Source: a virus. From it: a stretch of DNA of 61,488 nt. How positions within the stretch are numbered: the stretch's first letter is position 1; every line of letters starts with the position of its first letter. The notes beneath the pieces were generated by a model, which saw only the letters and a list, made by a program, of their open reading frames with translations, was not told the origin of the DNA and did no database searches. Of this stretch, positions 1 through 61,488 are shown piece after piece. The translations under genes were made by a program, and so were the position numbers. The stretch is from IMG/VR virus record IMGVR_UViG_3300024299_000013, positions 1 through 61,488 of that record. The stretch is one strand, 5' to 3'.

Positions 1-1733
1 ATGTTTCTGATTTAGAATTTGGTAATATTAAAAAGAACATTAAGGACTTTTTAAGAGACCAAGACACATTTACCGACTACGATTTCGAGGGTTCTGGTAT
101 GTCTGTAATGCTTGATGTAATGGCATATACTACACACTATATCGGATTCCATGCTAATATGGCAATCAACGAGTCGTTTTTAGATACGGCAACACTTAGA
201 AACTCGGTAGTATCTCACGCAAAGACTTTAGGATATATTCCAAAATCTGTCTCTTCTGCAGAGGCGATTGTTAAATTAACATTCAATACAACAGGACAAG
301 ATCCGACATTTATATCGGTTGATAAAAATACTACATTTACTTCAAATGTAAACGGTGTCTCTCAGCAGTTTGTTACATTAGAAACTGTTAATATCTTTCC
401 AGACGAAGGTGGTGAATTTTCAGGGGAAGTAAAGGTTCACCAAGGAACAATCAAGACGTTGTCGTGGACATACGATTCTGCTAAACTAGTCCAACAGTTT
501 TTGGTAATAGACCCTAAATGCGATAGAGAAACTATAAGTCTAACGGTTAATGCAATCCCTTGGGAACACAATCAAAACTTATCAGAATTGCTTCCTGGGT
601 CGTTGGCATACTTCATGCAAGAAGGGTTGGATTCTGTGACAGAATTATACTTCGGTAATGATATTTTTGGGAAAACCCCTAGAGATACTCATGAAATTGT
701 AGTCGAATATTTATCTACTAACGGAGAGCAAGGAAATTATATATCAACAGTTCAAGATCAAGTATTTTCTCTAGATGTTGCCATCGGTGGAATTTATGAT
801 TCAAATAGAGTTATTATTGAAACTGTAAATGTTTCAAACCTTGGGTCTATGGCAGAAACTACAGATTCTATCAGAAACACTTCACCTAAGTCTTATGAAA
901 GACAAAACCGTGCTGTAACTGCCGAAGACTACAAATCTATCCTTTTAGAAAAGTATCCTAACATCGATTCCATCTCAGTATGGGGTGGTGAAGACAACGA
1001 TCCTCCGCAATACGGTGCTGTGTTTATTTCAATTAAACCAAAGCACGGACTGGAGTTGTCTCCGTTGACAAAACAAAGTTTAACGAAGGATATATTATCT
1101 AAATATAATATGCTGGCAATTAACCCTATTATTGTTACTCCAGAATACACATATATTGATATTGATACTACAGTTAAATACAATCAATTAAAAACTACAT
1201 TATCTTCTGGTGAATTACAAGCACAAATTATGGAAGAAGTTAAGTCGTTTTTTGATAATGAAATTGGACAATTTAAAGTTAATTTAAGGTTCTCTAAGTT
1301 ATCACAAACGATAGATGAATCTAATGTATCTATTAGTAATAATACAACTGCGTTGAAAATATACAAAAAGTTCTATACTCAGGCATCTAACACTGTTGGT
1401 AACTACATATTCAAATTTAACAATAAATTAAACCCTGGATCTGCAGTATCTTCTGTTTTTGGTTCTACCGCAGATGGATCTCAAATGGCACTACTTGACG
1501 ACGGTCAAGGTAATATACTGCTTTATGATATTATTTCAGAAGGGTTTATCAGCACAACTCAAGGAACAATCGACTACGAAAACGGAGTCATTGAGTTGTC
1601 AGGATTCAACCCAGTTTTAGATATTAATACTGTTATCAGTTTATATGCTACTCCAAAAACTAATGACATTTCAACAGTAAGGAATAATTTACTCATACTA
1701 AATAGTACAAACGTTACATTAGAAACAATTTAA
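1..1733 (+). CDS. 6: Baseplate wedge protein gp6 (5' end outside window)
   Basis: Structural subunit of the baseplate wedge; in T4, gp6 dimers form the inner ring that joins neighbouring wedges. The frame is open to the left edge (codons from base 3), and the residues before the first ATG at 99 (SDLEFGNIKKNIKDFL) have the usual gp6 N-terminal character, so the gene starts upstream and 99 is an internal Met. The stretch THYIGFHANMAINESFLDTA followed by LRNSVVSHAKTLGYIP is the typical gp6 signature. About 577 residues are present against 660 in T4 gp6. It lies 15 bp upstream of the gp7-position giant gene, as expected from the T4 order 6-7-8. Family assignment is confident; only the start is missing. 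Confidence 0.9.
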   Translation, partial: VSDLEFGNIKKNIKDFLRDQDTFTDYDFEGSGMSVMLDVMAYTTHYIGFHANMAINESFLDTATLRNSVVSHAKTLGYIPKSVSSAEAIVKLTFNTTGQDPTFISVDKNTTFTSNVNGVSQQFVTLETVNIFPDEGGEFSGEVKVHQGTIKTLSWTYDSAKLVQQFLVIDPKCDRETISLTVNAIPWEHNQNLSELLPGSLAYFMQEGLDSVTELYFGNDIFGKTPRDTHEIVVEYLSTNGEQGNYISTVQDQVFSLDVAIGGIYDSNRVIIETVNVSNLGSMAETTDSIRNTSPKSYERQNRAVTAEDYKSILLEKYPNIDSISVWGGEDNDPPQYGAVFISIKPKHGLELSPLTKQSLTKDILSKYNMLAINPIIVTPEYTYIDIDTTVKYNQLKTTLSSGELQAQIMEEVKSFFDNEIGQFKVNLRFSKLSQTIDESNVSISNNTTALKIYKKFYTQASNTVGNYIFKFNNKLNPGSAVSSVFGSTADGSQMALLDDGQGNILLYDIISEGFISTTQGTIDYENGVIELSGFNPVLDINTVISLYATPKTNDISTVRNNLLILNSTNVTLETI

Positions 1734-1748
1734 TAAGGCATTACCACT

Positions 1749-4700
1749 ATGAGTAATAAACAATTCACTGAAAATCCTGCGAAGTTTCTTTCTATATTTG
1801 TGGAAAGAATGGTTCCGGACTATGTTCGCGAAGACCATCCTAAATTCATCGAGTTCATGCGAGCATATTTCGAATATCTCGAAAGGGAGACTGGGGTTAA
1901 TGGTGAATTGGGCGAATACAATCAAATCACAGACCTTATTGAGAATGTAGACATTGACCATGCATTGGATCAATTTATCCCGGAGTTTGAAAAGCAATAC
2001 CTCCCTTCTATTCCTCATGAGTCGATTGACCCAACAGTCAAAACAACAGATAAAGCATTTCTTGCCAAAAACATTCAAGATACATATCGAGAAAAAGGTA
2101 CAGTAAAAGCAATCGACTTCTTGTTTAGAAGAGACTTCAATACTGAAGCAAATATTATATACCCTAAACAGTACATGATGCAAGCATCTGGTTCTGTGTG
2201 GTATGAACCAAAATGGATTCTTGTGTCCGGCGACGCAGATAACATTTATCAATTATACGATAAGAAAATTGTGGGTCAAACATCAGGTGCAACTGCATTT
2301 GTCGATATCGACGTTTCGTTGAAGATGGCAGAATACGAAAAACTTTTGATTACGGAAGTTGAAGGTTCTTTTTTACAAGGCGAAGAAGTTTGGGAAGATG
2401 TTGGATCTAGTGGACGCGATCCAATTAAAGTTTCAGTAACGTCAGACGGCATTGTCGCTCCAGGTACTTGTTATTTAAACGGTGTTGCTTGGGCAAGTGA
2501 AACTCAAGGAAACGCACCAGAAACTAGAAACGATTGTGAAGCACACATATCTCAAGAAGGGGTAAATACTTCAGTTTGGTTACCTAATGGTTATTGGTTA
2601 GATTCTGGAGGTTTCCTTTCATCTGATAGAAAACTACAAGATAATAATTATTATCAAGACTTCTCGTATGTTGTACGTTCTGAAGTTCCCGTTCAATCTT
2701 ACCGTGAAGTATTAAAGAAATTAGTTCACCCTGTTGGACTTAAATTGTTTGCTGAATATATGTTCCAGTCAACGGTTGAGATGGACATTTCACTACCAGA
2801 AAACTTCTCAAAATACCTAATATCAATATTCACATATTTAGATGTTGGAATGGATATTTGGGATGCAGAAAGTCAGCAACACGGTACTCTCGGTCATGCA
2901 CATACTGGGTTTGGAGTATTCCTTGAAGAAGGGTTTAACAATAGAGTTGTTGAAATTCTTAAGAACCTTGACGTTAAAACAGGATTAGTACCTACAGAAT
3001 TGTGGGCATTCACTAACGACGTTGTTCATCAAGCACATCCAGAAGATCACTTCCAAATTTCAATAGCCAATCCTGACCCTCAATTCTTGGGTAATAGAGT
3101 ACAAGAAAAGTTATACACCATCAGTACAATGAATGATGACATTCGTAACTTTATGGATGCATTTCCAGAAACGTTGGTTCTTGAATTTGAACGTCAACTA
3201 CGTGTATTAGATTTCACGTCGTTACCTGGTGCGGCTGCAGTATTAGAAATTTTCGACAATATCAATAATGCCACAGACGGCGGAATGATTGGTTGTGAAG
3301 TTTGGGAATTACTTGTATCACAAGGTATGGAATCAATCCTTAAATGGATTGAATCTTTTGTTGCTGTTGCAGATTATGCTCCAGACACATCATATAAAAC
3401 GTGGGAATTGAATAGAGAAAATTCAAGTGTACAACACGTTTATGGGCTTGCTTGTGATATTATTGACTCAGTTCCTATTAGTTCATTCGCTATTGATTCT
3501 GGTGAAAGATTTCATGCTCATGGTGGAATAGGTGGATTTGCACCGTTGGTCGAAACTACAGTAACTAAAGGATTTGAATTACCTGTTATGAATGTGAACA
3601 TCTCTGCATTTCATACGCACTATTTTGACGGAACAGAAATTAAAAATTTAATTGTTCATGGCAAAGAAGTTACTGCTAGAGGAATTAATTATTCCGAAGC
3701 ACGAGCATTAATGAACGAGGATTATTTCGAAATTCCTCACATGCATGGTGCTAACCTTGTTTGTGGTGGTATTATGACTCCTCCGTTATGGGGTGACTGG
3801 GTCGATTCAGTTCAAGATCCTCGTTATAACGGTGTTGGAGAATGTTTCAATTCTATTTACGAAAATGAGACAGATTGTGTAGGTTTCTACGGAGACCCTA
3901 TGTTCTGGATGAGTCCAATGTGTTCTGATATGTCTTCTCCAGATGAAGCAACTTGTCACACAAACGAACAATCGTGGGGTTATTTCACACTTGCTGAATT
4001 ACCACCACTTAAAGGTCACGTATCTTACTTCGTTAAAGGAGAATTAGTAGACAGACAACGTGGTCGATATGCGGATCCTTTAACAAGAAAACAAGCAAGA
4101 CAATTGATTGACGGTGATATTGCTTCTGTAACACTTTACGATAACGTTGGTGCTTTAGATAACGACGGAAATCCAACATACGATGAATTTGAAATTACTA
4201 TTGGTGGAACAATTACAAACATTCGTGGAGAAATTACTAGTGGTCACTATCACGAATATACAGTAACTTACGACGAGGATTGGAAAACTAAACAAGATTG
4301 GCGTGGTGCTGATATGACTCATGGTTTTGTTTACACACCAGTAACTACTTGGTTGTGTTTCAACTACCAACCTTCGTTACCTGTAGATGAAACTATTATG
4401 GGTGGAATGGATTTCACTGGCGCTCAATGGCCACAAAATGTATTCATGGATGTTCCAGATTCATACGTTGGTGGATTCTTAAACAATCCTGATATCACAT
4501 TACAACACAATCAAGTATGGGCAGAAGACTTGAATCCTAATGTTGATGTGGTTGAAATTTATTCATCAAATCATATTGCGGAAGTTCCAGGTGTTGGAGC
4601 TACTGGCGATTTAATTGGTGTAGAAAATATCGGTGTTGATACTGACATTGCTACGATTGAAGCATATCCTGCCGATGACGCAGGTTCTGCTGATGCATTT

Positions 4701-7700
4701 ATTGCTATTGTTGACCAATCGGGTATTATTAAGTTGATTAACGAAACTGATAATTCACAAAGTACATTTATGGACTTGACTTCATTACAACATGTTATTG
4801 GATTAGGTCCGTTTGGGAATTACGACGAACGTGGTGTACTAGGTTTAGCATTCCATCCAGATTATGTCAATAATGGTAAATTCTACGTTTACTATATGAC
4901 AGAGCAAGGTGGAGGCACAGGTGCTTGGGGATTCCCATTATCTACGACGGTTATATCTGAATTTTCAACTCATATTAACGGAAGTGCTATTGTCTCGGCC
5001 GCAGGACATAACGTTGGTCAATTATCAACAGAAAGAGTATTGCTGACTATTCCACAACCAGACTTTAACCACAATGGTGGTGAGTTGTCATTTGGACCTG
5101 ATGGGTTCTTATATATCGGTTTAGGTGATGGTGGTTCTGCTGGTGACGTATCGTGGGCAAGTGGTCATGGAGGTCATGGTGCTTACGGTAATGCTCAGAA
5201 CCCTACAAACTTATTAGGTAACATTCTAAGAATTGATGTAACGGAAGATACTGTTAATAGTATGCCGTACACAATTCCTGCGGATAACCCATTCATTAAT
5301 TCAATTTATAAAGAAGGTCAACCAGAGGCAACACCGTTCAGACCAGAAATATTTGCTTATGGATTTAGAAATCCGTGGAGATTCTCTTTCGCACAAGACG
5401 GAAAGTTATGGTGTGCTGATGTTGGACAAGATAAATTCGAAGAAATTAATATCGTAGAAAAGGGTGGTAACTACGGTTGGAGAGTATTAGAAGCATATCA
5501 CGAATATGAAGAAGACCAAGCAATCATTGACCAAATTGCTATTGATTTAGGGTTTGAAACTACTCTTGCATATTTAAATTCATTGAAAGCCCCTATTCAC
5601 GAATATTCTCATGGAACTGGCATTTCAATTTTAGGTGGGTTTGTTTATAAAGGTTCAATTACCGCATTGCAAGGTAAATATATATTTGGCGATTGGTCAA
5701 CTTCTTGGACAGGTACAGACGGACATTTATACACATTGACTGAAAACTTTGATGGTAATTCAGCAAGTTTTAACGTATTAGCAAATGCTGTTAATGGAGC
5801 ATCACACGGACATACATTTTCATTGACAGGTTCTCAAGTACAATACTTAAAGGATAATCCTGGGTCAACAACTACTGCATTACAAACAGACACAGTTCAT
5901 GCTGAATTTTATACTCATTTATTCACGGTATTGTGGAGTTCATCTAATCAAGAATTTTTCATTGTTGGTCAAACTAACACTGAAGGACACGATGTATTAG
6001 AATTTATTGAATATGGTTCTGATTTATCATATGATAGAACCCCATTGTCGATTTGGGATCCTGTTACTGAAACAGTAGACTTGACTACTATGGGAGAATC
6101 AATTCTTACTATGGGAGAAACTAATTCTGGAGAAATTGTATTTTCTACTAGAGTTGGCATTGACACGTTCCGAGGGTCGGGTGCCAACAATACTAATTTG
6201 TATAAAATTACAAGTTCGTATAATACTGCAGATATACCTACCGCAAACACACAAATTCCAGCAATGGAAGTTGCACACGTACATGGATATGAAGTCACAT
6301 GGGATAAAGAAACTCAATCATTCAATTCTATAGAAGTATCAGATATTCAAATGGATAACTACGATGCGTTCTGGCCTGAGTGGACTTGGAACGATCCTGC
6401 ATCTCATATTCATCCAGTAGATACAGTTTGGTCTCATAAACTAGATCAACAAATACCTCTAGGTTCTTCTGCTGGATGGCATTTAAACCCAGAAACAAAC
6501 ACTTGGGAACCTTATGATATTGGAGCAGATACTGCTTGGGCACCTCCAGTTGTAGAAGAAGGTGGTTATGTATATATTTCAAACGCTCCTTCGATTTCAG
6601 TACAATCGTCAAATGAGTACGCTAAATCTGCACACGTTCATTATTTTAATGACGTTTATCTTGATACGTTTGGTGCTAATTATGGACGAAAGTCTTCTAC
6701 ACTTTCTAGGTTTGATGCTGAAGTGTTGGCAAATGATGCTGATCCATTAGCATTTCACACATTATACAGTTCAATTTCTGTCGAAAGTGATAAAAGACAT
6801 TATCACGAATACGAAATTTCATATTCAGTCGCTTCAAAACAATTTATTGCTATTGAAGTTGCTGAGTGGCACGAACCTACTTTAGGAACAGGCGAGTTCT
6901 TTAAATTAGACATGCAAACACACGAACATCCAATGACTGTAGACGGAATCATGACTGCAATCGGTTGGTCGGGATTGCCAGTATTTGATGCTCCGACAAT
7001 AAATATTTCAGGAGCACACAACTGGAACAATCTTACTGGTTCTCAGCCAGATCATTATCATTATTTTAATGGCGATGCATTAGACACAGCAGGTCCGAAT
7101 ACAGATAGAACTGCAATCGCTTTGAACAATGAAGAAACAACTAATTTGATGAACGGAACGTTTGACGAAGTTATTTTATATTCTTCTGTTTCTTCAGACC
7201 ATTATCATGGATATCGTGTTACGTACGATGGTCCGTCTAATACAATTAATGCTGAGGAAATTTCAGAATGGATAACGTCTGATGGAGAACAATACTTTTT
7301 ATATAACCCATCTAGACATAAACATGGAACAACTGTTAATGGACTTGGTTCAAGCACGGGTTACAATCAAACTATCACTTCTAATGATTTGCCTGATTTT
7401 GAGTCTCCATCTTATCCGTATCCCGGAGGTTCGCATCCACATTTTCACAACAACACTATTGTAGGACCTTTTCCTGACGGTCATGTAGATTATGCTCATG
7501 GGTTAAATGTAACAGAAGCACAACAACTGATTGACGGTGTGACCGATTCTGTAATTATTTACGATTCTATTGAGGGTGCTCATTTTCACGAATATGTAAT
7601 TAAGTGGGACGACCCTCAAGATAAGTTTTATGTTGAATCGTCAATAACTTGGATTCGTGGTGGTATTGAAGATGCATATCAAGATTCTGGAAAGTATTAT

Positions 7701-8810
7701 GTTTCGGTAGTATTGAATGAATCTGAAGGTCTTCATTGGCACAATTTAACAGTTGAATGGAATCCAGATGACGCTGCAACTCCGCAACAAACTGGAGGAG
7801 CAATTTATATTACTCGTACAGTTAATACCGATGAAGTTTTAGTTGGTTCTCCTCAGGTTGACGTAACAGAGCAAAGTACAGAATTAAACCCTGTAACAAC
7901 AAATTACACAGACACACCAAATGCTGGAGATACAACAGTAATTGTTACATATTCGGATCAAGTGAATACTACTGTCACAACAACAACTCCAACAACAACG
8001 ACAACGACGGTAACTACGTATTTGTCAAACGGAACAGACAGTGATATTGTATTGGCACCTGTCGTTACAAACGAAGTGACTCAAAATTCAACTTCTGATA
8101 TTGTTGAAGATTTAACTGAAAGAAAAACTTTTGTTAATGATGTATTACAAGCAAACAATCCTCCAGTTATTTGGATTGACCCAACGTTTATTGACGGAGA
8201 GGGGTCTCACGATCACTTACTATACTCAGGGTGTACACTTGATACCGACGGTGTCTTTGTTGGACGTATGTGTGAACCAATAAGTTTATCGCAAGCAAAT
8301 ATGTTGATTAATGCTCAAGACTCATCGTATGGTTTGGTTTTTTACGATTCACCAAACGGCAACATGGCACATTATCATAGTTATGCGTTGAAATTCAATC
8401 CAAATATTGGAGACGATGGTGCGTTTACTATTAGTGCTATTAGTCAATTTGATAGATTAGGTGGATCCGGAACAACAGTTCATAAATTTAAATTATCTGG
8501 TGGATTTCATACACACGATTATGTTATGACTCCAGAAGAATATGTTTTGCTTGTTACTGGTTCTAATATCACTATGCAACAACAAGATGCTATTCATGCT
8601 GAATTATATACGCACGATGTTACGGTATCTTATTCTGGTGGGGTTTATGGACTTGTTGGTCAGACAAGTGATTTTGATAATCATAACACAATAACGTATC
8701 AAGGTTCTGTTGCGTCGGGCGGTGAGTGGATTGAGACAGCAGTCCAACCCGGCGACCATATCCATACAACAATTATTGATGATTCAAACGTATGGCCAGT
8801 GCCAGTATAA
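1749..8810 (+). CDS. Giant baseplate/tail protein in gp7 position with GSDH propeller and HxH repeats (2353 aa)
   Basis: Virion structural protein between gp6 and gp8, the place of T4 gp7 (1032 aa); homology to gp7 is not established. Residues 1-350 form a module seen in marine T4-like phages (KFIEFMRAYFEYLE near the start; VLKKLVHPVGLKLFAEYMF near 325). Residues about 965-1488 are a glucose/sorbosone-dehydrogenase-type six-bladed propeller, interrupted at about 1352-1421 by a histidine-pair repeat. HxH-rich repeats also occupy about 377-390, 588-760, 1507-2011 and 2152-2350. A Thr-rich linker sits near 2073-2093. Cys-rich inserts lie near 238-280 and 696-750. No signal peptide is seen. Three TATAAATA boxes follow its end and would serve gp8. 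The structural role is inferred from the N-terminal module and position; the propeller is very clear. Confidence 0.75.
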   Translation: MSNKQFTENPAKFLSIFVERMVPDYVREDHPKFIEFMRAYFEYLERETGVNGELGEYNQITDLIENVDIDHALDQFIPEFEKQYLPSIPHESIDPTVKTTDKAFLAKNIQDTYREKGTVKAIDFLFRRDFNTEANIIYPKQYMMQASGSVWYEPKWILVSGDADNIYQLYDKKIVGQTSGATAFVDIDVSLKMAEYEKLLITEVEGSFLQGEEVWEDVGSSGRDPIKVSVTSDGIVAPGTCYLNGVAWASETQGNAPETRNDCEAHISQEGVNTSVWLPNGYWLDSGGFLSSDRKLQDNNYYQDFSYVVRSEVPVQSYREVLKKLVHPVGLKLFAEYMFQSTVEMDISLPENFSKYLISIFTYLDVGMDIWDAESQQHGTLGHAHTGFGVFLEEGFNNRVVEILKNLDVKTGLVPTELWAFTNDVVHQAHPEDHFQISIANPDPQFLGNRVQEKLYTISTMNDDIRNFMDAFPETLVLEFERQLRVLDFTSLPGAAAVLEIFDNINNATDGGMIGCEVWELLVSQGMESILKWIESFVAVADYAPDTSYKTWELNRENSSVQHVYGLACDIIDSVPISSFAIDSGERFHAHGGIGGFAPLVETTVTKGFELPVMNVNISAFHTHYFDGTEIKNLIVHGKEVTARGINYSEARALMNEDYFEIPHMHGANLVCGGIMTPPLWGDWVDSVQDPRYNGVGECFNSIYENETDCVGFYGDPMFWMSPMCSDMSSPDEATCHTNEQSWGYFTLAELPPLKGHVSYFVKGELVDRQRGRYADPLTRKQARQLIDGDIASVTLYDNVGALDNDGNPTYDEFEITIGGTITNIRGEITSGHYHEYTVTYDEDWKTKQDWRGADMTHGFVYTPVTTWLCFNYQPSLPVDETIMGGMDFTGAQWPQNVFMDVPDSYVGGFLNNPDITLQHNQVWAEDLNPNVDVVEIYSSNHIAEVPGVGATGDLIGVENIGVDTDIATIEAYPADDAGSADAFIAIVDQSGIIKLINETDNSQSTFMDLTSLQHVIGLGPFGNYDERGVLGLAFHPDYVNNGKFYVYYMTEQGGGTGAWGFPLSTTVISEFSTHINGSAIVSAAGHNVGQLSTERVLLTIPQPDFNHNGGELSFGPDGFLYIGLGDGGSAGDVSWASGHGGHGAYGNAQNPTNLLGNILRIDVTEDTVNSMPYTIPADNPFINSIYKEGQPEATPFRPEIFAYGFRNPWRFSFAQDGKLWCADVGQDKFEEINIVEKGGNYGWRVLEAYHEYEEDQAIIDQIAIDLGFETTLAYLNSLKAPIHEYSHGTGISILGGFVYKGSITALQGKYIFGDWSTSWTGTDGHLYTLTENFDGNSASFNVLANAVNGASHGHTFSLTGSQVQYLKDNPGSTTTALQTDTVHAEFYTHLFTVLWSSSNQEFFIVGQTNTEGHDVLEFIEYGSDLSYDRTPLSIWDPVTETVDLTTMGESILTMGETNSGEIVFSTRVGIDTFRGSGANNTNLYKITSSYNTADIPTANTQIPAMEVAHVHGYEVTWDKETQSFNSIEVSDIQMDNYDAFWPEWTWNDPASHIHPVDTVWSHKLDQQIPLGSSAGWHLNPETNTWEPYDIGADTAWAPPVVEEGGYVYISNAPSISVQSSNEYAKSAHVHYFNDVYLDTFGANYGRKSSTLSRFDAEVLANDADPLAFHTLYSSISVESDKRHYHEYEISYSVASKQFIAIEVAEWHEPTLGTGEFFKLDMQTHEHPMTVDGIMTAIGWSGLPVFDAPTINISGAHNWNNLTGSQPDHYHYFNGDALDTAGPNTDRTAIALNNEETTNLMNGTFDEVILYSSVSSDHYHGYRVTYDGPSNTINAEEISEWITSDGEQYFLYNPSRHKHGTTVNGLGSSTGYNQTITSNDLPDFESPSYPYPGGSHPHFHNNTIVGPFPDGHVDYAHGLNVTEAQQLIDGVTDSVIIYDSIEGAHFHEYVIKWDDPQDKFYVESSITWIRGGIEDAYQDSGKYYVSVVLNESEGLHWHNLTVEWNPDDAATPQQTGGAIYITRTVNTDEVLVGSPQVDVTEQSTELNPVTTNYTDTPNAGDTTVIVTYSDQVNTTVTTTTPTTTTTTVTTYLSNGTDSDIVLAPVVTNEVTQNSTSDIVEDLTERKTFVNDVLQANNPPVIWIDPTFIDGEGSHDHLLYSGCTLDTDGVFVGRMCEPISLSQANMLINAQDSSYGLVFYDSPNGNMAHYHSYALKFNPNIGDDGAFTISAISQFDRLGGSGTTVHKFKLSGGFHTHDYVMTPEEYVLLVTGSNITMQQQDAIHAELYTHDVTVSYSGGVYGLVGQTSDFDNHNTITYQGSVASGGEWIETAVQPGDHIHTTIIDDSNVWPVPV
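4640..6210 (+). other. GSDH (PQQ-type glucose/sorbosone dehydrogenase) beta-propeller domain inside the 2353-aa protein
   Basis: Domain-level feature, residues about 965-1488. Visible family blocks in order: DERGVLGLAFHPDY (Glu at 1027), FNHNGGELSFGPDGFLYIGL followed by GDGG, GNAQN then LLGNILRIDV, GFRNPWRFSF (Arg1207, Asn1208), DVGQDKFEEIN, GGNYGW, ILGGFVYKG, GKYIFGDW, and a last-blade block near 1446-1488. His1108 and Asp1127 are 19 residues apart, as are catalytic His144 and Asp163 of soluble glucose dehydrogenase. The Arg-Asn pair that contacts PQQ is kept. Catalysis is not shown: the family includes non-enzymatic members such as HHIP-like proteins. Confidence 0.88.
5803..6015 (+). repeat. 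Histidine-pair (HxH) repeat inserted in the last propeller blade
   Basis: Residues about 1352-1421. Order: SHGHTFSLTG, a short helix-like stretch, a His and TH within HAEFYTHLFTVLW, then a final GH. It separates the blade-5/6 block ending in LYTLTENFDG from the final propeller block beginning at TMGESILTMG. The closest relatives in the window are the copies at 8503-8740 and 21290-21480. Confidence 0.7.
6265..7770 (+). repeat. Tandem HxH repeats (about four copies) in the 2353-aa protein
   Basis: Protein-level repeats of about 100-130 residues. Copies begin near 6268 (second half only: HVHGYEVTW), 6628 (AHVHYF ... HYHEYEISYS ... THEHP), 7042 (DHYHYF ... HYHGYRVTYD ... RHKHG) and 7432 (SHPHFH ... 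HFHEYVIKWD ... LHWH). Each full copy holds an HxH near the start, a helix with an (E/Q)AxxL core, an HxHxY-beta-strand ending in YD or WD, and a closing HxH. The DNA of the copies has diverged, so these are old duplications. Confidence 0.75.
8200..8795 (+). repeat. C-terminal HxH repeats of the 2353-aa protein
   Basis: Two further units, beginning at SHDHLLYSG and at FHTHDYVMTPEEY. The second has the same HAELYTHDVTVSY strand as the unit inside the propeller (HAEFYTHLFTVLW), and both carry a following GQT motif, which argues for direct duplication. The protein ends with GDHIHTTII. Confidence 0.7.
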
Positions 8811-8865
8811 ATAGAGTATATAAAGGGATTTTATACAAAAATAGTATAAATATTAATTATAAATA
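8806..8865 (+). promoter_or_regulatory. Cluster of three T4-type late promoter boxes before gene 8
   Basis: Exact TATAAATA at 8806-8813 (overlapping the upstream stop), 8845-8852 and 8858-8865. In T4 this octamer is the only required late promoter element and is read by gp55 with the clamp gp45; both are encoded in this window. The last box is 32 bp before the gp8 start. Confidence 0.75.
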
Positions 8866-8896
8866 GTTCGTAAGTAATTTTTCAAAGGAGAAAAAA

Positions 8897-9910
8897 ATGG
8901 GTGCAATCGTAACCAGTAAATTTAGAACTCAAAACTTGATGGTATTCATTGACCAGTTCAAAACGACAGGTAATGCATTAACAGACAACTTCTTGTATTT
9001 GGGATTTGGTAGAAGCGAACCGTGGGCTAATGATGCTCAAGGTTTTGATGAAGGTAATGGTAGTTTTACTCTTCCAGATCCTTTAGACGAAGACGAAAGT
9101 CAATATTGGATAGATATTGTCGGAGCTAAACGTATCCAGAATGACGATATTTCTCCTGTACTTCCTCGTACAGATTGGGATAAGGGTGACCCGTATGCCT
9201 TTGATGGTGATGCCGATAACGGTATTGCTGGAATTTCAGAGCCTGGTCGTTCTTTCGTATCAAAAACTGGATTACATTCAGTAGTAATGAATTCTGAATA
9301 TAGAGTTTACATGTGTGTTGGTGAACCAGCAACTGGAAAATGTTACACAGGTGGTTTATATGACAACGGTCAATCTACATCACGTAATGCATGTGAATCG
9401 ACTTCTGGTGGTCTTTGGTTACCGACTGGTGCTTCTGAAGAGCCACAAGGTTTCACTGGAGATGCTTCTGGTGCAACATCGCAAAATATTACTACTGCTG
9501 ATAATTATGTGTGGAAGTTCTTATACAAATTAGAATTAAACGACATTATTAACTCAACTACTAATGATTGGATGCCAGTTATTTATGGTGATGCTGTTGG
9601 AGCATCTACTGAGCAATATACTCATGGTGATCCAGATGCGATTTTCTCTGCAAAATGCCATCACGGATTGATTCACGTTCGCCTTGAAACTAGTGATGGT
9701 TTCCCAGATAACGACGACTTCCGTCAAATTGGTTTATTGCGTAACCCTGAGTTGACTGCTGACGGTTCTGCAGCTCAATCTGCAGTATATCCAGACGCAG
9801 CTAATTCATTAGCAGATGATACTGGACAATTGATTTATCTTGAAAATCGTCGTGCTATTACACGTGCTCCGGATCAAATTGAAGACCTAAAATTGGTTGT
9901 TGAATTCTAA
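8897..9910 (+). CDS. 8: Baseplate wedge protein gp8
   Basis: Baseplate wedge subunit; T4 gp8 is 334 aa and this is 337 aa. The N-terminus AIVTSKFRTQNLMVF, then LGFGRSEPWAND, the block YVWKFLYKLELNDIIN, and the C-terminal RQIGLLRNPEL with TGQLIYLENRRAI are the conserved gp8 blocks in order. A Cys-Gly-Trp motif at about residues 149-175 (GKCYTGG ... ACESTSGGLW) is the same kind found in other structural proteins of this window and, from memory, in T4 gp8 itself. The start follows an AAAGGAG ribosome site. Late promoter boxes precede it and two hairpins follow it. Confidence 0.95.
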   Translation: MGAIVTSKFRTQNLMVFIDQFKTTGNALTDNFLYLGFGRSEPWANDAQGFDEGNGSFTLPDPLDEDESQYWIDIVGAKRIQNDDISPVLPRTDWDKGDPYAFDGDADNGIAGISEPGRSFVSKTGLHSVVMNSEYRVYMCVGEPATGKCYTGGLYDNGQSTSRNACESTSGGLWLPTGASEEPQGFTGDASGATSQNITTADNYVWKFLYKLELNDIINSTTNDWMPVIYGDAVGASTEQYTHGDPDAIFSAKCHHGLIHVRLETSDGFPDNDDFRQIGLLRNPELTADGSAAQSAVYPDAANSLADDTGQLIYLENRRAITRAPDQIEDLKLVVEF

Positions 9911-9928
9911 AGAAGTTTCTTTAGAATT
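9903..9928. terminator. Perfect 12-bp palindromic hairpin over the gp8 stop
   Basis: AATTCTAAAGAA at 9903-9914 and its exact reverse complement at 9917-9928, separated by two bases. It overlaps the gp8 stop codon and is followed by a T-rich run. It could be a weak terminator or a processing and stability hairpin. Confidence 0.5.
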
Positions 9929-9931
9929 GTG

Positions 9932-9966
9932 CTTTCTTTTTCGTACCTAAATATACGAGAAAGAAG
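9932..9966. terminator. Second hairpin, about 13 bp with G-U pairs, before the DUF4815-type gene
   Basis: Arm CTTTCTTTTTCGTA (9932-9945) pairs with TACGAGAAAGAAG (9954-9966) around an 8-base loop, with two G-U pairs in RNA. There is no T tract after it, so termination on the + strand is doubtful; RNA processing or attenuation is as likely. No TATAAATA box lies between here and the next gene. Confidence 0.4.
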
Positions 9967-10009
9967 GGTTTAACAAACCAGTTAAATATTATTTTATCAG
10001 GAACGACTT

Positions 10010-13000
10010 ATGGCGATTAACTTTAATACCGCACCCTATTATGACGATTTCAACGCAGACGATAAGTTCTTGCAAATATTGTTTAATCCTGGACGTGCAG
10101 TACAAGCTCGTGAATTAACTCAAATTCAATCAATCCTTCAGAACCAATTAAGTTCTGGTGCCAATCACATTTTCAAAAATGGCTCACCGACGGTTGGTGC
10201 AGAGTTGTCTCTGAATATTAGAAATTATATTAAACTTGCTTCGGCAGACGCTTCTTGGAATGGTCGATATGTATATGGTGTTGAGAGTTTGGCAATCGCC
10301 CAGATAGTTCAGCTACACGACGATGAAACTCAACCGATCTATTACATCAAACCACTATCTGGTAAGTTTGCAGATAGTGAACAAATTGATACATATGATA
10401 CTGTGTGTAATGGTGGATTTGACCCTGAAGACCCAACGGTATGTCAAGATAATAGTTTTTACAATGCTACATTAACCTATAAGACAGGAACTTTAGTTGG
10501 TTCTGGAAAAGGAATGGAAGCAACTATTAATAATGGTATTTATTATGTTAGTGGGCATTTTGTTCCAGTCCTCGCACAGACAATATTCTTAGATTACACA
10601 AACGACACTCCTACTCATGATGTGGGTCTTGATATCGAAGAAACTATTATTGAAGCAACGGTCGACCCTAGATTATTAGACCCTGCGTCTGGTTTTTATA
10701 ACCAAAATGCTCCTGGAGCAGATAGGTATTCTATAAACCTGAAGTTGTCTAAGAGAGAAGATTCGGTTGACGGTACAGATTTCATCGAGATTCTTAAAGT
10801 TGCTTCCGGAGTTATCAGCACAACAGTCGAACGCACAGCATATGCCGATGTTATTAAAGAATTGGCACAAAGGACGTACGACGAATCTGGGGACTATACT
10901 ACATCTCATTTTCCTATTGAAATTAAAGATGCTGGAGAAAACTATACAATCAAAATTAATCCAGGTAAAGCATATGTTCGTGGGTACGAGAACGAGTTAT
11001 TAGTTCCTATTGAAGTTAGTGCACCGAAGGCAAGAGAAACTCGTACAATTAACGCAGACCACATACAAGTTGAATTTGGTCCATATTTTGAAATAGAAAA
11101 CGTTAATGATATCGAAGGTGTGTTTGATATTCTACATAAAGAAAAGATATCATTTATAACAAACGTTGATGGTAGTGGTATTCCAAATTATGGTGGAACA
11201 CTCGCAGAACAAACAATAGTTGGTCCTACAGATAGAAGAATTACACATTTAACAAAATTTGGTAATATGTACCGAATATACGTTGACAGCGATTTTGGTT
11301 TGGACGTTATTGCTCCTGCAACATATATTGTTTCTCAGACAAACCCTGATATATTTGTAAAATTATACAGACCTACTGGTGAAAGTGTTCAAAAAGGAAC
11401 ATTTAGACCTTGGATTTATCAATTACAAAGAATGACTTCTTCTGTAACTGCAGGACAAACTAACTATTCAACCCAAAAAGATTTCGTTGTTACAATAAAC
11501 GGTTCTAGTGAAACAATTAACAGTGCATACGCAAATATGCACTGGGAAAGAATCATTTATATTTACGACAAAACTTTAGGAACTATTATTCCTGAGTTTG
11601 GAACAGTATCTTCTGGAGTTGTTTGGCAGGCAGACTATACTGGAAACGAAAACGTACAGATTAGTATATTGAACCAGTCAGATTCAACATCAAACACGAC
11701 ATTACATTCTCATGACCTAGCAATTATGTCTGATATGTATATTTCAAACGCAAATTGGAAGAATATTTCTTATACTACGTTTACGGAAGATGTTACATTA
11801 ACAGCAAATAACGAATTAATATTAAATCCAGGTGTTACTGAAATTGTATCTATTACCGCACCAGATTTAAGTGACGCAACAGAAGACTTTTGGTTTTTTG
11901 AAGGTGAGTATGACACCGAACTTAAAGATGCATATGTTCAGTGGTCACATCCTACAAACGACCCGGCTCCTGGTGCCACATATTCTGTAACGTTTAAAGC
12001 ATATACATACGGTGCTTCTACAAACGCATCTATGTTTACAGTTAATTCGTACACAGATGCTGGTATTAATTACGGTGATATTGGTGCTTATGTTGGATAT
12101 TCTGAACCTACAAATTATAGATTAGCAGATACGTTGGACTTTAGATGTACTTCGGGTAATTTCTTATCTGGTAACTATTTGCCACTACCTTCTTCTAACA
12201 TTACAGTTTCGTATTCATACTACCTTCCTCGTGCTGATAGACTAACTATCAGCACTGATGGAGAATTCTCAATTAAACAAGGGTTTTCATCAGAAGGGGC
12301 ATTGTTGCCAACAGAATTGCCGTCAGAAATGACCCTTTATAATTTCTATATTCCTCCATACACTTACGATGTTAAAAACATTTCTAAAACGTATGTAGAT
12401 AACAAAAATTATAAAATGAGTGATTTGCGTGATATGGATGAACGTATTTCTAGTTTAGAATATTACACATCATTGAATTTGCTTGAGCAGGATACTGCAT
12501 CAATGCAAGTCCTTGACGAAAATGGGTTAGACCGTTACAAAAACGGTATGCTTGTAGATTCATTTACAGATCACGGTGTTGGAGATATTTCAAATAAAGA
12601 ATATTTCATGTCCGTATATCCAGAAGCAGGTATTGCTACTACACCATTCACAATGAAAGGTTTTGATTTTGAGGTTGGAGACACAACTGGAATGCAAAAC
12701 AACGGTCGTACGTTGACATTAGCATACGACATCGTAGAAGGTTGGATTAGTCAATCGTTTGCATCTTCTATCCTTAATTTGAACCCGTTTGCCAAATTAT
12801 CTTGGATCGGTTTCTTAGAAATTAGTCCAAATTCTGATACTTGGTTTGAAGAAACTTATGCTCCGTCAGTTATTGTTCAAAACGATAACAATAATAACGT
12901 TTTAGCACAAGTCGAAGCATTTGGAACTCAAACCCGTTGGGGATCTTGGGCAACTACTTGGACTGGTTGGAGTGATACTGGTGGCAAAAAAGACTTTGTT

Positions 13001-15499
13001 GCAGGTTCTACAGAAACAAAGTGGAGAGGTAGAACTATTGGTGGTTATGCTGGGCGTGTTGATGTTAATCAAATTGACGGACATGTAGCTGGTAACGGAC
13101 ATACAAATATTAAAGGATTTACGTTAGACAAAATTTGGAATCAGGGGTGGATGGCTACTAATACTTGGGTCGGTAATGGCGCAACTATTTTTAGACGACC
13201 TTCTAAAATGTTCAAATTGTGGAAAGATACTGTAACTAAAAATGCAACTTGGAAACAAGACCAAACAAGAACTTCTACTTCAGTAAGAACTGGAACTAAG
13301 ACATGGAAAGAAACTAAAGACATCAGAACAACAATTGGTGATAAGCAAATCGATGCTTCGTCAATCAATTGGATGCGTTCTGTTGATATTACATTAACTG
13401 CAGATAAAATGCGTCCAGAAACACAGTTGCATTTTGTATTTGATGGCATTAACGTAGACGCGTACTGCAGGCCTGCAGACGGAGAATACGGTGACGCAGT
13501 CAGAACAGATAGTGCAGGAAGAGTAAGAGACGCAATATTCACTATTCCGTCAGAAAAAGAAGGAATAAGGTTTAATACTGGTCGAAGAACTTTACAAGTG
13601 CAAGACGCATATGATGAAACTATGACTACACAAACGTCTGCCGTCTTCACTTCTGCTGGTACTTTGAATACAAGACAAAGAACAATTCTTAGTACATTAG
13701 AATCTGTAACTAAAAGTGAAACAGTTAATGGTTCAAAGAATGGTACTGAAGGTAAAACAATACAACGTGGTGGTGGTACAACTACTTCTTCTACATCTAA
13801 AACTATTCGTGAATACTACGATCCTGTTGCAGAATCATTTATGGTGTCAAATCAAGAAGGTGGAGTATTTATCGATTCAATCGATTTATATTTCTATTCT
13901 AAAGACACAGGAGAAGTTCCTGTAAGGTGCGAGATCCGTGAAATGATGAACGGTTATCCTATGTTTGATGCTCTGCCTATGGCAAGCACGTTTGTATATC
14001 CTGATGATGTTTATACTTCAGATAATGGAACTGCTAATACAAGGTTTACGTTTGCGGATCCAATTTACCTGATGAACGGAACTGAATACTGTTTCGTTGT
14101 TATTTCTGATTCATTAGAATATAATGTTTGGATTTCTGAATTAGGTGATAGAGATAGAGCTACTGGTACATATATTTCAACTCAACCTTTCTTAGGTTCT
14201 ATGTTCACTTCGCAAAATAACTCGACTTGGACGCCAGAACAAACCAAAGACCTTAAATTCCAATTGAATAAGTGTAAATTTGAAACTAATTCTGTTGCGA
14301 CGGTTCAGTATAACATGAAATCGTTCGAAGGAATTCATTCGGCAACTGGATTTACTCCAAATTTCCAACCTATGAAATTATCAGGAACTGATGTAAATTA
14401 TTCAATGGTAGTAAATTCTGATATACAAAATATCATGGCAAATATTGAAGACGGTGTTGATGAAGCATTTGAGTCGGTTACTTCGCTAGACGGGTCTCAG
14501 ACGATCGCAAGTGGTTATGCATATACTCCTCTTTCAATCATTAGTGAACTGTCAACCACAAATGAAAACATCTCTCCAGTATTTAATAAAGAAAGGTTAA
14601 GTATTATAACTAGAAATAATGTTGTTCATGATGGTGCGACTGAGGGTCACAATTCTGCCGGAGTTTATGTATCTAGAATGGTACAACTATCTAATCCAGC
14701 AGAAGATCTAAACATGTGGTTGTCTATTCAAGAAAATCCAGAAACTTATGTTAAAGTATTTTACGATACTGGAGAAACTATTCCTCGTTATATTGATATA
14801 GATTTCAATAGTAATGTTGAAACTATGGGGTATTATTCTGTAAATGACTTTGAACAAGAATATGCGTTTGTTTATAACACTTCTCCTGAAGACCAAATTA
14901 CTGCAGGTTCGCCTACGCAGTCGTCATGGAATGGTACTGTAAGTGCATACGATTCAAGTTTGTATATCGATGGAGACAATGATCCAGAAAATTTAACCAG
15001 AATGCATGTTGTGGATATTTCTAATATGAAGTCCGTATCTCAAGGTTCTTGGGTTTCTAAATACGATTTAAACGGAATCGGAAAAGATACAGGAAATTTA
15101 GCAAACTATGCTCTTGGTGAAATGTGGTTTGGAACAGCAGGAAACAATTTAGATAAGAAAGTGTACAGAAAAGTTACTCTACAAGACAACTCTGTCGGCA
15201 AAGAAGAAGTTCCAATATTACAAATCTCGTCACTGGTTGACGCAGAACATGTTGATTTTGTAAATGGATTGTCGGTTATAGAAGAACCTGCGATCACTTG
15301 GAGAGAAATGATGGATACTGGTGCTTCTAGTTCTAATTCTAACATTAATACTGATATGGAGTTTTTAGAGCACACATTTAAACCTTTGAAAAAAATAACA
15401 AAAGAGTTTAGCAGTTTTAGAATTAAAATTGAAATGTACACCACTAATGCTGTGTTTATGCCTGCTATTCGTGAGTTACGTGTATTAGCAGTAACATAG
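10010..15499 (+). CDS. DUF4815-type structural protein, 1829 aa
   Basis: Large virion protein following gp8. The N-terminus (NTAPYYDDFNADDKFLQILF, then GRAVQARELTQIQSILQNQ and GANHIFKNGS) matches the family annotated DUF4815 in many marine T4-like phages, usually a baseplate or tail-fibre structural protein of unknown role. The central part is Trp-rich (about residues 985-1090) and is followed by a Lys/Thr-rich stretch. The C-terminal third holds beta-rich blocks such as DPVAESFMV and GTEYCFVVISDS, seen in these long proteins. No HxH repeat or cupredoxin motif was seen, unlike its neighbours. The ATG at 10010 fits the conserved N-terminus; the ribosome site is weak. The exact place in the virion is unknown. 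Confidence 0.75.
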   Translation: MAINFNTAPYYDDFNADDKFLQILFNPGRAVQARELTQIQSILQNQLSSGANHIFKNGSPTVGAELSLNIRNYIKLASADASWNGRYVYGVESLAIAQIVQLHDDETQPIYYIKPLSGKFADSEQIDTYDTVCNGGFDPEDPTVCQDNSFYNATLTYKTGTLVGSGKGMEATINNGIYYVSGHFVPVLAQTIFLDYTNDTPTHDVGLDIEETIIEATVDPRLLDPASGFYNQNAPGADRYSINLKLSKREDSVDGTDFIEILKVASGVISTTVERTAYADVIKELAQRTYDESGDYTTSHFPIEIKDAGENYTIKINPGKAYVRGYENELLVPIEVSAPKARETRTINADHIQVEFGPYFEIENVNDIEGVFDILHKEKISFITNVDGSGIPNYGGTLAEQTIVGPTDRRITHLTKFGNMYRIYVDSDFGLDVIAPATYIVSQTNPDIFVKLYRPTGESVQKGTFRPWIYQLQRMTSSVTAGQTNYSTQKDFVVTINGSSETINSAYANMHWERIIYIYDKTLGTIIPEFGTVSSGVVWQADYTGNENVQISILNQSDSTSNTTLHSHDLAIMSDMYISNANWKNISYTTFTEDVTLTANNELILNPGVTEIVSITAPDLSDATEDFWFFEGEYDTELKDAYVQWSHPTNDPAPGATYSVTFKAYTYGASTNASMFTVNSYTDAGINYGDIGAYVGYSEPTNYRLADTLDFRCTSGNFLSGNYLPLPSSNITVSYSYYLPRADRLTISTDGEFSIKQGFSSEGALLPTELPSEMTLYNFYIPPYTYDVKNISKTYVDNKNYKMSDLRDMDERISSLEYYTSLNLLEQDTASMQVLDENGLDRYKNGMLVDSFTDHGVGDISNKEYFMSVYPEAGIATTPFTMKGFDFEVGDTTGMQNNGRTLTLAYDIVEGWISQSFASSILNLNPFAKLSWIGFLEISPNSDTWFEETYAPSVIVQNDNNNNVLAQVEAFGTQTRWGSWATTWTGWSDTGGKKDFVAGSTETKWRGRTIGGYAGRVDVNQIDGHVAGNGHTNIKGFTLDKIWNQGWMATNTWVGNGATIFRRPSKMFKLWKDTVTKNATWKQDQTRTSTSVRTGTKTWKETKDIRTTIGDKQIDASSINWMRSVDITLTADKMRPETQLHFVFDGINVDAYCRPADGEYGDAVRTDSAGRVRDAIFTIPSEKEGIRFNTGRRTLQVQDAYDETMTTQTSAVFTSAGTLNTRQRTILSTLESVTKSETVNGSKNGTEGKTIQRGGGTTTSSTSKTIREYYDPVAESFMVSNQEGGVFIDSIDLYFYSKDTGEVPVRCEIREMMNGYPMFDALPMASTFVYPDDVYTSDNGTANTRFTFADPIYLMNGTEYCFVVISDSLEYNVWISELGDRDRATGTYISTQPFLGSMFTSQNNSTWTPEQTKDLKFQLNKCKFETNSVATVQYNMKSFEGIHSATGFTPNFQPMKLSGTDVNYSMVVNSDIQNIMANIEDGVDEAFESVTSLDGSQTIASGYAYTPLSIISELSTTNENISPVFNKERLSIITRNNVVHDGATEGHNSAGVYVSRMVQLSNPAEDLNMWLSIQENPETYVKVFYDTGETIPRYIDIDFNSNVETMGYYSVNDFEQEYAFVYNTSPEDQITAGSPTQSSWNGTVSAYDSSLYIDGDNDPENLTRMHVVDISNMKSVSQGSWVSKYDLNGIGKDTGNLANYALGEMWFGTAGNNLDKKVYRKVTLQDNSVGKEEVPILQISSLVDAEHVDFVNGLSVIEEPAITWREMMDTGASSSNSNINTDMEFLEHTFKPLKKITKEFSSFRIKIEMYTTNAVFMPAIRELRVLAVT

Positions 15500-15509
15500 G
15501 AGATTTTAT

Positions 15510-15722
15510 ATGAACAATCCAAAATACATTAAAGACCCAATTACTGGAGCTGTTGTTTTTCAAGACGCAGACGCTTATGCTAACCGCAAAGAAATCATTA
15601 AAAAGCAAAAAGACATTAAGTCTGTGAACAATGACACCAAAACAGTTATAAATAGTTTAAGGAATGAAGTTACTGAATTAAAAGAGTTAGTCAAAATTTT
15701 ATTAAAAGATAAGGAGTTATAA
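15510..15722 (+). CDS. Small conserved-type protein, predicted coiled coil (70 aa)
   Basis: Function unknown. The N-terminus NPKYIKDPITGAVVF is followed by a Lys/Glu-rich stretch with heptad-like leucines from about residue 30 to the end. It starts after an AGGAG ribosome site and lies 10 bp downstream of the 1829-aa gene; its stop shares one base with the next start (TAATG), so the two small genes look translationally coupled. Similar short proteins accompany large tail genes in marine T4-like phages. A role as a fibre-assembly factor or trimerising clip is a guess from context. Confidence 0.65.
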   Translation: MNNPKYIKDPITGAVVFQDADAYANRKEIIKKQKDIKSVNNDTKTVINSLRNEVTELKELVKILLKDKEL

Positions 15723-15922
15723 TGGCTTTAGAAGTAAAAGATATCCCTTATGTTCGTAAAGACGACACGTTTAAAACGTGGAGAGAACGTACTAACCAGA
15801 TGATTCAACAACAAAATAACTACGTAAGGTTACAAGAATTTCAAATGCTCGGAATGAGTGACGAATATGTGATCGCATCAATGCAAATGAACTTAGTAGA
15901 AATTACTAATCAAAACGATTAA
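15722..15922 (+). CDS. Small protein of unknown function (66 aa)
   Basis: Not recognised. The sequence is hydrophilic with a central Gln-rich segment (NQMIQQQNNYVR) and no membrane segment or cysteine. It is coupled to the preceding 70-aa gene by a one-base stop/start overlap and sits 18 bp before the 2343-aa giant gene, behind a GGAGTTATA ribosome site. Length, coupling and placement support a real gene, probably made with the tail proteins. Confidence 0.55.
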   Translation: MALEVKDIPYVRKDDTFKTWRERTNQMIQQQNNYVRLQEFQMLGMSDEYVIASMQMNLVEITNQND

Positions 15923-15940
15923 TTATAGGAATTAAACAAT

Positions 15941-18900
15941 ATGTCTTATCAAACTTACACACTTGCTGAATTAGCAACGATTGAACAGCAAAAAGAAGAT
16001 TACATTGATTCGTTAAATATTAAATTATCGGATCCAGGGCTTCAAGTAAAAGATTTAGCTTTGATGTTGAAATCGCTTGAGATTATGGACAATATGGAAC
16101 ACATGTCTTCGTTCAAGACGTTCATTGTAAATATTGCAGCCAGATCGGCGCAATTCGTATCTCCTACAGAATTGATTGATAATGGTGGACTAGCAACAAA
16201 ATACCTTTCTGACAACTTAGTTCAAAATGCTGGATTTGAGTCTGATGCAATGGAAATTGAATTGTGTAAACAATCTACTTTTGATTCTGGTATTGATTTA
16301 AGTTCTCCTTGGAATAATGGTATTGCATATAAATTCGACACATTAGTTGCTGAAGGTACTGCAATCATTTCATCATATTCTGATGGTGAAAATGATGCCG
16401 TAGCATGGTTTGACGTTAATTTAAAACCAAACACTCAATACAAATTTTCTTATGACTTAATCGTAAATAACGTAAATTGGGACTTGCCTTGGGGTGGTCG
16501 AAATATGGTTGACATTCCTTCAATCGATGAAGCAATTTTTTCTGAAACTGGTGGTGGTCCTGATTCGCAACAATACGTTGTATCTGTTATCGAAGATGCT
16601 AATATGGTTCGTCCAACGTGTGACGGTGTAATTGCACAGTGGGTTGATGGTGGTATTGACCAAATGGAAGCAGATTGTTTAGCTGCTTCTGGTACTTGGG
16701 TGCTTGGAAACGTGAACGATCCAAATACACATCAACACACTATTGTTCCTTATCATTTAGAAGCACGTGAAGGTGATATTATTCATTTCACAAACCCATC
16801 AAACAACGTTTTGGTACACAATGCTGTATCCGACGACAATGTTTCATTCACATCTCCAGACTTGAATCCAGGCGAATCTTGGTCTTGGGTTGTTGATGGA
16901 TATCACGACTTATATTTCCATTGTACGTTCCACCCTCTTGAAGAAGGTAGAATGACAACTAAAACTAATCATAGATATGTTTATAATGTTGACCACGGAT
17001 TAAATCCTGGCGATACTATTAAGATTCCAGTGAATTATGGAACTATGGAACCAATTCCAAACTTATCAAATTCATACGATATCAATATTCCTATGAGCAA
17101 CGTTTGTTCGTCTGTTGGTGGTGCTGGTGACCAAACTGTTGTAGATTCTTTATATCACGATTTATCGTTAAATCAATTAGTTACATTTCAATCAGGTGAA
17201 ATTGAATTAGACCCTGATGCGGCTGCTCCTGTATCAGTAGAATTTTCTACAGATAATGAAATCCAACCAGCCGTGGCTAGTGTTAATATTACTGCTGGTT
17301 CTGTATATAACATAACATTAATCAACGGAGGGTTATATTCAGAAGTTCCTTCATTATCTATCGTGGGTGGTGGAGGTTATGGTGCTACTGCAGATATTGA
17401 ATTTGAAGGCAATATAACTTCAATCACACTAGACAATGACGAAGTAACAGGACTTCCTGGTGGAGAAGGGTACATTACAGTTCCTGAAGTTCAGATTTCA
17501 GGAGGATTCCCAACAACACCAGCAACAGCAGTTGCAACGATTGCTGGAGGAAAGGTAACAGGGATTACTATTACTAATCCAGGCTCCGGATACAAATCTT
17601 CTCCGACGGTTATTCTGGTTGGTTCTGGAAACCAAGACGCAGGTGGACTACCATTAGACCCCACGATGTCTGCAGTGGCAACGGCGACAATGGAAGGAAC
17701 AATTACATCATTAACATTAACCAATGGTGGTCTTGCGTATGGATCTACTGGTGGTGTTGGTGCAGGTGAAAGACAATGGGAAACATATGTAGTATCTGCT
17801 GTAACAAAAGGTTCTGAAAGAATCGACGTATTTTTAGACGACGTTAATGCAATGGGACATGTGCATACTTTAACAATCACAACATCTCAATACGACACAA
17901 TTAAAACAGGAACTCCTACCTTAATTGACACGACTGCAGACGATTCTGGTCATACTCATACATGTACATTCGATTGGAATCCTATACTTAACAACGGTGA
18001 TGGTGGATTGGTTCTTGTTGGAATGACCGGAACTCACACTCACAATTTAGATGAGTATTTTGAAATTTCTGGTGGTACGAAAATTGAATTAGTCAACTTT
18101 GGACATTATCATGAAGTATTGATTACCGAAGCAGACGAAGCAACATTAAAAGCAGGTATCATAACTGTTACTGGTGAAAACCCAGACGGAACTAATGCCC
18201 ATGACGGAAGTGGTGTCACTATCACAAGAACTTCTGATTTTGGTACTTCAGATCCTCAGCATTTCCATACTGTTGAATTCGGTTGTATTGATGCAGCTAA
18301 CGATTTATATGTTATTACCGCTATCGACCAACATATTCATGACTTTGGTCGTGTTTGGTATCCTGGATCTAACTTGTTTGGTATTTCTCAATATGATTCT
18401 TCTATCGACGGTGGTGACGATTTAAATCCAACATCAATATCAAATCCATTTACAGAATTATCAGGTTTTGTTAAAAAACGTAGAGGTATTAATTCAGCAG
18501 ATCATGGATTGATTCCTGGACAAAGAATCCATTACACTAACGTTTACAATGGTATTCATCACGGTAACACGAATTACTGGGTTAAAAATGTTATTGACAA
18601 AGATAATTTTGTATTAACAGAATCTACTGTTTATCCATTAGCAAATGCTCCTGGCACTACTCCAACGACGTTTAATGTAATCGAGCAATATACTGTTGTT
18701 TCTGACTTAGCATCTTACAGATTCCAAGTTGAACGTGATATTACTAATCACATTGGTTCTGCTTATGTAGAAGGTGTTCAATTAGAATGGTCACGACCTA
18801 ACACAGTTCATTCAAACCAACACGGTTTGACAGTAGGTGATGTTGTACAATTACCATCAGGTGCGCAGGACTATACTCCGTCTGAACAACCAGGCGCTAT

Positions 18901-21900
18901 GAACGACCACATTGTTGTTGCTCTTGGTGATGGTTACGGTCCGACCGAAAATATGGAAATTGTTGTTGATACTCAAACTACAATCACGTTGGCAGATCCA
19001 AATGCTTCTGTTGTTGAAGGTGCTCAAGACACTCCTTGGTATTGGTCTTGGTGGGACAGAACTGATGTTTCTTATGCTCCTTATCAAAGAGACGAAGCTG
19101 CTTACGAATCATTCGGTGGTAATGATGGAACAAATGGTGGTTTCCAATTATTTAGAGGTGGAACATACACATTCATCAATAATGCATGGAGCACGTTAGC
19201 ACATACTCCACCAGATGCTCCGATTCAAATGTATATGCACGCTGCTGGTATTAAAGCAATTCCAGGTGCAGGTTGGGACAACTTAGTACAAGCAGGAATG
19301 CTTGAAACTGGTGGAAACAATTGTATTTCAATGAGAGCAAATCATGGTTTAACAGTTGTTACTGGTGACCATAATGAATTTGTAAACACAGACGAAGAGC
19401 CAGGGCAATGGATCGGTAATGAACCTTTCCCGGAGTGTGCTAGTTTAGGTGGTTGGTGTGAAGAATTAGACGTGGATGGTTGGTATTATAATGGTGTTGA
19501 TGATAGACTTGCTTGTGAAGCATTAAATCCTACTGAAGAAATCGGACTTGCACAATGGAGATATTCATTATTCAGAGGTAATTTCTCTAAAGAATTTACT
19601 TGGACGATTCCTGAAGACTTTGGTCTTACTGGTTCTGACGGTCAATCTGGATTAGGTCCATTCATCGCTCCTGGAGCCTTAAATGGTTCATACAACGTTG
19701 AAGCATATAATGGTTTATACAAATTTGATAAATCGGGTATGATTGAAGGAACGAATAGAACTTTAAACTTATATCGTGGTGGTACTTACAGATTCTACGT
19801 GAATGCTGTTGGACATCCTTTCTACTTCACGACTGACGATGGTTCACATTTCACTCCAGGTACATACTTTGGTGAATACACTTTAGGTGTTACTGGAACA
19901 AGAGAAGAAGTTGGTGCAGGTGTACAAACTGAAGGAGATCCTACGTTCTTATGGGACAATGACGATTCTGGTGTTCCTAAATATGCTGTTGTTGAAATTA
20001 CAATCGCTGAATCTGCTCCTGATACTTTATTCTATCAATGTGGATGGCATGGATCAATGGGTGGTGTAATTAACGTAATCGACGTTCCTGTAACTGAAGT
20101 TGGTGAAGATATTATTGTTTATTACCATCACGGGCAAGACAATATGTACACACCTTTACATATCAAGGATAAAATTGTTGTTGATAATGGAACATCTACA
20201 GATTACTTCCAAGTACAGCCTGAACCAGAAAATGCATTTCCTGTTAAAGGAACTCAGGCACAAATCACAGGTTCTGGAAACTTATTAACTGCTGCTGGAT
20301 TAGGTGTTACTCCAACAGTTCAAGTACGTAATATTGAATTGGGTACTGAGCAATGGGTTGATGAAGTTGTTATGAACAAAGGTGTTGGTTCTGAATCATT
20401 TGTTGTAAGTAACAATTTCACTGGTAATGCTAAGTTTTATATTAGCACTAAGGCAGGAGAAAGAACAAACTTTACGTTAAGTAATGTGTCGTTTACAGAA
20501 TCTCCTTGGTCTGAATCAGGTTCTTTCCAAGTTGAAGCAGGTACTGCATTTACTACTGACGCATTAGTCGGTGGAACTCTTGAGCAAATTGTTACTGGTT
20601 CAGTTGTTGCTGGTGAAGAATATGAAATTAGTTATGAAGTCCTTGAATCGTTCGTTGATGCTGGTGGATTCGCAACTGGAACGATTCAAGTCAAATTAAT
20701 TGGCGATACTACTGCCGAAGGTGCTATTAATACTGTTTCTGGAATTTATTCAGAAACATTGGTTGCCCCTGTTAATACAACAAAAATGATTATTGTTGCT
20801 ACTGGTGTTGGTAAACTTGATAATATTTCTCTAAGAGAACGTGTTACTGGGCAAAACGCTTGGTTCTTCGGTGAAGGTTGGGACACTATTAATGGTGAAG
20901 CAATGGCTGACGGCACAGTACAATCACTTTCTGAAATTAGTCAAACTGTACCTTTCGAAAGTGGAAAACTTTATGAAATTAAATATAGCCTTGATAATTT
21001 GGACCCAGAAGGTGACGGTTCTCAAGGTCGTTTGCAGTTAGCATTAGGTAGTAACCCTTACAACTTAATTAAAAACTGGAACTTTGATGCTGTAAATGCT
21101 GGAGCCATTAATTGGACGTCCACTGGGTCAAGTATAACACTTGACAACGGTAAAATGAATTTTATTGATTCGGTTGATGAAGTATTGACATACACTTTTG
21201 CTGAGAATTTAAACAATGGTGCTCAATATGAAGTAATAATGAACGTCGAAAGTGTATCAGGCACTATCCATAACTTTAGAGTTTATGGTGGTGCATCTCA
21301 TGACCACACTTTCGAATTGACTCAGTCTGAATATGATTTCTTGAAGTTTAATGAAGGAGCAACATTAACAACAATTCAAACTGATACGAATCATGCGAAT
21401 TTATATGAGCACACATTTACTGTTGTTTATGATTCTTCATTAGAGAACGTTTTATTTACAATTTCTGGTGGCGATTCAGACCACACACATACATACACTT
21501 GTTCGTTTGACACATACAACAGTATCATTTCTGGTAATATTGATAAATTGGACATGAGTAATTTGACTCAAACTGACACGACTCATGAGCACGGAATTAT
21601 TATCAAGCATAGTGATTTAGGGTTTGTGTTGACGTCTGACAATAATATTGATCATGTTCATACCACAGTTTACAACGATTCTAGTGACTCGGGAATGAGA
21701 ATTCAGACATACACATTCTGGGAAAATCACGATGACGTCGAAGAAACTAATTTGGTTACAGTAACTTCTGATATTGAAATATCATTAGGTACTGGAGCTA
21801 ATGCTGTTACTACCGACAGTATTAATACCGTCGGTAGTCATATTATTCCAATTACAGGAACAATAGGTAATACTGCTTCTATTAAAGTGAACGGAACAGG

Positions 21901-22972
21901 AATTATCAATTCAATCAAGTTGCACGAGGTTCAAATTCCTATCTATGATAGAAATACGACTGGGACTGTAAATGAGGGCACTAAGACTATTCACGTTAGA
22001 GCAGGTGATTATGACGACAAGATTCACTTTATAGGTGATATCGATTCAAGACCTGAAGAGCAAGATGCTCCTTTCTACTACTCACGTGGTTTTAAAGGTT
22101 CTATTGATGATGTTTCTGTTAAATTGCTTGAAGAAAATTGGGCATTTATGTCTCAACCTGGTGGAGAAGCGTACATTAATAATACTGGAGAATTTGTTCA
22201 CACTTCGGGTACTGGAGAAAACAATCGAGGTATTGCTTATATTTCGTTCCCAGTTATTGAAGGGTCAAACTACAAAGTTTATATGAACGTTGACAGACCT
22301 ACTACTTCAATTGTTAAAATCGGTCCTGCACCAGATGACTCTCAATATGCATCATTTAACATCAATGAAGGAGAATTACAAGGTCAACGTGATTTTGTAT
22401 TTAGTGCTGCTTCAACTGGTGTTTGTTACTTGACGTTATCAACAGTATCTGCTGGATTTACTAATTGGGATAACGTTTCTGTTAAAACTATTCCTAATCT
22501 TTCTTCTGATGAGTATTTGTTACTTGCTCGTGGACTGAATGTATTTGGTATGCCGATTGGTGGTGAAGACCGTTGGAGACAACATAACATTGATACTGAG
22601 AATCAAGATTACACTGGACAAGTATTATCAGGTTTCAGAACTCTTGAATCGTTTGGTGAAAATGTTGTTGAACAATATTATGATGTTGCAATTCGTCAAG
22701 AAGAGCTTCTTGATAACCTTAAAATTGTTTGGTTATCTGATGCAGTTGGTTACGCAGACACTACTACAATTACTGTTGAAGGAACTGGATTCAAGTCTGG
22801 TATGATGTTGACTATTGGTGGTGTTGAACAAACGGTTACTGATGTTCATATTCCTACATTAATTACGTTTGTAGTTAATGGAACGACACCAACAGTTGCT
22901 TCTGATTTGGTTATTACTACTTTAACTGGCGACCAATATACAATGGTAGACGCGTTCACGAGAATAGAGTAA
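15941..22972 (+). CDS. Giant modular tail protein with two cupredoxin domains, HxH repeats and an IPT/TIG domain (2343 aa)
   Basis: Virion structural protein by context. Modules in order: an alpha-helical N-terminus (1-75); a cupredoxin-like domain (about 211-340) with a Cys motif in its front part; Gly-rich GxGY beta repeats (447-597); HxH repeats (630-807); a second Cys motif (about 1160-1210); a cupredoxin-like domain (1274-1384); two jelly-roll, carbohydrate-binding-like domains (about 1497-1637 and 1704-1784, the latter opening LIKNWNFDAV); HxH repeats (1786-1914); a third jelly-roll-like region (about 2060-2190); and a C-terminal IPT/TIG-type immunoglobulin fold (2260-2340). No signal peptide or membrane segment. 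It is probably a tail-fibre or baseplate-appendage protein. Domain calls are from motifs only. Confidence 0.7.
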   Translation: MSYQTYTLAELATIEQQKEDYIDSLNIKLSDPGLQVKDLALMLKSLEIMDNMEHMSSFKTFIVNIAARSAQFVSPTELIDNGGLATKYLSDNLVQNAGFESDAMEIELCKQSTFDSGIDLSSPWNNGIAYKFDTLVAEGTAIISSYSDGENDAVAWFDVNLKPNTQYKFSYDLIVNNVNWDLPWGGRNMVDIPSIDEAIFSETGGGPDSQQYVVSVIEDANMVRPTCDGVIAQWVDGGIDQMEADCLAASGTWVLGNVNDPNTHQHTIVPYHLEAREGDIIHFTNPSNNVLVHNAVSDDNVSFTSPDLNPGESWSWVVDGYHDLYFHCTFHPLEEGRMTTKTNHRYVYNVDHGLNPGDTIKIPVNYGTMEPIPNLSNSYDINIPMSNVCSSVGGAGDQTVVDSLYHDLSLNQLVTFQSGEIELDPDAAAPVSVEFSTDNEIQPAVASVNITAGSVYNITLINGGLYSEVPSLSIVGGGGYGATADIEFEGNITSITLDNDEVTGLPGGEGYITVPEVQISGGFPTTPATAVATIAGGKVTGITITNPGSGYKSSPTVILVGSGNQDAGGLPLDPTMSAVATATMEGTITSLTLTNGGLAYGSTGGVGAGERQWETYVVSAVTKGSERIDVFLDDVNAMGHVHTLTITTSQYDTIKTGTPTLIDTTADDSGHTHTCTFDWNPILNNGDGGLVLVGMTGTHTHNLDEYFEISGGTKIELVNFGHYHEVLITEADEATLKAGIITVTGENPDGTNAHDGSGVTITRTSDFGTSDPQHFHTVEFGCIDAANDLYVITAIDQHIHDFGRVWYPGSNLFGISQYDSSIDGGDDLNPTSISNPFTELSGFVKKRRGINSADHGLIPGQRIHYTNVYNGIHHGNTNYWVKNVIDKDNFVLTESTVYPLANAPGTTPTTFNVIEQYTVVSDLASYRFQVERDITNHIGSAYVEGVQLEWSRPNTVHSNQHGLTVGDVVQLPSGAQDYTPSEQPGAMNDHIVVALGDGYGPTENMEIVVDTQTTITLADPNASVVEGAQDTPWYWSWWDRTDVSYAPYQRDEAAYESFGGNDGTNGGFQLFRGGTYTFINNAWSTLAHTPPDAPIQMYMHAAGIKAIPGAGWDNLVQAGMLETGGNNCISMRANHGLTVVTGDHNEFVNTDEEPGQWIGNEPFPECASLGGWCEELDVDGWYYNGVDDRLACEALNPTEEIGLAQWRYSLFRGNFSKEFTWTIPEDFGLTGSDGQSGLGPFIAPGALNGSYNVEAYNGLYKFDKSGMIEGTNRTLNLYRGGTYRFYVNAVGHPFYFTTDDGSHFTPGTYFGEYTLGVTGTREEVGAGVQTEGDPTFLWDNDDSGVPKYAVVEITIAESAPDTLFYQCGWHGSMGGVINVIDVPVTEVGEDIIVYYHHGQDNMYTPLHIKDKIVVDNGTSTDYFQVQPEPENAFPVKGTQAQITGSGNLLTAAGLGVTPTVQVRNIELGTEQWVDEVVMNKGVGSESFVVSNNFTGNAKFYISTKAGERTNFTLSNVSFTESPWSESGSFQVEAGTAFTTDALVGGTLEQIVTGSVVAGEEYEISYEVLESFVDAGGFATGTIQVKLIGDTTAEGAINTVSGIYSETLVAPVNTTKMIIVATGVGKLDNISLRERVTGQNAWFFGEGWDTINGEAMADGTVQSLSEISQTVPFESGKLYEIKYSLDNLDPEGDGSQGRLQLALGSNPYNLIKNWNFDAVNAGAINWTSTGSSITLDNGKMNFIDSVDEVLTYTFAENLNNGAQYEVIMNVESVSGTIHNFRVYGGASHDHTFELTQSEYDFLKFNEGATLTTIQTDTNHANLYEHTFTVVYDSSLENVLFTISGGDSDHTHTYTCSFDTYNSIISGNIDKLDMSNLTQTDTTHEHGIIIKHSDLGFVLTSDNNIDHVHTTVYNDSSDSGMRIQTYTFWENHDDVEETNLVTVTSDIEISLGTGANAVTTDSINTVGSHIIPITGTIGNTASIKVNGTGIINSIKLHEVQIPIYDRNTTGTVNEGTKTIHVRAGDYDDKIHFIGDIDSRPEEQDAPFYYSRGFKGSIDDVSVKLLEENWAFMSQPGGEAYINNTGEFVHTSGTGENNRGIAYISFPVIEGSNYKVYMNVDRPTTSIVKIGPAPDDSQYASFNINEGELQGQRDFVFSAASTGVCYLTLSTVSAGFTNWDNVSVKTIPNLSSDEYLLLARGLNVFGMPIGGEDRWRQHNIDTENQDYTGQVLSGFRTLESFGENVVEQYYDVAIRQEELLDNLKIVWLSDAVGYADTTTITVEGTGFKSGMMLTIGGVEQTVTDVHIPTLITFVVNGTTPTVASDLVITTLTGDQYTMVDAFTRIE
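16572..16960 (+). other. Cupredoxin-like domain A with complete type-1 copper ligand set
   Basis: Residues about 211-340 of the 2343-aa protein. His293 (in LVHNAV), Cys328, His331 and Met338 (in HCTFHPLEEGRM) give C-x2-H-x6-M after an upstream His, the blue-copper arrangement. The strand EGDIIHFTN and the turn NPGESWSW are also plastocyanin/pseudoazurin-like. A Cys-rich insert lies between its first and second strands. Confidence 0.75.
17845..18360 (+). repeat. HxH repeats in the 2343-aa protein, first block
   Basis: Two units: GHVHTLTIT ... GHTHTCTFDW ... THTHN, and GHYHEVLIT ... QHFHTVEFG ... QHIHDFG. They show the same order as units in the 2353-aa protein: first pair, a helix-like region, second pair on a strand, third pair. 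Confidence 0.7.
19762..20090 (+). other. Cupredoxin-like domain B with complete type-1 copper ligand set
   Basis: Residues about 1274-1384. RGGTYRFYVNAVGHPFYF provides the first ligand, His1292. YQCGWHGSMGGVINV provides Cys1367, His1370 and Met1373 (C-x2-H-x2-M). Domains of this design are known as inserts in large structural proteins of marine phages; copper binding by them is unproven as far as I know. Confidence 0.75.
21290..21680 (+). repeat. HxH repeats in the 2343-aa protein, second block
   Basis: SHDHTFELTQSEYDFL, then HANLYEHTFTVVYD, then DHTHTYTCSF, followed by a half unit with THEHG and DHVHT. The first unit closely parallels the propeller insert of the 2353-aa protein (SHGHTFSLTG and HAEFYTHLFTVLW). 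Confidence 0.7.
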
Positions 22973-22980
22973 GAAATATT

Positions 22981-23002
22981 TAAGAGAAGTAAAATTCTCT
23001 TA
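22981..23002. terminator. 8-bp perfect hairpin after the 2343-aa gene
   Basis: TAAGAGAA (22981-22988) and TTCTCTTA (22995-23002) with a 6-base loop, followed by an AT-rich stretch. It lies just before a cluster of late promoter boxes. Possible weak terminator. Confidence 0.4.
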
Positions 23003-23003
23003 T

Positions 23004-23041
23004 TATAAATAAAAGGTAAGTATTGTTTATAAATATAAATA
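23004..23041 (+). promoter_or_regulatory. Late promoter cluster before the 1159-aa fibre gene
   Basis: TATAAATA at 23004-23011, 23028-23035 and 23034-23041 (the last two overlap by two bases). They lie 43-80 bp upstream of the start codon at 23084. Confidence 0.7.
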
Positions 23042-23083
23042 ATACTATAATAAATTGATTTTTAAGATTTTAGGAGACACTAA

Positions 23084-26000
23084 ATGTCTATTACATTAGA
23101 TACAATCACCCATGCGGTCAATCCGTTTAATGATATTCCAAATATCACTTTCGATCCTATTGACATTGGCGAATATGCTAATGAGGTAGAAATTTATACA
23201 AATACTCCTGCAGTAATGATACCAACCAAATTGAATGCTATGGCATCTTCAATGAAAACTTGGTTGAATTCAAACATTGCAACTCCATTAGAAGCACAAC
23301 AAAATACGTTTAAAGACGAAGTTGTTGTTCGTACTAATGAAGCAATGAATGCTGTTGAAACTTATATCAACAACGAAGTTAAAGAATTCGTTAATGATAT
23401 CTTCATTCCTTGGGCTAATAACTCTGGCGTGATTCTTTCTGATAATGCAAACTTACTTGAAACTAATATTTCAGTCACATTATCACAATTGATGACCGAT
23501 TACACGGTTCACGTTCAAGCACAAGATGCTATTATTACTCAAGCGCTTGCCGATTTACAAGCAAATCTTGCAAATTATACGACTGGTGCTACTGATTCCG
23601 GTTATTCTGTACATCAAACAAATCAACTAGTTGCTGAATTGTTAATGACGAAGAATATTTCGTTTGAAGTCGGTTACAAATATAACGATGCCGATTTAGT
23701 TACATACTTTAAAGAAGGTGATTTTACTACTCATCACATTTTATATAATAAAGATAATCAAGTAGTATCTTATGGAGAAGAACTAGAAATTTCAGGAGAG
23801 GTTCGTCCTTTCGTAAATCATCAAATTCTTACTTATGATGCAGCAGGACTTAAAACTGGAATTGAACAAATTAAGGCATATCACTTTTTCGTTAATACAG
23901 ACTCGAGTGAACAAAAATCATTTAGAGTAACTGGTCACGAGGTTAATGGTGACGCTGCAACAGATTTAACTATCTTAAATAACACATCTATTCCTGATAT
24001 TGACAACCCTGTTATAACATTAACAAGAGGAACACAATATGCTATGATATTTGATGGTTTATTGGATGGAGATTTTATAACAATTCAGGATATAGATAAC
24101 AATTTATATTCGGAAGGGGTTCTCGGGCAATATTCAGAAAATGAAGGAACTGTTTTATTCAAGCCATACTCATCGTATTGTCATGATGGTATTTCAACAA
24201 ATATTGGACATGGTGTACCTTCTTCTAATGGTGCGTCGTATGTAGACGGATCCGGATCAAACCCATTCGACACTCCAGTGAAGTGTGAACAGTATTTTAA
24301 TTCTACAGTTTCTATTCTTGACGACTTTACTCGTTCATATGAACACAGTTTACCTGGAGAATCTTACGATTCTGCATTATCTGACGGTATGATTTATAAT
24401 GTATTTATTTCCGACGATTCTGGTTTCATTGACACATACGCATACACAATTGACCATAATAGTAAGTTGGGTACTGGTGCTGTATGTTCTGCTGTTTATG
24501 ATAACGGTTGTTCTGATATTACAATCACGGACGGTGGTAAAGGGTATTCTGATAAAGCATTTACTCGCATTGTAGATACTTCAACAGGTGCTGGTGCGGA
24601 GTGTACGATTGTTGTTGGTGACGGAACTATTTCTAACATTGAGATGACAGAGCAGGGTGCAGGTTATGTTGGTTATTGGTCGGTGGAATTGCCTGATATT
24701 GGTGGTGCTTCTGCGCATACTCATACTGTTGAATTAACTCAATCTGAAGTAGATACAATCAAAGGTGACGAATCGACTGATGGAGTTTCAATTGTTAAAA
24801 CAACAGTTGATTCGGGACACACTCATGACGTTACTGTTATTTGGAACAATTTCATTCAAATGTTTATGTTTGAACAATTAGCAGATACCACATATGCTAC
24901 TGGTGCTCACGACCACGGGCCAGTTTCTTCAGGAATTGCAGTGAATCCTAGCATTCCTGTGATAATCACAGGAGATGGATCTGGTGCGGTTGCACATGTG
25001 GTATTATCTTCAGACCCTGAATTAGAAGGTGCTAATGTGGATAAAATTGTTGTTACAGATGGTGGTATTGGATATAGTTCTGCGTCGGTTTCAATTTCGG
25101 GAGGAGGTGCAACAACTGTTGCGACTGCTGAATCGGTCATTGTTGGTGGAGTAATTGCTTCAATTAATGTTTCTACAGCAGGTGCAGGATATACTACAAC
25201 AACTCCAAGTACAATACAAGTACAACTTCAAAATAATCAATTTGTACCTTCGCAGATTTCTGCTAAAGTTGGTGATACTATTGAGTTTACTAATACAGAT
25301 TTACAAGGACACGATGTTGAGCATGAAGGTGGAGCATTTAAATCTCCAAACATCCCTCAATCTGGAGTTTGGTCTTACGTTATTACAAAAGACACACAAA
25401 TTACAGACACATATTCATTACTTGGTAATGGTATGGCAACAACAGCAACATTATCTGTAAGAAATTCAGAAGTATTGGTTGATGTTATTTCAAATACTGG
25501 TGGTGGTTGTAGAGCTAAAGGAACTATCGACGCCGGAGGCACGTTGATTAACGTTGCTATCGAAGATAGAGGTGAAGGTTATACCAATACAGATAGTGTA
25601 CGTATCCTAGACGTTTCTGGTGCAGGAGAAGGTGCATACGGTACTCCTAATATTAAACGTAACTTAGGTGTTGTGTCTGTCGTGAATGGTGGTGTGGGAT
25701 ATTCGCCTACAGATAAGATAATTGTAGTAGATCCAACAGCAAATAATGGTGCATTTGGTTCTGGTGCTACTGCGTCTATTACTGGCCTTGCTGCATTGAC
25801 TGGAGAGATTACTGAAATAACAGTTATTACATCAGGAACAGGATATACAGATATTGAGTTTGTGATTGTTTCTGAAACTGGTTCTGGTGCTATATTAGAA
25901 GCCGATATGAATACATATGTTGAATCGATCACAATGTCAGGACGAGGAACTGGATACACTAACCCAACTGCTATTATGGTCGAACCGATCGGTTCATGGG

Positions 26001-26563
26001 GTAACACTAAAACGTTCGGAGGTAGATTCGAATCTACGGCAAGTCTTAACGATGGTATTGGAGCAATTACTATTATTGACGATTGGTCTGACTATGTTGA
26101 CGGAGATCAGCGTGTTACTATTGTTGACATTGATCCAAACCCAACTGGGTTTGGTGCTACTGCTACTGCTACATTAAATGCTCAGGGTGCAGTATCTTCA
26201 ATCTCTATTACAGATTCTGGTTCTGCATATAAGCAACCACGAGTAACTATTGATGGACCTGTGTTATATACAGGTTCTGCGATTAATAATGTAAATACAG
26301 ATTTGTCTTTATATGGACCAAATGGTAATTCAGACGACTCTCCGTTCAGTGCATTGTCTACATCAGGAACCAACTTTAAAAACGGCATTATGATTCAATT
26401 TGCCAACCCTAACGGACATACATTAAATGACTCTTGGGAGTTTAAACTCCAATCTTGGAAGAAAGGTACACCAGAATCGTTACAATATAAGACATATCAA
26501 CACAATAATGCAGAATTCAATACGGCAGGTGTGATTACTCTTATAGACGCATGGGAAATATAA
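23084..26563 (+). CDS. Modular tail fibre-like protein with GxGY repeats, an HxH unit and a degenerate cupredoxin (1159 aa)
   Basis: Virion protein by context. Residues 1-200 are helical and coiled-coil-like, as in a fibre shaft or attachment region. From about residue 479 to 1060 there are at least eight copies of a beta repeat built around TxxGxGY, known from phage fibres and bacterial adhesins. These are interrupted by one HxH unit (about 541-615, HTHTVELTQSEVDTI ... GHTHDVTVIW ... GAHDHG) and a plastocyanin-like domain (about 708-794). The start follows TTAGGAG. The gene has its own late promoters, so it may be dosed separately from the upstream giant gene. It shares three module types with the 2343-aa protein, which suggests recombination between the two. 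Confidence 0.7.
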   Translation: MSITLDTITHAVNPFNDIPNITFDPIDIGEYANEVEIYTNTPAVMIPTKLNAMASSMKTWLNSNIATPLEAQQNTFKDEVVVRTNEAMNAVETYINNEVKEFVNDIFIPWANNSGVILSDNANLLETNISVTLSQLMTDYTVHVQAQDAIITQALADLQANLANYTTGATDSGYSVHQTNQLVAELLMTKNISFEVGYKYNDADLVTYFKEGDFTTHHILYNKDNQVVSYGEELEISGEVRPFVNHQILTYDAAGLKTGIEQIKAYHFFVNTDSSEQKSFRVTGHEVNGDAATDLTILNNTSIPDIDNPVITLTRGTQYAMIFDGLLDGDFITIQDIDNNLYSEGVLGQYSENEGTVLFKPYSSYCHDGISTNIGHGVPSSNGASYVDGSGSNPFDTPVKCEQYFNSTVSILDDFTRSYEHSLPGESYDSALSDGMIYNVFISDDSGFIDTYAYTIDHNSKLGTGAVCSAVYDNGCSDITITDGGKGYSDKAFTRIVDTSTGAGAECTIVVGDGTISNIEMTEQGAGYVGYWSVELPDIGGASAHTHTVELTQSEVDTIKGDESTDGVSIVKTTVDSGHTHDVTVIWNNFIQMFMFEQLADTTYATGAHDHGPVSSGIAVNPSIPVIITGDGSGAVAHVVLSSDPELEGANVDKIVVTDGGIGYSSASVSISGGGATTVATAESVIVGGVIASINVSTAGAGYTTTTPSTIQVQLQNNQFVPSQISAKVGDTIEFTNTDLQGHDVEHEGGAFKSPNIPQSGVWSYVITKDTQITDTYSLLGNGMATTATLSVRNSEVLVDVISNTGGGCRAKGTIDAGGTLINVAIEDRGEGYTNTDSVRILDVSGAGEGAYGTPNIKRNLGVVSVVNGGVGYSPTDKIIVVDPTANNGAFGSGATASITGLAALTGEITEITVITSGTGYTDIEFVIVSETGSGAILEADMNTYVESITMSGRGTGYTNPTAIMVEPIGSWGNTKTFGGRFESTASLNDGIGAITIIDDWSDYVDGDQRVTIVDIDPNPTGFGATATATLNAQGAVSSISITDSGSAYKQPRVTIDGPVLYTGSAINNVNTDLSLYGPNGNSDDSPFSALSTSGTNFKNGIMIQFANPNGHTLNDSWEFKLQSWKKGTPESLQYKTYQHNNAEFNTAGVITLIDAWEI
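24705..24925 (+). repeat. HxH repeat in the 1159-aa protein
   Basis: One unit with all three histidine pairs: AHTHTVELTQSE, GHTHDVTVIW and AHDHG. The sequence LTQSE is shared with the unit at 21290. Confidence 0.7.
25205..25465 (+). other. Cupredoxin-like domain C, copper site incomplete
   Basis: Residues about 708-794 of the 1159-aa protein. The fold signature is strong (AKVGDTIEFTN, then GHDVEHEGGAFKSPN), with His743 at the first ligand place. The Cys-His pair is missing: the corresponding stretch reads DTYSLLGNGM, with Tyr where Cys is expected. It probably does not bind type-1 copper. Confidence 0.6.
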
Positions 26564-26613
26564 GGTCAATATATTATGAAAATTATAACTAACATATTAT
26601 TAAGGAAATAACA

Positions 26614-27672
26614 ATGGATATTTTAACACTTGGAAAAATTAGTCAAGTTAAGAGGGACACCGATAAGAAGATTGCCGATCTGGATGAAGTCGTATCAAGT
26701 GCTCTTGTTGCAACTACAGAAAATGTGGATCAGAACATTGCTCTTGCGGTTTGCAATCTTAACACAGCTTTATCAGCCACAGAAACAACTTTGACTGAAA
26801 ATATGAACACACTTGATACTAATTTGTCGACCGATATGACAAATTTATCATCAAGCACGGCGTCGTCATTGACTGGATTAACTGCTACTATTTCGGATTG
26901 TATGACATGTGTTAATTGCGACGTGTGTACTGCGATAGATGCAAATACAGGATCTAATTATGGAGTTGAGTGGCTAACACAATTTAACTATTGTGGTGGT
27001 GACCTTAATCGTAGAACTTGTGGTGTGTCATGTAACTGGACAGTTCCTGCTGGTGTGACTAAAGCTGTATTTGAACTTTGGGGTGCAGGTGGTCAGGGAT
27101 CAGGTTCGTGTTCTACTAGTTGTTGTATGACTTATGTTGGAGCTCAGGGTGGGTATTATAACAACTCAGGAACAGTAAACGTTTCTCCTGGTTGGACATA
27201 CCAAATTTGTGCAGGTGGAAGCAGATGTTGTCAACAATGTTGTCGTTGTGGTTGTCACGGTTGTCGTTCATGTGTGGCTGGTTGTAATATCTCTATGTGT
27301 GCAATGGGTGGTCATGGTGGTTGTACTTGTGGTTCGTGGAGAGACTACTGCGACTCAAGACCTCAGTGTATTATATGCGCTAAGTCTGGTGGTGGTTGTT
27401 TTACTACTTACTCACATCAAGGTGTTATGGAGAGAGGAGATTCATGTTGTCATTGTACTAGTGTTAAAAACAATCCAACCGCTGCGCCTATGATGGGTGG
27501 TGGTGTTGGCCAAGCATTAAATACTTGCTGGAGAAGACATGGTTGTGCGTGTATTTGTGGGTTTGTTCCTACGGCACACGGTGGTATGAGTGGTATGACT
27601 ACATATTGCGGAAACTGTACACAATATGGTGCCCCAGGCGGACCAGGTGTTGTTAAAATCACTTACTCGTAA
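26614..27672 (+). CDS. Cysteine- and glycine-rich adhesin-like tail protein (352 aa, 37 Cys)
   Basis: Probable receptor-contacting tail protein. Residues 1-95 are helical with a repeating Thr/Leu/Asn pattern, probably a trimeric coiled coil. After a Cys cluster (DCMTCVNCDVC) comes a Gly-rich domain opening with WTVPAGVTKAVFELWGAGG and ending GAPGGPGVVKITYS, the usual frame of Gly-rich phage fibre-tip domains. By count it has 37 Cys in 352 residues, in clusters such as CCQQCCRCGC, plus scattered His. Cytosolic reduction, metal binding or disulfides formed after release are all possible; nothing here decides. A good AAGGA ribosome site precedes it and a chaperone-like gene follows 15 bp later. 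Confidence 0.7.
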   Translation: MDILTLGKISQVKRDTDKKIADLDEVVSSALVATTENVDQNIALAVCNLNTALSATETTLTENMNTLDTNLSTDMTNLSSSTASSLTGLTATISDCMTCVNCDVCTAIDANTGSNYGVEWLTQFNYCGGDLNRRTCGVSCNWTVPAGVTKAVFELWGAGGQGSGSCSTSCCMTYVGAQGGYYNNSGTVNVSPGWTYQICAGGSRCCQQCCRCGCHGCRSCVAGCNISMCAMGGHGGCTCGSWRDYCDSRPQCIICAKSGGGCFTTYSHQGVMERGDSCCHCTSVKNNPTAAPMMGGGVGQALNTCWRRHGCACICGFVPTAHGGMSGMTTYCGNCTQYGAPGGPGVVKITYS

Positions 27673-27687
27673 TTAGGAGAAATAAAA

Positions 27688-28401
27688 ATGTCAATTATTA
27701 ATATACAATTCGATTTAAAAATACCTACGGGGTGGTTAGTTGATCCAGAGGCTTCTGTAGAGAATTTTACAGAAACTTTGAGTGTAACTTACCGAGGCGA
27801 CGACACGTGTTATGTTGCAGTAGACGAAAACGGAGACGCTCCATATGGTTTTGGAGCAGTTTCTGAAAAAGAAATGAATGATGGTCCTCCTGAACAAGGT
27901 GAGGGGTACGAATGGTTAGAAATCAACTGCGAAGAGAACCCTATTTTTTGTTCGTTGCATGCAGATTTAGACCCAGCATTAAACATAGAAGAAGGTGGAA
28001 ACCCAGAACCTGTGATGTTGGATATCGATGTTACTGTTGGTTATGAAGGATATCCTTCATTATCGTATAATAGTTTATTCGAAGCAAGTGATTTTTATAG
28101 AACTTCTCAAATAAACATTATATCCAATGAACCATTTTTAGTTCCATATACATCTATTACTAATTTATTTGGTTCAGATTGTACAGGAGTAACGTGGGAC
28201 ATAATCCGAGAAGAGCGCGATGAAAGGTTGTTAGAATCTGATAAATACCTTGCGGACGATATGCCCCAAGAACTGAAAGACGAGGTTATTTTATATAGAA
28301 AAAGGTTACGTGAAATGCCGACTATTTTAGCAGACGTTCCTGAACATCTTGCGTATGACATGATGCCAGATAAACCAAGTTTTATGGTACTTGCTAGATA
28401 A
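27688..28401 (+). CDS. Tail-fibre protein with tail-assembly-chaperone-like C-terminus (237 aa)
   Basis: The C-terminal 75 residues (WDIIREERDERLLESDKYLA, then a DEVILYRKRLREMP block) resemble the conserved end of phage tail assembly chaperones of the Tfa / tail_APC type, where an R..RL..SD segment is followed by YR..LR..P. The N-terminal 150 residues are beta-rich and not recognised. The order adhesin then chaperone is usual in phages, so it may fold or mature the Cys/Gly-rich protein just upstream. It starts after TTAGGAG and is the last gene before a strong terminator. It could instead be a fibre component. Confidence 0.55.
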   Translation: MSIINIQFDLKIPTGWLVDPEASVENFTETLSVTYRGDDTCYVAVDENGDAPYGFGAVSEKEMNDGPPEQGEGYEWLEINCEENPIFCSLHADLDPALNIEEGGNPEPVMLDIDVTVGYEGYPSLSYNSLFEASDFYRTSQINIISNEPFLVPYTSITNLFGSDCTGVTWDIIREERDERLLESDKYLADDMPQELKDEVILYRKRLREMPTILADVPEHLAYDMMPDKPSFMVLAR

Positions 28402-28412
28402 ACCTTAATTAT

Positions 28413-28439
28413 AAAACCCCCTTAATTGGGGGTTTTTTT
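28413..28439 (+). terminator. Rho-independent terminator ending the tail-fibre block
   Basis: A-rich lead, CCCCC, loop TTAATT, GGGGG and a run of seven T. The core is the same as at 47368-47392. Confidence 0.9.
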
Positions 28440-28442
28440 CGT

Positions 28443-28450
28443 TATAAATA
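28443..28450 (+). promoter_or_regulatory. Late promoter box before the GT9 gene
   Basis: Exact TATAAATA directly after the terminator and 15 bp before the -35 of an early-type promoter, so the sugar cassette could be transcribed both early and late. Confidence 0.65.
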
Positions 28451-28464
28451 ATTTTAGAAAAAGG

Positions 28465-28493
28465 TTGACTTTTACATAAAAGTAGGGTATAAT
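28465..28493 (+). promoter_or_regulatory. Sigma70-type promoter of the GT9 gene
   Basis: TTGACT (28465-28470), 17-bp spacer, TATAAT (28488-28493), with GGG just before the -10. It is about 40 bp upstream of the GT9 start. Confidence 0.85.
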
Positions 28494-28533
28494 AACTCTA
28501 TTATGATTATATTATTTACAGGTGAGGTGAAAT

Positions 28534-29655
28534 ATGAGCAATCGCTCAAAAGCGTTCTTTATTAACGGTGGTGCAGGTCGTGTTCTTTGTTCAATTCCAG
28601 CATTAGAAAAATACGAAAGAGAGTCTGGAGATAAGGATTTTGTCATTGTATGCGAAGGTGGTATGGAGTTTTATAAAGGACACCCCACATTACATAAACA
28701 TGCATATGATTCTTGGCATAAAGGTTTATTTGAAAACCACTTAAAAGATAAAGATATAGTTTCTCCAGAACCATATAGGGTTTGGGATTACTATAACCAA
28801 AAGTGTTCTTTATCTGAAGGGTTTGATATTGAAATTAATGGCAGGAGTAGTGAAGAAAACACCATTTCCGACCCAGTTATCAAACTAACTAAAGCCGAGT
28901 CTATTCAAGGATATCAGGCTATTCAAGAAATTAAAGCAGGTACTGGCAAAGATAAGGTTTTAGTGATTCAACCATTCGGAAGGTCTGTTGTACAAGAAGG
29001 TGATTTTATATACGACCCTTCTTCACGTTCTTTTGAACTTAGTAATATTAATGCACTTATCTACGAACTACGTACAGAGTATGCAGTTATTATTATGTCT
29101 GAAATTCAGATCCCATTAGAGAAAGACAATGAACATGCGACAGCACAACCACAAATACAAGACATTAGAATGTGGGCCTCAATTATCAGCAGTGCAGATC
29201 ATTTCTTAGGATGTGATTCTGTTGGTCAACATATAGCAAAGGCTGTGGGCACTACAGCAACAATCGTTACTGGATCAACATACCCGATCAACATCACGTA
29301 CCCTAACTACGAAGGTTTTGATATAATTGATGTAGGAGAAGGACGTAGAGAATATTCTCCGATCCGCATATCTATGGATGATGAGCGAGATAGAGCCAAC
29401 AACGATTGCATTTCAATGACACCCGACCAAGAGGTAGAAGTGTTAGAGTCTTGTATTAAGTTTATGGGCAAAGGTGAATTATTTACAGGAGAAGTTAATA
29501 CAACAAAAACAGACAGTGGGTGTTGTAGTTCAGGGAAACCTGTTATGACGGATGTTGGGACATACCCAACATATGATATGTCAAAAGGTAATGCAGAAGG
29601 GCTACTAACATCAAACAGTGCTGCTGATGTAATGAATAACAACGAAGAAGGATAA
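28534..29655 (+). CDS. GT9-family (heptosyltransferase-like) glycosyltransferase (373 aa)
   Basis: Probable GT-B glycosyltransferase. The N-terminus AFFINGGAGRVLCSIPALEK is the Gly-rich acceptor-side loop. FLGCDSVGQHIAKAVGTTAT (residues 224-243) is the GT9 donor-binding motif, normally a DSG...H form and here DSVGQH. It stands beside hldD and hldE, which make ADP-heptose, so a heptose donor is likely. The acceptor may be host LPS or a phage tail protein. The last 40 residues are low in order and contain a CC pair. Protein O-heptosyltransferases are an alternative, but their CxxC iron site was not seen. The ribosome site is AGGTGAGG. Confidence 0.75.
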   Translation: MSNRSKAFFINGGAGRVLCSIPALEKYERESGDKDFVIVCEGGMEFYKGHPTLHKHAYDSWHKGLFENHLKDKDIVSPEPYRVWDYYNQKCSLSEGFDIEINGRSSEENTISDPVIKLTKAESIQGYQAIQEIKAGTGKDKVLVIQPFGRSVVQEGDFIYDPSSRSFELSNINALIYELRTEYAVIIMSEIQIPLEKDNEHATAQPQIQDIRMWASIISSADHFLGCDSVGQHIAKAVGTTATIVTGSTYPINITYPNYEGFDIIDVGEGRREYSPIRISMDDERDRANNDCISMTPDQEVEVLESCIKFMGKGELFTGEVNTTKTDSGCCSSGKPVMTDVGTYPTYDMSKGNAEGLLTSNSAADVMNNNEEG

Positions 29656-29661
29656 TATATT

Positions 29662-31434
29662 ATGAGTCAGTGGATTGCAGGTATTGCTAGAGGTCACAAT
29701 GGTGGTGTGTGTTTGTTAAAAGACGGAGAGATTGTTTTTGCTATTGAGGAAGAGCGTCTAAGTCGTAAGAAGTATGATGGTGGACCTTTTGCTTCAATTG
29801 TTAAAATCTTAGAATATACAGATAAGTTAGATTACTTAGTTATATCTCACACACAACCAGATACGAGTCGTGTAGACTTTTCGGGTGGTGATGTATATAC
29901 AGGTCTTGCGATGAAACTAAAGTTGATTGAGGATGATAATCAGGTGTTTATGATGGATAAATGGCATCATAAAATGCACGCATCTTGTGCATTTTATAGG
30001 TCCGGATTTGATTCTGCGTGTGCTGTTATTGTAGATGGTGCAGGTACGTTTATTCCTATGAATATTAACGGACAGGAAGAGATGACTTGGGAGTTAGAGT
30101 CTATTATCAAATGCAGCTATCCTGCTAACTTTAAAACATTATACAAGCACCAAGGCGGCAGAGGGCCATGGCCTGGTACTAATATCAAAGATCTAGCAGC
30201 CGATCGCGAGGGTGAGTCAGGGGATTTTGAATTAATTTTAGATGACAGTGCGGGTATCGTTAAAGCATATGAAGCAGTAACTCAGTATTGTGGTTGGCAG
30301 CCTATTGAAGCAGGAAAGACTATGGGTTTGTTTCCATACGGCAAACCTAATGACGAAATTCCAGATATATACACAGATAGAGATGGTGCTAAATGGAAGA
30401 CCACAGATAGAAACTTTGTCATCCCAACGTATCCTAACGGAGCCATAATAAACACAGGCAGATACGGTGTATTGGAATCTGATATTGAAGACGGAGATGA
30501 CCTTACTTTACTACAAAACCGTAGAGATATGGCATACGCAGTACAGACCGAATCTCAACAGATGGTACTTGATTTAATTCGTAAAGCAGTTAAGATGAGT
30601 GGAGAGAAAAACGTAGTTATTTCTGGTGGTTATGGATTAAACTGTGTTGCTAACTACTGGTACTTAGAGCAATTGAAAGACGAAGATATTAATATTTACG
30701 TAGAACCAATTTCAAACGATGCAGGAACTGCTATGGGTGCAGCTATGCTTGTTCATCATGTTAAAACCAATAGCAGTGTTAATAGAGGAATGGGTGAGTC
30801 TTTGTATCTTGGTCCAGTTCAAGAAGAAGAGATTGGGATTGTCGAAGCTATTGTAGAGAAATACAACGGTGTAGTTACTTACAACAAAACATCTAAAGAT
30901 GCTGTTGATTTGATTATGAATGGAAATATTGTTACGTTGTTCCAAGACCGTTGTGAGAATGGTCCAAGAGCATTAGGCAACCGTTCTATCTTATTTGACC
31001 CACGTACTCAAGATGGAAAGGATTACGTTAATAGTGTGAAACATCGTGAATACTTTAGACCTTTTGCTGGTTCAATTTTACACGAACACGCGCACGAATG
31101 GTTTGATATGAGAGGACTAGAAGAATCTCCTCATATGATGTATGCTATGAATTGTCGACCTGGTGTTGAAGAAAAGATCCCTGCTATTATTCACGTTGAT
31201 GGTACTTGTAGAATTCAGACTGTTAAAGAACATCAGAATCCAGTTTACTACGAGATGATCAAAGAGTTTTATGATCAAACAGGAGTACCGATTCTTTTCA
31301 ACACATCATTCAACTTAGGTGGTGAACCACTAGTAGAAACTATTGACGATGCAGTTAGAACACTTAAAGACAGTGATATTGAATATTTGTATATTCCACA
31401 TAATGGAATTATTATCGAGGTAAAGAATAGTTAG
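29662..31434 (+). CDS. NodU/TobZ-type carbamoyltransferase (590 aa)
   Basis: Transfers a carbamoyl group from carbamoyl phosphate through carbamoyl-AMP to a hydroxyl, usually on a sugar. Visible motifs: HNGGVCLLKDG (residues 12-22), IEEERLSRKKYDGG, the metal-type HHKMH (His102 and His106), VIVDGAG, the ATP-type VISGGYGLNC (319-328), GPRALGNRSIL (434-444), HREYFRPFAGS and PILFNTSFNLGGEP. Length is that of the family, and both the Kae1-like and C-terminal domains are complete. It follows the GT9 gene by six bases, so the two probably act on the same glycan. Such genes recur near tail-fibre genes of marine T4-like phages. Substrate not determinable from sequence. Confidence 0.9.
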   Translation: MSQWIAGIARGHNGGVCLLKDGEIVFAIEEERLSRKKYDGGPFASIVKILEYTDKLDYLVISHTQPDTSRVDFSGGDVYTGLAMKLKLIEDDNQVFMMDKWHHKMHASCAFYRSGFDSACAVIVDGAGTFIPMNINGQEEMTWELESIIKCSYPANFKTLYKHQGGRGPWPGTNIKDLAADREGESGDFELILDDSAGIVKAYEAVTQYCGWQPIEAGKTMGLFPYGKPNDEIPDIYTDRDGAKWKTTDRNFVIPTYPNGAIINTGRYGVLESDIEDGDDLTLLQNRRDMAYAVQTESQQMVLDLIRKAVKMSGEKNVVISGGYGLNCVANYWYLEQLKDEDINIYVEPISNDAGTAMGAAMLVHHVKTNSSVNRGMGESLYLGPVQEEEIGIVEAIVEKYNGVVTYNKTSKDAVDLIMNGNIVTLFQDRCENGPRALGNRSILFDPRTQDGKDYVNSVKHREYFRPFAGSILHEHAHEWFDMRGLEESPHMMYAMNCRPGVEEKIPAIIHVDGTCRIQTVKEHQNPVYYEMIKEFYDQTGVPILFNTSFNLGGEPLVETIDDAVRTLKDSDIEYLYIPHNGIIIEVKNS

Positions 31435-31477
31435 AGTAATACATCAACATTAAACAATATAAGAAGGGGAATTTATA

Positions 31478-31537
31478 GTGAACGCAAATTGCATTGTGAA
31501 TTTTATTATTAAAGACAAGGTTAGGAGAAGAAAATGA
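31478..31537 (+). CDS. Possible 19-codon leader peptide upstream of hldD
   Basis: A GTG start behind AAGAAGGGGA encodes MNANCIVNFIIKDKVRRRK and its TGA overlaps the hldD ATG (ATGA). The spacing suits translational coupling, but so short a frame may be chance. Confidence 0.25.
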   Translation: MNANCIVNFIIKDKVRRRK

Positions 31538-32526
31538 TTATAGTAACAGGTGGTGCGGGTTTTATCGGAAGTAGGTTAATTAAAGAACTCAATAATAGAG
31601 GGGTTGAAGACATTATTATAGTGGACGATATGTCTAAATCTAATAAGTTCAAAAATATGTTAGATTTAAAATTTGAATCTTATATCGATAAACAAGAGTT
31701 GTTACGATTATTAACAATTGCAGATTTCACCAACAATATTGGTATTATATATCACTACGGAGCAGAGTCCACAACAACGTGCGATGATGGCAAATACTTG
31801 ATGCAGAATAATTATCAGTTTTCAAAAGAAATATTAGATTATTGTTATCATAACAACGTTCCTTTACAATTTGCCTCAAGCGCGGCGGTATATGGAGATA
31901 GTGATGAGTTTAACGACGAGATCGATGAATATAAACCGAATAACCTATACGGATACACAAAACTTTTAATTGATAAAAGAATGAGACGAATGTTGTCCAA
32001 AACATCATTCAGAACTCCTATGCAATCTCTTAGATTCTTTAATGTAATATCTGATGGAGAGTTTGAGCAACATAAGGAAGGAATGAAGTCCCCCACGGCT
32101 TGGATGAAAGATCAGCTAGATTCAATTGACGGTCAAATTGAATTGTTTGAGGGTTCGGATGAAATCAAACGAGACTTCATCCATGTGGACGCAGTGATTG
32201 AAATGGCATTAGATATCATGCCACCGAATATTGAAGGTTTTACAACTCAAGGAATATTTAACATCGGAACAGGAGAATCTAAGAGTTTTAAAGATGTCGC
32301 CGAGGCAATGATTGCTAATAATAATTCAGGAAAAATAGTGAACGTTCCTATGCCCAAGAATATTGCCAAAGGATACCAACATTACACTTGCGCCGACATG
32401 AGTAATTATGCAGATAGAGTAGAGGACGGGATGCCTCCTCCTAAGGAAATATCCATAGAAGAACGTTTAAAAAAATACCCAAAAAATCAAGATAACTCAA
32501 ACGCACCACAACATATTCTTAAATAG
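31534..32526 (+). CDS. hldD: ADP-L-glycero-D-manno-heptose 6-epimerase-like (HldD)
   Basis: NAD(P)-dependent SDR epimerase that converts ADP-D-glycero- to ADP-L-glycero-D-manno-heptose. Present: TGGAGFIGS (residues 5-13) for the cofactor, the HldD-type HYGAESTTTCDDGKYLMQNN (74-93), SSAAVYG (115-121), the catalytic Tyr139-x3-Lys143 in LYGYTK, LFEGSDEIKRDFIHV and IFNIGTGESKSF. The alignment with E. coli HldD (310 aa) holds over the whole length from memory. The start has TTAGGAG seven bases upstream. The end overlaps the convergent cupin gene by eight bases. The presence of HldE opposite confirms the pathway. Confidence 0.9.
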   Translation: MIIVTGGAGFIGSRLIKELNNRGVEDIIIVDDMSKSNKFKNMLDLKFESYIDKQELLRLLTIADFTNNIGIIYHYGAESTTTCDDGKYLMQNNYQFSKEILDYCYHNNVPLQFASSAAVYGDSDEFNDEIDEYKPNNLYGYTKLLIDKRMRRMLSKTSFRTPMQSLRFFNVISDGEFEQHKEGMKSPTAWMKDQLDSIDGQIELFEGSDEIKRDFIHVDAVIEMALDIMPPNIEGFTTQGIFNIGTGESKSFKDVAEAMIANNNSGKIVNVPMPKNIAKGYQHYTCADMSNYADRVEDGMPPPKEISIEERLKKYPKNQDNSNAPQHILK

Positions 32527-32872
32527 TCTGGCTGTCTCCAGGGCGAATACGGTAGTTATCTTCAACTGAATCTTTTGATGAAACTTCCATAATTACTGTA
32601 TCGTCTTCCAAACAAGTTACTTGATGGGGGGTGAATGGTTCAATACGAATCTTCTCCCCTTTTTCAATTATAACAAATGATGTTGAAGAATCACTCAAGT
32701 CCATCAATTCAACTTTGATACTACCACTTAGGATTTTCCAAGTTTCGTCTTTCACTTTATGAAAATGCATAGAGGACTTATGTCCTTTCTTTTCAAAGTG
32801 CAACTCTTTCATACAATATAAATCATTACTTTCAATGATTTCTTCGTGTCCCCAACCCTTTTTAATTATCAT
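32519..32872 (-). CDS. Small cupin, sugar-isomerase-like (117 aa)
   Basis: Single-domain cupin. The metal motif is visible as HFHKVKDETWKILSG (His-x-His-x4-Glu-x6-Gly), with the second motif around PFTPHQV. The opening GWGHEEIIESNDLYCMKELH resembles small phosphomannose-isomerase/WxcM-like sugar cupins. It overlaps the end of hldE by 11 bases and is co-directional with it, so it is probably translated from the hldE mRNA and acts on a heptose or related sugar. Its 3' end overlaps hldD tail to tail. Enzymatic role is inferred; a binding or regulatory cupin remains possible. Confidence 0.7.
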   Translation of the reverse strand: MIIKKGWGHEEIIESNDLYCMKELHFEKKGHKSSMHFHKVKDETWKILSGSIKVELMDLSDSSTSFVIIEKGEKIRIEPFTPHQVTCLEDDTVIMEVSSKDSVEDNYRIRPGDSQTI

Positions 32873-34109
32873 TTTTAATCCTATCTATTACACTCGTTGT
32901 ACTCTTTCCTTCTAGCGTTGGAAAAATTACTACTTCATCAACTATATCATGACCCACAACAGTTTCTACTGTGTAGTCACCACCTTTCACGATGACGTTT
33001 GTTTTTAACTCTTTAATCAAATCGATTGGAGTATCGTCGTCAAATATAATAACTTCGTCCACTCCCTCAATACTTTCTAATACTACCTTTCTTTCTTGCT
33101 CATTGTTGATTGGTTTTCTTTTGATTCTTTCAACAGATTTATCTGAATTCAATCCAACAATTAACCTATTACCTAACTTGGCAGATTCTTTTAGTAAGGC
33201 GATATGTCCACTATGAATGATATCGAAACAACCGTTAGTAAACACAACTTTTTCTACAACGTCTTCGTATATGGGGATTGATGTTCCCACTTTACCAACT
33301 ACAACACCAGCTGCTCTGTTTGCCTTTCTCATAGCACTTTCAACCCCTTCGTGTAGGAACGACGCAAACGTCGCTATAACAGTGTCTCCTGCTCCCGTCA
33401 CATCAAAGACTTCTTTTGCTTCGGAATCTAAACTAATTATTTCCCCACCTTTACCTACCCAAGTCATACCATCGGCACCGAGAGTAACAAGTATTCCTTG
33501 TAAGTCTAATTCTATAACAGTCATTAATGCTCGGTCAACGGAAAATTCACCATACACTTCTTCAAACTCTTTCTTGTTAGGAGTTAAACAATACGCACCG
33601 CTGTATTTGAACCAATCAGTTCCTTTGGGGTCTATAATAACAGGTACATCAAAACCCATTAGATATTCTAAATATTCGCTGTGAATTGTTCCTTTATTAT
33701 AATCAGAAACGATTATTACATCTGGAGTATTTTCAAGTTTATTTGTATATGGGTATGAGATATTCCCGTGGTCAACCCTGACTAATTGATGATTATCAGA
33801 CATGATTCTAATCTTAGAAATAGTCTTATTTTCATACGAGTAACTGAAGTTAAATTTAACGTCATTTTCAGTCATTTTTTTGGTAATAATCATTGACGCA
33901 TTGTCATACCCTACGCACCCTAGGCTCGTCACCTTGGAACAAAACGTCCTTGATGTAAGAGCAACGTTAGCTGCTCCACCAAGTACGTGAGATACGGAGA
34001 TACCGTCTACTATCGGCACTGGAGCTTCTGGGGATATTCTGGTACTGGTTCCATTCCAGTATTCGTCTAGCATTACATCACCAACAACGACTATATTCTT
34101 TTCATTCAT
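32862..34109 (-). CDS. hldE: Bifunctional heptose-7-phosphate kinase / heptose-1-phosphate adenylyltransferase (HldE)
   Basis: Makes ADP-D-glycero-beta-D-manno-heptose in two steps. Residues 1-280 are a ribokinase-family kinase: GDVMLDEYWNG, RISPEAPVPIV, LGGAANVA and the DVTGAGD anion hole near 236-242. Residues 288-415 are a nucleotidyltransferase with TNGCFDIIHSGH (HxGH at 299-302) and GLNSDKSVERIKR. At 415 aa it is somewhat shorter than E. coli HldE (477) but both domains are whole. The ATG at 34109 is preferred to the TTG six bases upstream. This and the cupin are the only convincing - strand genes here. GmhA and GmhB are not in the window and may come from the host. Confidence 0.92.
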   Translation of the reverse strand: MNEKNIVVVGDVMLDEYWNGTSTRISPEAPVPIVDGISVSHVLGGAANVALTSRTFCSKVTSLGCVGYDNASMIITKKMTENDVKFNFSYSYENKTISKIRIMSDNHQLVRVDHGNISYPYTNKLENTPDVIIVSDYNKGTIHSEYLEYLMGFDVPVIIDPKGTDWFKYSGAYCLTPNKKEFEEVYGEFSVDRALMTVIELDLQGILVTLGADGMTWVGKGGEIISLDSEAKEVFDVTGAGDTVIATFASFLHEGVESAMRKANRAAGVVVGKVGTSIPIYEDVVEKVVFTNGCFDIIHSGHIALLKESAKLGNRLIVGLNSDKSVERIKRKPINNEQERKVVLESIEGVDEVIIFDDDTPIDLIKELKTNVIVKGGDYTVETVVGHDIVDEVVIFPTLEGKSTTSVIDRIKNDN

Positions 34110-34127
34110 TCGCAAGCTCTTATTTTA

Positions 34128-34135
34128 TATAAATA
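34128..34135 (+). promoter_or_regulatory. Late promoter box before the small membrane-protein genes
   Basis: TATAAATAG on the + strand in the divergent gap between hldE and the 84-aa gene. No convincing - strand promoter for hldE was found here. Confidence 0.65.
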
Positions 34136-34184
34136 GTATAATTACGTAAATATGTATAATACATTAAAAACAAGGACATTCCCA

Positions 34185-34439
34185 ATGGAAGATTTAAACA
34201 ACATTAGGGACTCTATTGATATTATGAAAGAACGAATCACTCGCCTCGAAGAAAAGATGAAGACTGTTTATCACAGAACACAACGCATCGAGGATAAGTT
34301 GGATAAGTTGATTGAGCAAGGACAGGGTCAAAATATAGACATTGCAACAAATCAAATTCAAATCGGAAATGGTGAGAGAATGTTTTGGCTTGTGGCGTCC
34401 GCAGTAATTGGATTAGTTATGTATTGGTTAAAGGGTTAA
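34185..34439 (+). CDS. Small coiled-coil protein with C-terminal membrane anchor, XhlA-like (84 aa)
   Basis: Residues 1-50 form an amphipathic coiled coil (MKERITRLEEKMKTV, then RIEDKLDKLIEQ) and about 63-82 a single membrane helix (FWLVASAVIGLVMYWL) followed by KG. This layout is that of XhlA/holin-associated proteins. The ATG at 34185 is preferred because AAGGA stands eight bases before it; the frame also has an ATG at 34152 without a ribosome site. It lies four bases before a second membrane protein, so the pair could be a holin and partner. No lysin lies nearby, so lysis function is only inferred. Confidence 0.6.
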   Translation: MEDLNNIRDSIDIMKERITRLEEKMKTVYHRTQRIEDKLDKLIEQGQGQNIDIATNQIQIGNGERMFWLVASAVIGLVMYWLKG

Positions 34440-34443
34440 TATT

Positions 34444-34797
34444 ATGATTGAATTATTATTTGATTTTGAGATGTTTTTAAGTATTATGGTATCCACATTA
34501 GGTTTCGGTGGATTCTTTTTCACACTGAAACATAGAAAGTTTTATTCTGTGTGGGCAAGGTCATCAATATTATTGGGGTCGTTGACTTCATTTTTACACC
34601 TATACAACTTTGAATATATCAGAGAAACTTTGTTGATGTCTGAATATGCTATGCTTTGTATATTAGTAGAGACAATGTTTAGTTTATCTATATTACTATT
34701 CACATTTACTATATTAAGGTTCAAATGGAAATGGCAGGTTGACGTACATAATCACTGTACGGCAGCCGAATGTCCTCTTGTTCAAAAGTATAAATAG
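34444..34797 (+). CDS. Small membrane protein with about three membrane segments (117 aa)
   Basis: Hydrophobic segments at roughly residues 7-28, 38-55 and 62-92, then a polar tail ending HNHCTAAECPLVQKYK. No family recognised. Position immediately after the XhlA-like gene and before gp13 under a late box suggests a holin or a membrane component used late. The ribosome site is poor, so translation may be coupled to the gene before it. The stop overlaps a further late promoter box. Confidence 0.55.
   Translation: MIELLFDFEMFLSIMVSTLGFGGFFFTLKHRKFYSVWARSSILLGSLTSFLHLYNFEYIRETLLMSEYAMLCILVETMFSLSILLFTFTILRFKWKWQVDVHNHCTAAECPLVQKYK
34789..34796 (+). promoter_or_regulatory. Late promoter box before gene 13
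   Basis: TATAAATAG overlapping the stop of the membrane-protein gene, 22 bp before the gp13 start. It probably drives the 13-14-15-16-17 block. Confidence 0.7.
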
Positions 34798-34818
34798 TAT
34801 TAAAATAAGAGAGTTATT

Positions 34819-35697
34819 ATGGCAAAGGTACAATCAGCAACAGAATTAAAAGAATACGCATACCGTAGATTGGGTTATCCAAAGGTAGAAATACAAGTGG
34901 ACGATACTCAGGCAATGGATCGTATTGACGATGCTGTTCAATTATTCGTAGAACGACATTTTGATGGTGTTGAAGAAAAGTATATCACTATCACGTTTGA
35001 TGCTACAGATGAAGCAAATCAGTATATCACTATGCCAGATGATGTGATTGCCGTTACTCGCATTTACGAACCTGGAAGATATTCTTCAGAAGCAATGAGT
35101 GATGTTAGATATAAAATTATGTTTGACCAAATGTTCGATATGACTAAAGTTAGTATGCAATACTACGAAATGACTATGCAGAACCTTTCTATGATATCTG
35201 ATTACTTTAATCCAGACAGAACATTCACATTCAACAAAGCAAACAATCGTTTATATTCTCATTCTGGAACAATCTTAGGTCCATCTTGTAAAGTTAAAGG
35301 TGTTTGTTCTGATGTTGCGTTTACGACTGATGCTACTTGTACTGCTGGTGCAGGAACTTGGACAGCATATTCTTCTGAGTCAGTTTGCGAAGCAGCTGGG
35401 TCATTGTGGTACGAAGGAAGTAAAATGATGCTTCGTGGTTTTGTTGGTTTAAATCCAGACGAAACTGCTGGCTATGCTCTTGATGTATATAACGATGAGT
35501 GGATGAAGAAGTACACTACTGCTCTTATTAAGAAGCAGTGGGGTTCAAATATGAAACAATTTGACGGAATGCCATTACCTGGAGGAATCGTTGTTAATGG
35601 ACAACAACTCTGGGATGAAGCAAACGAAGAAATTCTAAGATTAGAAGAACAATTCTCGCTTGAGTATGAAATGCCAACTAACTTTTTGGTAGGTTAA
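34819..35697 (+). CDS. 13: Neck protein gp13
   Basis: Head completion (neck) protein that with gp14 joins the packaged head to the tail. The opening ATELKEYAYRRLGYPKVEIQ and the block FNPDRTFTFNKANNRLY fit the gp13 family; 292 aa against 309 in T4. Odd feature: residues about 156-199 carry two adjacent Cys-Gly-Trp motifs (CSDVAFTTDATCTAGAGTW and SVCEAAGSLW) that look like an insertion and recur in other virion proteins of this window. It lies four bases before gp14, in T4 order. Confidence 0.9.
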   Translation: MAKVQSATELKEYAYRRLGYPKVEIQVDDTQAMDRIDDAVQLFVERHFDGVEEKYITITFDATDEANQYITMPDDVIAVTRIYEPGRYSSEAMSDVRYKIMFDQMFDMTKVSMQYYEMTMQNLSMISDYFNPDRTFTFNKANNRLYSHSGTILGPSCKVKGVCSDVAFTTDATCTAGAGTWTAYSSESVCEAAGSLWYEGSKMMLRGFVGLNPDETAGYALDVYNDEWMKKYTTALIKKQWGSNMKQFDGMPLPGGIVVNGQQLWDEANEEILRLEEQFSLEYEMPTNFLVG

Positions 35698-35701
35698 TCA
35701 A

Positions 35702-36313
35702 ATGGGTATGTTTGACAATATGTCCAAATCAACAATGATTAAGGATATGGTTGAAGAAATAGTAGAAACCATTGGATTCTCCGCTAAGTATCTACCACGT
35801 AAGTATAAAAACTTAGATCCAATTTTTGGAGAAGATCCAACAAGTCATTTTGATACGGTATGGACTTTGAATATTCTCGTAGACGAATATCAAGACTACG
35901 GTGATGTTGGAGATTTCTATTCTAAATTCGGTGTTCAAGTAACAGACGAAATGAAGGTGTCTTTTACTAAGAAATCATTTGCAGAGCAAACAGTTGCAAC
36001 GGATGACGATATGCCGATTGCTGGAGACTTATTATACTTTGGAGACCTTGAGGCATTGTTTCAAGTATCGTTCGTAGGCAACGATTCTTCGTTCTACCCT
36101 ACACCAGATGGCCCTCAACACGTATGGCAATTAACCCTTAAACCTTGGGAATATGGTCATGAAGATATTGTTGTTGCTGATTCTGAGATAGAAGGACTAG
36201 AAGCAGATATTAAATCTAATTTGAATAACGAATTAGGCACACCAGATTGGGATGTAGAAGACGACGATGTATTAAACTTCGAAGAAATGAACCCATTCGG
36301 AACAATAGGATAA
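35702..36313 (+). CDS. 14: Neck protein gp14
   Basis: Head completion protein acting with gp13 at the neck. The N-terminal segment ending FSAKYLPRKYKNLDPIFGED and the middle MKVSFTKKSFAEQ are gp14-like; 203 aa against 256 in T4, the shortening being mainly C-terminal. The C-terminal 40 residues are acidic. Order 13-14-15 as in T4 with four-base gaps on both sides. Confidence 0.88.
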   Translation: MGMFDNMSKSTMIKDMVEEIVETIGFSAKYLPRKYKNLDPIFGEDPTSHFDTVWTLNILVDEYQDYGDVGDFYSKFGVQVTDEMKVSFTKKSFAEQTVATDDDMPIAGDLLYFGDLEALFQVSFVGNDSSFYPTPDGPQHVWQLTLKPWEYGHEDIVVADSEIEGLEADIKSNLNNELGTPDWDVEDDDVLNFEEMNPFGTIG

Positions 36314-36317
36314 TATT

Positions 36318-37139
36318 ATGTTTGGAACTACTTGGTATCATGGAACTACACGTAAACTTATTGTAGCATTTGCGTCAGTATTTAATAACATTCACGTACA
36401 AAGAAAAGAATCAGACGGCACTTTAGTTACAGATATTAAAGTACCTATCGCATATGAGTCTCAAATGAAGTATATGGCGAGATTGATTAAAGATTCTAAA
36501 AAGAATAGACAAGTCCCTAGAATGGGATTTATCATGAATGGTATGGAGATAGACCCTGCACGTTCTATGAATCAAATGAACGAATTATCATTTGCACACG
36601 ATTCAGACGATACTAAAATGCATAAGATTTATGCACCGATACCGTATAATTTTAACTTTACATTAGATGTTTATGTAGATTACATGGACGATGGTTTACA
36701 AATTATTGAACAAATCGTTCCTTACTTTCAACCAGATTTTAACGTTGTTATTGAAGAAATCCCAGCATTGAATATAGAACGTGATATTCCTATTGTTCTC
36801 GGTGGAATCACAATGACTGATGAATTTGAAGGTGAATTTGGCGAACACAGAATTGTCAATTGGACATTAGATTTTGTAATGAAAGGTTGGGTTTATCCTC
36901 CTGTTACCGATGCTAAAATTATTAAAGAAATTATTACTAATTACAAACTTGCTGGGGCAGATGGCGATTTTGATTTTTCAAACTCTCCTATTATGGAACA
37001 AGTTAGAGAATCGGTCAACCCGATGACATCAGATGTTGATGACCCGTGGACAACTAAAGTCGAAGCAGGACACCCTGACAACCCTGATGACGCAACAGAC
37101 GTTGATACTATGAGTGAAGTTAAGTGGCCAGTAGAGTAA
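36318..37139 (+). CDS. 15: Tail sheath stabiliser gp15
   Basis: Tail terminator that caps the sheath and tube and binds the neck. The opening MFGTTWYHGTTRKLIVAFAS is close to the T4 gp15 N-terminus; VPIAYESQMKYMARL and RMGFIMNGMEIDPAR are further family blocks. 273 aa, essentially the T4 length (272). The last 35 residues are Asp/Pro-rich. It stands between gp14 and gp16 as in T4. Confidence 0.92.
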   Translation: MFGTTWYHGTTRKLIVAFASVFNNIHVQRKESDGTLVTDIKVPIAYESQMKYMARLIKDSKKNRQVPRMGFIMNGMEIDPARSMNQMNELSFAHDSDDTKMHKIYAPIPYNFNFTLDVYVDYMDDGLQIIEQIVPYFQPDFNVVIEEIPALNIERDIPIVLGGITMTDEFEGEFGEHRIVNWTLDFVMKGWVYPPVTDAKIIKEIITNYKLAGADGDFDFSNSPIMEQVRESVNPMTSDVDDPWTTKVEAGHPDNPDDATDVDTMSEVKWPVE

Positions 37140-37155
37140 ACAGTGAGATTATATT

Positions 37156-37653
37156 ATGACAAAGAAAACAGTGAACGAAAAATTAGACGATGAACTTTTA
37201 GGTTCGAGTGATATCATTATGGAGTTTGAAAATCCAGAAGAAATTATGGAGGCTGCAGAAATCGTTTTAGAAGAAACTAAAGCAATGTCTGAAAATAAAG
37301 AAAGAGGTATTGTCCCTAAAAGAGAAGTTGTGTCTAATGCTATGACAGGCGATTTAGACGATGACTATGAATTCGCAAGAGATAATTTATACAATCTAGT
37401 AGATAAAGGAAACGAAGCACTAGAAGGTATTATTAGTCTTGCGAAAGAAATGGAACACCCAAGAGCATACGAAGTTGCTTCTGGGTTAATTAAATCTGTT
37501 ACAGATACAACGATGGAGTTGTTGAAGATGCAGAAAGAACTACAGATTATGAAAGGGGAAAAACCATCAGGCAACTCAACGACCAATAATAATTTATATG
37601 TTGGTTCTACTGCTGATTTACAAGCATTATTAAAGGGTAAAGATTTAAAATGA
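37156..37653 (+). CDS. 16: Small terminase subunit gp16
   Basis: Regulates packaging motor gp17 and recognises phage DNA as a ring-shaped oligomer. The central block (FARDNLYNLVDKGNEALEGI, then LAKEMEHPRAYEVASGLIK) is the gp16 coiled-coil oligomerisation region; 165 aa against 164 in T4. The acidic N-terminus and Asn-rich C-terminus are less conserved. The stop overlaps the next start by four bases (ATGA). Confidence 0.9.
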   Translation: MTKKTVNEKLDDELLGSSDIIMEFENPEEIMEAAEIVLEETKAMSENKERGIVPKREVVSNAMTGDLDDDYEFARDNLYNLVDKGNEALEGIISLAKEMEHPRAYEVASGLIKSVTDTTMELLKMQKELQIMKGEKPSGNSTTNNNLYVGSTADLQALLKGKDLK

Positions 37654-37970
37654 TATCACAAGAACAACAAGTAAAAAACGAAATATTAGTTAAACATAAA
37701 AGAGAAACTCGCTTACAGTCGTTTGGTATGATTATAGGTATTATGACTACGATGTTTGTAGCAATGACTATGATGGATACGTTTAAATTAGTACAGGTTA
37801 TGAAAGACGAACAAACAGTAATTAAAGCATTTGTATCTGATAGAACAGGAATGCCTTTAAAAGTTCAAAAGATTGCTAGAGAAGAATTGAAACTACACAG
37901 ACAAGAAAATATTATCAAATTAGAAGAATTGGATTTGAGAATTTTATATTTAGAAAAACAACACGAATAA
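37650..37970 (+). CDS. Membrane-anchored coiled-coil protein between gp16 and gp17 (106 aa)
   Basis: Not recognised. Charged N-terminus (QQVKNEILVKHKRETR), one hydrophobic helix at about residues 25-43 (FGMIIGIMTTMFVAMTMMDT), then an amphipathic, mostly helical C-terminus rich in Lys, Glu and Leu. It is translationally coupled to gp16 through an ATGA overlap and ends 18 bp before gp17. In T4 genes 16 and 17 are directly joined, so this is an insertion. It might tether packaging to the membrane or be a lysis accessory; nothing in the sequence decides. Confidence 0.65.
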   Translation: MISQEQQVKNEILVKHKRETRLQSFGMIIGIMTTMFVAMTMMDTFKLVQVMKDEQTVIKAFVSDRTGMPLKVQKIAREELKLHRQENIIKLEELDLRILYLEKQHE

Positions 37971-37988
37971 ACAAAAACACTTTATATT

Positions 37989-39578
37989 ATGGCAAAGACA
38001 ATTTATCTAGGAAATCCTAATCTTAAACGACAAAACGTTGAGATTGATTACACCGAAGAACAAATTCAAGAATATGTGAAGTGTCGGGACGACCCTATTT
38101 ACTTTGTGAAAAATTACATTCATATTGTAAACCTTGATAAGGGTTTGATAAAATTTGAATTATATCCTTTTCAAGAAAATTTAATCAATACAATACATAC
38201 AAACCGTTTCACAATCGTGAAATGTCCACGTCAGTCTGGTAAATCACAAACGTCTCTGGCGTTTATGCTTCACTATATTCTATTCAACGACCAAAAGAAT
38301 GTTGCTATACTCGCCAATAAATCGGCAACGTCTAGAGAACTTCTTGGTAGACTTCAATTTGCATACGAGAAGTTGCCGATGTGGTTACAACAAGGTGTAA
38401 TGGAATGGAACAAAGGTTCTATTGAACTAGAAAATGGTTCTCGAATCCTTGCTGGTTCAACATCTTCAAGTTCTATTCGTGGTTACTCATTTAACCTAAT
38501 TTTTCTAGACGAGTTTGCATTCGTACAACAGGGTATGGCAGAAGATTTCTTCCGTTCAGTATATCCTACAATTTCTTCAGGTAAAGATTCTAAAGTAATT
38601 ATAGTATCAACACCCAACGGAATGAACCACTTTTATAAAATGTGGTTAGATGCCGTTGAACATAGAAACACATACAAAGCATTTGAAATTAATTATTGGG
38701 ATGTTCCAGGACGAGATGCCGCTTGGAAGGCAGAAACTATTGCCAATACTTCCGAAGAACAATTCAAACAAGAATTCGAATGTGAGTTCTTAGGTTCGGC
38801 AGGTACATTAATCAACCCCGCTAAATTACATTCTTTGGTAATGAGAGATCCGATATATAGAAAAGACGACTTGAAGGTATATGAAGAAACAGTAGAAAAT
38901 CATTCATACGTAATTGCAGTTGACGTTGCTGAGGGTAGAGGACAAGATTATTCATCAATGAATGTTGTTGATGTATCAAAACTACCTTTTGTTCAAGTTG
39001 CGACGTATCGGTCAAATGAAATTTCCCCACTATTATTCCCACATTACATAATGCAAGTTGCTCAGGCATATAACGAAGCAACCGTTATTATTGAATCAAA
39101 TGGTCCAGGAGCAGAAGTTGCTAATATTCTACATTACGACTTAGAGTACGATAACACCATTAACGAATCTGGTGTTCATAATAAACTTGGTAGAAAAATG
39201 ACTAGTCGTATTAAGGCAATTGGTTGCTCAAATATGAAAGATTTAATTGAAGGTGATAAATTAATAGTCAATGACCCAGATACCATCACAGAACTATCTA
39301 TGTTTGTGACCAAAGGTAAATCTTGGGCTGGTGAAGGCGACGGTCATGATGATATGGTTATGGGTCTAGTTATGTTTAGTTGGTTATCAACTCAACCAGA
39401 GTTTAAAGAATTGACTGATATGGAATTGCGAGTAAGGTTATATGCAAATAAGATATACGAAATTGAAGAAGAATTAACCCCATTTGGATTTATCGACGGC
39501 GATGGATACGAAGACGGTGAGATAGTTGTAGAGGGCGGTGAAGTGTGGACAGTCCAGCCTGGAAGTATGTTGTTCTAA
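37989..39578 (+). CDS. 17: Large terminase subunit gp17
   Basis: DNA packaging motor with ATPase and nuclease. ATPase domain: Walker A in KCPRQSGKSQTS (residues 78-89), Walker B IFLDEF (171-176), coupling motif in STPNG. Nuclease domain: acidic residues Asp312 (IAVDVAEG), Glu369 (VIIESNGPG) and Asp454/455 (GHDDMVMG). 529 aa, shorter than T4 gp17 (610) mainly at the ends. No clear ribosome site precedes the ATG. It is followed directly by a late promoter and gp18. Confidence 0.97.
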   Translation: MAKTIYLGNPNLKRQNVEIDYTEEQIQEYVKCRDDPIYFVKNYIHIVNLDKGLIKFELYPFQENLINTIHTNRFTIVKCPRQSGKSQTSLAFMLHYILFNDQKNVAILANKSATSRELLGRLQFAYEKLPMWLQQGVMEWNKGSIELENGSRILAGSTSSSSIRGYSFNLIFLDEFAFVQQGMAEDFFRSVYPTISSGKDSKVIIVSTPNGMNHFYKMWLDAVEHRNTYKAFEINYWDVPGRDAAWKAETIANTSEEQFKQEFECEFLGSAGTLINPAKLHSLVMRDPIYRKDDLKVYEETVENHSYVIAVDVAEGRGQDYSSMNVVDVSKLPFVQVATYRSNEISPLLFPHYIMQVAQAYNEATVIIESNGPGAEVANILHYDLEYDNTINESGVHNKLGRKMTSRIKAIGCSNMKDLIEGDKLIVNDPDTITELSMFVTKGKSWAGEGDGHDDMVMGLVMFSWLSTQPEFKELTDMELRVRLYANKIYEIEEELTPFGFIDGDGYEDGEIVVEGGEVWTVQPGSMLF

Positions 39579-39590
39579 AGTTTGGTTTTT

Positions 39591-39598
39591 TATAAATA
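39591..39598 (+). promoter_or_regulatory. Late promoter box before gene 18
   Basis: TATAAATAG, 59 bp before the gp18 start at 39657, giving the abundant tail sheath its own transcript. Confidence 0.75.
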
Positions 39599-39656
39599 GT
39601 TGTATCGAAATAATAATGTTTCGACAAACTTATTTTTTAAATATAGGAGAATGACA

Positions 39657-41264
39657 ATGGGATTTCAATTAAGTCCAGGCGTTCAAACAAAGGAATTTGA
39701 TTTGAGTACGTCTATCCCTGCAGTTGCTACCAGTTTAGGTGCTACAGTTGGTCGCTTTACATGGGGACCTTGCTTTGATGCAACTTTGGTAGCCTCAGAG
39801 AGCAATCTGGTTAGTGTTTTTGGTAAACCAAATGCAGATTCATACCCGTCGTTTTTGACTTCTGCAGCCTTTTTAAGTTACTCTAACTCACTACAAGTGG
39901 TTCGTGTAGTTGACGCTACTGCTACTAATGCTAACGCATCTGGTACTGGAGTTTTGATTAAAAATGCTGAAGATTTTGATACACAGATGGATTCAGGTAC
40001 ATTAACAGAAGGTTTTTATGCACGTTACCCAGGAGCATACGGTAATAGCATTACAGTAGAAACTGCTGACGAAGCAGGATACGCAACTTGGGCATATGCA
40101 GGTGCGTTTGACGTATCTCCGGCTGCTTCTAACAGTGAAATGGCAATTGCCGTTTTAGTTGGTGGTGTTGTTGCTGAAGCACATATCGTTTCTACAGTTG
40201 ACGGCAATAAGAACGCAGATGGCAATAACATCTTCGTTGAGAAAATCATTAACGACACATCAAAGTTAATCTTAGCAGTAAATGCTAACGTTGCTAATGG
40301 TACTGCTTCAACAGTTTTTGCTAATGGTGCTGACTCAGGTGTTGGTGAAGACGACTATAAACTAGGTTGGGACTTATTTGCTAATGCAGATGAAATTAAT
40401 GTTTCTATTCTAGTTGCTGGTGGTGTTACTAATGAAGCAAAAGCAACTGCTTATGCCGTTCAAAAGTACATGGTTGAGTCTATTGCTGAAGTTCGTAAGG
40501 ACTGTTTTGCAATGTTATCTCCTGCTAAAGAAGACGTAGTAAACGTTGGTGGTGCATCTACTGCAGTATCTAATGTTATTGCTTCACGTAAAGACGTATC
40601 ATTTAATGTTGCTTCTTCTTACGGTTCTTTAGACGCTAACTACAAATACACATACGACAAGTATAATGACACATATCGTTGGATCGGTTTTAGTGGTGAT
40701 ACTGCAGGTTTACTTGCATACACTGACTCTACTCGTGACGCTTGGTGGTCACCTGCTGGTTTAAATCGTGGTCAAATTAAGAATGTTGTTAAATTAGCAT
40801 ACAACCCTTCTTCGACTTTACGTGACCAGTTATACATGTTACCTAATGGTATTAACCCAATCGTTTCTTTCCCAGGTCAAGGCACTGTGCTTTGGGGTGA
40901 TAGAACTTTACTTACAAAACCTTCTGCTTTTGACAGAATCAATGTTCGTAGATTATTCATCGTTATTGAGAAAGCAATTGCAATTTCTGCTAAATACTTC
41001 TTGTTTGAATTTAACAACAAGTACACTCGTAGAAACTTTGTGAATATGGTTAATCCTTACCTTGGAGGAATTCAAGGAAAACAGGGTATGTATGACTTTT
41101 ATGTTCAATGTGATGAGACAAACAATACTGGTGAAGTGATTGATGCTAACCAATTTGTTGCTAGTATGTTTATTAAACCTGCTAAGTCAATTAATTACAT
41201 TACTTTGAACTTTGTTGCAACTAAAACTGGCGTTGACTTCTCTGAAGTTATCGGTCAGGTATAA
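39657..41264 (+). CDS. 18: Tail sheath protein gp18
   Basis: Contractile sheath subunit. The opening LSPGVQTKEFDLSTSIPAVA and the C-terminal blocks RRLFIVIEKAIA and NYITLNFVATKTGVDF are typical of sheath proteins. The start at 39657 is chosen because AGGAGA lies six bases before it and it gives the conserved MGFQLSPG terminus; a longer reading from 39600 has neither. 535 aa against 659 in T4, so one of the outer insertion domains is reduced. Late box upstream; gp19 follows after 15 bp. Confidence 0.96.
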   Translation: MGFQLSPGVQTKEFDLSTSIPAVATSLGATVGRFTWGPCFDATLVASESNLVSVFGKPNADSYPSFLTSAAFLSYSNSLQVVRVVDATATNANASGTGVLIKNAEDFDTQMDSGTLTEGFYARYPGAYGNSITVETADEAGYATWAYAGAFDVSPAASNSEMAIAVLVGGVVAEAHIVSTVDGNKNADGNNIFVEKIINDTSKLILAVNANVANGTASTVFANGADSGVGEDDYKLGWDLFANADEINVSILVAGGVTNEAKATAYAVQKYMVESIAEVRKDCFAMLSPAKEDVVNVGGASTAVSNVIASRKDVSFNVASSYGSLDANYKYTYDKYNDTYRWIGFSGDTAGLLAYTDSTRDAWWSPAGLNRGQIKNVVKLAYNPSSTLRDQLYMLPNGINPIVSFPGQGTVLWGDRTLLTKPSAFDRINVRRLFIVIEKAIAISAKYFLFEFNNKYTRRNFVNMVNPYLGGIQGKQGMYDFYVQCDETNNTGEVIDANQFVASMFIKPAKSINYITLNFVATKTGVDFSEVIGQV

Positions 41265-41279
41265 TAAGGGAGAATTAAA

Positions 41280-41783
41280 ATGAATTACGATACTTTTAGT
41301 TCACAATTAAAATCACAGAACTACGCAAGAAGTAATCTGTTTGAAGTATTCATCGGACTAGCTGGACAAGACCAGAAGTTTGTTTGTAAGTCTGCTTCAT
41401 TACCTGCTACTTCTGTTGGTGTTATTGAAGTTCCTTACCAGAACCGTAAGTTAAAGGTTCCAGGTGATAGAACGTTCCAAGATTGGACAGTTACAATTAT
41501 CAACGATGAGTCTATGTCTGTACGTAAAGAATTACTTGCGTGGCAGAACGATATTCAAGGTTTCCAAAACTTTGGTTCTAATGGCGATACACCAAGAGAT
41601 CACCACAGAATATTAACAGTTACTCCTATGGATAGAACCATGGGTGCAATTGGAGATACTGAGGTTGATTTATATGGTTGGCCTTCAGAGATCGGTTCTA
41701 TCGATCTAAGTTGGGAAACTGCTGATACTGTACAAGAATACACAGTAACATTCAGTATTACTCATGATAATAGTGTTCAATAA
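41280..41783 (+). CDS. 19: Tail tube protein gp19
   Basis: Forms the inner tube through which DNA passes. ARSNLFEVFIGLAG, VCKSASLPATSVG, VPGDRTFQDWTVTIIND and the C-terminal YTVTFSI strand define the tube fold; 167 aa against 163 in T4. The ribosome site AGGGAGA is strong. A weaker paralogue with the same strand order lies at 47425. Confidence 0.97.
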   Translation: MNYDTFSSQLKSQNYARSNLFEVFIGLAGQDQKFVCKSASLPATSVGVIEVPYQNRKLKVPGDRTFQDWTVTIINDESMSVRKELLAWQNDIQGFQNFGSNGDTPRDHHRILTVTPMDRTMGAIGDTEVDLYGWPSEIGSIDLSWETADTVQEYTVTFSITHDNSVQ

Positions 41784-41787
41784 CCAT

Positions 41788-41795
41788 TATAAATA
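41788..41795 (+). promoter_or_regulatory. Late promoter box before gene 20
   Basis: Exact TATAAATA between gp19 and gp20, 35 bp before the portal start. Confidence 0.7.
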
Positions 41796-41829
41796 TTACT
41801 ATAATATTAATTAATGGTTAGGATATACA

Positions 41830-43329
41830 ATGGAATTATTCGGTTATAAAGTTGAAAAACAAATAGGTTCTGCGACGATTGAAAAGGGGTCAAACTCTTT
41901 CGTCCCGCCGGACTTAAACGATGGTTCCACTGTTATCAACGGTGGAGGAATAAACGCCTTCGCCACCAATTTTGACGTATCTTTCAAAAACCAGAAAGAT
42001 TTGATTGGGCAATACAGAGAAACTTCACAAAATCCCGAGGCAGAACTTGCTATCGACGATGTTGTTAATGAAGCAATTGTATTGGACCCATATAAGAACG
42101 CGGTATTGATTCATCTGGATAAACTAGATGCTTCAGATAATATCAAGAAAGTTATTACAGAAGAATTTGATGTAATTACTAGAAAACTAGAATTTAATAA
42201 TTCTGGACCTGATATTTTTAAGCGTTGGTACGTTGATGGTGCTATTCACTATCACATAATTTTTGACAATGATAATGTCAAGAAAGGTATTAAGGAGTTG
42301 AGATATATCGACTCTATGGATATCAAGAAAGTAAAAGAAGTAACAAAAGATAAAGATAAAAATGGCATAGAAGTAGTTAAGAAAGTAGACGAATATTGGG
42401 TTTACAATACAGAAACTATGACTGGCACACAATCTTTAAGAGTTGCAGATGAGTCGATCGCCACTTCGGATAGTGGTTTATTTGATTCAGGAAAAGAAGT
42501 TACATTGTCTTATTTACATAAAGCAATGAAACCTATTAATCAACTTCGTATGCTAGAAGATGCGATGGTGATTTACAGAATTACAAGAGCACCAGAAAGA
42601 CGTGTGTTCTATATTGATGTTGGTAATCTTCCTAAAACGAAGGCTGAGCAATATCTTAGAAACATCATGAACAAGTTTAAAAACAAAATGGTTTATGATG
42701 CTTCGACTGGTAAAGTCAAAGACGGTAAGAATTCAATGTCTATGATGGAAGATTTTTGGTTACCAAGAAAAGAAGGTGGACGTGGTACTGAAGTTACTAC
42801 ATTGCCTGGTGGTCAAAACTTAGGTGATATGGACGACGTGATGTATTTTCAAAAGAAAGTATATCAAGCACTTCATGTTCCACCATCTAGAATGGATCAA
42901 GACCAAACATGGGGATTTGGACGTTCTGGTGAAATTAGCAGAGACGAATTGAAGTTTACTAAGTTTGTTTCTAAGTTAAGAAAACGTTTTTCAGATTTAT
43001 TCTTTACCTTACTTCGCACTCAATTGATTGCGAAGGGTATTATAAGTAAGAGTGAATGGAACGTTTATAGAGAACAAATTGAGTTCGTATTTGCGGATGA
43101 TGGTTACTTTAGTGAAATAAAGAAACTTGAAATGATGAACCAAAGAATTGAAATGTTAGATACTATTACTAACGGTGAAATGATTGGTCGTTACTACTCT
43201 ATTGAATGGGTACGTAAGAACATCCTTATGCAAACGGACGAAGAAATTGCCGATATGGATAAGTTGATGGCAAAAGAAAAAGGAGACACACCTACAGATG
43301 ATGAAGGTATGTCTACCGATACATATTAA
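41830..43329 (+). CDS. 20: Portal protein gp20
   Basis: Dodecameric portal at the head vertex; docks gp17 and initiates head assembly. Blocks seen: EAELAIDDVVNEAIV, LRMLEDAMVIYRITRAPERR, VFYIDVGNLPKTKAEQYLR, GGQNLGDMDDVMYFQKKVY and VPPSRMDQDQ, all standard for gp20 and used as marker sequence in marine myoviruses. 499 aa against 524 in T4. It is followed by the small prohead-core genes, as in T4. Confidence 0.97.
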   Translation: MELFGYKVEKQIGSATIEKGSNSFVPPDLNDGSTVINGGGINAFATNFDVSFKNQKDLIGQYRETSQNPEAELAIDDVVNEAIVLDPYKNAVLIHLDKLDASDNIKKVITEEFDVITRKLEFNNSGPDIFKRWYVDGAIHYHIIFDNDNVKKGIKELRYIDSMDIKKVKEVTKDKDKNGIEVVKKVDEYWVYNTETMTGTQSLRVADESIATSDSGLFDSGKEVTLSYLHKAMKPINQLRMLEDAMVIYRITRAPERRVFYIDVGNLPKTKAEQYLRNIMNKFKNKMVYDASTGKVKDGKNSMSMMEDFWLPRKEGGRGTEVTTLPGGQNLGDMDDVMYFQKKVYQALHVPPSRMDQDQTWGFGRSGEISRDELKFTKFVSKLRKRFSDLFFTLLRTQLIAKGIISKSEWNVYREQIEFVFADDGYFSEIKKLEMMNQRIEMLDTITNGEMIGRYYSIEWVRKNILMQTDEEIADMDKLMAKEKGDTPTDDEGMSTDTY

Positions 43330-43344
43330 AATTAAGGAAATATT

Positions 43345-43503
43345 ATGAGCAATTTAGAAAATTTAATTAAATACGCAAGAGAAAAGAAAGCAACTGCGTT
43401 TAAAGACACATTTACTGCAGAAATATCAGATAGAGTATCCGCAAAATTTGATTCAATGAAACAATCAATTGCTAAGACAATGTTTGCTAAAGCAGATAAG
43501 TAA
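43345..43503 (+). CDS. 67: Short prohead core protein in the gp67 position (52 aa)
   Basis: A 52-aa frame starting MSNLENLIKYAREKKATAF behind AAGGAAA, rich in Lys and Ala, predicted helical. In T4, gene 67 (80 aa, precursor of internal peptides) sits in exactly this place between 20 and 68/21 and is cut by gp21. No stronger motif is visible, so the name rests on position, size and composition. Confidence 0.6.
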   Translation: MSNLENLIKYAREKKATAFKDTFTAEISDRVSAKFDSMKQSIAKTMFAKADK

Positions 43504-43518
43504 CTCCGGAGAAGATTC

Positions 43519-44004
43519 ATGAAAACATTTAAACAAATAAGAGAAGAACTAGAAGACGAAACGTTGGATGTATATACGTTTACTTCTGAGCAGTGGGACG
43601 AATTGTCAGAAGAAGAACAAGACGACTTTGAAGACTTTGAAGTTGACGGTGAATATGAAGCAGAAAACGGTTCTTCTATTTGGGTTGTTGGTGACGAAGA
43701 GTTTGATGTTTTAGGTGTTATGGATGACGAAGACGATATTGAAGAAGCAACTAAATATTCAGGGCGTTCTCGTAGACAAGTTCATATGACTCAAATTAAA
43801 AAACGTCGTATGAAAGGTCGCAATAGACAACAGAAACTTAAAACTAACATCAAACGTAAGAAGGCAAATAATAAAATTAAAATCAAACGTAATAGATTAA
43901 AAATCACAAGACGTTTTGGTAGTGGTGATAAGTCTGGACGTTCTGGTAAGATTGGTGCTCAACGTAAGAGACGTGGTGGCAGAACAATTACACATAAAGG
44001 TTAA
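43519..44004 (+). CDS. Two-charge prohead core / internal protein in the gp68 position (161 aa)
   Basis: The N-terminus MKTFKQIREE resembles the capsid-targeting sequence of T4 internal proteins (MKTYQEFIAE), which directs them into the prohead core. Residues 10-76 are strongly acidic. Residues 77-161 are strongly basic, with 34 Lys/Arg in 85. The junction IEE-A (residues 74-77) fits the gp21 cleavage preference for a hydrophobic residue, any residue, Glu, then a small residue. It probably enters the head with the scaffold, is cut, and leaves a DNA-binding peptide inside. The position is that of T4 gene 68; sequence homology to gp68 was not established. Confidence 0.6.
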   Translation: MKTFKQIREELEDETLDVYTFTSEQWDELSEEEQDDFEDFEVDGEYEAENGSSIWVVGDEEFDVLGVMDDEDDIEEATKYSGRSRRQVHMTQIKKRRMKGRNRQQKLKTNIKRKKANNKIKIKRNRLKITRRFGSGDKSGRSGKIGAQRKRRGGRTITHKG

Positions 44005-44015
44005 AGGAGAATATT

Positions 44016-44252
44016 ATGAGATTAACAGAATCAATTAATAATGTATTGAATGAATCAATTCCAGGTCCAGTTTTAAAATCAGCAAAGAGTGATTTTAAAA
44101 AGGCAAAAGGAAGTTTTGACGGAGCAGTAGGTTATCTAGGTGATATTGCAGACGATATCAGAACATATGATCCGAAGACTGCTGCACGAGTAACGGAATT
44201 ATACAGACAGATGTTGAAGGTACAATCCACTTTCGGTAAAGTTAAACTTTAG
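44016..44252 (+). CDS. Small prohead-core-type protein of unknown function (78 aa)
   Basis: Not recognised. The N-terminus MRLTESINNVLNES is strikingly like that of gp21 next door (MRLISEINESVNY), and like it is followed by a possible gp21 cut (LNE-S). The rest is a helical, evenly charged segment. Ribosome site AAGGAG. It lies between the two-charge core protein and the prohead protease, so packaging into the prohead with removal of a leader is the likeliest history. Confidence 0.6.
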   Translation: MRLTESINNVLNESIPGPVLKSAKSDFKKAKGSFDGAVGYLGDIADDIRTYDPKTAARVTELYRQMLKVQSTFGKVKL

Positions 44253-44262
44253 GAGAAACGTT

Positions 44263-44904
44263 ATGAGACTAATTTCCGAAATAAATGAATCAGTAAATTA
44301 CATCACTGAAGGTAAAGGCAAAGACCTTTATATTGAAGGTGTATTTTTACAAGCAGATTTAAAGAATCGTAATGGACGTATGTATCCTGGTGCGATTATG
44401 GAAACCGAAGTTAAACGTTATACTGAAACGTACATCGATAAGAAACGTGCGTTTGGTGAATTAGGACATCCTGATGGACCTACGATTAACCTTGACCGTG
44501 TATCTCATATGATTACGGCATTAGTTAAAGAAGGAAGTAACTACATTGGTAAAGCAAAAGTTACGGACACTCCTCACGGAAACATTGTAAAGAATTTAAT
44601 TAACGAAGGAGCTCAACTAGGTGTATCATCACGTGGTATGGGTACGTTAAAGGCCAATAAACAAGGAATTCAAGAAGTACAAAGTGACTTCTACCTTGCT
44701 ACTGCCGCAGATATTGTGGCAGACCCCTCTGCACCAGATGCATTTGTAAATGGCATCATGGAAGGAAAGGAATGGGTTTGGGACAACGGAGTTATCAAGG
44801 AACATGATATTGCAGAAATGAAGAAAGAGATTGAGTCTACGAGTAAATCTAAACTAACTGGTTTAGAAGCACGTATTTTCGAGAAATTTATGAGTGGTTT
44901 GTAA
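44263..44904 (+). CDS. 21: Prohead core protease gp21
   Basis: Serine protease (herpes assemblin-like fold) that cuts scaffold and capsid proteins during head maturation. DLYIEGVFLQADLKNRNGR is the family opening; His69 in ELGHPDGP and Ser122/123 in LGVSSRGMG are the catalytic residues; FYLATAADIVADPSAPDAFV follows. 213 aa against 212 in T4. A possible self-cleavage site is ITE-G at residues 14-17. A late box and gp22 follow. Confidence 0.96.
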   Translation: MRLISEINESVNYITEGKGKDLYIEGVFLQADLKNRNGRMYPGAIMETEVKRYTETYIDKKRAFGELGHPDGPTINLDRVSHMITALVKEGSNYIGKAKVTDTPHGNIVKNLINEGAQLGVSSRGMGTLKANKQGIQEVQSDFYLATAADIVADPSAPDAFVNGIMEGKEWVWDNGVIKEHDIAEMKKEIESTSKSKLTGLEARIFEKFMSGL

Positions 44905-44934
44905 TAAATAGTTAATTGTTAAAGTAATTAGTTT

Positions 44935-44942
44935 TATAAATA
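44935..44942 (+). promoter_or_regulatory. Late promoter box before gene 22
   Basis: TATAAATAA, 63 bp upstream of the gp22 start, within a 100-bp AT-rich gap that otherwise holds nothing clear. Confidence 0.65.
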
Positions 44943-45004
44943 ATAGTAATTAGAAATAAAAACTAATTTAAGATTATAATCAAAATATATTAGGAGAACC
45001 TAAG

Positions 45005-46078
45005 ATGAAGTTAAAAACAGAAACTGGCGAAATGTTAGTTCTAGATGAAGCACAGGAATTTTATATTTCTGAAGATGCTAAATCTGACACTTCAATTGAT
45101 GTATCTGAAGTTGATGCGTTATTAGAGTCTGGCGATTTAGAAATCGTTGCAGAAGAGTCTGATGAAGTTGTTGAAGCAGCTGCACCAAAAGCAACTAAGT
45201 TAAAGAAGAAAAAGATTAAGGCAGATGGTTCTGGCGAAGTTGAAGTATTCGAAGACGAAGACGAAGATGGTGACGACGAAGACGAAGATGACGAAGTTGA
45301 AGAAGACAAAAAAGTTATTGCTAAAGAAGAAGTAGAGTTAGAAGTAGATGTTAAGGAAGACATGAACGCATTGTTCGACGGTCAAGAATTAACTGAAGAT
45401 TTCAAAACTCGTACAACTTTAGTATTTGAAACTGCTGTTAAATCAAACGTTAAAGCAAATTTAGCATTAATTGAAGAGAAGATGGAAGCAGAATTAACTG
45501 CTAAAACTGATGCTCTTTTAGAAGATGTTACTGCTAAACTAGACGGATACCTTGATTACATGGTAACTGAATGGGTTGAAGAGAATGCTGTTGCGGTTGA
45601 AAATGGACTTAAAAATGAAATCCTTGAAGATTTTGTTGGTGGTTTACAGACATTATTTGCTGAAAATTACATTGAGATTCCAGAAGACAAATTCAACGTA
45701 GTTGATGAGCAAGCAATTGAAATTGCTGGTCTTAAAGAAGAATTAGACGCAGAAATGAATAAGAATGTGGAAGCACGTTCAGCATTGAATGATGCTACTG
45801 CGAAAGATATTTTCGGTACAGTTTCTGAAGATTTGACTATGACACAAGTTGAAAAACTTACTTCTCTTGCAGAAGGTGTTGTATTCGAAGACGCAGAGTC
45901 TTATACAGAAAAGTTAGAAACTCTGAAGGAAGCATACTTCCCTACAGAAGAAAGGAAAGAAGAAGTGATTGCTGAAGGTAAAACTGAAGTAAAAGATTCT
46001 GAAGAAATGAGCGAATCAATGAAACGCATCGTATCTTCACTTTCAAGTTCAAAAGAAGCAAGCATCTTAGGTGCTTAA
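45005..46078 (+). CDS. 22: Prohead scaffold protein gp22
   Basis: Main core scaffold on which the capsid assembles, later degraded by gp21. Highly acidic and helical: a long Asp/Glu run at about residues 79-105 and coiled-coil stretches after residue 115. The C-terminus (SMKRIVSSLSSSKEASILGA) has the gp22-like ending. 357 aa, longer than T4 gp22 (269) because of the acidic N-terminal third. Assigned by composition, C-terminus and position between gp21 and gp23. Confidence 0.88.
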   Translation: MKLKTETGEMLVLDEAQEFYISEDAKSDTSIDVSEVDALLESGDLEIVAEESDEVVEAAAPKATKLKKKKIKADGSGEVEVFEDEDEDGDDEDEDDEVEEDKKVIAKEEVELEVDVKEDMNALFDGQELTEDFKTRTTLVFETAVKSNVKANLALIEEKMEAELTAKTDALLEDVTAKLDGYLDYMVTEWVEENAVAVENGLKNEILEDFVGGLQTLFAENYIEIPEDKFNVVDEQAIEIAGLKEELDAEMNKNVEARSALNDATAKDIFGTVSEDLTMTQVEKLTSLAEGVVFEDAESYTEKLETLKEAYFPTEERKEEVIAEGKTEVKDSEEMSESMKRIVSSLSSSKEASILGA

Positions 46079-46106
46079 CATTTATAGTTAATAAGGAGAA
46101 AACATA

Positions 46107-47300
46107 ATGTTTTTATCAGAAGAAATTAAAGATAAGTGGCAGCCGGTTATGGAGCATGCAGATGTTCCGAGCATTAAAGATGCTACTAAACGTGCAATCA
46201 CTTTACGTCTTTTAGAAAATCAACAAACTGCGTTAGATGAAGCTAACGTTACAGGTGCTAATGTAGATAACTGGGATCCTATCCTAATCTCATTAGTTCG
46301 TCGTACTATGCCACAATTAATGGCATATGACACAATTGGTGTACAACCAATGTCAGGTCCTACAGGTCTTATCTTTGCAATGAAATCTCATTACACTGGT
46401 GAAGCATCTACTGGTGCTGAAGCACTTACTTTACCTGCTGGAGCTCCTGATACGGACTTCGCTGGTGACGATGGTACTGCTGATGCAATGACTACTGCTC
46501 AAGGTGAAGCATTAGGTGGATTTGGTGGCGGTGCTACTACTTACAACGAAATGTCTTTCTCAATTGAGAAGTCTAGTGTTACAGCTAAGACTAAGGCTCT
46601 TAAAGCAAAATACTCTTTAGAGTTAGCACAAGACCTTAAAGCAATCCACGGTTTAGATGCTGAGACTGAATTGTCTAACATCCTTTCTGGTGAGATCCTT
46701 GCTGAAATCAATCGTGAAATCATCACTACTATTAGTTCACAAGCAACTGCTGGTGCAACTACTGGTACTACTTTAGCAGGAACGTTTGACGTTGCTGATG
46801 CAGTTGATAACCGTGGTGCTCGTTGGGGTGGTGAACGTTATAAGTCACTACTTGTACAAATCAACCGTGAAGCAAACTTAATTGCTAAGAACACTGGTCG
46901 TGGACGTGGTAACTGGTTAATCGTATCTCCAGATGTTGCATCTGCTCTTGATATGGTTTCTGGTCTTGCTGAGCCTTCAATGTCTATTGACAATGGTGCT
47001 CAACCTGACGTTACTAACAACGTATTCGCTGGTACATTAGGTGGTAAGTTTAAAGTATTCGTTGACCAATTTGCATCTACTGATACAGTAGTTGTAGGTT
47101 TTAAAGGTTCTAACATGTATGATGCTGGTATGTTCTACTGCCCATACGTTCCTTTACAAATGATGAAGTCAATCGGTGAAGAAGATTTCCAACCGCGTCT
47201 TGGATTCAAGACTCGTTATGGTATGACTCATAACCCATTTGCGACTGGTACTGCTGGTGCAAACCCGTACTTCCGCAAGTTTACTGTTACTAACCTGTAA
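46107..47300 (+). CDS. 23: Major capsid protein gp23, compact form (397 aa)
   Basis: Shell protein. VRRTMPQLMAYDTIGVQPMS with PTGLIFAM, the SLELAQDLKAIHGLDAETEL block, RGARWGGERYKSLL, and the C-terminal FKTRYGMTHNPFATG and NPYFRKFTV are standard gp23 motifs. At 397 aa it is much shorter than T4 gp23 (521): the N-terminal leader is reduced and the region between the N-arm and the AKTKALKAKYSLE helix lacks the T4 insertion domain. Strong AAGGAG ribosome site. It ends in a set of hairpins including a strong terminator. Confidence 0.97.
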   Translation: MFLSEEIKDKWQPVMEHADVPSIKDATKRAITLRLLENQQTALDEANVTGANVDNWDPILISLVRRTMPQLMAYDTIGVQPMSGPTGLIFAMKSHYTGEASTGAEALTLPAGAPDTDFAGDDGTADAMTTAQGEALGGFGGGATTYNEMSFSIEKSSVTAKTKALKAKYSLELAQDLKAIHGLDAETELSNILSGEILAEINREIITTISSQATAGATTGTTLAGTFDVADAVDNRGARWGGERYKSLLVQINREANLIAKNTGRGRGNWLIVSPDVASALDMVSGLAEPSMSIDNGAQPDVTNNVFAGTLGGKFKVFVDQFASTDTVVVGFKGSNMYDAGMFYCPYVPLQMMKSIGEEDFQPRLGFKTRYGMTHNPFATGTAGANPYFRKFTVTNL

Positions 47301-47336
47301 TAGTTAAAAAGTTTCCCCTACCTTGGGAAAACCGTT

Positions 47337-47362
47337 GAGTCTATACCTAAACCCATAGACTC
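47337..47362. terminator. Stem-loop after gp23
   Basis: GAGTCTAT (47337-47344) and ATAGACTC (47355-47362) form an 8-bp stem with a 10-base loop. It lies just upstream of the main terminator and could protect the very abundant gp23 mRNA. Confidence 0.5.
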
Positions 47363-47367
47363 TCATG

Positions 47368-47392
47368 AAACCCCCTTAATTGGGGGTTTTTT
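47368..47392 (+). terminator. Rho-independent terminator after gp23
   Basis: AAA, CCCCC, TTAATT loop, GGGGG and six T. Same core as the terminator at 28413-28439. Confidence 0.9.
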
Positions 47393-47411
47393 GTGGGCGA
47401 TTATAAATTAT

Positions 47412-47419
47412 TATAAATA
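47412..47419 (+). promoter_or_regulatory. Late promoter box at the start of the tube-fold gene
   Basis: Exact TATAAATA only five bases before the ATG at 47425; a transcript from it would have almost no leader. Confidence 0.55.
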
Positions 47420-47424
47420 TAGGT

Positions 47425-47907
47425 ATGAAAAATCAAAATTTAAACCTCGCAAAATCAACCAATTATAAATTAGTTATTGGGGCAATCCCAGGCGTTGACC
47501 TATGGTTGAAAACAGCAATGTTGCCTACAATTACAACAAACGAAGTTCCAATCGCAAACCCAGTTGTTGGTAATATTTACAGACCTACTTCTACTCCAGT
47601 TTATGCACCATTAATGGTAACGTTTCTTGTTGATGAAGATTTGAGTAATTATAATGAAGTATTAAAATGGATGTATGAATCATCAGGTCCGGATGCATCA
47701 AAACGAACGGTAAATGACGCAGATATGATGCATGATGCATCACTACACATTCTATCAAATAACAAGAATGCTACTGATATGGTATATACATTCCATAATA
47801 TGTTCCCAACTATTCTTGGAGAATTGCAGTTTAATAATGAATCGGCAGAAGAACTCCTTACCGATATAACACTTCAATTCGACTATATGACATTTACTCA
47901 AAAATAA
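47425..47907 (+). CDS. Tail-tube-fold protein in the gp3 position (160 aa)
   Basis: The strand pattern NYKLVIGAIPGVDLWLKTAM, LPTITTNEVPIANPV, APLMVTFLVDEDLSNYNEVL and the closing LQFDYMTF parallels gp19 (SNLFEVFI, LPATSVGVIEVP, WTVTIINDE, YTVTFSI), so it is probably a tube-like baseplate or tail-tip component, or a tail completion protein. Marine T4-like phages often have a gene named gp3 here between gp23 and uvsY, but sequence similarity to T4 gp3 was not verified. Ribosome site weak (AGG too close). Confidence 0.6.
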   Translation: MKNQNLNLAKSTNYKLVIGAIPGVDLWLKTAMLPTITTNEVPIANPVVGNIYRPTSTPVYAPLMVTFLVDEDLSNYNEVLKWMYESSGPDASKRTVNDADMMHDASLHILSNNKNATDMVYTFHNMFPTILGELQFNNESAEELLTDITLQFDYMTFTQK

Positions 47908-47908
47908 C

Positions 47909-47937
47909 TTGACATTTAGACAAAAGTATAGTATAAT
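47909..47937 (+). promoter_or_regulatory. Consensus sigma70-type promoter of uvsY
   Basis: TTGACA (47909-47914), exactly 17 bp, TATAAT (47932-47937). The expected transcription start is at about 47944, which is the uvsY ATG. Confidence 0.88.
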
Positions 47938-47943
47938 ATCTAT

Positions 47944-48354
47944 ATGAATATAGAACAATTAGAAACCCAAGTAGATAAAGATTTATACCTAGACGAAACA
48001 ATTCTAGCAAAAGAATCTTTAGCAACACCACTCAAACACAACAAATACCTTAAAATGGTACTTCGTGAACGTTTGAAATTAAAGAAATTAAAAACCGAAC
48101 TATATAGAGTATCATTAGGTAGAACTAACTATTACAACGGAAACGACCCAGACCCATATGAATATGTGTTAAAGGACAGAGAAGTTAAAGAATACGTTAA
48201 GATTGACCCAATGGTGGTTGAGGCAGATGCCCGAGTTGCACTACAAGAAGAATTAGTTAAATATCTAGACGAAGTTTGTAAAATGTTTGTGATACGTGGG
48301 TTTGCGATAAAGAACGCTTTAGACGTAATGAAATATCATCAAGGGTTGGTATAA
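47944..48354 (+). CDS. uvsY: Recombination mediator UvsY
   Basis: Loads the UvsX recombinase on gp32-coated single strands. The N-terminal NIEQLETQVDKDLYLDETIL, the middle ELYRVSLGRTNYYNG and the C-terminal RGFAIKNALDVMKYHQG align well with T4 UvsY (137 aa; here 136). The start is fixed by this N-terminal match, yet a perfect promoter ends six bases before it and no ribosome site is present, so early mRNA may be leaderless. UvsW follows after seven bases. Confidence 0.93.
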   Translation: MNIEQLETQVDKDLYLDETILAKESLATPLKHNKYLKMVLRERLKLKKLKTELYRVSLGRTNYYNGNDPDPYEYVLKDREVKEYVKIDPMVVEADARVALQEELVKYLDEVCKMFVIRGFAIKNALDVMKYHQGLV

Positions 48355-48361
48355 TTAAATT

Positions 48362-49840
48362 ATGAGTGATATAGTAGTAACAATTAAAGATGATGTATTT
48401 TTACGAGTAGAATCGGAAATGGGTATTGCTCATGAACTATCTTCTTTCTTTACGTTTGAAGTACCAGGCGCAAAGTTTATGCCTGCATACAGGTCAAGGC
48501 AGTGGGACGGAAAAATAAGATTGTTCAACGTATTTGGTGGCGAAGTTTATGTGGGACTAATAAACTATATCATTGAGTTTGCTAAACATCGTAATTACAC
48601 AATAGAATACCCTCAATTAGGAGACCAAGAGTCCCTTGAATCAACTGAGACGTTTATTAAGGGGTTAAATCCGCACTCTAATGGAAACCCTATACTACCC
48701 TACGACTATCAAATAAACGCCGTTAATTGGGGGATTACGGAGTCCAGAGCACTCCTATTATCTCCAACATCGTCAGGCAAATCTTTCATGATTTACGCAT
48801 TGACTCAATACTACCGAAAGAAGTTAAACGAGAAGGTTTTAATTATCGTACCTACTACATCGTTGGTTGAACAATTATATAAAGACTTTAAAGATTATGC
48901 GTCTGAATTAGACCCAACGTTCTCCGAGGACAACGTTCATAGAATTTATTCTGGTAAAGAAAAAGTTACAGATAAACAAATCATTATCACTACATGGCAA
49001 TCAATTTATAAATTAAAGAAACCATTCTTTGAACAGTTTGGGTGTGTTATCGGTGACGAAGCACATAACTTTAAAGCAAAATCATTAACTAGTATTTTAA
49101 CTAAGATGACTGATTGTAAATATAAGTTTGGATTCACTGGTACACTTGATGGGACGACTACACATAAATTAGTGCTTGAGGGATTATTTGGTGCTATCAG
49201 AAAGGTAACTACTACTAAAGAATTAATGGATTCTGATACAATTTCAAAGTTACACATTGAAGCAATTACCTTTAAATATGATGACGCAGAAAGAAAGTTC
49301 GTAAAACCGATGACATATCAAGAAGAAATTGATTTTCTAATTGGACATGTAAAACGTAATAAATTTATTTGCGATTTAACTTTAAGTAGAACTAAAAATA
49401 CATTAGTGTTATTTCAATTTGTAGAAAAACATGGAAAACATTTATTCAATTACTTAAAAAAGAAAGAACCAAACAGACCAATATTTTTCGTATCAGGGAG
49501 TACAAAAGTTGATGAAAGGGAACGTATTAGAGAGATTACCGAGAGTAGTTCAAATGCCATTATTGTTGCTTCATACGGTACTTATTCTACTGGTATCAAT
49601 ATTCGCAATCTTCATAACATTATTTTTGCTCACCCCAGCAAGTCTCGTATCAGAAATTTACAGTCAGTTGGTAGAGGTTTACGAAAGAGTGAAGGAAAAG
49701 GTAAAGCAACGTTATTTGACATAAGTGACGACTTATCATGGAAGAAACACAAGAACTTTTCATTGAAACATTTCATTGAAAGAATAAAGATTTACAACAC
49801 AGAAAAATTTGATTATAAACTAAGGACAATAACATTATGA
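48362..49840 (+). CDS. uvsW: RNA-DNA and DNA-DNA helicase UvsW
   Basis: Superfamily 2 helicase that unwinds R-loops and drives branch migration, switching replication from origin- to recombination-initiated. Walker A SPTSSGKS (residues 134-141), DEAH box (232-235), FTGTLDGT as motif III, and the C-terminal YSTGINIRNLHNIIFAHPSK with QSVGRGLRKSEGK as motifs V and VI. The small N-terminal domain (MPAYRSRQWDGKIRLFN) is UvsW-type. 492 aa against 587 in T4. Its stop overlaps the next start by four bases. Confidence 0.95.
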   Translation: MSDIVVTIKDDVFLRVESEMGIAHELSSFFTFEVPGAKFMPAYRSRQWDGKIRLFNVFGGEVYVGLINYIIEFAKHRNYTIEYPQLGDQESLESTETFIKGLNPHSNGNPILPYDYQINAVNWGITESRALLLSPTSSGKSFMIYALTQYYRKKLNEKVLIIVPTTSLVEQLYKDFKDYASELDPTFSEDNVHRIYSGKEKVTDKQIIITTWQSIYKLKKPFFEQFGCVIGDEAHNFKAKSLTSILTKMTDCKYKFGFTGTLDGTTTHKLVLEGLFGAIRKVTTTKELMDSDTISKLHIEAITFKYDDAERKFVKPMTYQEEIDFLIGHVKRNKFICDLTLSRTKNTLVLFQFVEKHGKHLFNYLKKKEPNRPIFFVSGSTKVDERERIREITESSSNAIIVASYGTYSTGINIRNLHNIIFAHPSKSRIRNLQSVGRGLRKSEGKGKATLFDISDDLSWKKHKNFSLKHFIERIKIYNTEKFDYKLRTITL

Positions 49841-50148
49841 ATATATCAGTCGTACACATGAAACACACAGGAACAGAAGTTATCTGTGACCTAATTGAAA
49901 TGAATGAAGAGAACATGGCAATCACTATTAAAGACCCACAGACAATTGGAGTTGTATCCCAAGAAGGAAATAAAGTTCAAATGGGATTTAATCCATTCTT
50001 AATGAGCTGTAAAGATAACATCATCCATATTTCATTAAATGATATTTTGTTCATCGCAGAAGCATCAGAACAAATTGCAGAGAACTATGAACAAATGTTT
50101 GGTGTTGGTTCTGGTCTAATTCAACCTAAAAGCAAAATAATTACATAA
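49837..50148 (+). CDS. Small LSm-like protein (103 aa)
   Basis: Opening VVHMKHTGTEVICDLIEMNE followed by ENMAITIKDPQTIGVV has the strand pattern of a small Sm-like fold found in many marine T4-like phages as an unnamed conserved protein; GFNPFLM and the C-terminal helix ASEQIAENYEQMF complete it. An LSm fold would suit RNA binding, and the gene stands directly before a candidate structured RNA, but this is inference. Translationally coupled to uvsW by ATGA. Confidence 0.65.
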   Translation: MNISVVHMKHTGTEVICDLIEMNEENMAITIKDPQTIGVVSQEGNKVQMGFNPFLMSCKDNIIHISLNDILFIAEASEQIAENYEQMFGVGSGLIQPKSKIIT

Positions 50149-50152
50149 TCGC

Positions 50153-50181
50153 TTTACTTTCACAGAATTGTATAGTATAAT
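50153..50181 (+). promoter_or_regulatory. Early-type promoter of the non-coding region
   Basis: TTTACT (50153-50158), 17-bp spacer, TATAAT (50176-50181) preceded by TATAG as at uvsY and gp45. No gene follows for 560 bp, so its product should be an RNA or a long gp55 leader. Confidence 0.8.
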
Positions 50182-50198
50182 AGTTGTTATATTACGCA

Positions 50199-50206
50199 TA
50201 TAAATA
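50199..50206 (+). promoter_or_regulatory. Late promoter box inside the non-coding region
   Basis: TATAAATAA 18 bp downstream of the early -10, allowing transcription of the same RNA in the late phase. Confidence 0.55.
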
Positions 50207-50514
50207 ACAATTTCTGCCTAGAACGTGAAACCTAGGATAGTAGCAATTCTGTGAAGTGAGCAGACTATAATATTCGACATACTGAATTGAGGTCTGTAAT
50301 TTGATACCGCCGTGTAAGTGGTTAAATAATTAAGATAATCGTGTCAGGGTATCACCACGTATTGGTTTTATTACCCGTTAGAGATAAATGAGTGTACATT
50401 TAGTGGCAAACAGGAAACCGTAACCTGTCTCTTAATTTCTTCACGCGTCGTTAAAGACATATCTAATAAGTTATTCTAAAATAATAGAACAAGGAGCAAT
50501 CTTTGATTGCGACT

Positions 50515-50645
50515 TCTAACGAACGAAGTGAGTTAGAAAGTTAAAGTAATGTATAGTTATCTTTCTTAATGTATATTAACTGTTCTTATCTTTTTACTAC
50601 ATGTAATAATGGTACTACACCTTCTAACTCACTTCGTTCGTTAGA
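50515..50645. repeat. 24-bp perfect inverted repeat with 83-bp spacer
   Basis: Arm 1 at 50515-50538 (TCTAACGAACGAAGTGAGTT...) and arm 2 at 50622-50645 are exact reverse complements. Each arm also has self-complementary ends (TCTAAC/GTTAGA), so a cruciform, a long hairpin or two small hairpins could form. Confidence 0.85.
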
Positions 50646-50683
50646 TCTCCCTTCGGTCGAGCTTTATATTAATTTCTAAATAC

Positions 50684-50712
50684 TTTACTTTTCATTCTTT
50701 TTAGGGTATAAT
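50684..50712 (+). promoter_or_regulatory. Early-type promoter of gene 55
   Basis: TTTACT (50684-50689), 17 bp, TATAAT (50707-50712) with GGG before the -10. It is 35 bp before the gp55 start. Confidence 0.85.
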
Positions 50713-50746
50713 ATATCTAATAACATAATTTCAGAAGGATAGTCTA

Positions 50747-51364
50747 ATGACTCTTAAGGTTAAAGCAGTAGATAAAGATAATAAAAACCATTACATCAAT
50801 AATAAAGATTTTCTAGCAGCTTTGATTGAGTATCAAAAAGACATCGCAGATAAAGAAGCGCTTGGTGAGAAGAAACCATATGTAACTGATTACATTGCTA
50901 GATGTTTCCTACAAATTGCTCAAAGGCTTTCTTTCCGACCTAACTTTATTAATTACACGTATAAGGATGATATGATTTCGGATGGTCTTGAGAACTGTCT
51001 TGCTTATATGCATAACTTTAATCCTGAAAAATCAAATAACCCTTTTGCGTATTTTACTCAAATAATCTACTACGCATTCCTTAGACGTATCCAAAAAGAA
51101 AAGAAACAACAGTATGTTAAGTACAAGTATTTTGATACATCTGGTGGTTTTGAACAAATGGATTCATTACAAGAACATGATAAAGAATCTTTTGACTACA
51201 TTAATGACCAAGGTTCTAGTGATTTTCATATTCACATTAAAGAGTTCATTGATGATATGGAAGCGAAGGAATTAGAAAAGAAAGCAAAACGTGATGCTAA
51301 GAAAGCAGAAAAAGAAGAAAAAGAAAACCTCAATAACCTTTCAATGTTTATGGTGTGTAAATGA
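50747..51364 (+). CDS. 55: Late transcription sigma factor gp55
   Basis: Minimal sigma factor that directs host RNA polymerase to TATAAATA late promoters, helped by the clamp gp45. YINNKDFLAALIEYQKDIAD, DDMISDGLENCLAYMHNF and NPFAYFTQIIYYAFLRRIQK match T4 gp55 regions (185 aa; here 205). The C-terminal region carries a Lys/Glu/Ala-rich helix (about 166-192), then NNLSMFMVCK. In T4 the extreme C-terminus is the clamp-binding motif, and LSMFM could serve the same purpose. Ribosome site AGAAGGAT; ATGA overlap with gp47. Confidence 0.95.
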   Translation: MTLKVKAVDKDNKNHYINNKDFLAALIEYQKDIADKEALGEKKPYVTDYIARCFLQIAQRLSFRPNFINYTYKDDMISDGLENCLAYMHNFNPEKSNNPFAYFTQIIYYAFLRRIQKEKKQQYVKYKYFDTSGGFEQMDSLQEHDKESFDYINDQGSSDFHIHIKEFIDDMEAKELEKKAKRDAKKAEKEEKENLNNLSMFMVCK

Positions 51365-52401
51365 AGGTCGCAGTAATAACCGACACTCATTTTGGAGCAA
51401 GAGGGGATAACAAAGCATTTTCTGATTACTTTTATAAGTTTTGGACTAACACTTTCTTTCCGTATTTAATCGAAAACGACATCAAAACTATCATTCATTG
51501 TGGTGATTTGATGGATAGACGTAAGTATGTAAACTTTGATACGTTAAATAATATGCGTAATAAATTCATCAAACCTATGATGGATAATGATATTACAATG
51601 CACACTATTGTAGGTAACCACGATACTTATTATAAAAACACAGTTGATGTTAATTCTGTAGAACAACTTTTTGATATTAATGGTACATCCCCTATTGTTG
51701 CATATTCTGAAGCAAAAACTTTAGAACTACCCGACGGATACAAGGTTGATATGATACCTTGGATTAATACCGACAACGAAGAAACCATAATGGAATTTAT
51801 TAAGAATTCTAAATCTTCTATTGCTTGGGGTCATTTTGACTTACAAGGGTTTGAAATGATGAAGGGTGTTAGTTCTATGTATCACTCTCGTTCTACGGAT
51901 TTCTTAAAGAACTACGAAACGGTTTACTCTGGACACTTTCATACAAAATCCGATAATGGTCATATCTTTTATCTAGGAAACACATACGAAATTAATTGGA
52001 GTGATTTCAACGATAATCGTGGGTTTCATATTTTCGATACTGAAACATTAGATTGTATTCAAATTGTAAATCCATATAAACTACACGCTAAGGTTTATTA
52101 TGACGAAAATGAAAAAGAAACTCAACTTGATGAAGATTATGATGGACAAATCGTAAAGTTAATTGTAACTACAAAAACAGACTTTGCTCATTTTAATTTA
52201 TTGGTCGAAAAGATGGAACGTGAGTCTGAAACTTTAACAATCGTAGAAGACCATGGATTATTAACGACCGAGCAGGTTGAATTTGACACTGAGGACACTA
52301 TCACGACATTGAATAAATATGTAGAGGGTATGAATATTGATAACGAAGAAGAGGTTAAACGGATTTTGAACGAAATTTATGTTGAGGCAATCGCACTATG
52401 A
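51361..52401 (+). CDS. 47: Recombination nuclease subunit gp47 (Mre11-like)
   Basis: Nuclease subunit of the gp46/gp47 complex that resects DNA ends and supports recombination-dependent replication. Phosphoesterase motifs: DTHFGARGDN (Asp8, His10), HCGDLMDRR (residues 47-54), GNHDTYY (85-91) and SGHFHTKS. 346 aa against 339 in T4. Coupled by ATGA overlaps to gp55 before it and gp46 after it, so the three are probably made from one transcript. Confidence 0.96.
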   Translation: MKVAVITDTHFGARGDNKAFSDYFYKFWTNTFFPYLIENDIKTIIHCGDLMDRRKYVNFDTLNNMRNKFIKPMMDNDITMHTIVGNHDTYYKNTVDVNSVEQLFDINGTSPIVAYSEAKTLELPDGYKVDMIPWINTDNEETIMEFIKNSKSSIAWGHFDLQGFEMMKGVSSMYHSRSTDFLKNYETVYSGHFHTKSDNGHIFYLGNTYEINWSDFNDNRGFHIFDTETLDCIQIVNPYKLHAKVYYDENEKETQLDEDYDGQIVKLIVTTKTDFAHFNLLVEKMERESETLTIVEDHGLLTTEQVEFDTEDTITTLNKYVEGMNIDNEEEVKRILNEIYVEAIAL

Positions 52402-54071
52402 TCAATTTCCATACGGTGAAGTGGAAAAACTTCCTATCAACAGGTAATAAGTTTTCTACTATCGACATTGACGAAACTAAGACTACATTAATGATTGGCA
52501 CAAACGGTGCTGGGAAATCTACAATGATGGATGCTATTTCGTTTGGTCTATTTGGTAAACCTTTTAGAAAGATTAGAATCGGACAACTGGTAAACTCTAT
52601 CAACTGCAAAAATATGTCAGTAGAATTAACATTCACTACTGGTGGCAAGGAATACCTTATCAAACGTGGATTGAAACCTGCAAAGTTTGAAATATACGTT
52701 GATGGTGCTTTACAGAATCAAGATGCAGCCGCAAGAGACCAACAAGAATTCCTTGAAAAATACATTCTTAAAATGAATGAAAAATCATTCCGTCAAATTG
52801 TTGTATTGGGTTCTGGATCATTCGTTCCTTTTATGAGATTGGGTGCGGCAGAAAGACGTTCTATTATTGAAGAGTTATTAGATATCCAAATCTTTGGTGT
52901 TATGAACGATTTAGTCCGCGAACGAGTTTCCTCTAATAAGAGAGAACTTAGAGATTTATCTCATCAAATTGAATTATTGGAACAAAATATTAGTTTACAA
53001 GAAACTCATTTAAAGTCAATGAACGAAGATAAACAATCTATCATTGATAAGAAGAAATCTTTTATTGCAGATTACATGAATGAAATTGATGAGTTGGAAA
53101 CTGAGGTTTTGGAGTTAGAGAAAACTACTACGGACTTTGCTAATTTAAATCGTCAGTCCGTTGCTCTTGGAGAATACCATACTACATTCGTATCGAAAAT
53201 AGATACGATTAATACCCGTATTCGTAACATTATGGATAGTTCTACTTGTCCTACTTGCGAGCAGGAAATAGACCTACCTCATCAAGAGAAAATGGGGCAC
53301 GATTTAACAACTCAACGTGATGGACTTGCCGAAGCATTGATAGACGTTAAGTCTAAATTTAAAGGTGTTAAAGAATCAATTTCTGTCATTCAGCATACAT
53401 TAGATGAAATTACTAATAAGAACCATCAAGTGACTAATCTTAATGATACTTGTACTAGACTTAATACTGAGATATCTGAAACTCTAAACGAAAAGGTTGA
53501 AAACGTAGATAATGAAGAACTTCAATCTAAACATACTCAAATGATAATACATCGTGATGAGAAGTATGATTTACAAGAAGACAAACACCACCTTAATACC
53601 GTTCAAGAACTATTAAAAGATACTGGCATTAAAACCGTTGTTATTAAAAATTACTTACCCCTGATTAATCAATTAATTAATAAGTACCTTTCTGCTTTGA
53701 ATTTCTACATCAATTTCGAATTAGATGAAAATTTTAACGAAACGATTAAATCCCGTGGTCGTGATGAGTTCGCATATGGGTCTTTTTCTGAAGGTGAAAA
53801 ATTAAGAATCGACTTAGCATTGTTATTCACTTGGAGAGAAATCGCTAAGTTAAAATCCTCCGTAGCAACAAACCTATTAATCCTTGATGAAATCTTTGAC
53901 AGTTCGTTAGACTCCACTGGTATTGAAGATTTCCTAGGCATTCTAAACTCACTTGGAACTGAAGCAAACGCATTTGTTATCTCTCACAAAGGTCAGCAAA
54001 TCATTGATAAGTTCGGTCGAGTTATCAAAATCACAAAAGACAAAAACTTTTCTAAAATCGCCTCGGATTAA
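52398..54071 (+). CDS. 46: Recombination ATPase subunit gp46 (Rad50-like)
   Basis: SMC-like ATPase partner of gp47. Walker A GTNGAGKST (residues 34-42), signature motif YGSFSEGEKLR and Walker B LLILDEIFDSS in the C-terminal half. Between them lie two coiled-coil arms joined by a zinc hook with Cys284-Pro-Thr-Cys287. 557 aa against 560 in T4. Two perfect hairpins follow the stop. Confidence 0.97.
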   Translation: MINFHTVKWKNFLSTGNKFSTIDIDETKTTLMIGTNGAGKSTMMDAISFGLFGKPFRKIRIGQLVNSINCKNMSVELTFTTGGKEYLIKRGLKPAKFEIYVDGALQNQDAAARDQQEFLEKYILKMNEKSFRQIVVLGSGSFVPFMRLGAAERRSIIEELLDIQIFGVMNDLVRERVSSNKRELRDLSHQIELLEQNISLQETHLKSMNEDKQSIIDKKKSFIADYMNEIDELETEVLELEKTTTDFANLNRQSVALGEYHTTFVSKIDTINTRIRNIMDSSTCPTCEQEIDLPHQEKMGHDLTTQRDGLAEALIDVKSKFKGVKESISVIQHTLDEITNKNHQVTNLNDTCTRLNTEISETLNEKVENVDNEELQSKHTQMIIHRDEKYDLQEDKHHLNTVQELLKDTGIKTVVIKNYLPLINQLINKYLSALNFYINFELDENFNETIKSRGRDEFAYGSFSEGEKLRIDLALLFTWREIAKLKSSVATNLLILDEIFDSSLDSTGIEDFLGILNSLGTEANAFVISHKGQQIIDKFGRVIKITKDKNFSKIASD

Positions 54072-54127
54072 AATCATAAGTAAATCTTATGATTATTTGA
54101 CTAATGTTAAAAATATATTAGTCAAAT
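54072..54127. terminator. Two tandem perfect hairpins after gp46
   Basis: AATCATAAG (54072-54080) with CTTATGATT (54086-54094); and ATTTGACTAAT (54095-54105) with ATTAGTCAAAT (54117-54127). AT-rich stems of 9 and 11 bp without a T tract; possible weak terminators or mRNA end protection. Confidence 0.55.
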
Positions 54128-54153
54128 AGTTGCCCAAGCTCCCATTTTTACGG

Positions 54154-54190
54154 TATAATACTAGTATAAATGATAAAAAAGGAGTTACTT
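54154..54190 (+). promoter_or_regulatory. Promoter-leader element, copy 1
   Basis: GGTATAATA, a few bases, AGTATAAATGAT, A-run and GGAG. The TATAAT is at 54154-54159. No good -35; a GG-extended -10 is likely. The same element precedes the two genes at 54480 and 56792. Confidence 0.6.
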
Positions 54191-54388
54191 ATGTCTGACA
54201 ATAATTTTGAAGTTACAAATACCCAAGCAATGTTCAATATGTTTACAACTAGGTTCAAAATGGATACTGAGTCTGCGTTGAGAACTATGGAAAATAATGG
54301 GTTCGATACTGAAGGTGTTGTGACTAAAAGTTCTAATCAAGTGGGTTGTGAATCAAAAGATTTCTTCTCTGGTTATGAAGTTTCTTAA
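54191..54388 (+). CDS. Small protein of unknown function (65 aa)
   Basis: MSDNNFEVTNTQAMFNMF opening, then a helical middle (ESALRTMENNGFDTEGV) and a short polar end. Not recognised. Start at 54191 chosen because AAAGGAG stands seven bases upstream; the in-frame ATG at 54170 belongs to the leader element. It carries its own promoter element identical in layout to those of the VWA and AAA+ genes that follow, so it may belong to that regulon. Confidence 0.55.
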   Translation: MSDNNFEVTNTQAMFNMFTTRFKMDTESALRTMENNGFDTEGVVTKSSNQVGCESKDFFSGYEVS

Positions 54389-54439
54389 TACCCTTAAAAC
54401 AAAAGGTGGTATTCTTCTACCTATTTGCCAGTTTTAGGG

Positions 54440-54479
54440 TATAATAGGTAGTATAAATGATTGAAAAGGAGTGTTTAAA
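54440..54479 (+). promoter_or_regulatory. Promoter-leader element, copy 2
   Basis: GGGTATAATA, AGTATAAATGAT, AAAAGGAG. Here the leader ATG (54457) opens an eight-codon frame whose TGA overlaps the real start (ATGA at 54480). Confidence 0.6.
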
Positions 54480-56687
54480 ATGACTAAAATTAATATTGAT
54501 TCTAAAGGTTCGCTAGCAAAATTAATGGCTACTGAAAACCTTACTGTCCAACATAAAAAGGTTTCTACTGCATCGTTTGATGTTAAAAACCGTGTTCTAA
54601 ATCTACCAATCTGGGAAGATATGTCTAACGTTATGTATGACGGTCTTATTGGTCATGAGGTTGGACACGCTCTTTACACTCCATTTGATGAGTGGAAAAC
54701 CTTTGTTGTTGAAAATCCAAATTTAAAAGATTATGCCAACGTTATCGAGGATGCTCGAATTGAACGTATGATGAAAACCAAGTTCCCTGGAATGAAAAAA
54801 GTTTTCTTTGGTATGTATGATGAATTGAATATGAAAGACTTCTTTGGTATCGGTAATAAAGAAGATATTAATGAATATGGTATCCTTGACCGAATTAACT
54901 TGTTTTTCAAATTAGGTGTTCGTGTTGACCTTGAATTTACCCCTGAAGAAATGGTTTTTGTAAACCGTGCTGATAACACTAAGACGTTTGAAGATGTCCT
55001 TGAACTGACTTTAGATCTTGCTGAATATGCTAAGAATGAAGAGTTGAATACTGACTTTGACGACATGGGTGATTATGAAGAGGGTGACGTTGAAGAGGGT
55101 GAAGGTAATGAGTCAACCCCTATGCCTTCTAAACCTGGAGAAGATGATAATGAAGGTTCGGAAGAATCCTCTGGTTCTAGTCCAAACGGCAAAGATGGTG
55201 AGAGTGATGAGGGTGATGATTTTGATGGTGAAAATGCTTATTCTGATGGTTCTGGTGGTGATGAGGGTGAATTGCCTGTATCTGAAACTCAAAAGAACTT
55301 TGATGATAAAATGAATAGTCTTAACGATGAGTATGCGTCTAATCCAATTTATATTGATTTACCAAATACTAACATTAAAGAAGTTACTATTGGTTATAAA
55401 AAAGTGACTGCTTGTTTGAATGAATTCTTTGATGTTGATGATAATTATGATAGATATTATGGCGATGCCTCTGGTGTAAGAAAAAATATTGATGAAGAAC
55501 TTCGTCTTTGGAAAAAAGATACTTTGTCTGTTGTTAATTACATGGTTAAAGAATTTGAAATGAAACAGGCTGCTAGTGCTCACCGTAGAACTTCGGTTGG
55601 TAAGACTGGTGTTCTTGATACTAATAAAATGCATGCTTACAAATATGAAGAAGATATCTTCAAAAGGGTTGCAACTATTAAAGATGGTAAAAACCATGGT
55701 TTGGTTATGTACGTAGATTGGTCTGGTTCTATGAACGATAAATTGCTCGCTACTGTTAAGCAGACTATTACCCTTGTGATGTTTGCTAAAAAGGTTGGAA
55801 TCCCGTTCCGTGTTTATTCGTTTACTAACTCTACTGGAGCTAAACATTTGTATGAAGATGCAGAAACTGTATTTTACGGTGACAACGATAGTGGTAATTT
55901 TAACTTTGACCACCTTGTTTTGGGACGTGTTAGTATGCTTGAGTTTTTCAATGAAAAAATGAATGCTCGTGAATTTAAAAATGGTATTGATAACTTTTAT
56001 AAGATGGGCATTGCCGCCGGTTGGGATAGCAAATATTCTATTAGAACTCCTAGAGGATTTGATCTTGCGTCTACACCGTTGAATGAGGCAATTATTGGTT
56101 CGTTTGAAATGGTTGAAGACTTCAAACGTGAAACTGGTCGTGAAAAAATCAACGTAGTTTGGTTGACTGACGGTGGAGCTGATGGTAATGACAAATATTA
56201 TAATGCTGAAGAAAAATGGGCAATCAATGGTATTGTGACTTGGGGTGATAACCGTAAACATTTAGTTATCCGTGACCCAAAAACTAGAAAGTATATTGCT
56301 GAACAAAAAGATTATAATGATTTGACTCCAAGTTTATTAACCGCTTTGGGTGACCGTTGTGGTGTGAATGTTATTGGATTCTTCTTGACCGATGCTCGCA
56401 ATATTAATAATAAAATTGATAGAACTGTCGGTTGGGAAAAGTCTACTGAAGAAAAAAAGAAATTTAAAAAAACTGGTTATTCTTCGTTCGTTTCTGGTGG
56501 TTATGATAAATATTTCATGGTCAACTCCAATTCTATGGACAAAGAAGTGACGATGCCTGAAGAAGTAGAAAAAGATAAAACTGGTGGTGTTAATAAGGCA
56601 AAATTGAGAACTGCCTTTAAAAAGTTCTCGAAGGGTCGTAAAGTGAACAAGATGTTACTGAATGAGTTCATTTCGATGGTTGCGTAA
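54480..56687 (+). CDS. CobT-like protein: zinc-metallopeptidase-type domain plus VWA domain (735 aa)
   Basis: The N-terminal domain holds HEVGH (residues 59-63) with NVIEDARIE (Glu90) as a likely third ligand. An acidic low-complexity linker occupies about 190-275. A C-terminal von Willebrand A domain carries the metal site DWSGSM (Asp413) and a second block WLTDGGADGND. This is the layout of CobT/DUF2201-type partners of MoxR AAA+ ATPases, and such an ATPase is encoded next. Start at 54480, eight bases after AAAAGGAG. Marine T4-like phages carry relatives often called peptidase. Whether it cuts peptide, loads metal or remodels a complex is not known. Confidence 0.8.
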   Translation: MTKINIDSKGSLAKLMATENLTVQHKKVSTASFDVKNRVLNLPIWEDMSNVMYDGLIGHEVGHALYTPFDEWKTFVVENPNLKDYANVIEDARIERMMKTKFPGMKKVFFGMYDELNMKDFFGIGNKEDINEYGILDRINLFFKLGVRVDLEFTPEEMVFVNRADNTKTFEDVLELTLDLAEYAKNEELNTDFDDMGDYEEGDVEEGEGNESTPMPSKPGEDDNEGSEESSGSSPNGKDGESDEGDDFDGENAYSDGSGGDEGELPVSETQKNFDDKMNSLNDEYASNPIYIDLPNTNIKEVTIGYKKVTACLNEFFDVDDNYDRYYGDASGVRKNIDEELRLWKKDTLSVVNYMVKEFEMKQAASAHRRTSVGKTGVLDTNKMHAYKYEEDIFKRVATIKDGKNHGLVMYVDWSGSMNDKLLATVKQTITLVMFAKKVGIPFRVYSFTNSTGAKHLYEDAETVFYGDNDSGNFNFDHLVLGRVSMLEFFNEKMNAREFKNGIDNFYKMGIAAGWDSKYSIRTPRGFDLASTPLNEAIIGSFEMVEDFKRETGREKINVVWLTDGGADGNDKYYNAEEKWAINGIVTWGDNRKHLVIRDPKTRKYIAEQKDYNDLTPSLLTALGDRCGVNVIGFFLTDARNINNKIDRTVGWEKSTEEKKKFKKTGYSSFVSGGYDKYFMVNSNSMDKEVTMPEEVEKDKTGGVNKAKLRTAFKKFSKGRKVNKMLLNEFISMVA

Positions 56688-56727
56688 TAACCCTTTTATT
56701 TACCTGTGTATAAAGTCAAAATATCGC

Positions 56728-56791
56728 TTTACTTTTCAGGGAACAAAGGGTATAATACGTAGTATAAATGATAAAAAAAGGAGTAATAAAA
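56728..56791 (+). promoter_or_regulatory. Promoter and leader of the AAA+ gene, copy 3 of the element
   Basis: TTTACT (56728-56733), 17 bp, TATAAT (56751-56756), then AGTATAAATGAT, an A-run and GGAG. Unlike copies 1 and 2 it has a full early-type -35. Confidence 0.75.
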
Positions 56792-58000
56792 ATGAGTAAA
56801 AAAATTAATGTAAATGACTTTGCCGCAGCCTCTAACGAGTTATTCGGCACTAACGAATTGACACGTGCCCAAATGATGCGTGTCAAAGAAGTGTATGATG
56901 TATGTGTGCCTTCTGCTATTGTAAATGACAAATCAAACTTGGTTTCTCGTGGTGTGTATCGTGTTCCTAATGATGGAACTGGAATTGCGCCTACAAAGGC
57001 TGTATTGGTAGAAACTGATATAATTGCCGGAAATGATGAAATTGCAGAATCCTCTAAATCTACTTTCACTACTGGATCTGCTATGAGTCTTGACTCTGCA
57101 ATCTCGTTTATCCCGAAAGTTGATAATACGTATGTGTCTTGGGGAAATGCTGGTGATATTAAAAAGATTCTAAAATCTAAATTGTTCTTCCCAGTTTATT
57201 TAACAGGTATGTCTGGTAATGGTAAGACGTTCGGTATTGAACAAACGTGTGCTACTTTGGGTCGTGAAATGATTCGAATTAACTTTACTGCTGAAACTGA
57301 TGAAGATGACCTTTTTGGTGGTTTTCGTTTGGTGAATGGTGAGACTGTGTTTCAATACGGTCCAGTTGTTGAAGCAATGAAACGTGGTGCTGTATTGTTA
57401 CTTGACGAGATTGACCTTGCATCTTCTAAGGTGATGGCGTTACAGTCTGTCCTTGAAGGAAAGGGTTATTTCATTAAGAAACGTGGTGAGTGGGTTGAAC
57501 CTTCTAAAGGTTTCACTGTTATTGCTACTGCCAATACAAAAGGTAAAGGTTCTGATGATGGACGTTTTGTTGGTACTAACGTTATGAATGAAGCATTCCT
57601 TGACCGATTTTCGGTGACTATGTATCAAGCATACCCTTCTGAAGCAATCGAGAAAAAGATTCTTCAAAAGGCTGCTGAAGGGTTTGGACTTCGTTCTGCT
57701 GAAGTGGATGCGTTTATTCCAAACCTTACAATGTGGGGTGACATTATCCGTAAGACTTTTGAAGACGGTGGTGTTGATGAAATCGTTTCTACTCGTAGAT
57801 TGGTTGATATTTTGAAATCTTACTCTATCTTCGGAAAGAAAGATAAAGCAATCAAAATGGCAATTGAACGTTTTGATGATGAGACTAAAGAATCATTCCT
57901 TTCTCTTTATGAAAAGATTGATGCTAGTGTTGGAAATGAACAGTATGGTACTTCGGTTGACCCAGAAGAGTTTGCTGAAAAGTCAACTGATAGTTTTTAA
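56792..58000 (+). CDS. cobS: MoxR/CobS-like AAA+ ATPase (402 aa)
   Basis: Walker A GMSGNGKT (residues 139-146), ETDEDDLFGGF, Walker B VLLLDEIDL (201-209), sensor 1 IATANTKGKG and the Arg finger region EAFLDRF define a MoxR-class ATPase; in marine phages this family is labelled CobS. CobS proper works with CobT in cobaltochelatase, but MoxR-VWA pairs more generally remodel or insert metal into protein complexes. The adjacent VWA/metallopeptidase gene with the same promoter element makes an ATPase-adaptor pair likely. Start at 56792 follows AAAGGAG; the ATG at 56768 lies in the leader. Confidence 0.85.
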   Translation: MSKKINVNDFAAASNELFGTNELTRAQMMRVKEVYDVCVPSAIVNDKSNLVSRGVYRVPNDGTGIAPTKAVLVETDIIAGNDEIAESSKSTFTTGSAMSLDSAISFIPKVDNTYVSWGNAGDIKKILKSKLFFPVYLTGMSGNGKTFGIEQTCATLGREMIRINFTAETDEDDLFGGFRLVNGETVFQYGPVVEAMKRGAVLLLDEIDLASSKVMALQSVLEGKGYFIKKRGEWVEPSKGFTVIATANTKGKGSDDGRFVGTNVMNEAFLDRFSVTMYQAYPSEAIEKKILQKAAEGFGLRSAEVDAFIPNLTMWGDIIRKTFEDGGVDEIVSTRRLVDILKSYSIFGKKDKAIKMAIERFDDETKESFLSLYEKIDASVGNEQYGTSVDPEEFAEKSTDSF

Positions 58001-58017
58001 CCCTAACAGCCCTTTAT

Positions 58018-58350
58018 ATGAAGCAAATGGAAAATAATATGAATAATATTGAATGGAAATATGGGGAGGGGACAACCCTTCTCGAATTGACCGAATACAT
58101 TGAGGGAACATATGGTGCTCATTATACTAATAAGAATAATGATGTCCAAACGTTAGATGTATTTGAATCTCGTGGGACACTATCATCGACTTCGATTGAT
58201 AATGCGATTAAATATCTCATGAGGTATGGTAAGAAGTCTGGAAAGAATAAGATGGACTTAATTAAAGCAATGCACTACCTTGTGCTTGCTACTGGATTTG
58301 ACCGAAAGAATGGTGAGTTTGACTCGGACACAATCTACGAAAAAAAATAA
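58018..58350 (+). CDS. DUF3310-like protein (110 aa)
   Basis: The block SIDNAIKYLMRYGKKSGKNK with MDLIKAMHYLVLA is the DUF3310 pattern (N-A-I-K-Y-L-x-R, then K-A-x-x-Y-L), a small helical domain of unknown function common in phages. The N-terminal half is not recognised. Three in-frame ATG codons (58018, 58027, 58039) lie close together without a clear ribosome site, so the true start is uncertain. It is likely cotranscribed with the AAA+ gene. Confidence 0.65.
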   Translation: MKQMENNMNNIEWKYGEGTTLLELTEYIEGTYGAHYTNKNNDVQTLDVFESRGTLSSTSIDNAIKYLMRYGKKSGKNKMDLIKAMHYLVLATGFDRKNGEFDSDTIYEKK

Positions 58351-58361
58351 TAACAAAATAC

Positions 58362-58390
58362 TTTACTTTACATCAAAAGTATAGTATAAT
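58362..58390 (+). promoter_or_regulatory. Early-type promoter of gene 45
   Basis: TTTACT (58362-58367), 17 bp, TATAAT (58385-58390). The stretch CAAAAGTATAGTATAATAT is shared with the uvsY promoter. Confidence 0.85.
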
Positions 58391-58418
58391 ATATGTAACA
58401 ATCGAATAAAGGATAATA

Positions 58419-59081
58419 ATGCAATTAAGTGAAAAGACAATTGGAATTCTAAAGAATTTCGCAACAATCAACCAATCAATTTTAATTAAAGAGGGTTCTA
58501 AATTAGACACAATGAGTGTTCAAAAGAACGTACTTGCTAGTTCTGCTGTGGAAGAAACTTTCCCAAAAGAATTTGGTATTTACGATTTGAATGAATTTTT
58601 ATCTGCTGTATCTTTATTTGATAAACCAGAATTAGACTTCGGTGATAACAGTGTTACTATTACAGGGCAAGACGGTTCTACAACTTCTTATTGGTATGCC
58701 GATAAATCAATTATCGTATATCCCGAGAAAGAAATTACAATGCCAGAAACTGAGATTAATTTCAAATTAACAGCCGCTACTTTCACTAAACTTCAACGTG
58801 CTACTGGTACTCTAGGTTTAAATGACTTATGTATTAAGAATGTAGATGATAAGATTGTTGCTGAAGTACAAGATAAACGCAACGACACATCTAATACCTA
58901 CTCTATTGAAGTTGGTGATTATGATGGTGACGAAAACTTCAATTTCTACTTCTTAACTGAACGTATGAAGATGTTAGCAAACGATTATGATGTGAATATT
59001 TCTTCAAAGAATATTTCTAAGTTTACTTCTGGTGATTTGACTTACTGGGTAGCATTAGAGGCAGATTCTACTTATGGTTAA
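58419..59081 (+). CDS. 45: Sliding clamp gp45
   Basis: Trimeric processivity clamp for DNA polymerase and activator of late transcription through gp55. LSEKTIGILKNFATINQSIL, FPKEFGIYDLNEFLSAVSLF and the C-terminal half of two clamp domains fit gp45; 220 aa against 228 in T4. AAAGGAT precedes the ATG. Its end overlaps gp44 by eight bases. First gene of the replication cluster 45-44-62-regA-43. Confidence 0.94.
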   Translation: MQLSEKTIGILKNFATINQSILIKEGSKLDTMSVQKNVLASSAVEETFPKEFGIYDLNEFLSAVSLFDKPELDFGDNSVTITGQDGSTTSYWYADKSIIVYPEKEITMPETEINFKLTAATFTKLQRATGTLGLNDLCIKNVDDKIVAEVQDKRNDTSNTYSIEVGDYDGDENFNFYFLTERMKMLANDYDVNISSKNISKFTSGDLTYWVALEADSTYG

Positions 59082-60021
59082 ACAAGACGAATTCTTATGG
59101 GTCGAGAAATACAGACCCCAGAATATCGAAGACTGTATATTACCCGACTCAATAAAATCAACGTTTAAAGAATTTATTGCAGCGGGTGATATGCCTAACT
59201 TGTTATTGTCTGGAACTGCTGGTACTGGTAAGACTACCATCGCAAAGGCATTATGTAATGAGTTGGGATATACGTCGTTGGTTGTTAATGGTTCTTTAGA
59301 CCGTAATATTGACACTCTAAGGAACGAAATTGCATCCTTTGCATCAACTGTTTCTTTTGATGGTGGAAAGAAGTGTATCATCCTAGATGAAGCAGACTAC
59401 TTAAACCCTCAATCATTTCAACCTGCATTGCGTGGTTTCATTGAGACGTTTAGTAAGAACGTTCGATTCATTCTAACGTGTAACTTTAAAGATAAAATCA
59501 TCGAACCGATTCATTCTCGTACAACGTTGATTGATTTCCGTACTGGAAAGAAAGAAATGCCTGAGATTATGGGTGTGCTGATGAAACGTATATTAAACAT
59601 CTTAAAGGAAGAAACCGTTAAAGTTGAAGACCCTAAGATTGTTGCTGAGGTTATTAAGAAACATTACCCCGATATTCGTAGAATCTTAAATGAGATGCAA
59701 CGTTATTCTGCAGGTGGTGTGATTGATATTGGTATTCTTGCCAATGTTGGTGAGACTGATGTTACATCTTTAATGAAATATTTAAAGGATAGAGACTTCG
59801 GTAAAATGAGACAGTGGGTTGTTGAGAATATCGATGCAGACCCAGTTCGTATTTTTAGAACGATTTATGATAACATGCATGATTACTTAGCACCATCATC
59901 AATACCTCAAATCGTATTATTGATTGGTGAATATCAATACAAACAGGCATTTGTACAAGATAGAGAAATTAATTTAGTTGCTTTCTTAACAGAAGTAATG
60001 GTGGAGGCTGAATGGAAGTAG
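59074..60021 (+). CDS. 44: Clamp loader large subunit gp44
   Basis: AAA+ ATPase that with gp62 opens the clamp on primed DNA. EKYRPQNIEDCILP opening, Walker A GTAGTGKT (residues 47-54), Walker B IILDEADYL (102-110), sensor 1 LTCNFKDK and the SRT arginine finger. 315 aa against 319 in T4. Overlaps gp45 by eight and the MazG-like gene by ten bases. Confidence 0.96.
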   Translation: MVKQDEFLWVEKYRPQNIEDCILPDSIKSTFKEFIAAGDMPNLLLSGTAGTGKTTIAKALCNELGYTSLVVNGSLDRNIDTLRNEIASFASTVSFDGGKKCIILDEADYLNPQSFQPALRGFIETFSKNVRFILTCNFKDKIIEPIHSRTTLIDFRTGKKEMPEIMGVLMKRILNILKEETVKVEDPKIVAEVIKKHYPDIRRILNEMQRYSAGGVIDIGILANVGETDVTSLMKYLKDRDFGKMRQWVVENIDADPVRIFRTIYDNMHDYLAPSSIPQIVLLIGEYQYKQAFVQDREINLVAFLTEVMVEAEWK

Positions 60022-60308
60022 ATGTATTAATTGACCAGTGGTTTTGGGATAGAGGAATCACGCAAAATGGCAAACCAATGGCACAAGCAATCAAAACGTT
60101 GGAAGAAACAACTGAGTTGCTTGATGCTTTAAATAAAAATGATAAGTATGAAGTGATGGATGCTATTGGTGATATTTACGTAACACTAAGAGGCGTGTGT
60201 TTAACATACGGTGTGTTTATGGAAGACTGTATCGACCAATCATATAATGAAATTAAAGACCGCAAAGGACATTTGACTCCCGAAGGTACTTTTGTAAAGG
60301 AGAAATAG
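60012..60308 (+). CDS. MazG-like nucleotide pyrophosphohydrolase (98 aa)
   Basis: All-alpha NTP pyrophosphatase fold. EETTELLDAL (Glu31, Glu32, Glu35) followed by EVMDAIGDIYVTL (Glu47, Asp50, Asp54) give the metal-binding ExxE...ExxD pattern; GTFVKEK end is typical of phage members. Such enzymes hydrolyse (d)NTPs or alarmones; the substrate is not evident. It is inserted between gp44 and gp62, which are adjacent in T4, and overlaps gp44 by ten bases. Confidence 0.8.
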   Translation: MEVDVLIDQWFWDRGITQNGKPMAQAIKTLEETTELLDALNKNDKYEVMDAIGDIYVTLRGVCLTYGVFMEDCIDQSYNEIKDRKGHLTPEGTFVKEK

Positions 60309-60309
60309 T

Positions 60310-60627
60310 ATGGAATCTGCTATTAAAGTTGTATCTGAAAAGTCAGCAATGAAAATGATTAAGAACTTTGACAACCTAGTCTTGGTTCATTCTAAAGATG
60401 GTTGTCCTGTATGTGAGTATTTCATTCCGGAAGTATTAGAACCTATCCTAAAAGACTGGCCGCACGTTAAAGTTAAAATGATTAAAGAACAACTGACGTT
60501 CCCAGTAGGGTCTCATCCAGTTATTTACTTTTTCAAAAACAGTAAATGTGTTATGCACCCTAGTGGATCTGCTCCAGAAAAAGCAGTCCGTGAAATGATG
60601 GAAGCTCTGTATGGCAAACCTATTTAA
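60310..60627 (+). CDS. Thioredoxin-fold protein with CPVC active site (105 aa)
   Basis: LVLVHSKDGCPVCEYFIP puts Cys32 and Cys35 in a CxxC at the usual place after the first strand; SHPVIYFF gives the cis-proline (Pro70) and the next strand. It is probably a cytosolic redox partner, for example for ribonucleotide reductase, though none is in the window. It could also help keep the 37-cysteine tail protein reduced (speculative). It follows the MazG-like gene by one base and overlaps gp62 by 17. Confidence 0.82.
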   Translation: MESAIKVVSEKSAMKMIKNFDNLVLVHSKDGCPVCEYFIPEVLEPILKDWPHVKVKMIKEQLTFPVGSHPVIYFFKNSKCVMHPSGSAPEKAVREMMEALYGKPI

Positions 60628-61036
60628 AGATATCCTACCCGATTTAAACTTCGGGCATAAAAACCTAATTAGAACAGGTGATATGGAGGAATCTCATTAC
60701 ATCAAGCAACGGTTTTTGATTAACCGTTCGTTGAGTATGAGTCCAGATACCATAATGCAGTCTAATGATATGAATCATTATTATGACCTTGATGGCATGC
60801 TTCAGTATGATTATTTTATAAATAATATAAGAAAGAAGAAACGTTGGAACAAGTGGGCGAAAACCAACAAGACGTCTTCTAAAGTTGATATTATTAAAGA
60901 ATATTATAATTATAATGAACAACGGGCGGTCGAGGTCTTACCTTTATTGTCTGGCGAACAGTTTGACTTTATGAAAAGTAAACTGAACAAAGGTGGTAAT
61001 GATGTGGGTTCAAAACGGATTAGGAAAAATAAGTGA
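60611..61036 (+). CDS. 62: Clamp loader small subunit gp62
   Basis: Non-catalytic clamp loader subunit. ANLFKDILPDLNFGHKNLIR, the NRSLSMSPDTIMQSNDMNHY block, RKKKRWNKWAK and LLSGEQFDFMKSKL agree with the short gp62 of marine T4-like phages; 141 aa, shorter than T4 gp62 (187). Placement before regA supports it. Both ends overlap neighbours (17 bases with the thioredoxin, 35 with regA). Confidence 0.85.
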   Translation: MANLFKDILPDLNFGHKNLIRTGDMEESHYIKQRFLINRSLSMSPDTIMQSNDMNHYYDLDGMLQYDYFINNIRKKKRWNKWAKTNKTSSKVDIIKEYYNYNEQRAVEVLPLLSGEQFDFMKSKLNKGGNDVGSKRIRKNK

Positions 61037-61466
61037 CATTAATTCTAGAAGGGTGTCAAAACAAGAGCAATATTTTGAGTGGTATCAAGACGAATTGCTT
61101 GAAATACAATTTGAAAATGATAATGACTTTTTAAAGATTAAAGAAACATTAACACGCATTGGCATAGCATCAAATAAAGACAAAACTCTATACCAATCAA
61201 CTCATATTTTACATAAACGTGGAAAGTATTACATAGTTCATTTTAAAGAGTTGTTTGCCCTTGATGGTAAAAATACCAATATAGAAGTTGGTGATATTGA
61301 ACGAAGAAATGCAATTGCAAGTTTGTTAGTTGAGTGGAATTTATTGACGGTTGTTAATATTGAACAATTAGAACCAATGGGACACATTGGACAGTTTAAA
61401 GTGATATCGTTTAAAGATAAACGAAATTGGGAATTAGTTCCCAAATATACTATTGGAAATAGATAA
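61002..61466 (+). CDS. regA: Translational repressor RegA, N-terminally extended
   Basis: RNA-binding protein that represses early mRNAs by covering start sites. LKIKETLTRIGIASNKDKTL, YQSTHILHKRGKYYIVHFKE and the C-terminal WELVPKYTIGN are nearly the T4 sequence (122 aa). About 30 extra residues precede the T4 start; ATG 61002 is chosen because AAAGGTGG lies six bases before it (61002 gives 154 aa; the ATG at 60999 is also possible). The stop shares its last base with the next start, as expected for regA-43. Confidence 0.95.
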   Translation: MWVQNGLGKISDINSRRVSKQEQYFEWYQDELLEIQFENDNDFLKIKETLTRIGIASNKDKTLYQSTHILHKRGKYYIVHFKELFALDGKNTNIEVGDIERRNAIASLLVEWNLLTVVNIEQLEPMGHIGQFKVISFKDKRNWELVPKYTIGNR

Positions 61467-61488
61467 TGAAATATAATAGATTTTACGA
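61466..61488 (+). CDS. 43: Start of the gene in the DNA polymerase gp43 position (cut by window end)
   Basis: ATG overlaps the regA stop (TAATG) and opens MKYNRFY before the window ends. In T4 and its marine relatives gene 43 follows regA. Seven codons cannot prove identity; the call rests on gene order. Confidence 0.6.

Follow-up and report, generated by a model that had tools for sequence, protein, structure and literature searches.

The propeller of HHIP (PDB 2wfx, 3ho5 and 7pgm) belongs to an animal signalling antagonist that also carries a CRD and EGF repeats; HHIP functions by binding proteins and heparin, and its key loop, an insertion within blade 3, is a ligand of the zinc ion of its partner (PMC8660895). 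Pfam family PF07995 (GSDH) and its fold also include soluble glucose dehydrogenase (sGDH, 1c9u) and E. coli YliI/Asd (2g8s), and a fungal AA12 enzyme, CcSDH, is PQQ-dependent despite missing several of the sGDH contacts (PMC4133262, PMC6881789). Cellular HHIP-like relatives, including those of bacteria and archaea, are named ‘PQQ-dependent sugar dehydrogenase’ by NCBI. Propellers of similar type occur in the GSDH proteins of giant viruses (Pithovirus LCPAC202 and LCPAC104, Marseillevirus LCMAC102; Foldseek 1e-22 to 5e-12), but these are viruses of eukaryotes and their proteins lie outside any contractile-tail baseplate. In T4, the baseplate wedge protein gp7 is a monomer, present as six copies per tail and located in the baseplate pins (PMC3004832). 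No phage baseplate with a GSDH domain was found in the open-licence literature.

The window, i.e. the whole stretch of DNA that was analysed, is the 61,488-nt IMG/VR record IMGVR_UViG_3300024299_000013 from an uncultured T4-like phage, in which the following features were annotated.

3..1733, + strand: gp6-type baseplate wedge protein, cut at its 5' end by the window edge
1749..8810, + strand: gp7-position baseplate wedge protein with propeller, 2353 aa, single ATG-to-stop ORF
1749..2813, + strand: wedge domain, aa 1-355 of the 2353-aa protein (PHROG matches, homology)
3504..4616, + strand: stretch before the propeller that matches the His-rich module, aa ~586-956 (HxH motifs, module HMM)
4641..6212, + strand: predicted HHIP-like GSDH (PF07995) six-bladed propeller, aa ~965-1488 (Pfam, PDB profile search, AF2)
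5070..5072, + strand: His1108 codon, equivalent to catalytic His144 of sGDH (alignment)
5127..5129, + strand: Asp1127 codon, equivalent to sGDH Asp163 (alignment)
5367..5372, + strand: Arg1207-Asn1208 codons, equivalent to sGDH Arg228-Asn229 (alignment)
5715..5717, + strand: Thr1323 codon, in place of sGDH Lys377 (column aligned with less certainty)
5793..6032, + strand: His-rich module nested inside the propeller, aa 1349-1428 (~80 aa; alignment)
6096..6104, + strand: Ser1450-Ile-Leu1452 codons, in place of the PQQ-carboxylate block Arg406-Tyr-Arg408 of sGDH (alignment)
6249..8807, + strand: C-terminal array of ~105-aa His-rich (HxH...HYH) modules (module HMM)
8897..9910, + strand: gp8-type baseplate wedge protein (PF09215, 6.4e-34)

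The 2353-aa ORF sits between the genes for gp8 and gp6, the latter matching PF21379 (8.4e-25), PF21387 (4.3e-8) and phrog_219 (1e-155). Its N-terminus matches PF23786 (36.9 bits, cut-off 27), phrog_17744 (aa 12-227, 2.6e-53) and phrog_4406/2885 (aa 282-355), and the wedge domain, which comprises conserved parts at aa ~1-251 and ~281-355 with a variable insertion point between them, is homologous to the gp7-position proteins of Cr30, Melnitz, cyanophages and the related locus L117. The gp6-gp7-gp8 order and the homologous wedge domain together identify the protein as a T4-type gp7, in agreement with the original prediction that a propeller had been built into a baseplate protein. The gp7 proteins of Melnitz (896 aa) and Cr30 (767 aa) are both without a propeller, and that of cyanophage S-B43 carries a YHYH domain in its stead.

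The propeller lies where the original prediction had placed it, with a PF07995 match at aa 1016-1275 (E 4.5e-29, 102.2 bits, gathering cut-off 25), and the structure prediction and profile search proposed there as checks both returned a propeller. In the PDB profile search the nearest solved sequence was HHIP (1e-40), with sGDH at 4e-25, and the AlphaFold2 model, which is of moderate confidence (pTM 0.70, mean pLDDT 67), had HHIP, sGDH and Asd as its top PDB matches (Foldseek E 1e-22 to 1e-14 for the HHIP and sGDH propellers, with HHIP nearest at 6.6e-22), consistent with the PF07995 beta-propeller fold. In the tree the viral domain falls with HHIP-like sequences of cellular organisms and apart from sGDH and Asd, and in the alignments a ‘GED..GE’ block replaces the RIRDV of Asd; HHIP likewise has a ‘GFGED..GE’ block in place of the C-terminal PQQ-arginine block, and the old active-site His and Asp are common to it and the viral domain. 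These comparisons place the viral propeller in the HHIP-like branch of PF07995, and it would derive ultimately from a cellular protein. The features of HHIP proper, i.e. the CRD and EGF repeats, had no Pfam match anywhere in the 2353-aa protein. Against the sGDH model TIGR03606 the propeller scored 71 bits, far under a cut-off of 434.55 that E. coli Asd (109.6 bits) also does not reach. The two nearest cellular relatives, from Dyadobacter soli (L022) and Leptospiraceae (L023), have 39-41% local identity to the viral domain but are stand-alone proteins of 409-440 aa, in whose alignment neither the nested His-rich module nor the wedge domain is present.

Comparison with sGDH, whose C-terminal part (W346 onwards) was aligned to the domain separately, divided the old active site into a retained and a replaced half. 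Equivalents of sGDH His144, Asp163 (Glu in Asd), Arg228, Asn229 and Gly247 were present without exception in the viral (15/15) and cellular (48/48) relatives, and the Arg-Asn pair originally pointed out within GFRNPW is Arg1207-Asn1208. The residues that act at the PQQ ketones in sGDH, His144 and Arg228-Asn229, have counterparts in the viral propeller. In the Ca2+ loop, where the ligands are main-chain atoms, Gly247 is kept and Pro248 has become an invariant Gln; Gln76 is also not kept. The PQQ-carboxylate residues Lys377, Arg406 and Arg408 are replaced by Thr1323, Ser1450 and Leu1452, the Lys377 column being less surely aligned; no viral member of the HHIP-like branch keeps these residues, and hardly any sampled cellular member does. 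The predicted PQQ site of the sGDH type was accordingly not borne out, its retention holding for the His, Asp, Arg-Asn and Ca-loop Gly but failing for the PQQ-carboxylate contacts. Nor are all conserved blocks present in order, as had been stated: the Pfam match spans profile positions 43-248 of 332, and the C-terminal block, RYRDV in sGDH and RIRDV in Asd, reads ESILTMGE in the viral domain. The reported 19-residue spacing of His1108 and Asp1127 was confirmed, but it is not diagnostic of sGDH because HHIP shares it, HHIP differing in having His-Asp where the viral domain keeps Arg-Asn.

The viral domain and the cellular HHIP-like proteins have in common an invariant Glu, His, Asp, Arg-Asn, Gln and Glu and are without Arg406/Arg408. 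Of 52 columns invariant among the cellular relatives, 45 are also kept in the viral domain, including every listed polar or charged one; all the invariant polar residues are retained by 95% or more of 23 viral domains, whereas several invariant hydrophobic or glycine positions have changed. Such strict retention of the pocket could mean catalysis, which would count against a reading of the domain as binding only.

The propeller is accompanied by His-rich modules, which had been missed in the original prediction both as the nested ~80-aa module and as the flanking ~105-aa modules to which it is related. Matches to the module HMM occur N-terminal to the propeller at aa 622-662, 767-804 and 829-846, partly weak, and C-terminal to it at aa 1509-1558, 1626-1735, 1765-1868, 1896-1970 and 2154-2220. 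The nested module is found in viral members, is absent from the aligned bacterial relatives and is not evident in the more distant phage L232. HHIP too bears a functional insertion in its propeller. An AlphaFold2 model of the module reached a pTM of 0.51, and a PDB search for its fold gave no match with E < 0.001. Identity with YHYH (PF14240) was rejected, as the 2353-aa protein has no YHYH Pfam match and HxH motifs are lacking from the YHYH domain of S-B43.

The propeller-wedge fusion was found in 34 loci, i.e. this one and 33 other IMG/VR loci at 57-100% identity, most of the latter being flanked by gp6 and gp8 where the contig reaches. Since so many loci encode the fusion and the AlphaFold2 model matches the HHIP and sGDH propellers, the fusion is far beyond chance. 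Chimeric assembly was ruled out because numerous contigs, drawn from different IMG/VR datasets, repeat the fusion together with its gp6 and gp8 neighbours, and recent contamination by host DNA by a GC content of 0.377 in the domain against 0.380 in gp7 and by the grouping of the viral domains in one clade. The propeller is under purifying selection (dN/dS ~0.10-0.21), with a mean identity among loci similar to that of gp6 and the wedge domain. The phage group carrying it is probably marine. No such propeller in gp7 was found among isolate phages or in PHROGs, in line with the original statement that no such baseplate domain was established. Two GSDH matches, in ‘Acinetobacter phage MD-2021a’ and in one faecal scaffold, were left out of the counts, as was a stand-alone protein of 521 aa (L233); from their annotation and domain content, the former two seem to be bacterial genes whose records are labelled as phage.

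In three close relatives (L116-L118) gp7 is short, at 711-714 aa, and lacks the propeller, so infection in this lineage can do without the domain. In L232 the propeller is instead at the C-terminus of gp7; its domain, like that of L008, exceeds the PF07995 gathering cut-off. As to a separate acquisition in L232, its domain grouped with cellular sequences in the first tree, but a single common viral origin including it was not rejected by an AU test (p 0.62). Between L004 and L008 the propeller is 89% identical against 70% for gp6 and 56% for the wedge, which suggests module exchange. Gp7-position proteins differ greatly in length, and among 34 relatives of the wedge protein GSDH, FG-GAP, Laminin_G_3 and YHYH domains occur in one each, which fits a gp7-position protein serving as a putative site of exchangeable surface modules.

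The sequence data establish the propeller domain, its fusion to a gp7-type wedge (‘pin’) protein between gp6 and gp8, the conservation of this fusion and the keeping of the subfamily's invariant polar residues; on balance, we lean towards the binding of host-surface glycans or small surface ligands during adsorption as its likeliest role. We infer that the propeller is part of the virion, is exposed at its surface and has a ligand of this class. If gp7 is present as one copy per wedge, as in T4, six propellers would be displayed per virion at the baseplate periphery, adjoining arrays of His-rich modules, and ligand would be bound through the conserved pocket of Glu1027, His1108, Asp1127, Arg1207-Asn1208, Gln1227 and Glu1231. 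The analogy with HHIP for glycan binding is loose because HHIP binds its partners by inserted loops and surface patches, not by the old active-site pocket. That the propeller is an active PQQ/Ca-dependent sugar dehydrogenase, which would draw PQQ from its environment and oxidise sugars of the host surface or of seawater, appears unlikely, even though the catalytic residues and all invariant polar residues of the cellular relatives are kept, CcSDH binds PQQ without several sGDH contacts, and His1288 in the fifth-blade loop could stand in for a lost basic contact. Sugar oxidation by the virion is a hypothesis because the PQQ-carboxylate residues are lost, the nearest solved relatives are the non-enzymatic HHIP structures and the TIGR03606 score is so low; PQQ binding by the cellular members of the branch is itself annotation. 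A baseplate-borne HHIP-like dehydrogenase oxidising host-surface sugars in adsorption or injection, which would make a redox enzyme a virion part, is a rather improbable proposal; a component that binds sugars or surfaces is the more cautious reading of the propeller, which is no proven enzyme.

A ligand-free propeller that does no more than space or support the rest of a long pin protein would agree with its absence from close relatives, with the variable length of gp7-position proteins and with HHIP as proof that the fold can lose enzyme function, but a spacer does not need an intact polar pocket, and the selective keeping of polar over hydrophobic and glycine invariants makes this distinctly improbable. 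It is very improbable that the propeller acts after adsorption or in assembly, e.g. in the retention of a metal or partner protein jointly with the His-rich modules within and around it; the zinc-coordinating loop of HHIP, the module nested in the clade's propellers and the repeated HxH pairs point that way, but metal binding is a guess, the module fold is unsolved and the L232 propeller shows no such insertion. A cellular sugar-dehydrogenase-type propeller has become a fixed part of a baseplate protein in an uncultured phage group that is apparently widespread, in whose relatives the gp7-position proteins hold other beta-propeller, lectin-like or YHYH domains. T4-like phages, whose tail fibres are usually regarded as the receptor-binding parts, thus appear to have in the gp7-position protein a further site for host-facing modules, and natural relatives with and without the propeller provide a testable case. 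If activity were found, it would also be informative about a large bacterial branch that is uncharacterised and owes its name ‘PQQ-dependent sugar dehydrogenase’ to homology alone.

The window is a virus record of IMG/VR, 61,488 bases long. The gp7-position protein that carries the propeller belongs to a phage with no known isolate or host; terminase identities of 54-56% with methylophage Melnitz, Pelagibacter phage Mosig and T4-like cyanophages assign it to the T4-like group, and these relatives also suggest a marine source. The baseplate-wedge domain (PF23786, phrog_17744) forms the first ~355 residues of this 2353 aa protein and PF07995 matches residues 1016-1275 (E 4.5e-29); the positions given for His1108, Asp1127 and Arg1207-Asn1208 in the original prediction, which proposed a PQQ-type sugar dehydrogenase propeller in a baseplate protein, were confirmed. 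A His-rich module of ~80 aa (aa 1349-1428) is nested inside the propeller, with related ~105 aa modules containing HxH and HYH motifs C-terminal of it and weaker matches N-terminal.

1749-8810, plus strand: gp7-position protein, 2353 aa, flanked by the gp6 and gp8 wedge proteins
3504-4616, 5793-6032 and 6249-8807: His-rich module regions, ~105 aa repeats with conserved HxH/HYH
10010-15499: giant structural-type ORF, 1829 aa with DUF4815, adjoining the wedge genes
15941-22972: giant structural-type ORF, 2343 aa, no Pfam match, near the wedge genes
29662-31434: NodU-like carbamoyltransferase
31534-32526: ADP-heptose 6-epimerase, HldD-like (TIGR02197, 274.9 bits against a cut-off of 274.6)
32862-34115, minus strand: HldE-like heptose kinase/adenylyltransferase

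The last three genes form a sugar-nucleotide cluster (29662-34115), the content of which suggests phage-directed change of the host LPS core heptose.

By sequence and fold, the nearest solved structures were human Hedgehog-interacting protein (HHIP), followed by soluble quinoprotein glucose dehydrogenase (sGDH) and the E. coli aldose sugar dehydrogenase YliI (Asd). Numbering follows sGDH, as the reference sequence was identical to PDB 1c9u over 454/454 residues. All 15 viral and 48 cellular relatives share equivalents of His144, Asp163, Arg228, Asn229 and Gly247, and all have Glu in place of Gln76 and Gln in place of Pro248. In sGDH, Arg406 is among the residues holding the PQQ carboxylates. 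In a separate C-terminal alignment, Arg406 and Arg408 (RYRDV; RIRDV in Asd) were replaced by Ser and Leu in the window domain, and Lys377 aligned with Thr in a less surely aligned column; at the Arg406/Arg408 positions, arginine was not among the residues commonly present in the cellular relatives sampled. Lys377 and Arg408 also hold the carboxylates in sGDH (PMC6881789), and the residues that act on the ketone groups of PQQ are Arg228, His144 and Asn229 (PMC6881810). With the ketone-site residues invariant and the carboxylate-binding residues replaced, the window domain keeps the reactive half of the PQQ site but lacks the half recognised as anchoring the cofactor. PQQ may still bind, since the AA12 enzyme CcSDH is PQQ-dependent despite missing several sGDH contacts, a loss its authors also noted in HHIP (PMC4133262). 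HHIP has lost the Arg-Asn pair, whereas the phage domain has kept it and so stands nearer than HHIP to the putative active form. The strongest competitor of the reading favoured here is oxidation with PQQ or another cofactor, which on balance appears unlikely.

Invariant columns were defined as those conserved in 95% or more of 49 cellular relatives, and 45/52 were likewise retained by 95% or more of the viral domains compared (n = 23). Those lost were hydrophobic, glycine, alanine or proline, and all listed polar or charged columns were kept (Glu1027, Asn1107, His1108, Asn1109, Asp1118, Asp1127, Asp1133, Gln1150, Arg1161, Glu1200, Arg1207, Asn1208, Asp1224, Gln1227, Glu1231, Asn1241 and Glu1248). 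Such retention would not be expected of a mere spacer, a role that seems less probable still than oxidation. Metal or partner binding together with the His-rich modules ranks last and is improbable; these modules belong to no known family, a fold search against the PDB returned no match, their identification as YHYH domains was rejected, and metal binding by them is a guess. The favoured reading, held with slightly better than even confidence, is that the propeller would be projected at the baseplate periphery, where its conserved pocket would recognise a host surface glycan or similar small ligand. Gene position and homology suggest that the propeller is in the virion and surface-exposed; T4 gp7 is a monomer in the baseplate pins, six copies per tail (PMC3004832).

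The domain was found in 20 loci in a viral-contig scan and in 35 in a wider profile-based scan, 33 of which belong to the same clade as the window (57-100% identity, including L007, a contig that matches the window exactly). The others were L232, from a more distant phage, and L233, a stand-alone protein left out of the count. Within the clade, complete gp7 genes with the domain inside encode about 2400-3100 aa, and gp6 and gp8 flank gp7 wherever the contig extends far enough. The near-identical gp7 genes of L018 and L021, from two datasets, encode 1931 aa versus 2679 aa, indicating a frame break in L018 downstream of the propeller, whether sequencing error or real. In three close relatives, L116-L118 (gp6 63-64%, gp8 73-74%), gp7 is only 711-714 aa and without the domain; L232 is a quite different phage (gp6 32%, gp8 28%), whose gp7 of 2861 aa has the propeller at its very C-terminal end. 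Excluding L232, the viral domains grouped as a single clade with support 100, placed among HHIP-like sequences of cellular origin, and a topology test on a second acquisition did not reject grouping L232 with them. Purifying selection acts on the propeller (dN/dS 0.10-0.21), which evolves at approximately the rate of gp6 and the wedge. Between L004 and L008, identity was 89% in the propeller versus 70% in gp6 and 56% in the wedge, which points to exchange of the propeller module.

There was no credible match in the isolate phages of INPHARED, no PHROG covering the domain, and no comparable case found in the open literature searched; the same propeller type occurs in some giant viruses of eukaryotes, and what is new is the location, the fold itself being known. 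Phage-labelled contigs with yliI-type aldose sugar dehydrogenase genes (records CAKLQH02/CAKLQF02, 'Acinetobacter phage MD-2021a') were set aside as probably mislabelled bacterial DNA. The gp7-position protein of Synechococcus phage S-B43 (L034:4964-11449) contains a YHYH domain (PF14240, 5.2e-30), and a 2721 aa counterpart in a related phage (L153:9425-17587) contains FG-GAP_2 repeats, possibly another propeller type. Across 34 wedge-protein relatives, single members carried GSDH, FG-GAP_2, Laminin_G_3 or YHYH domains, such that the gp7-position protein looks like a site at which phages may present exchangeable domains.
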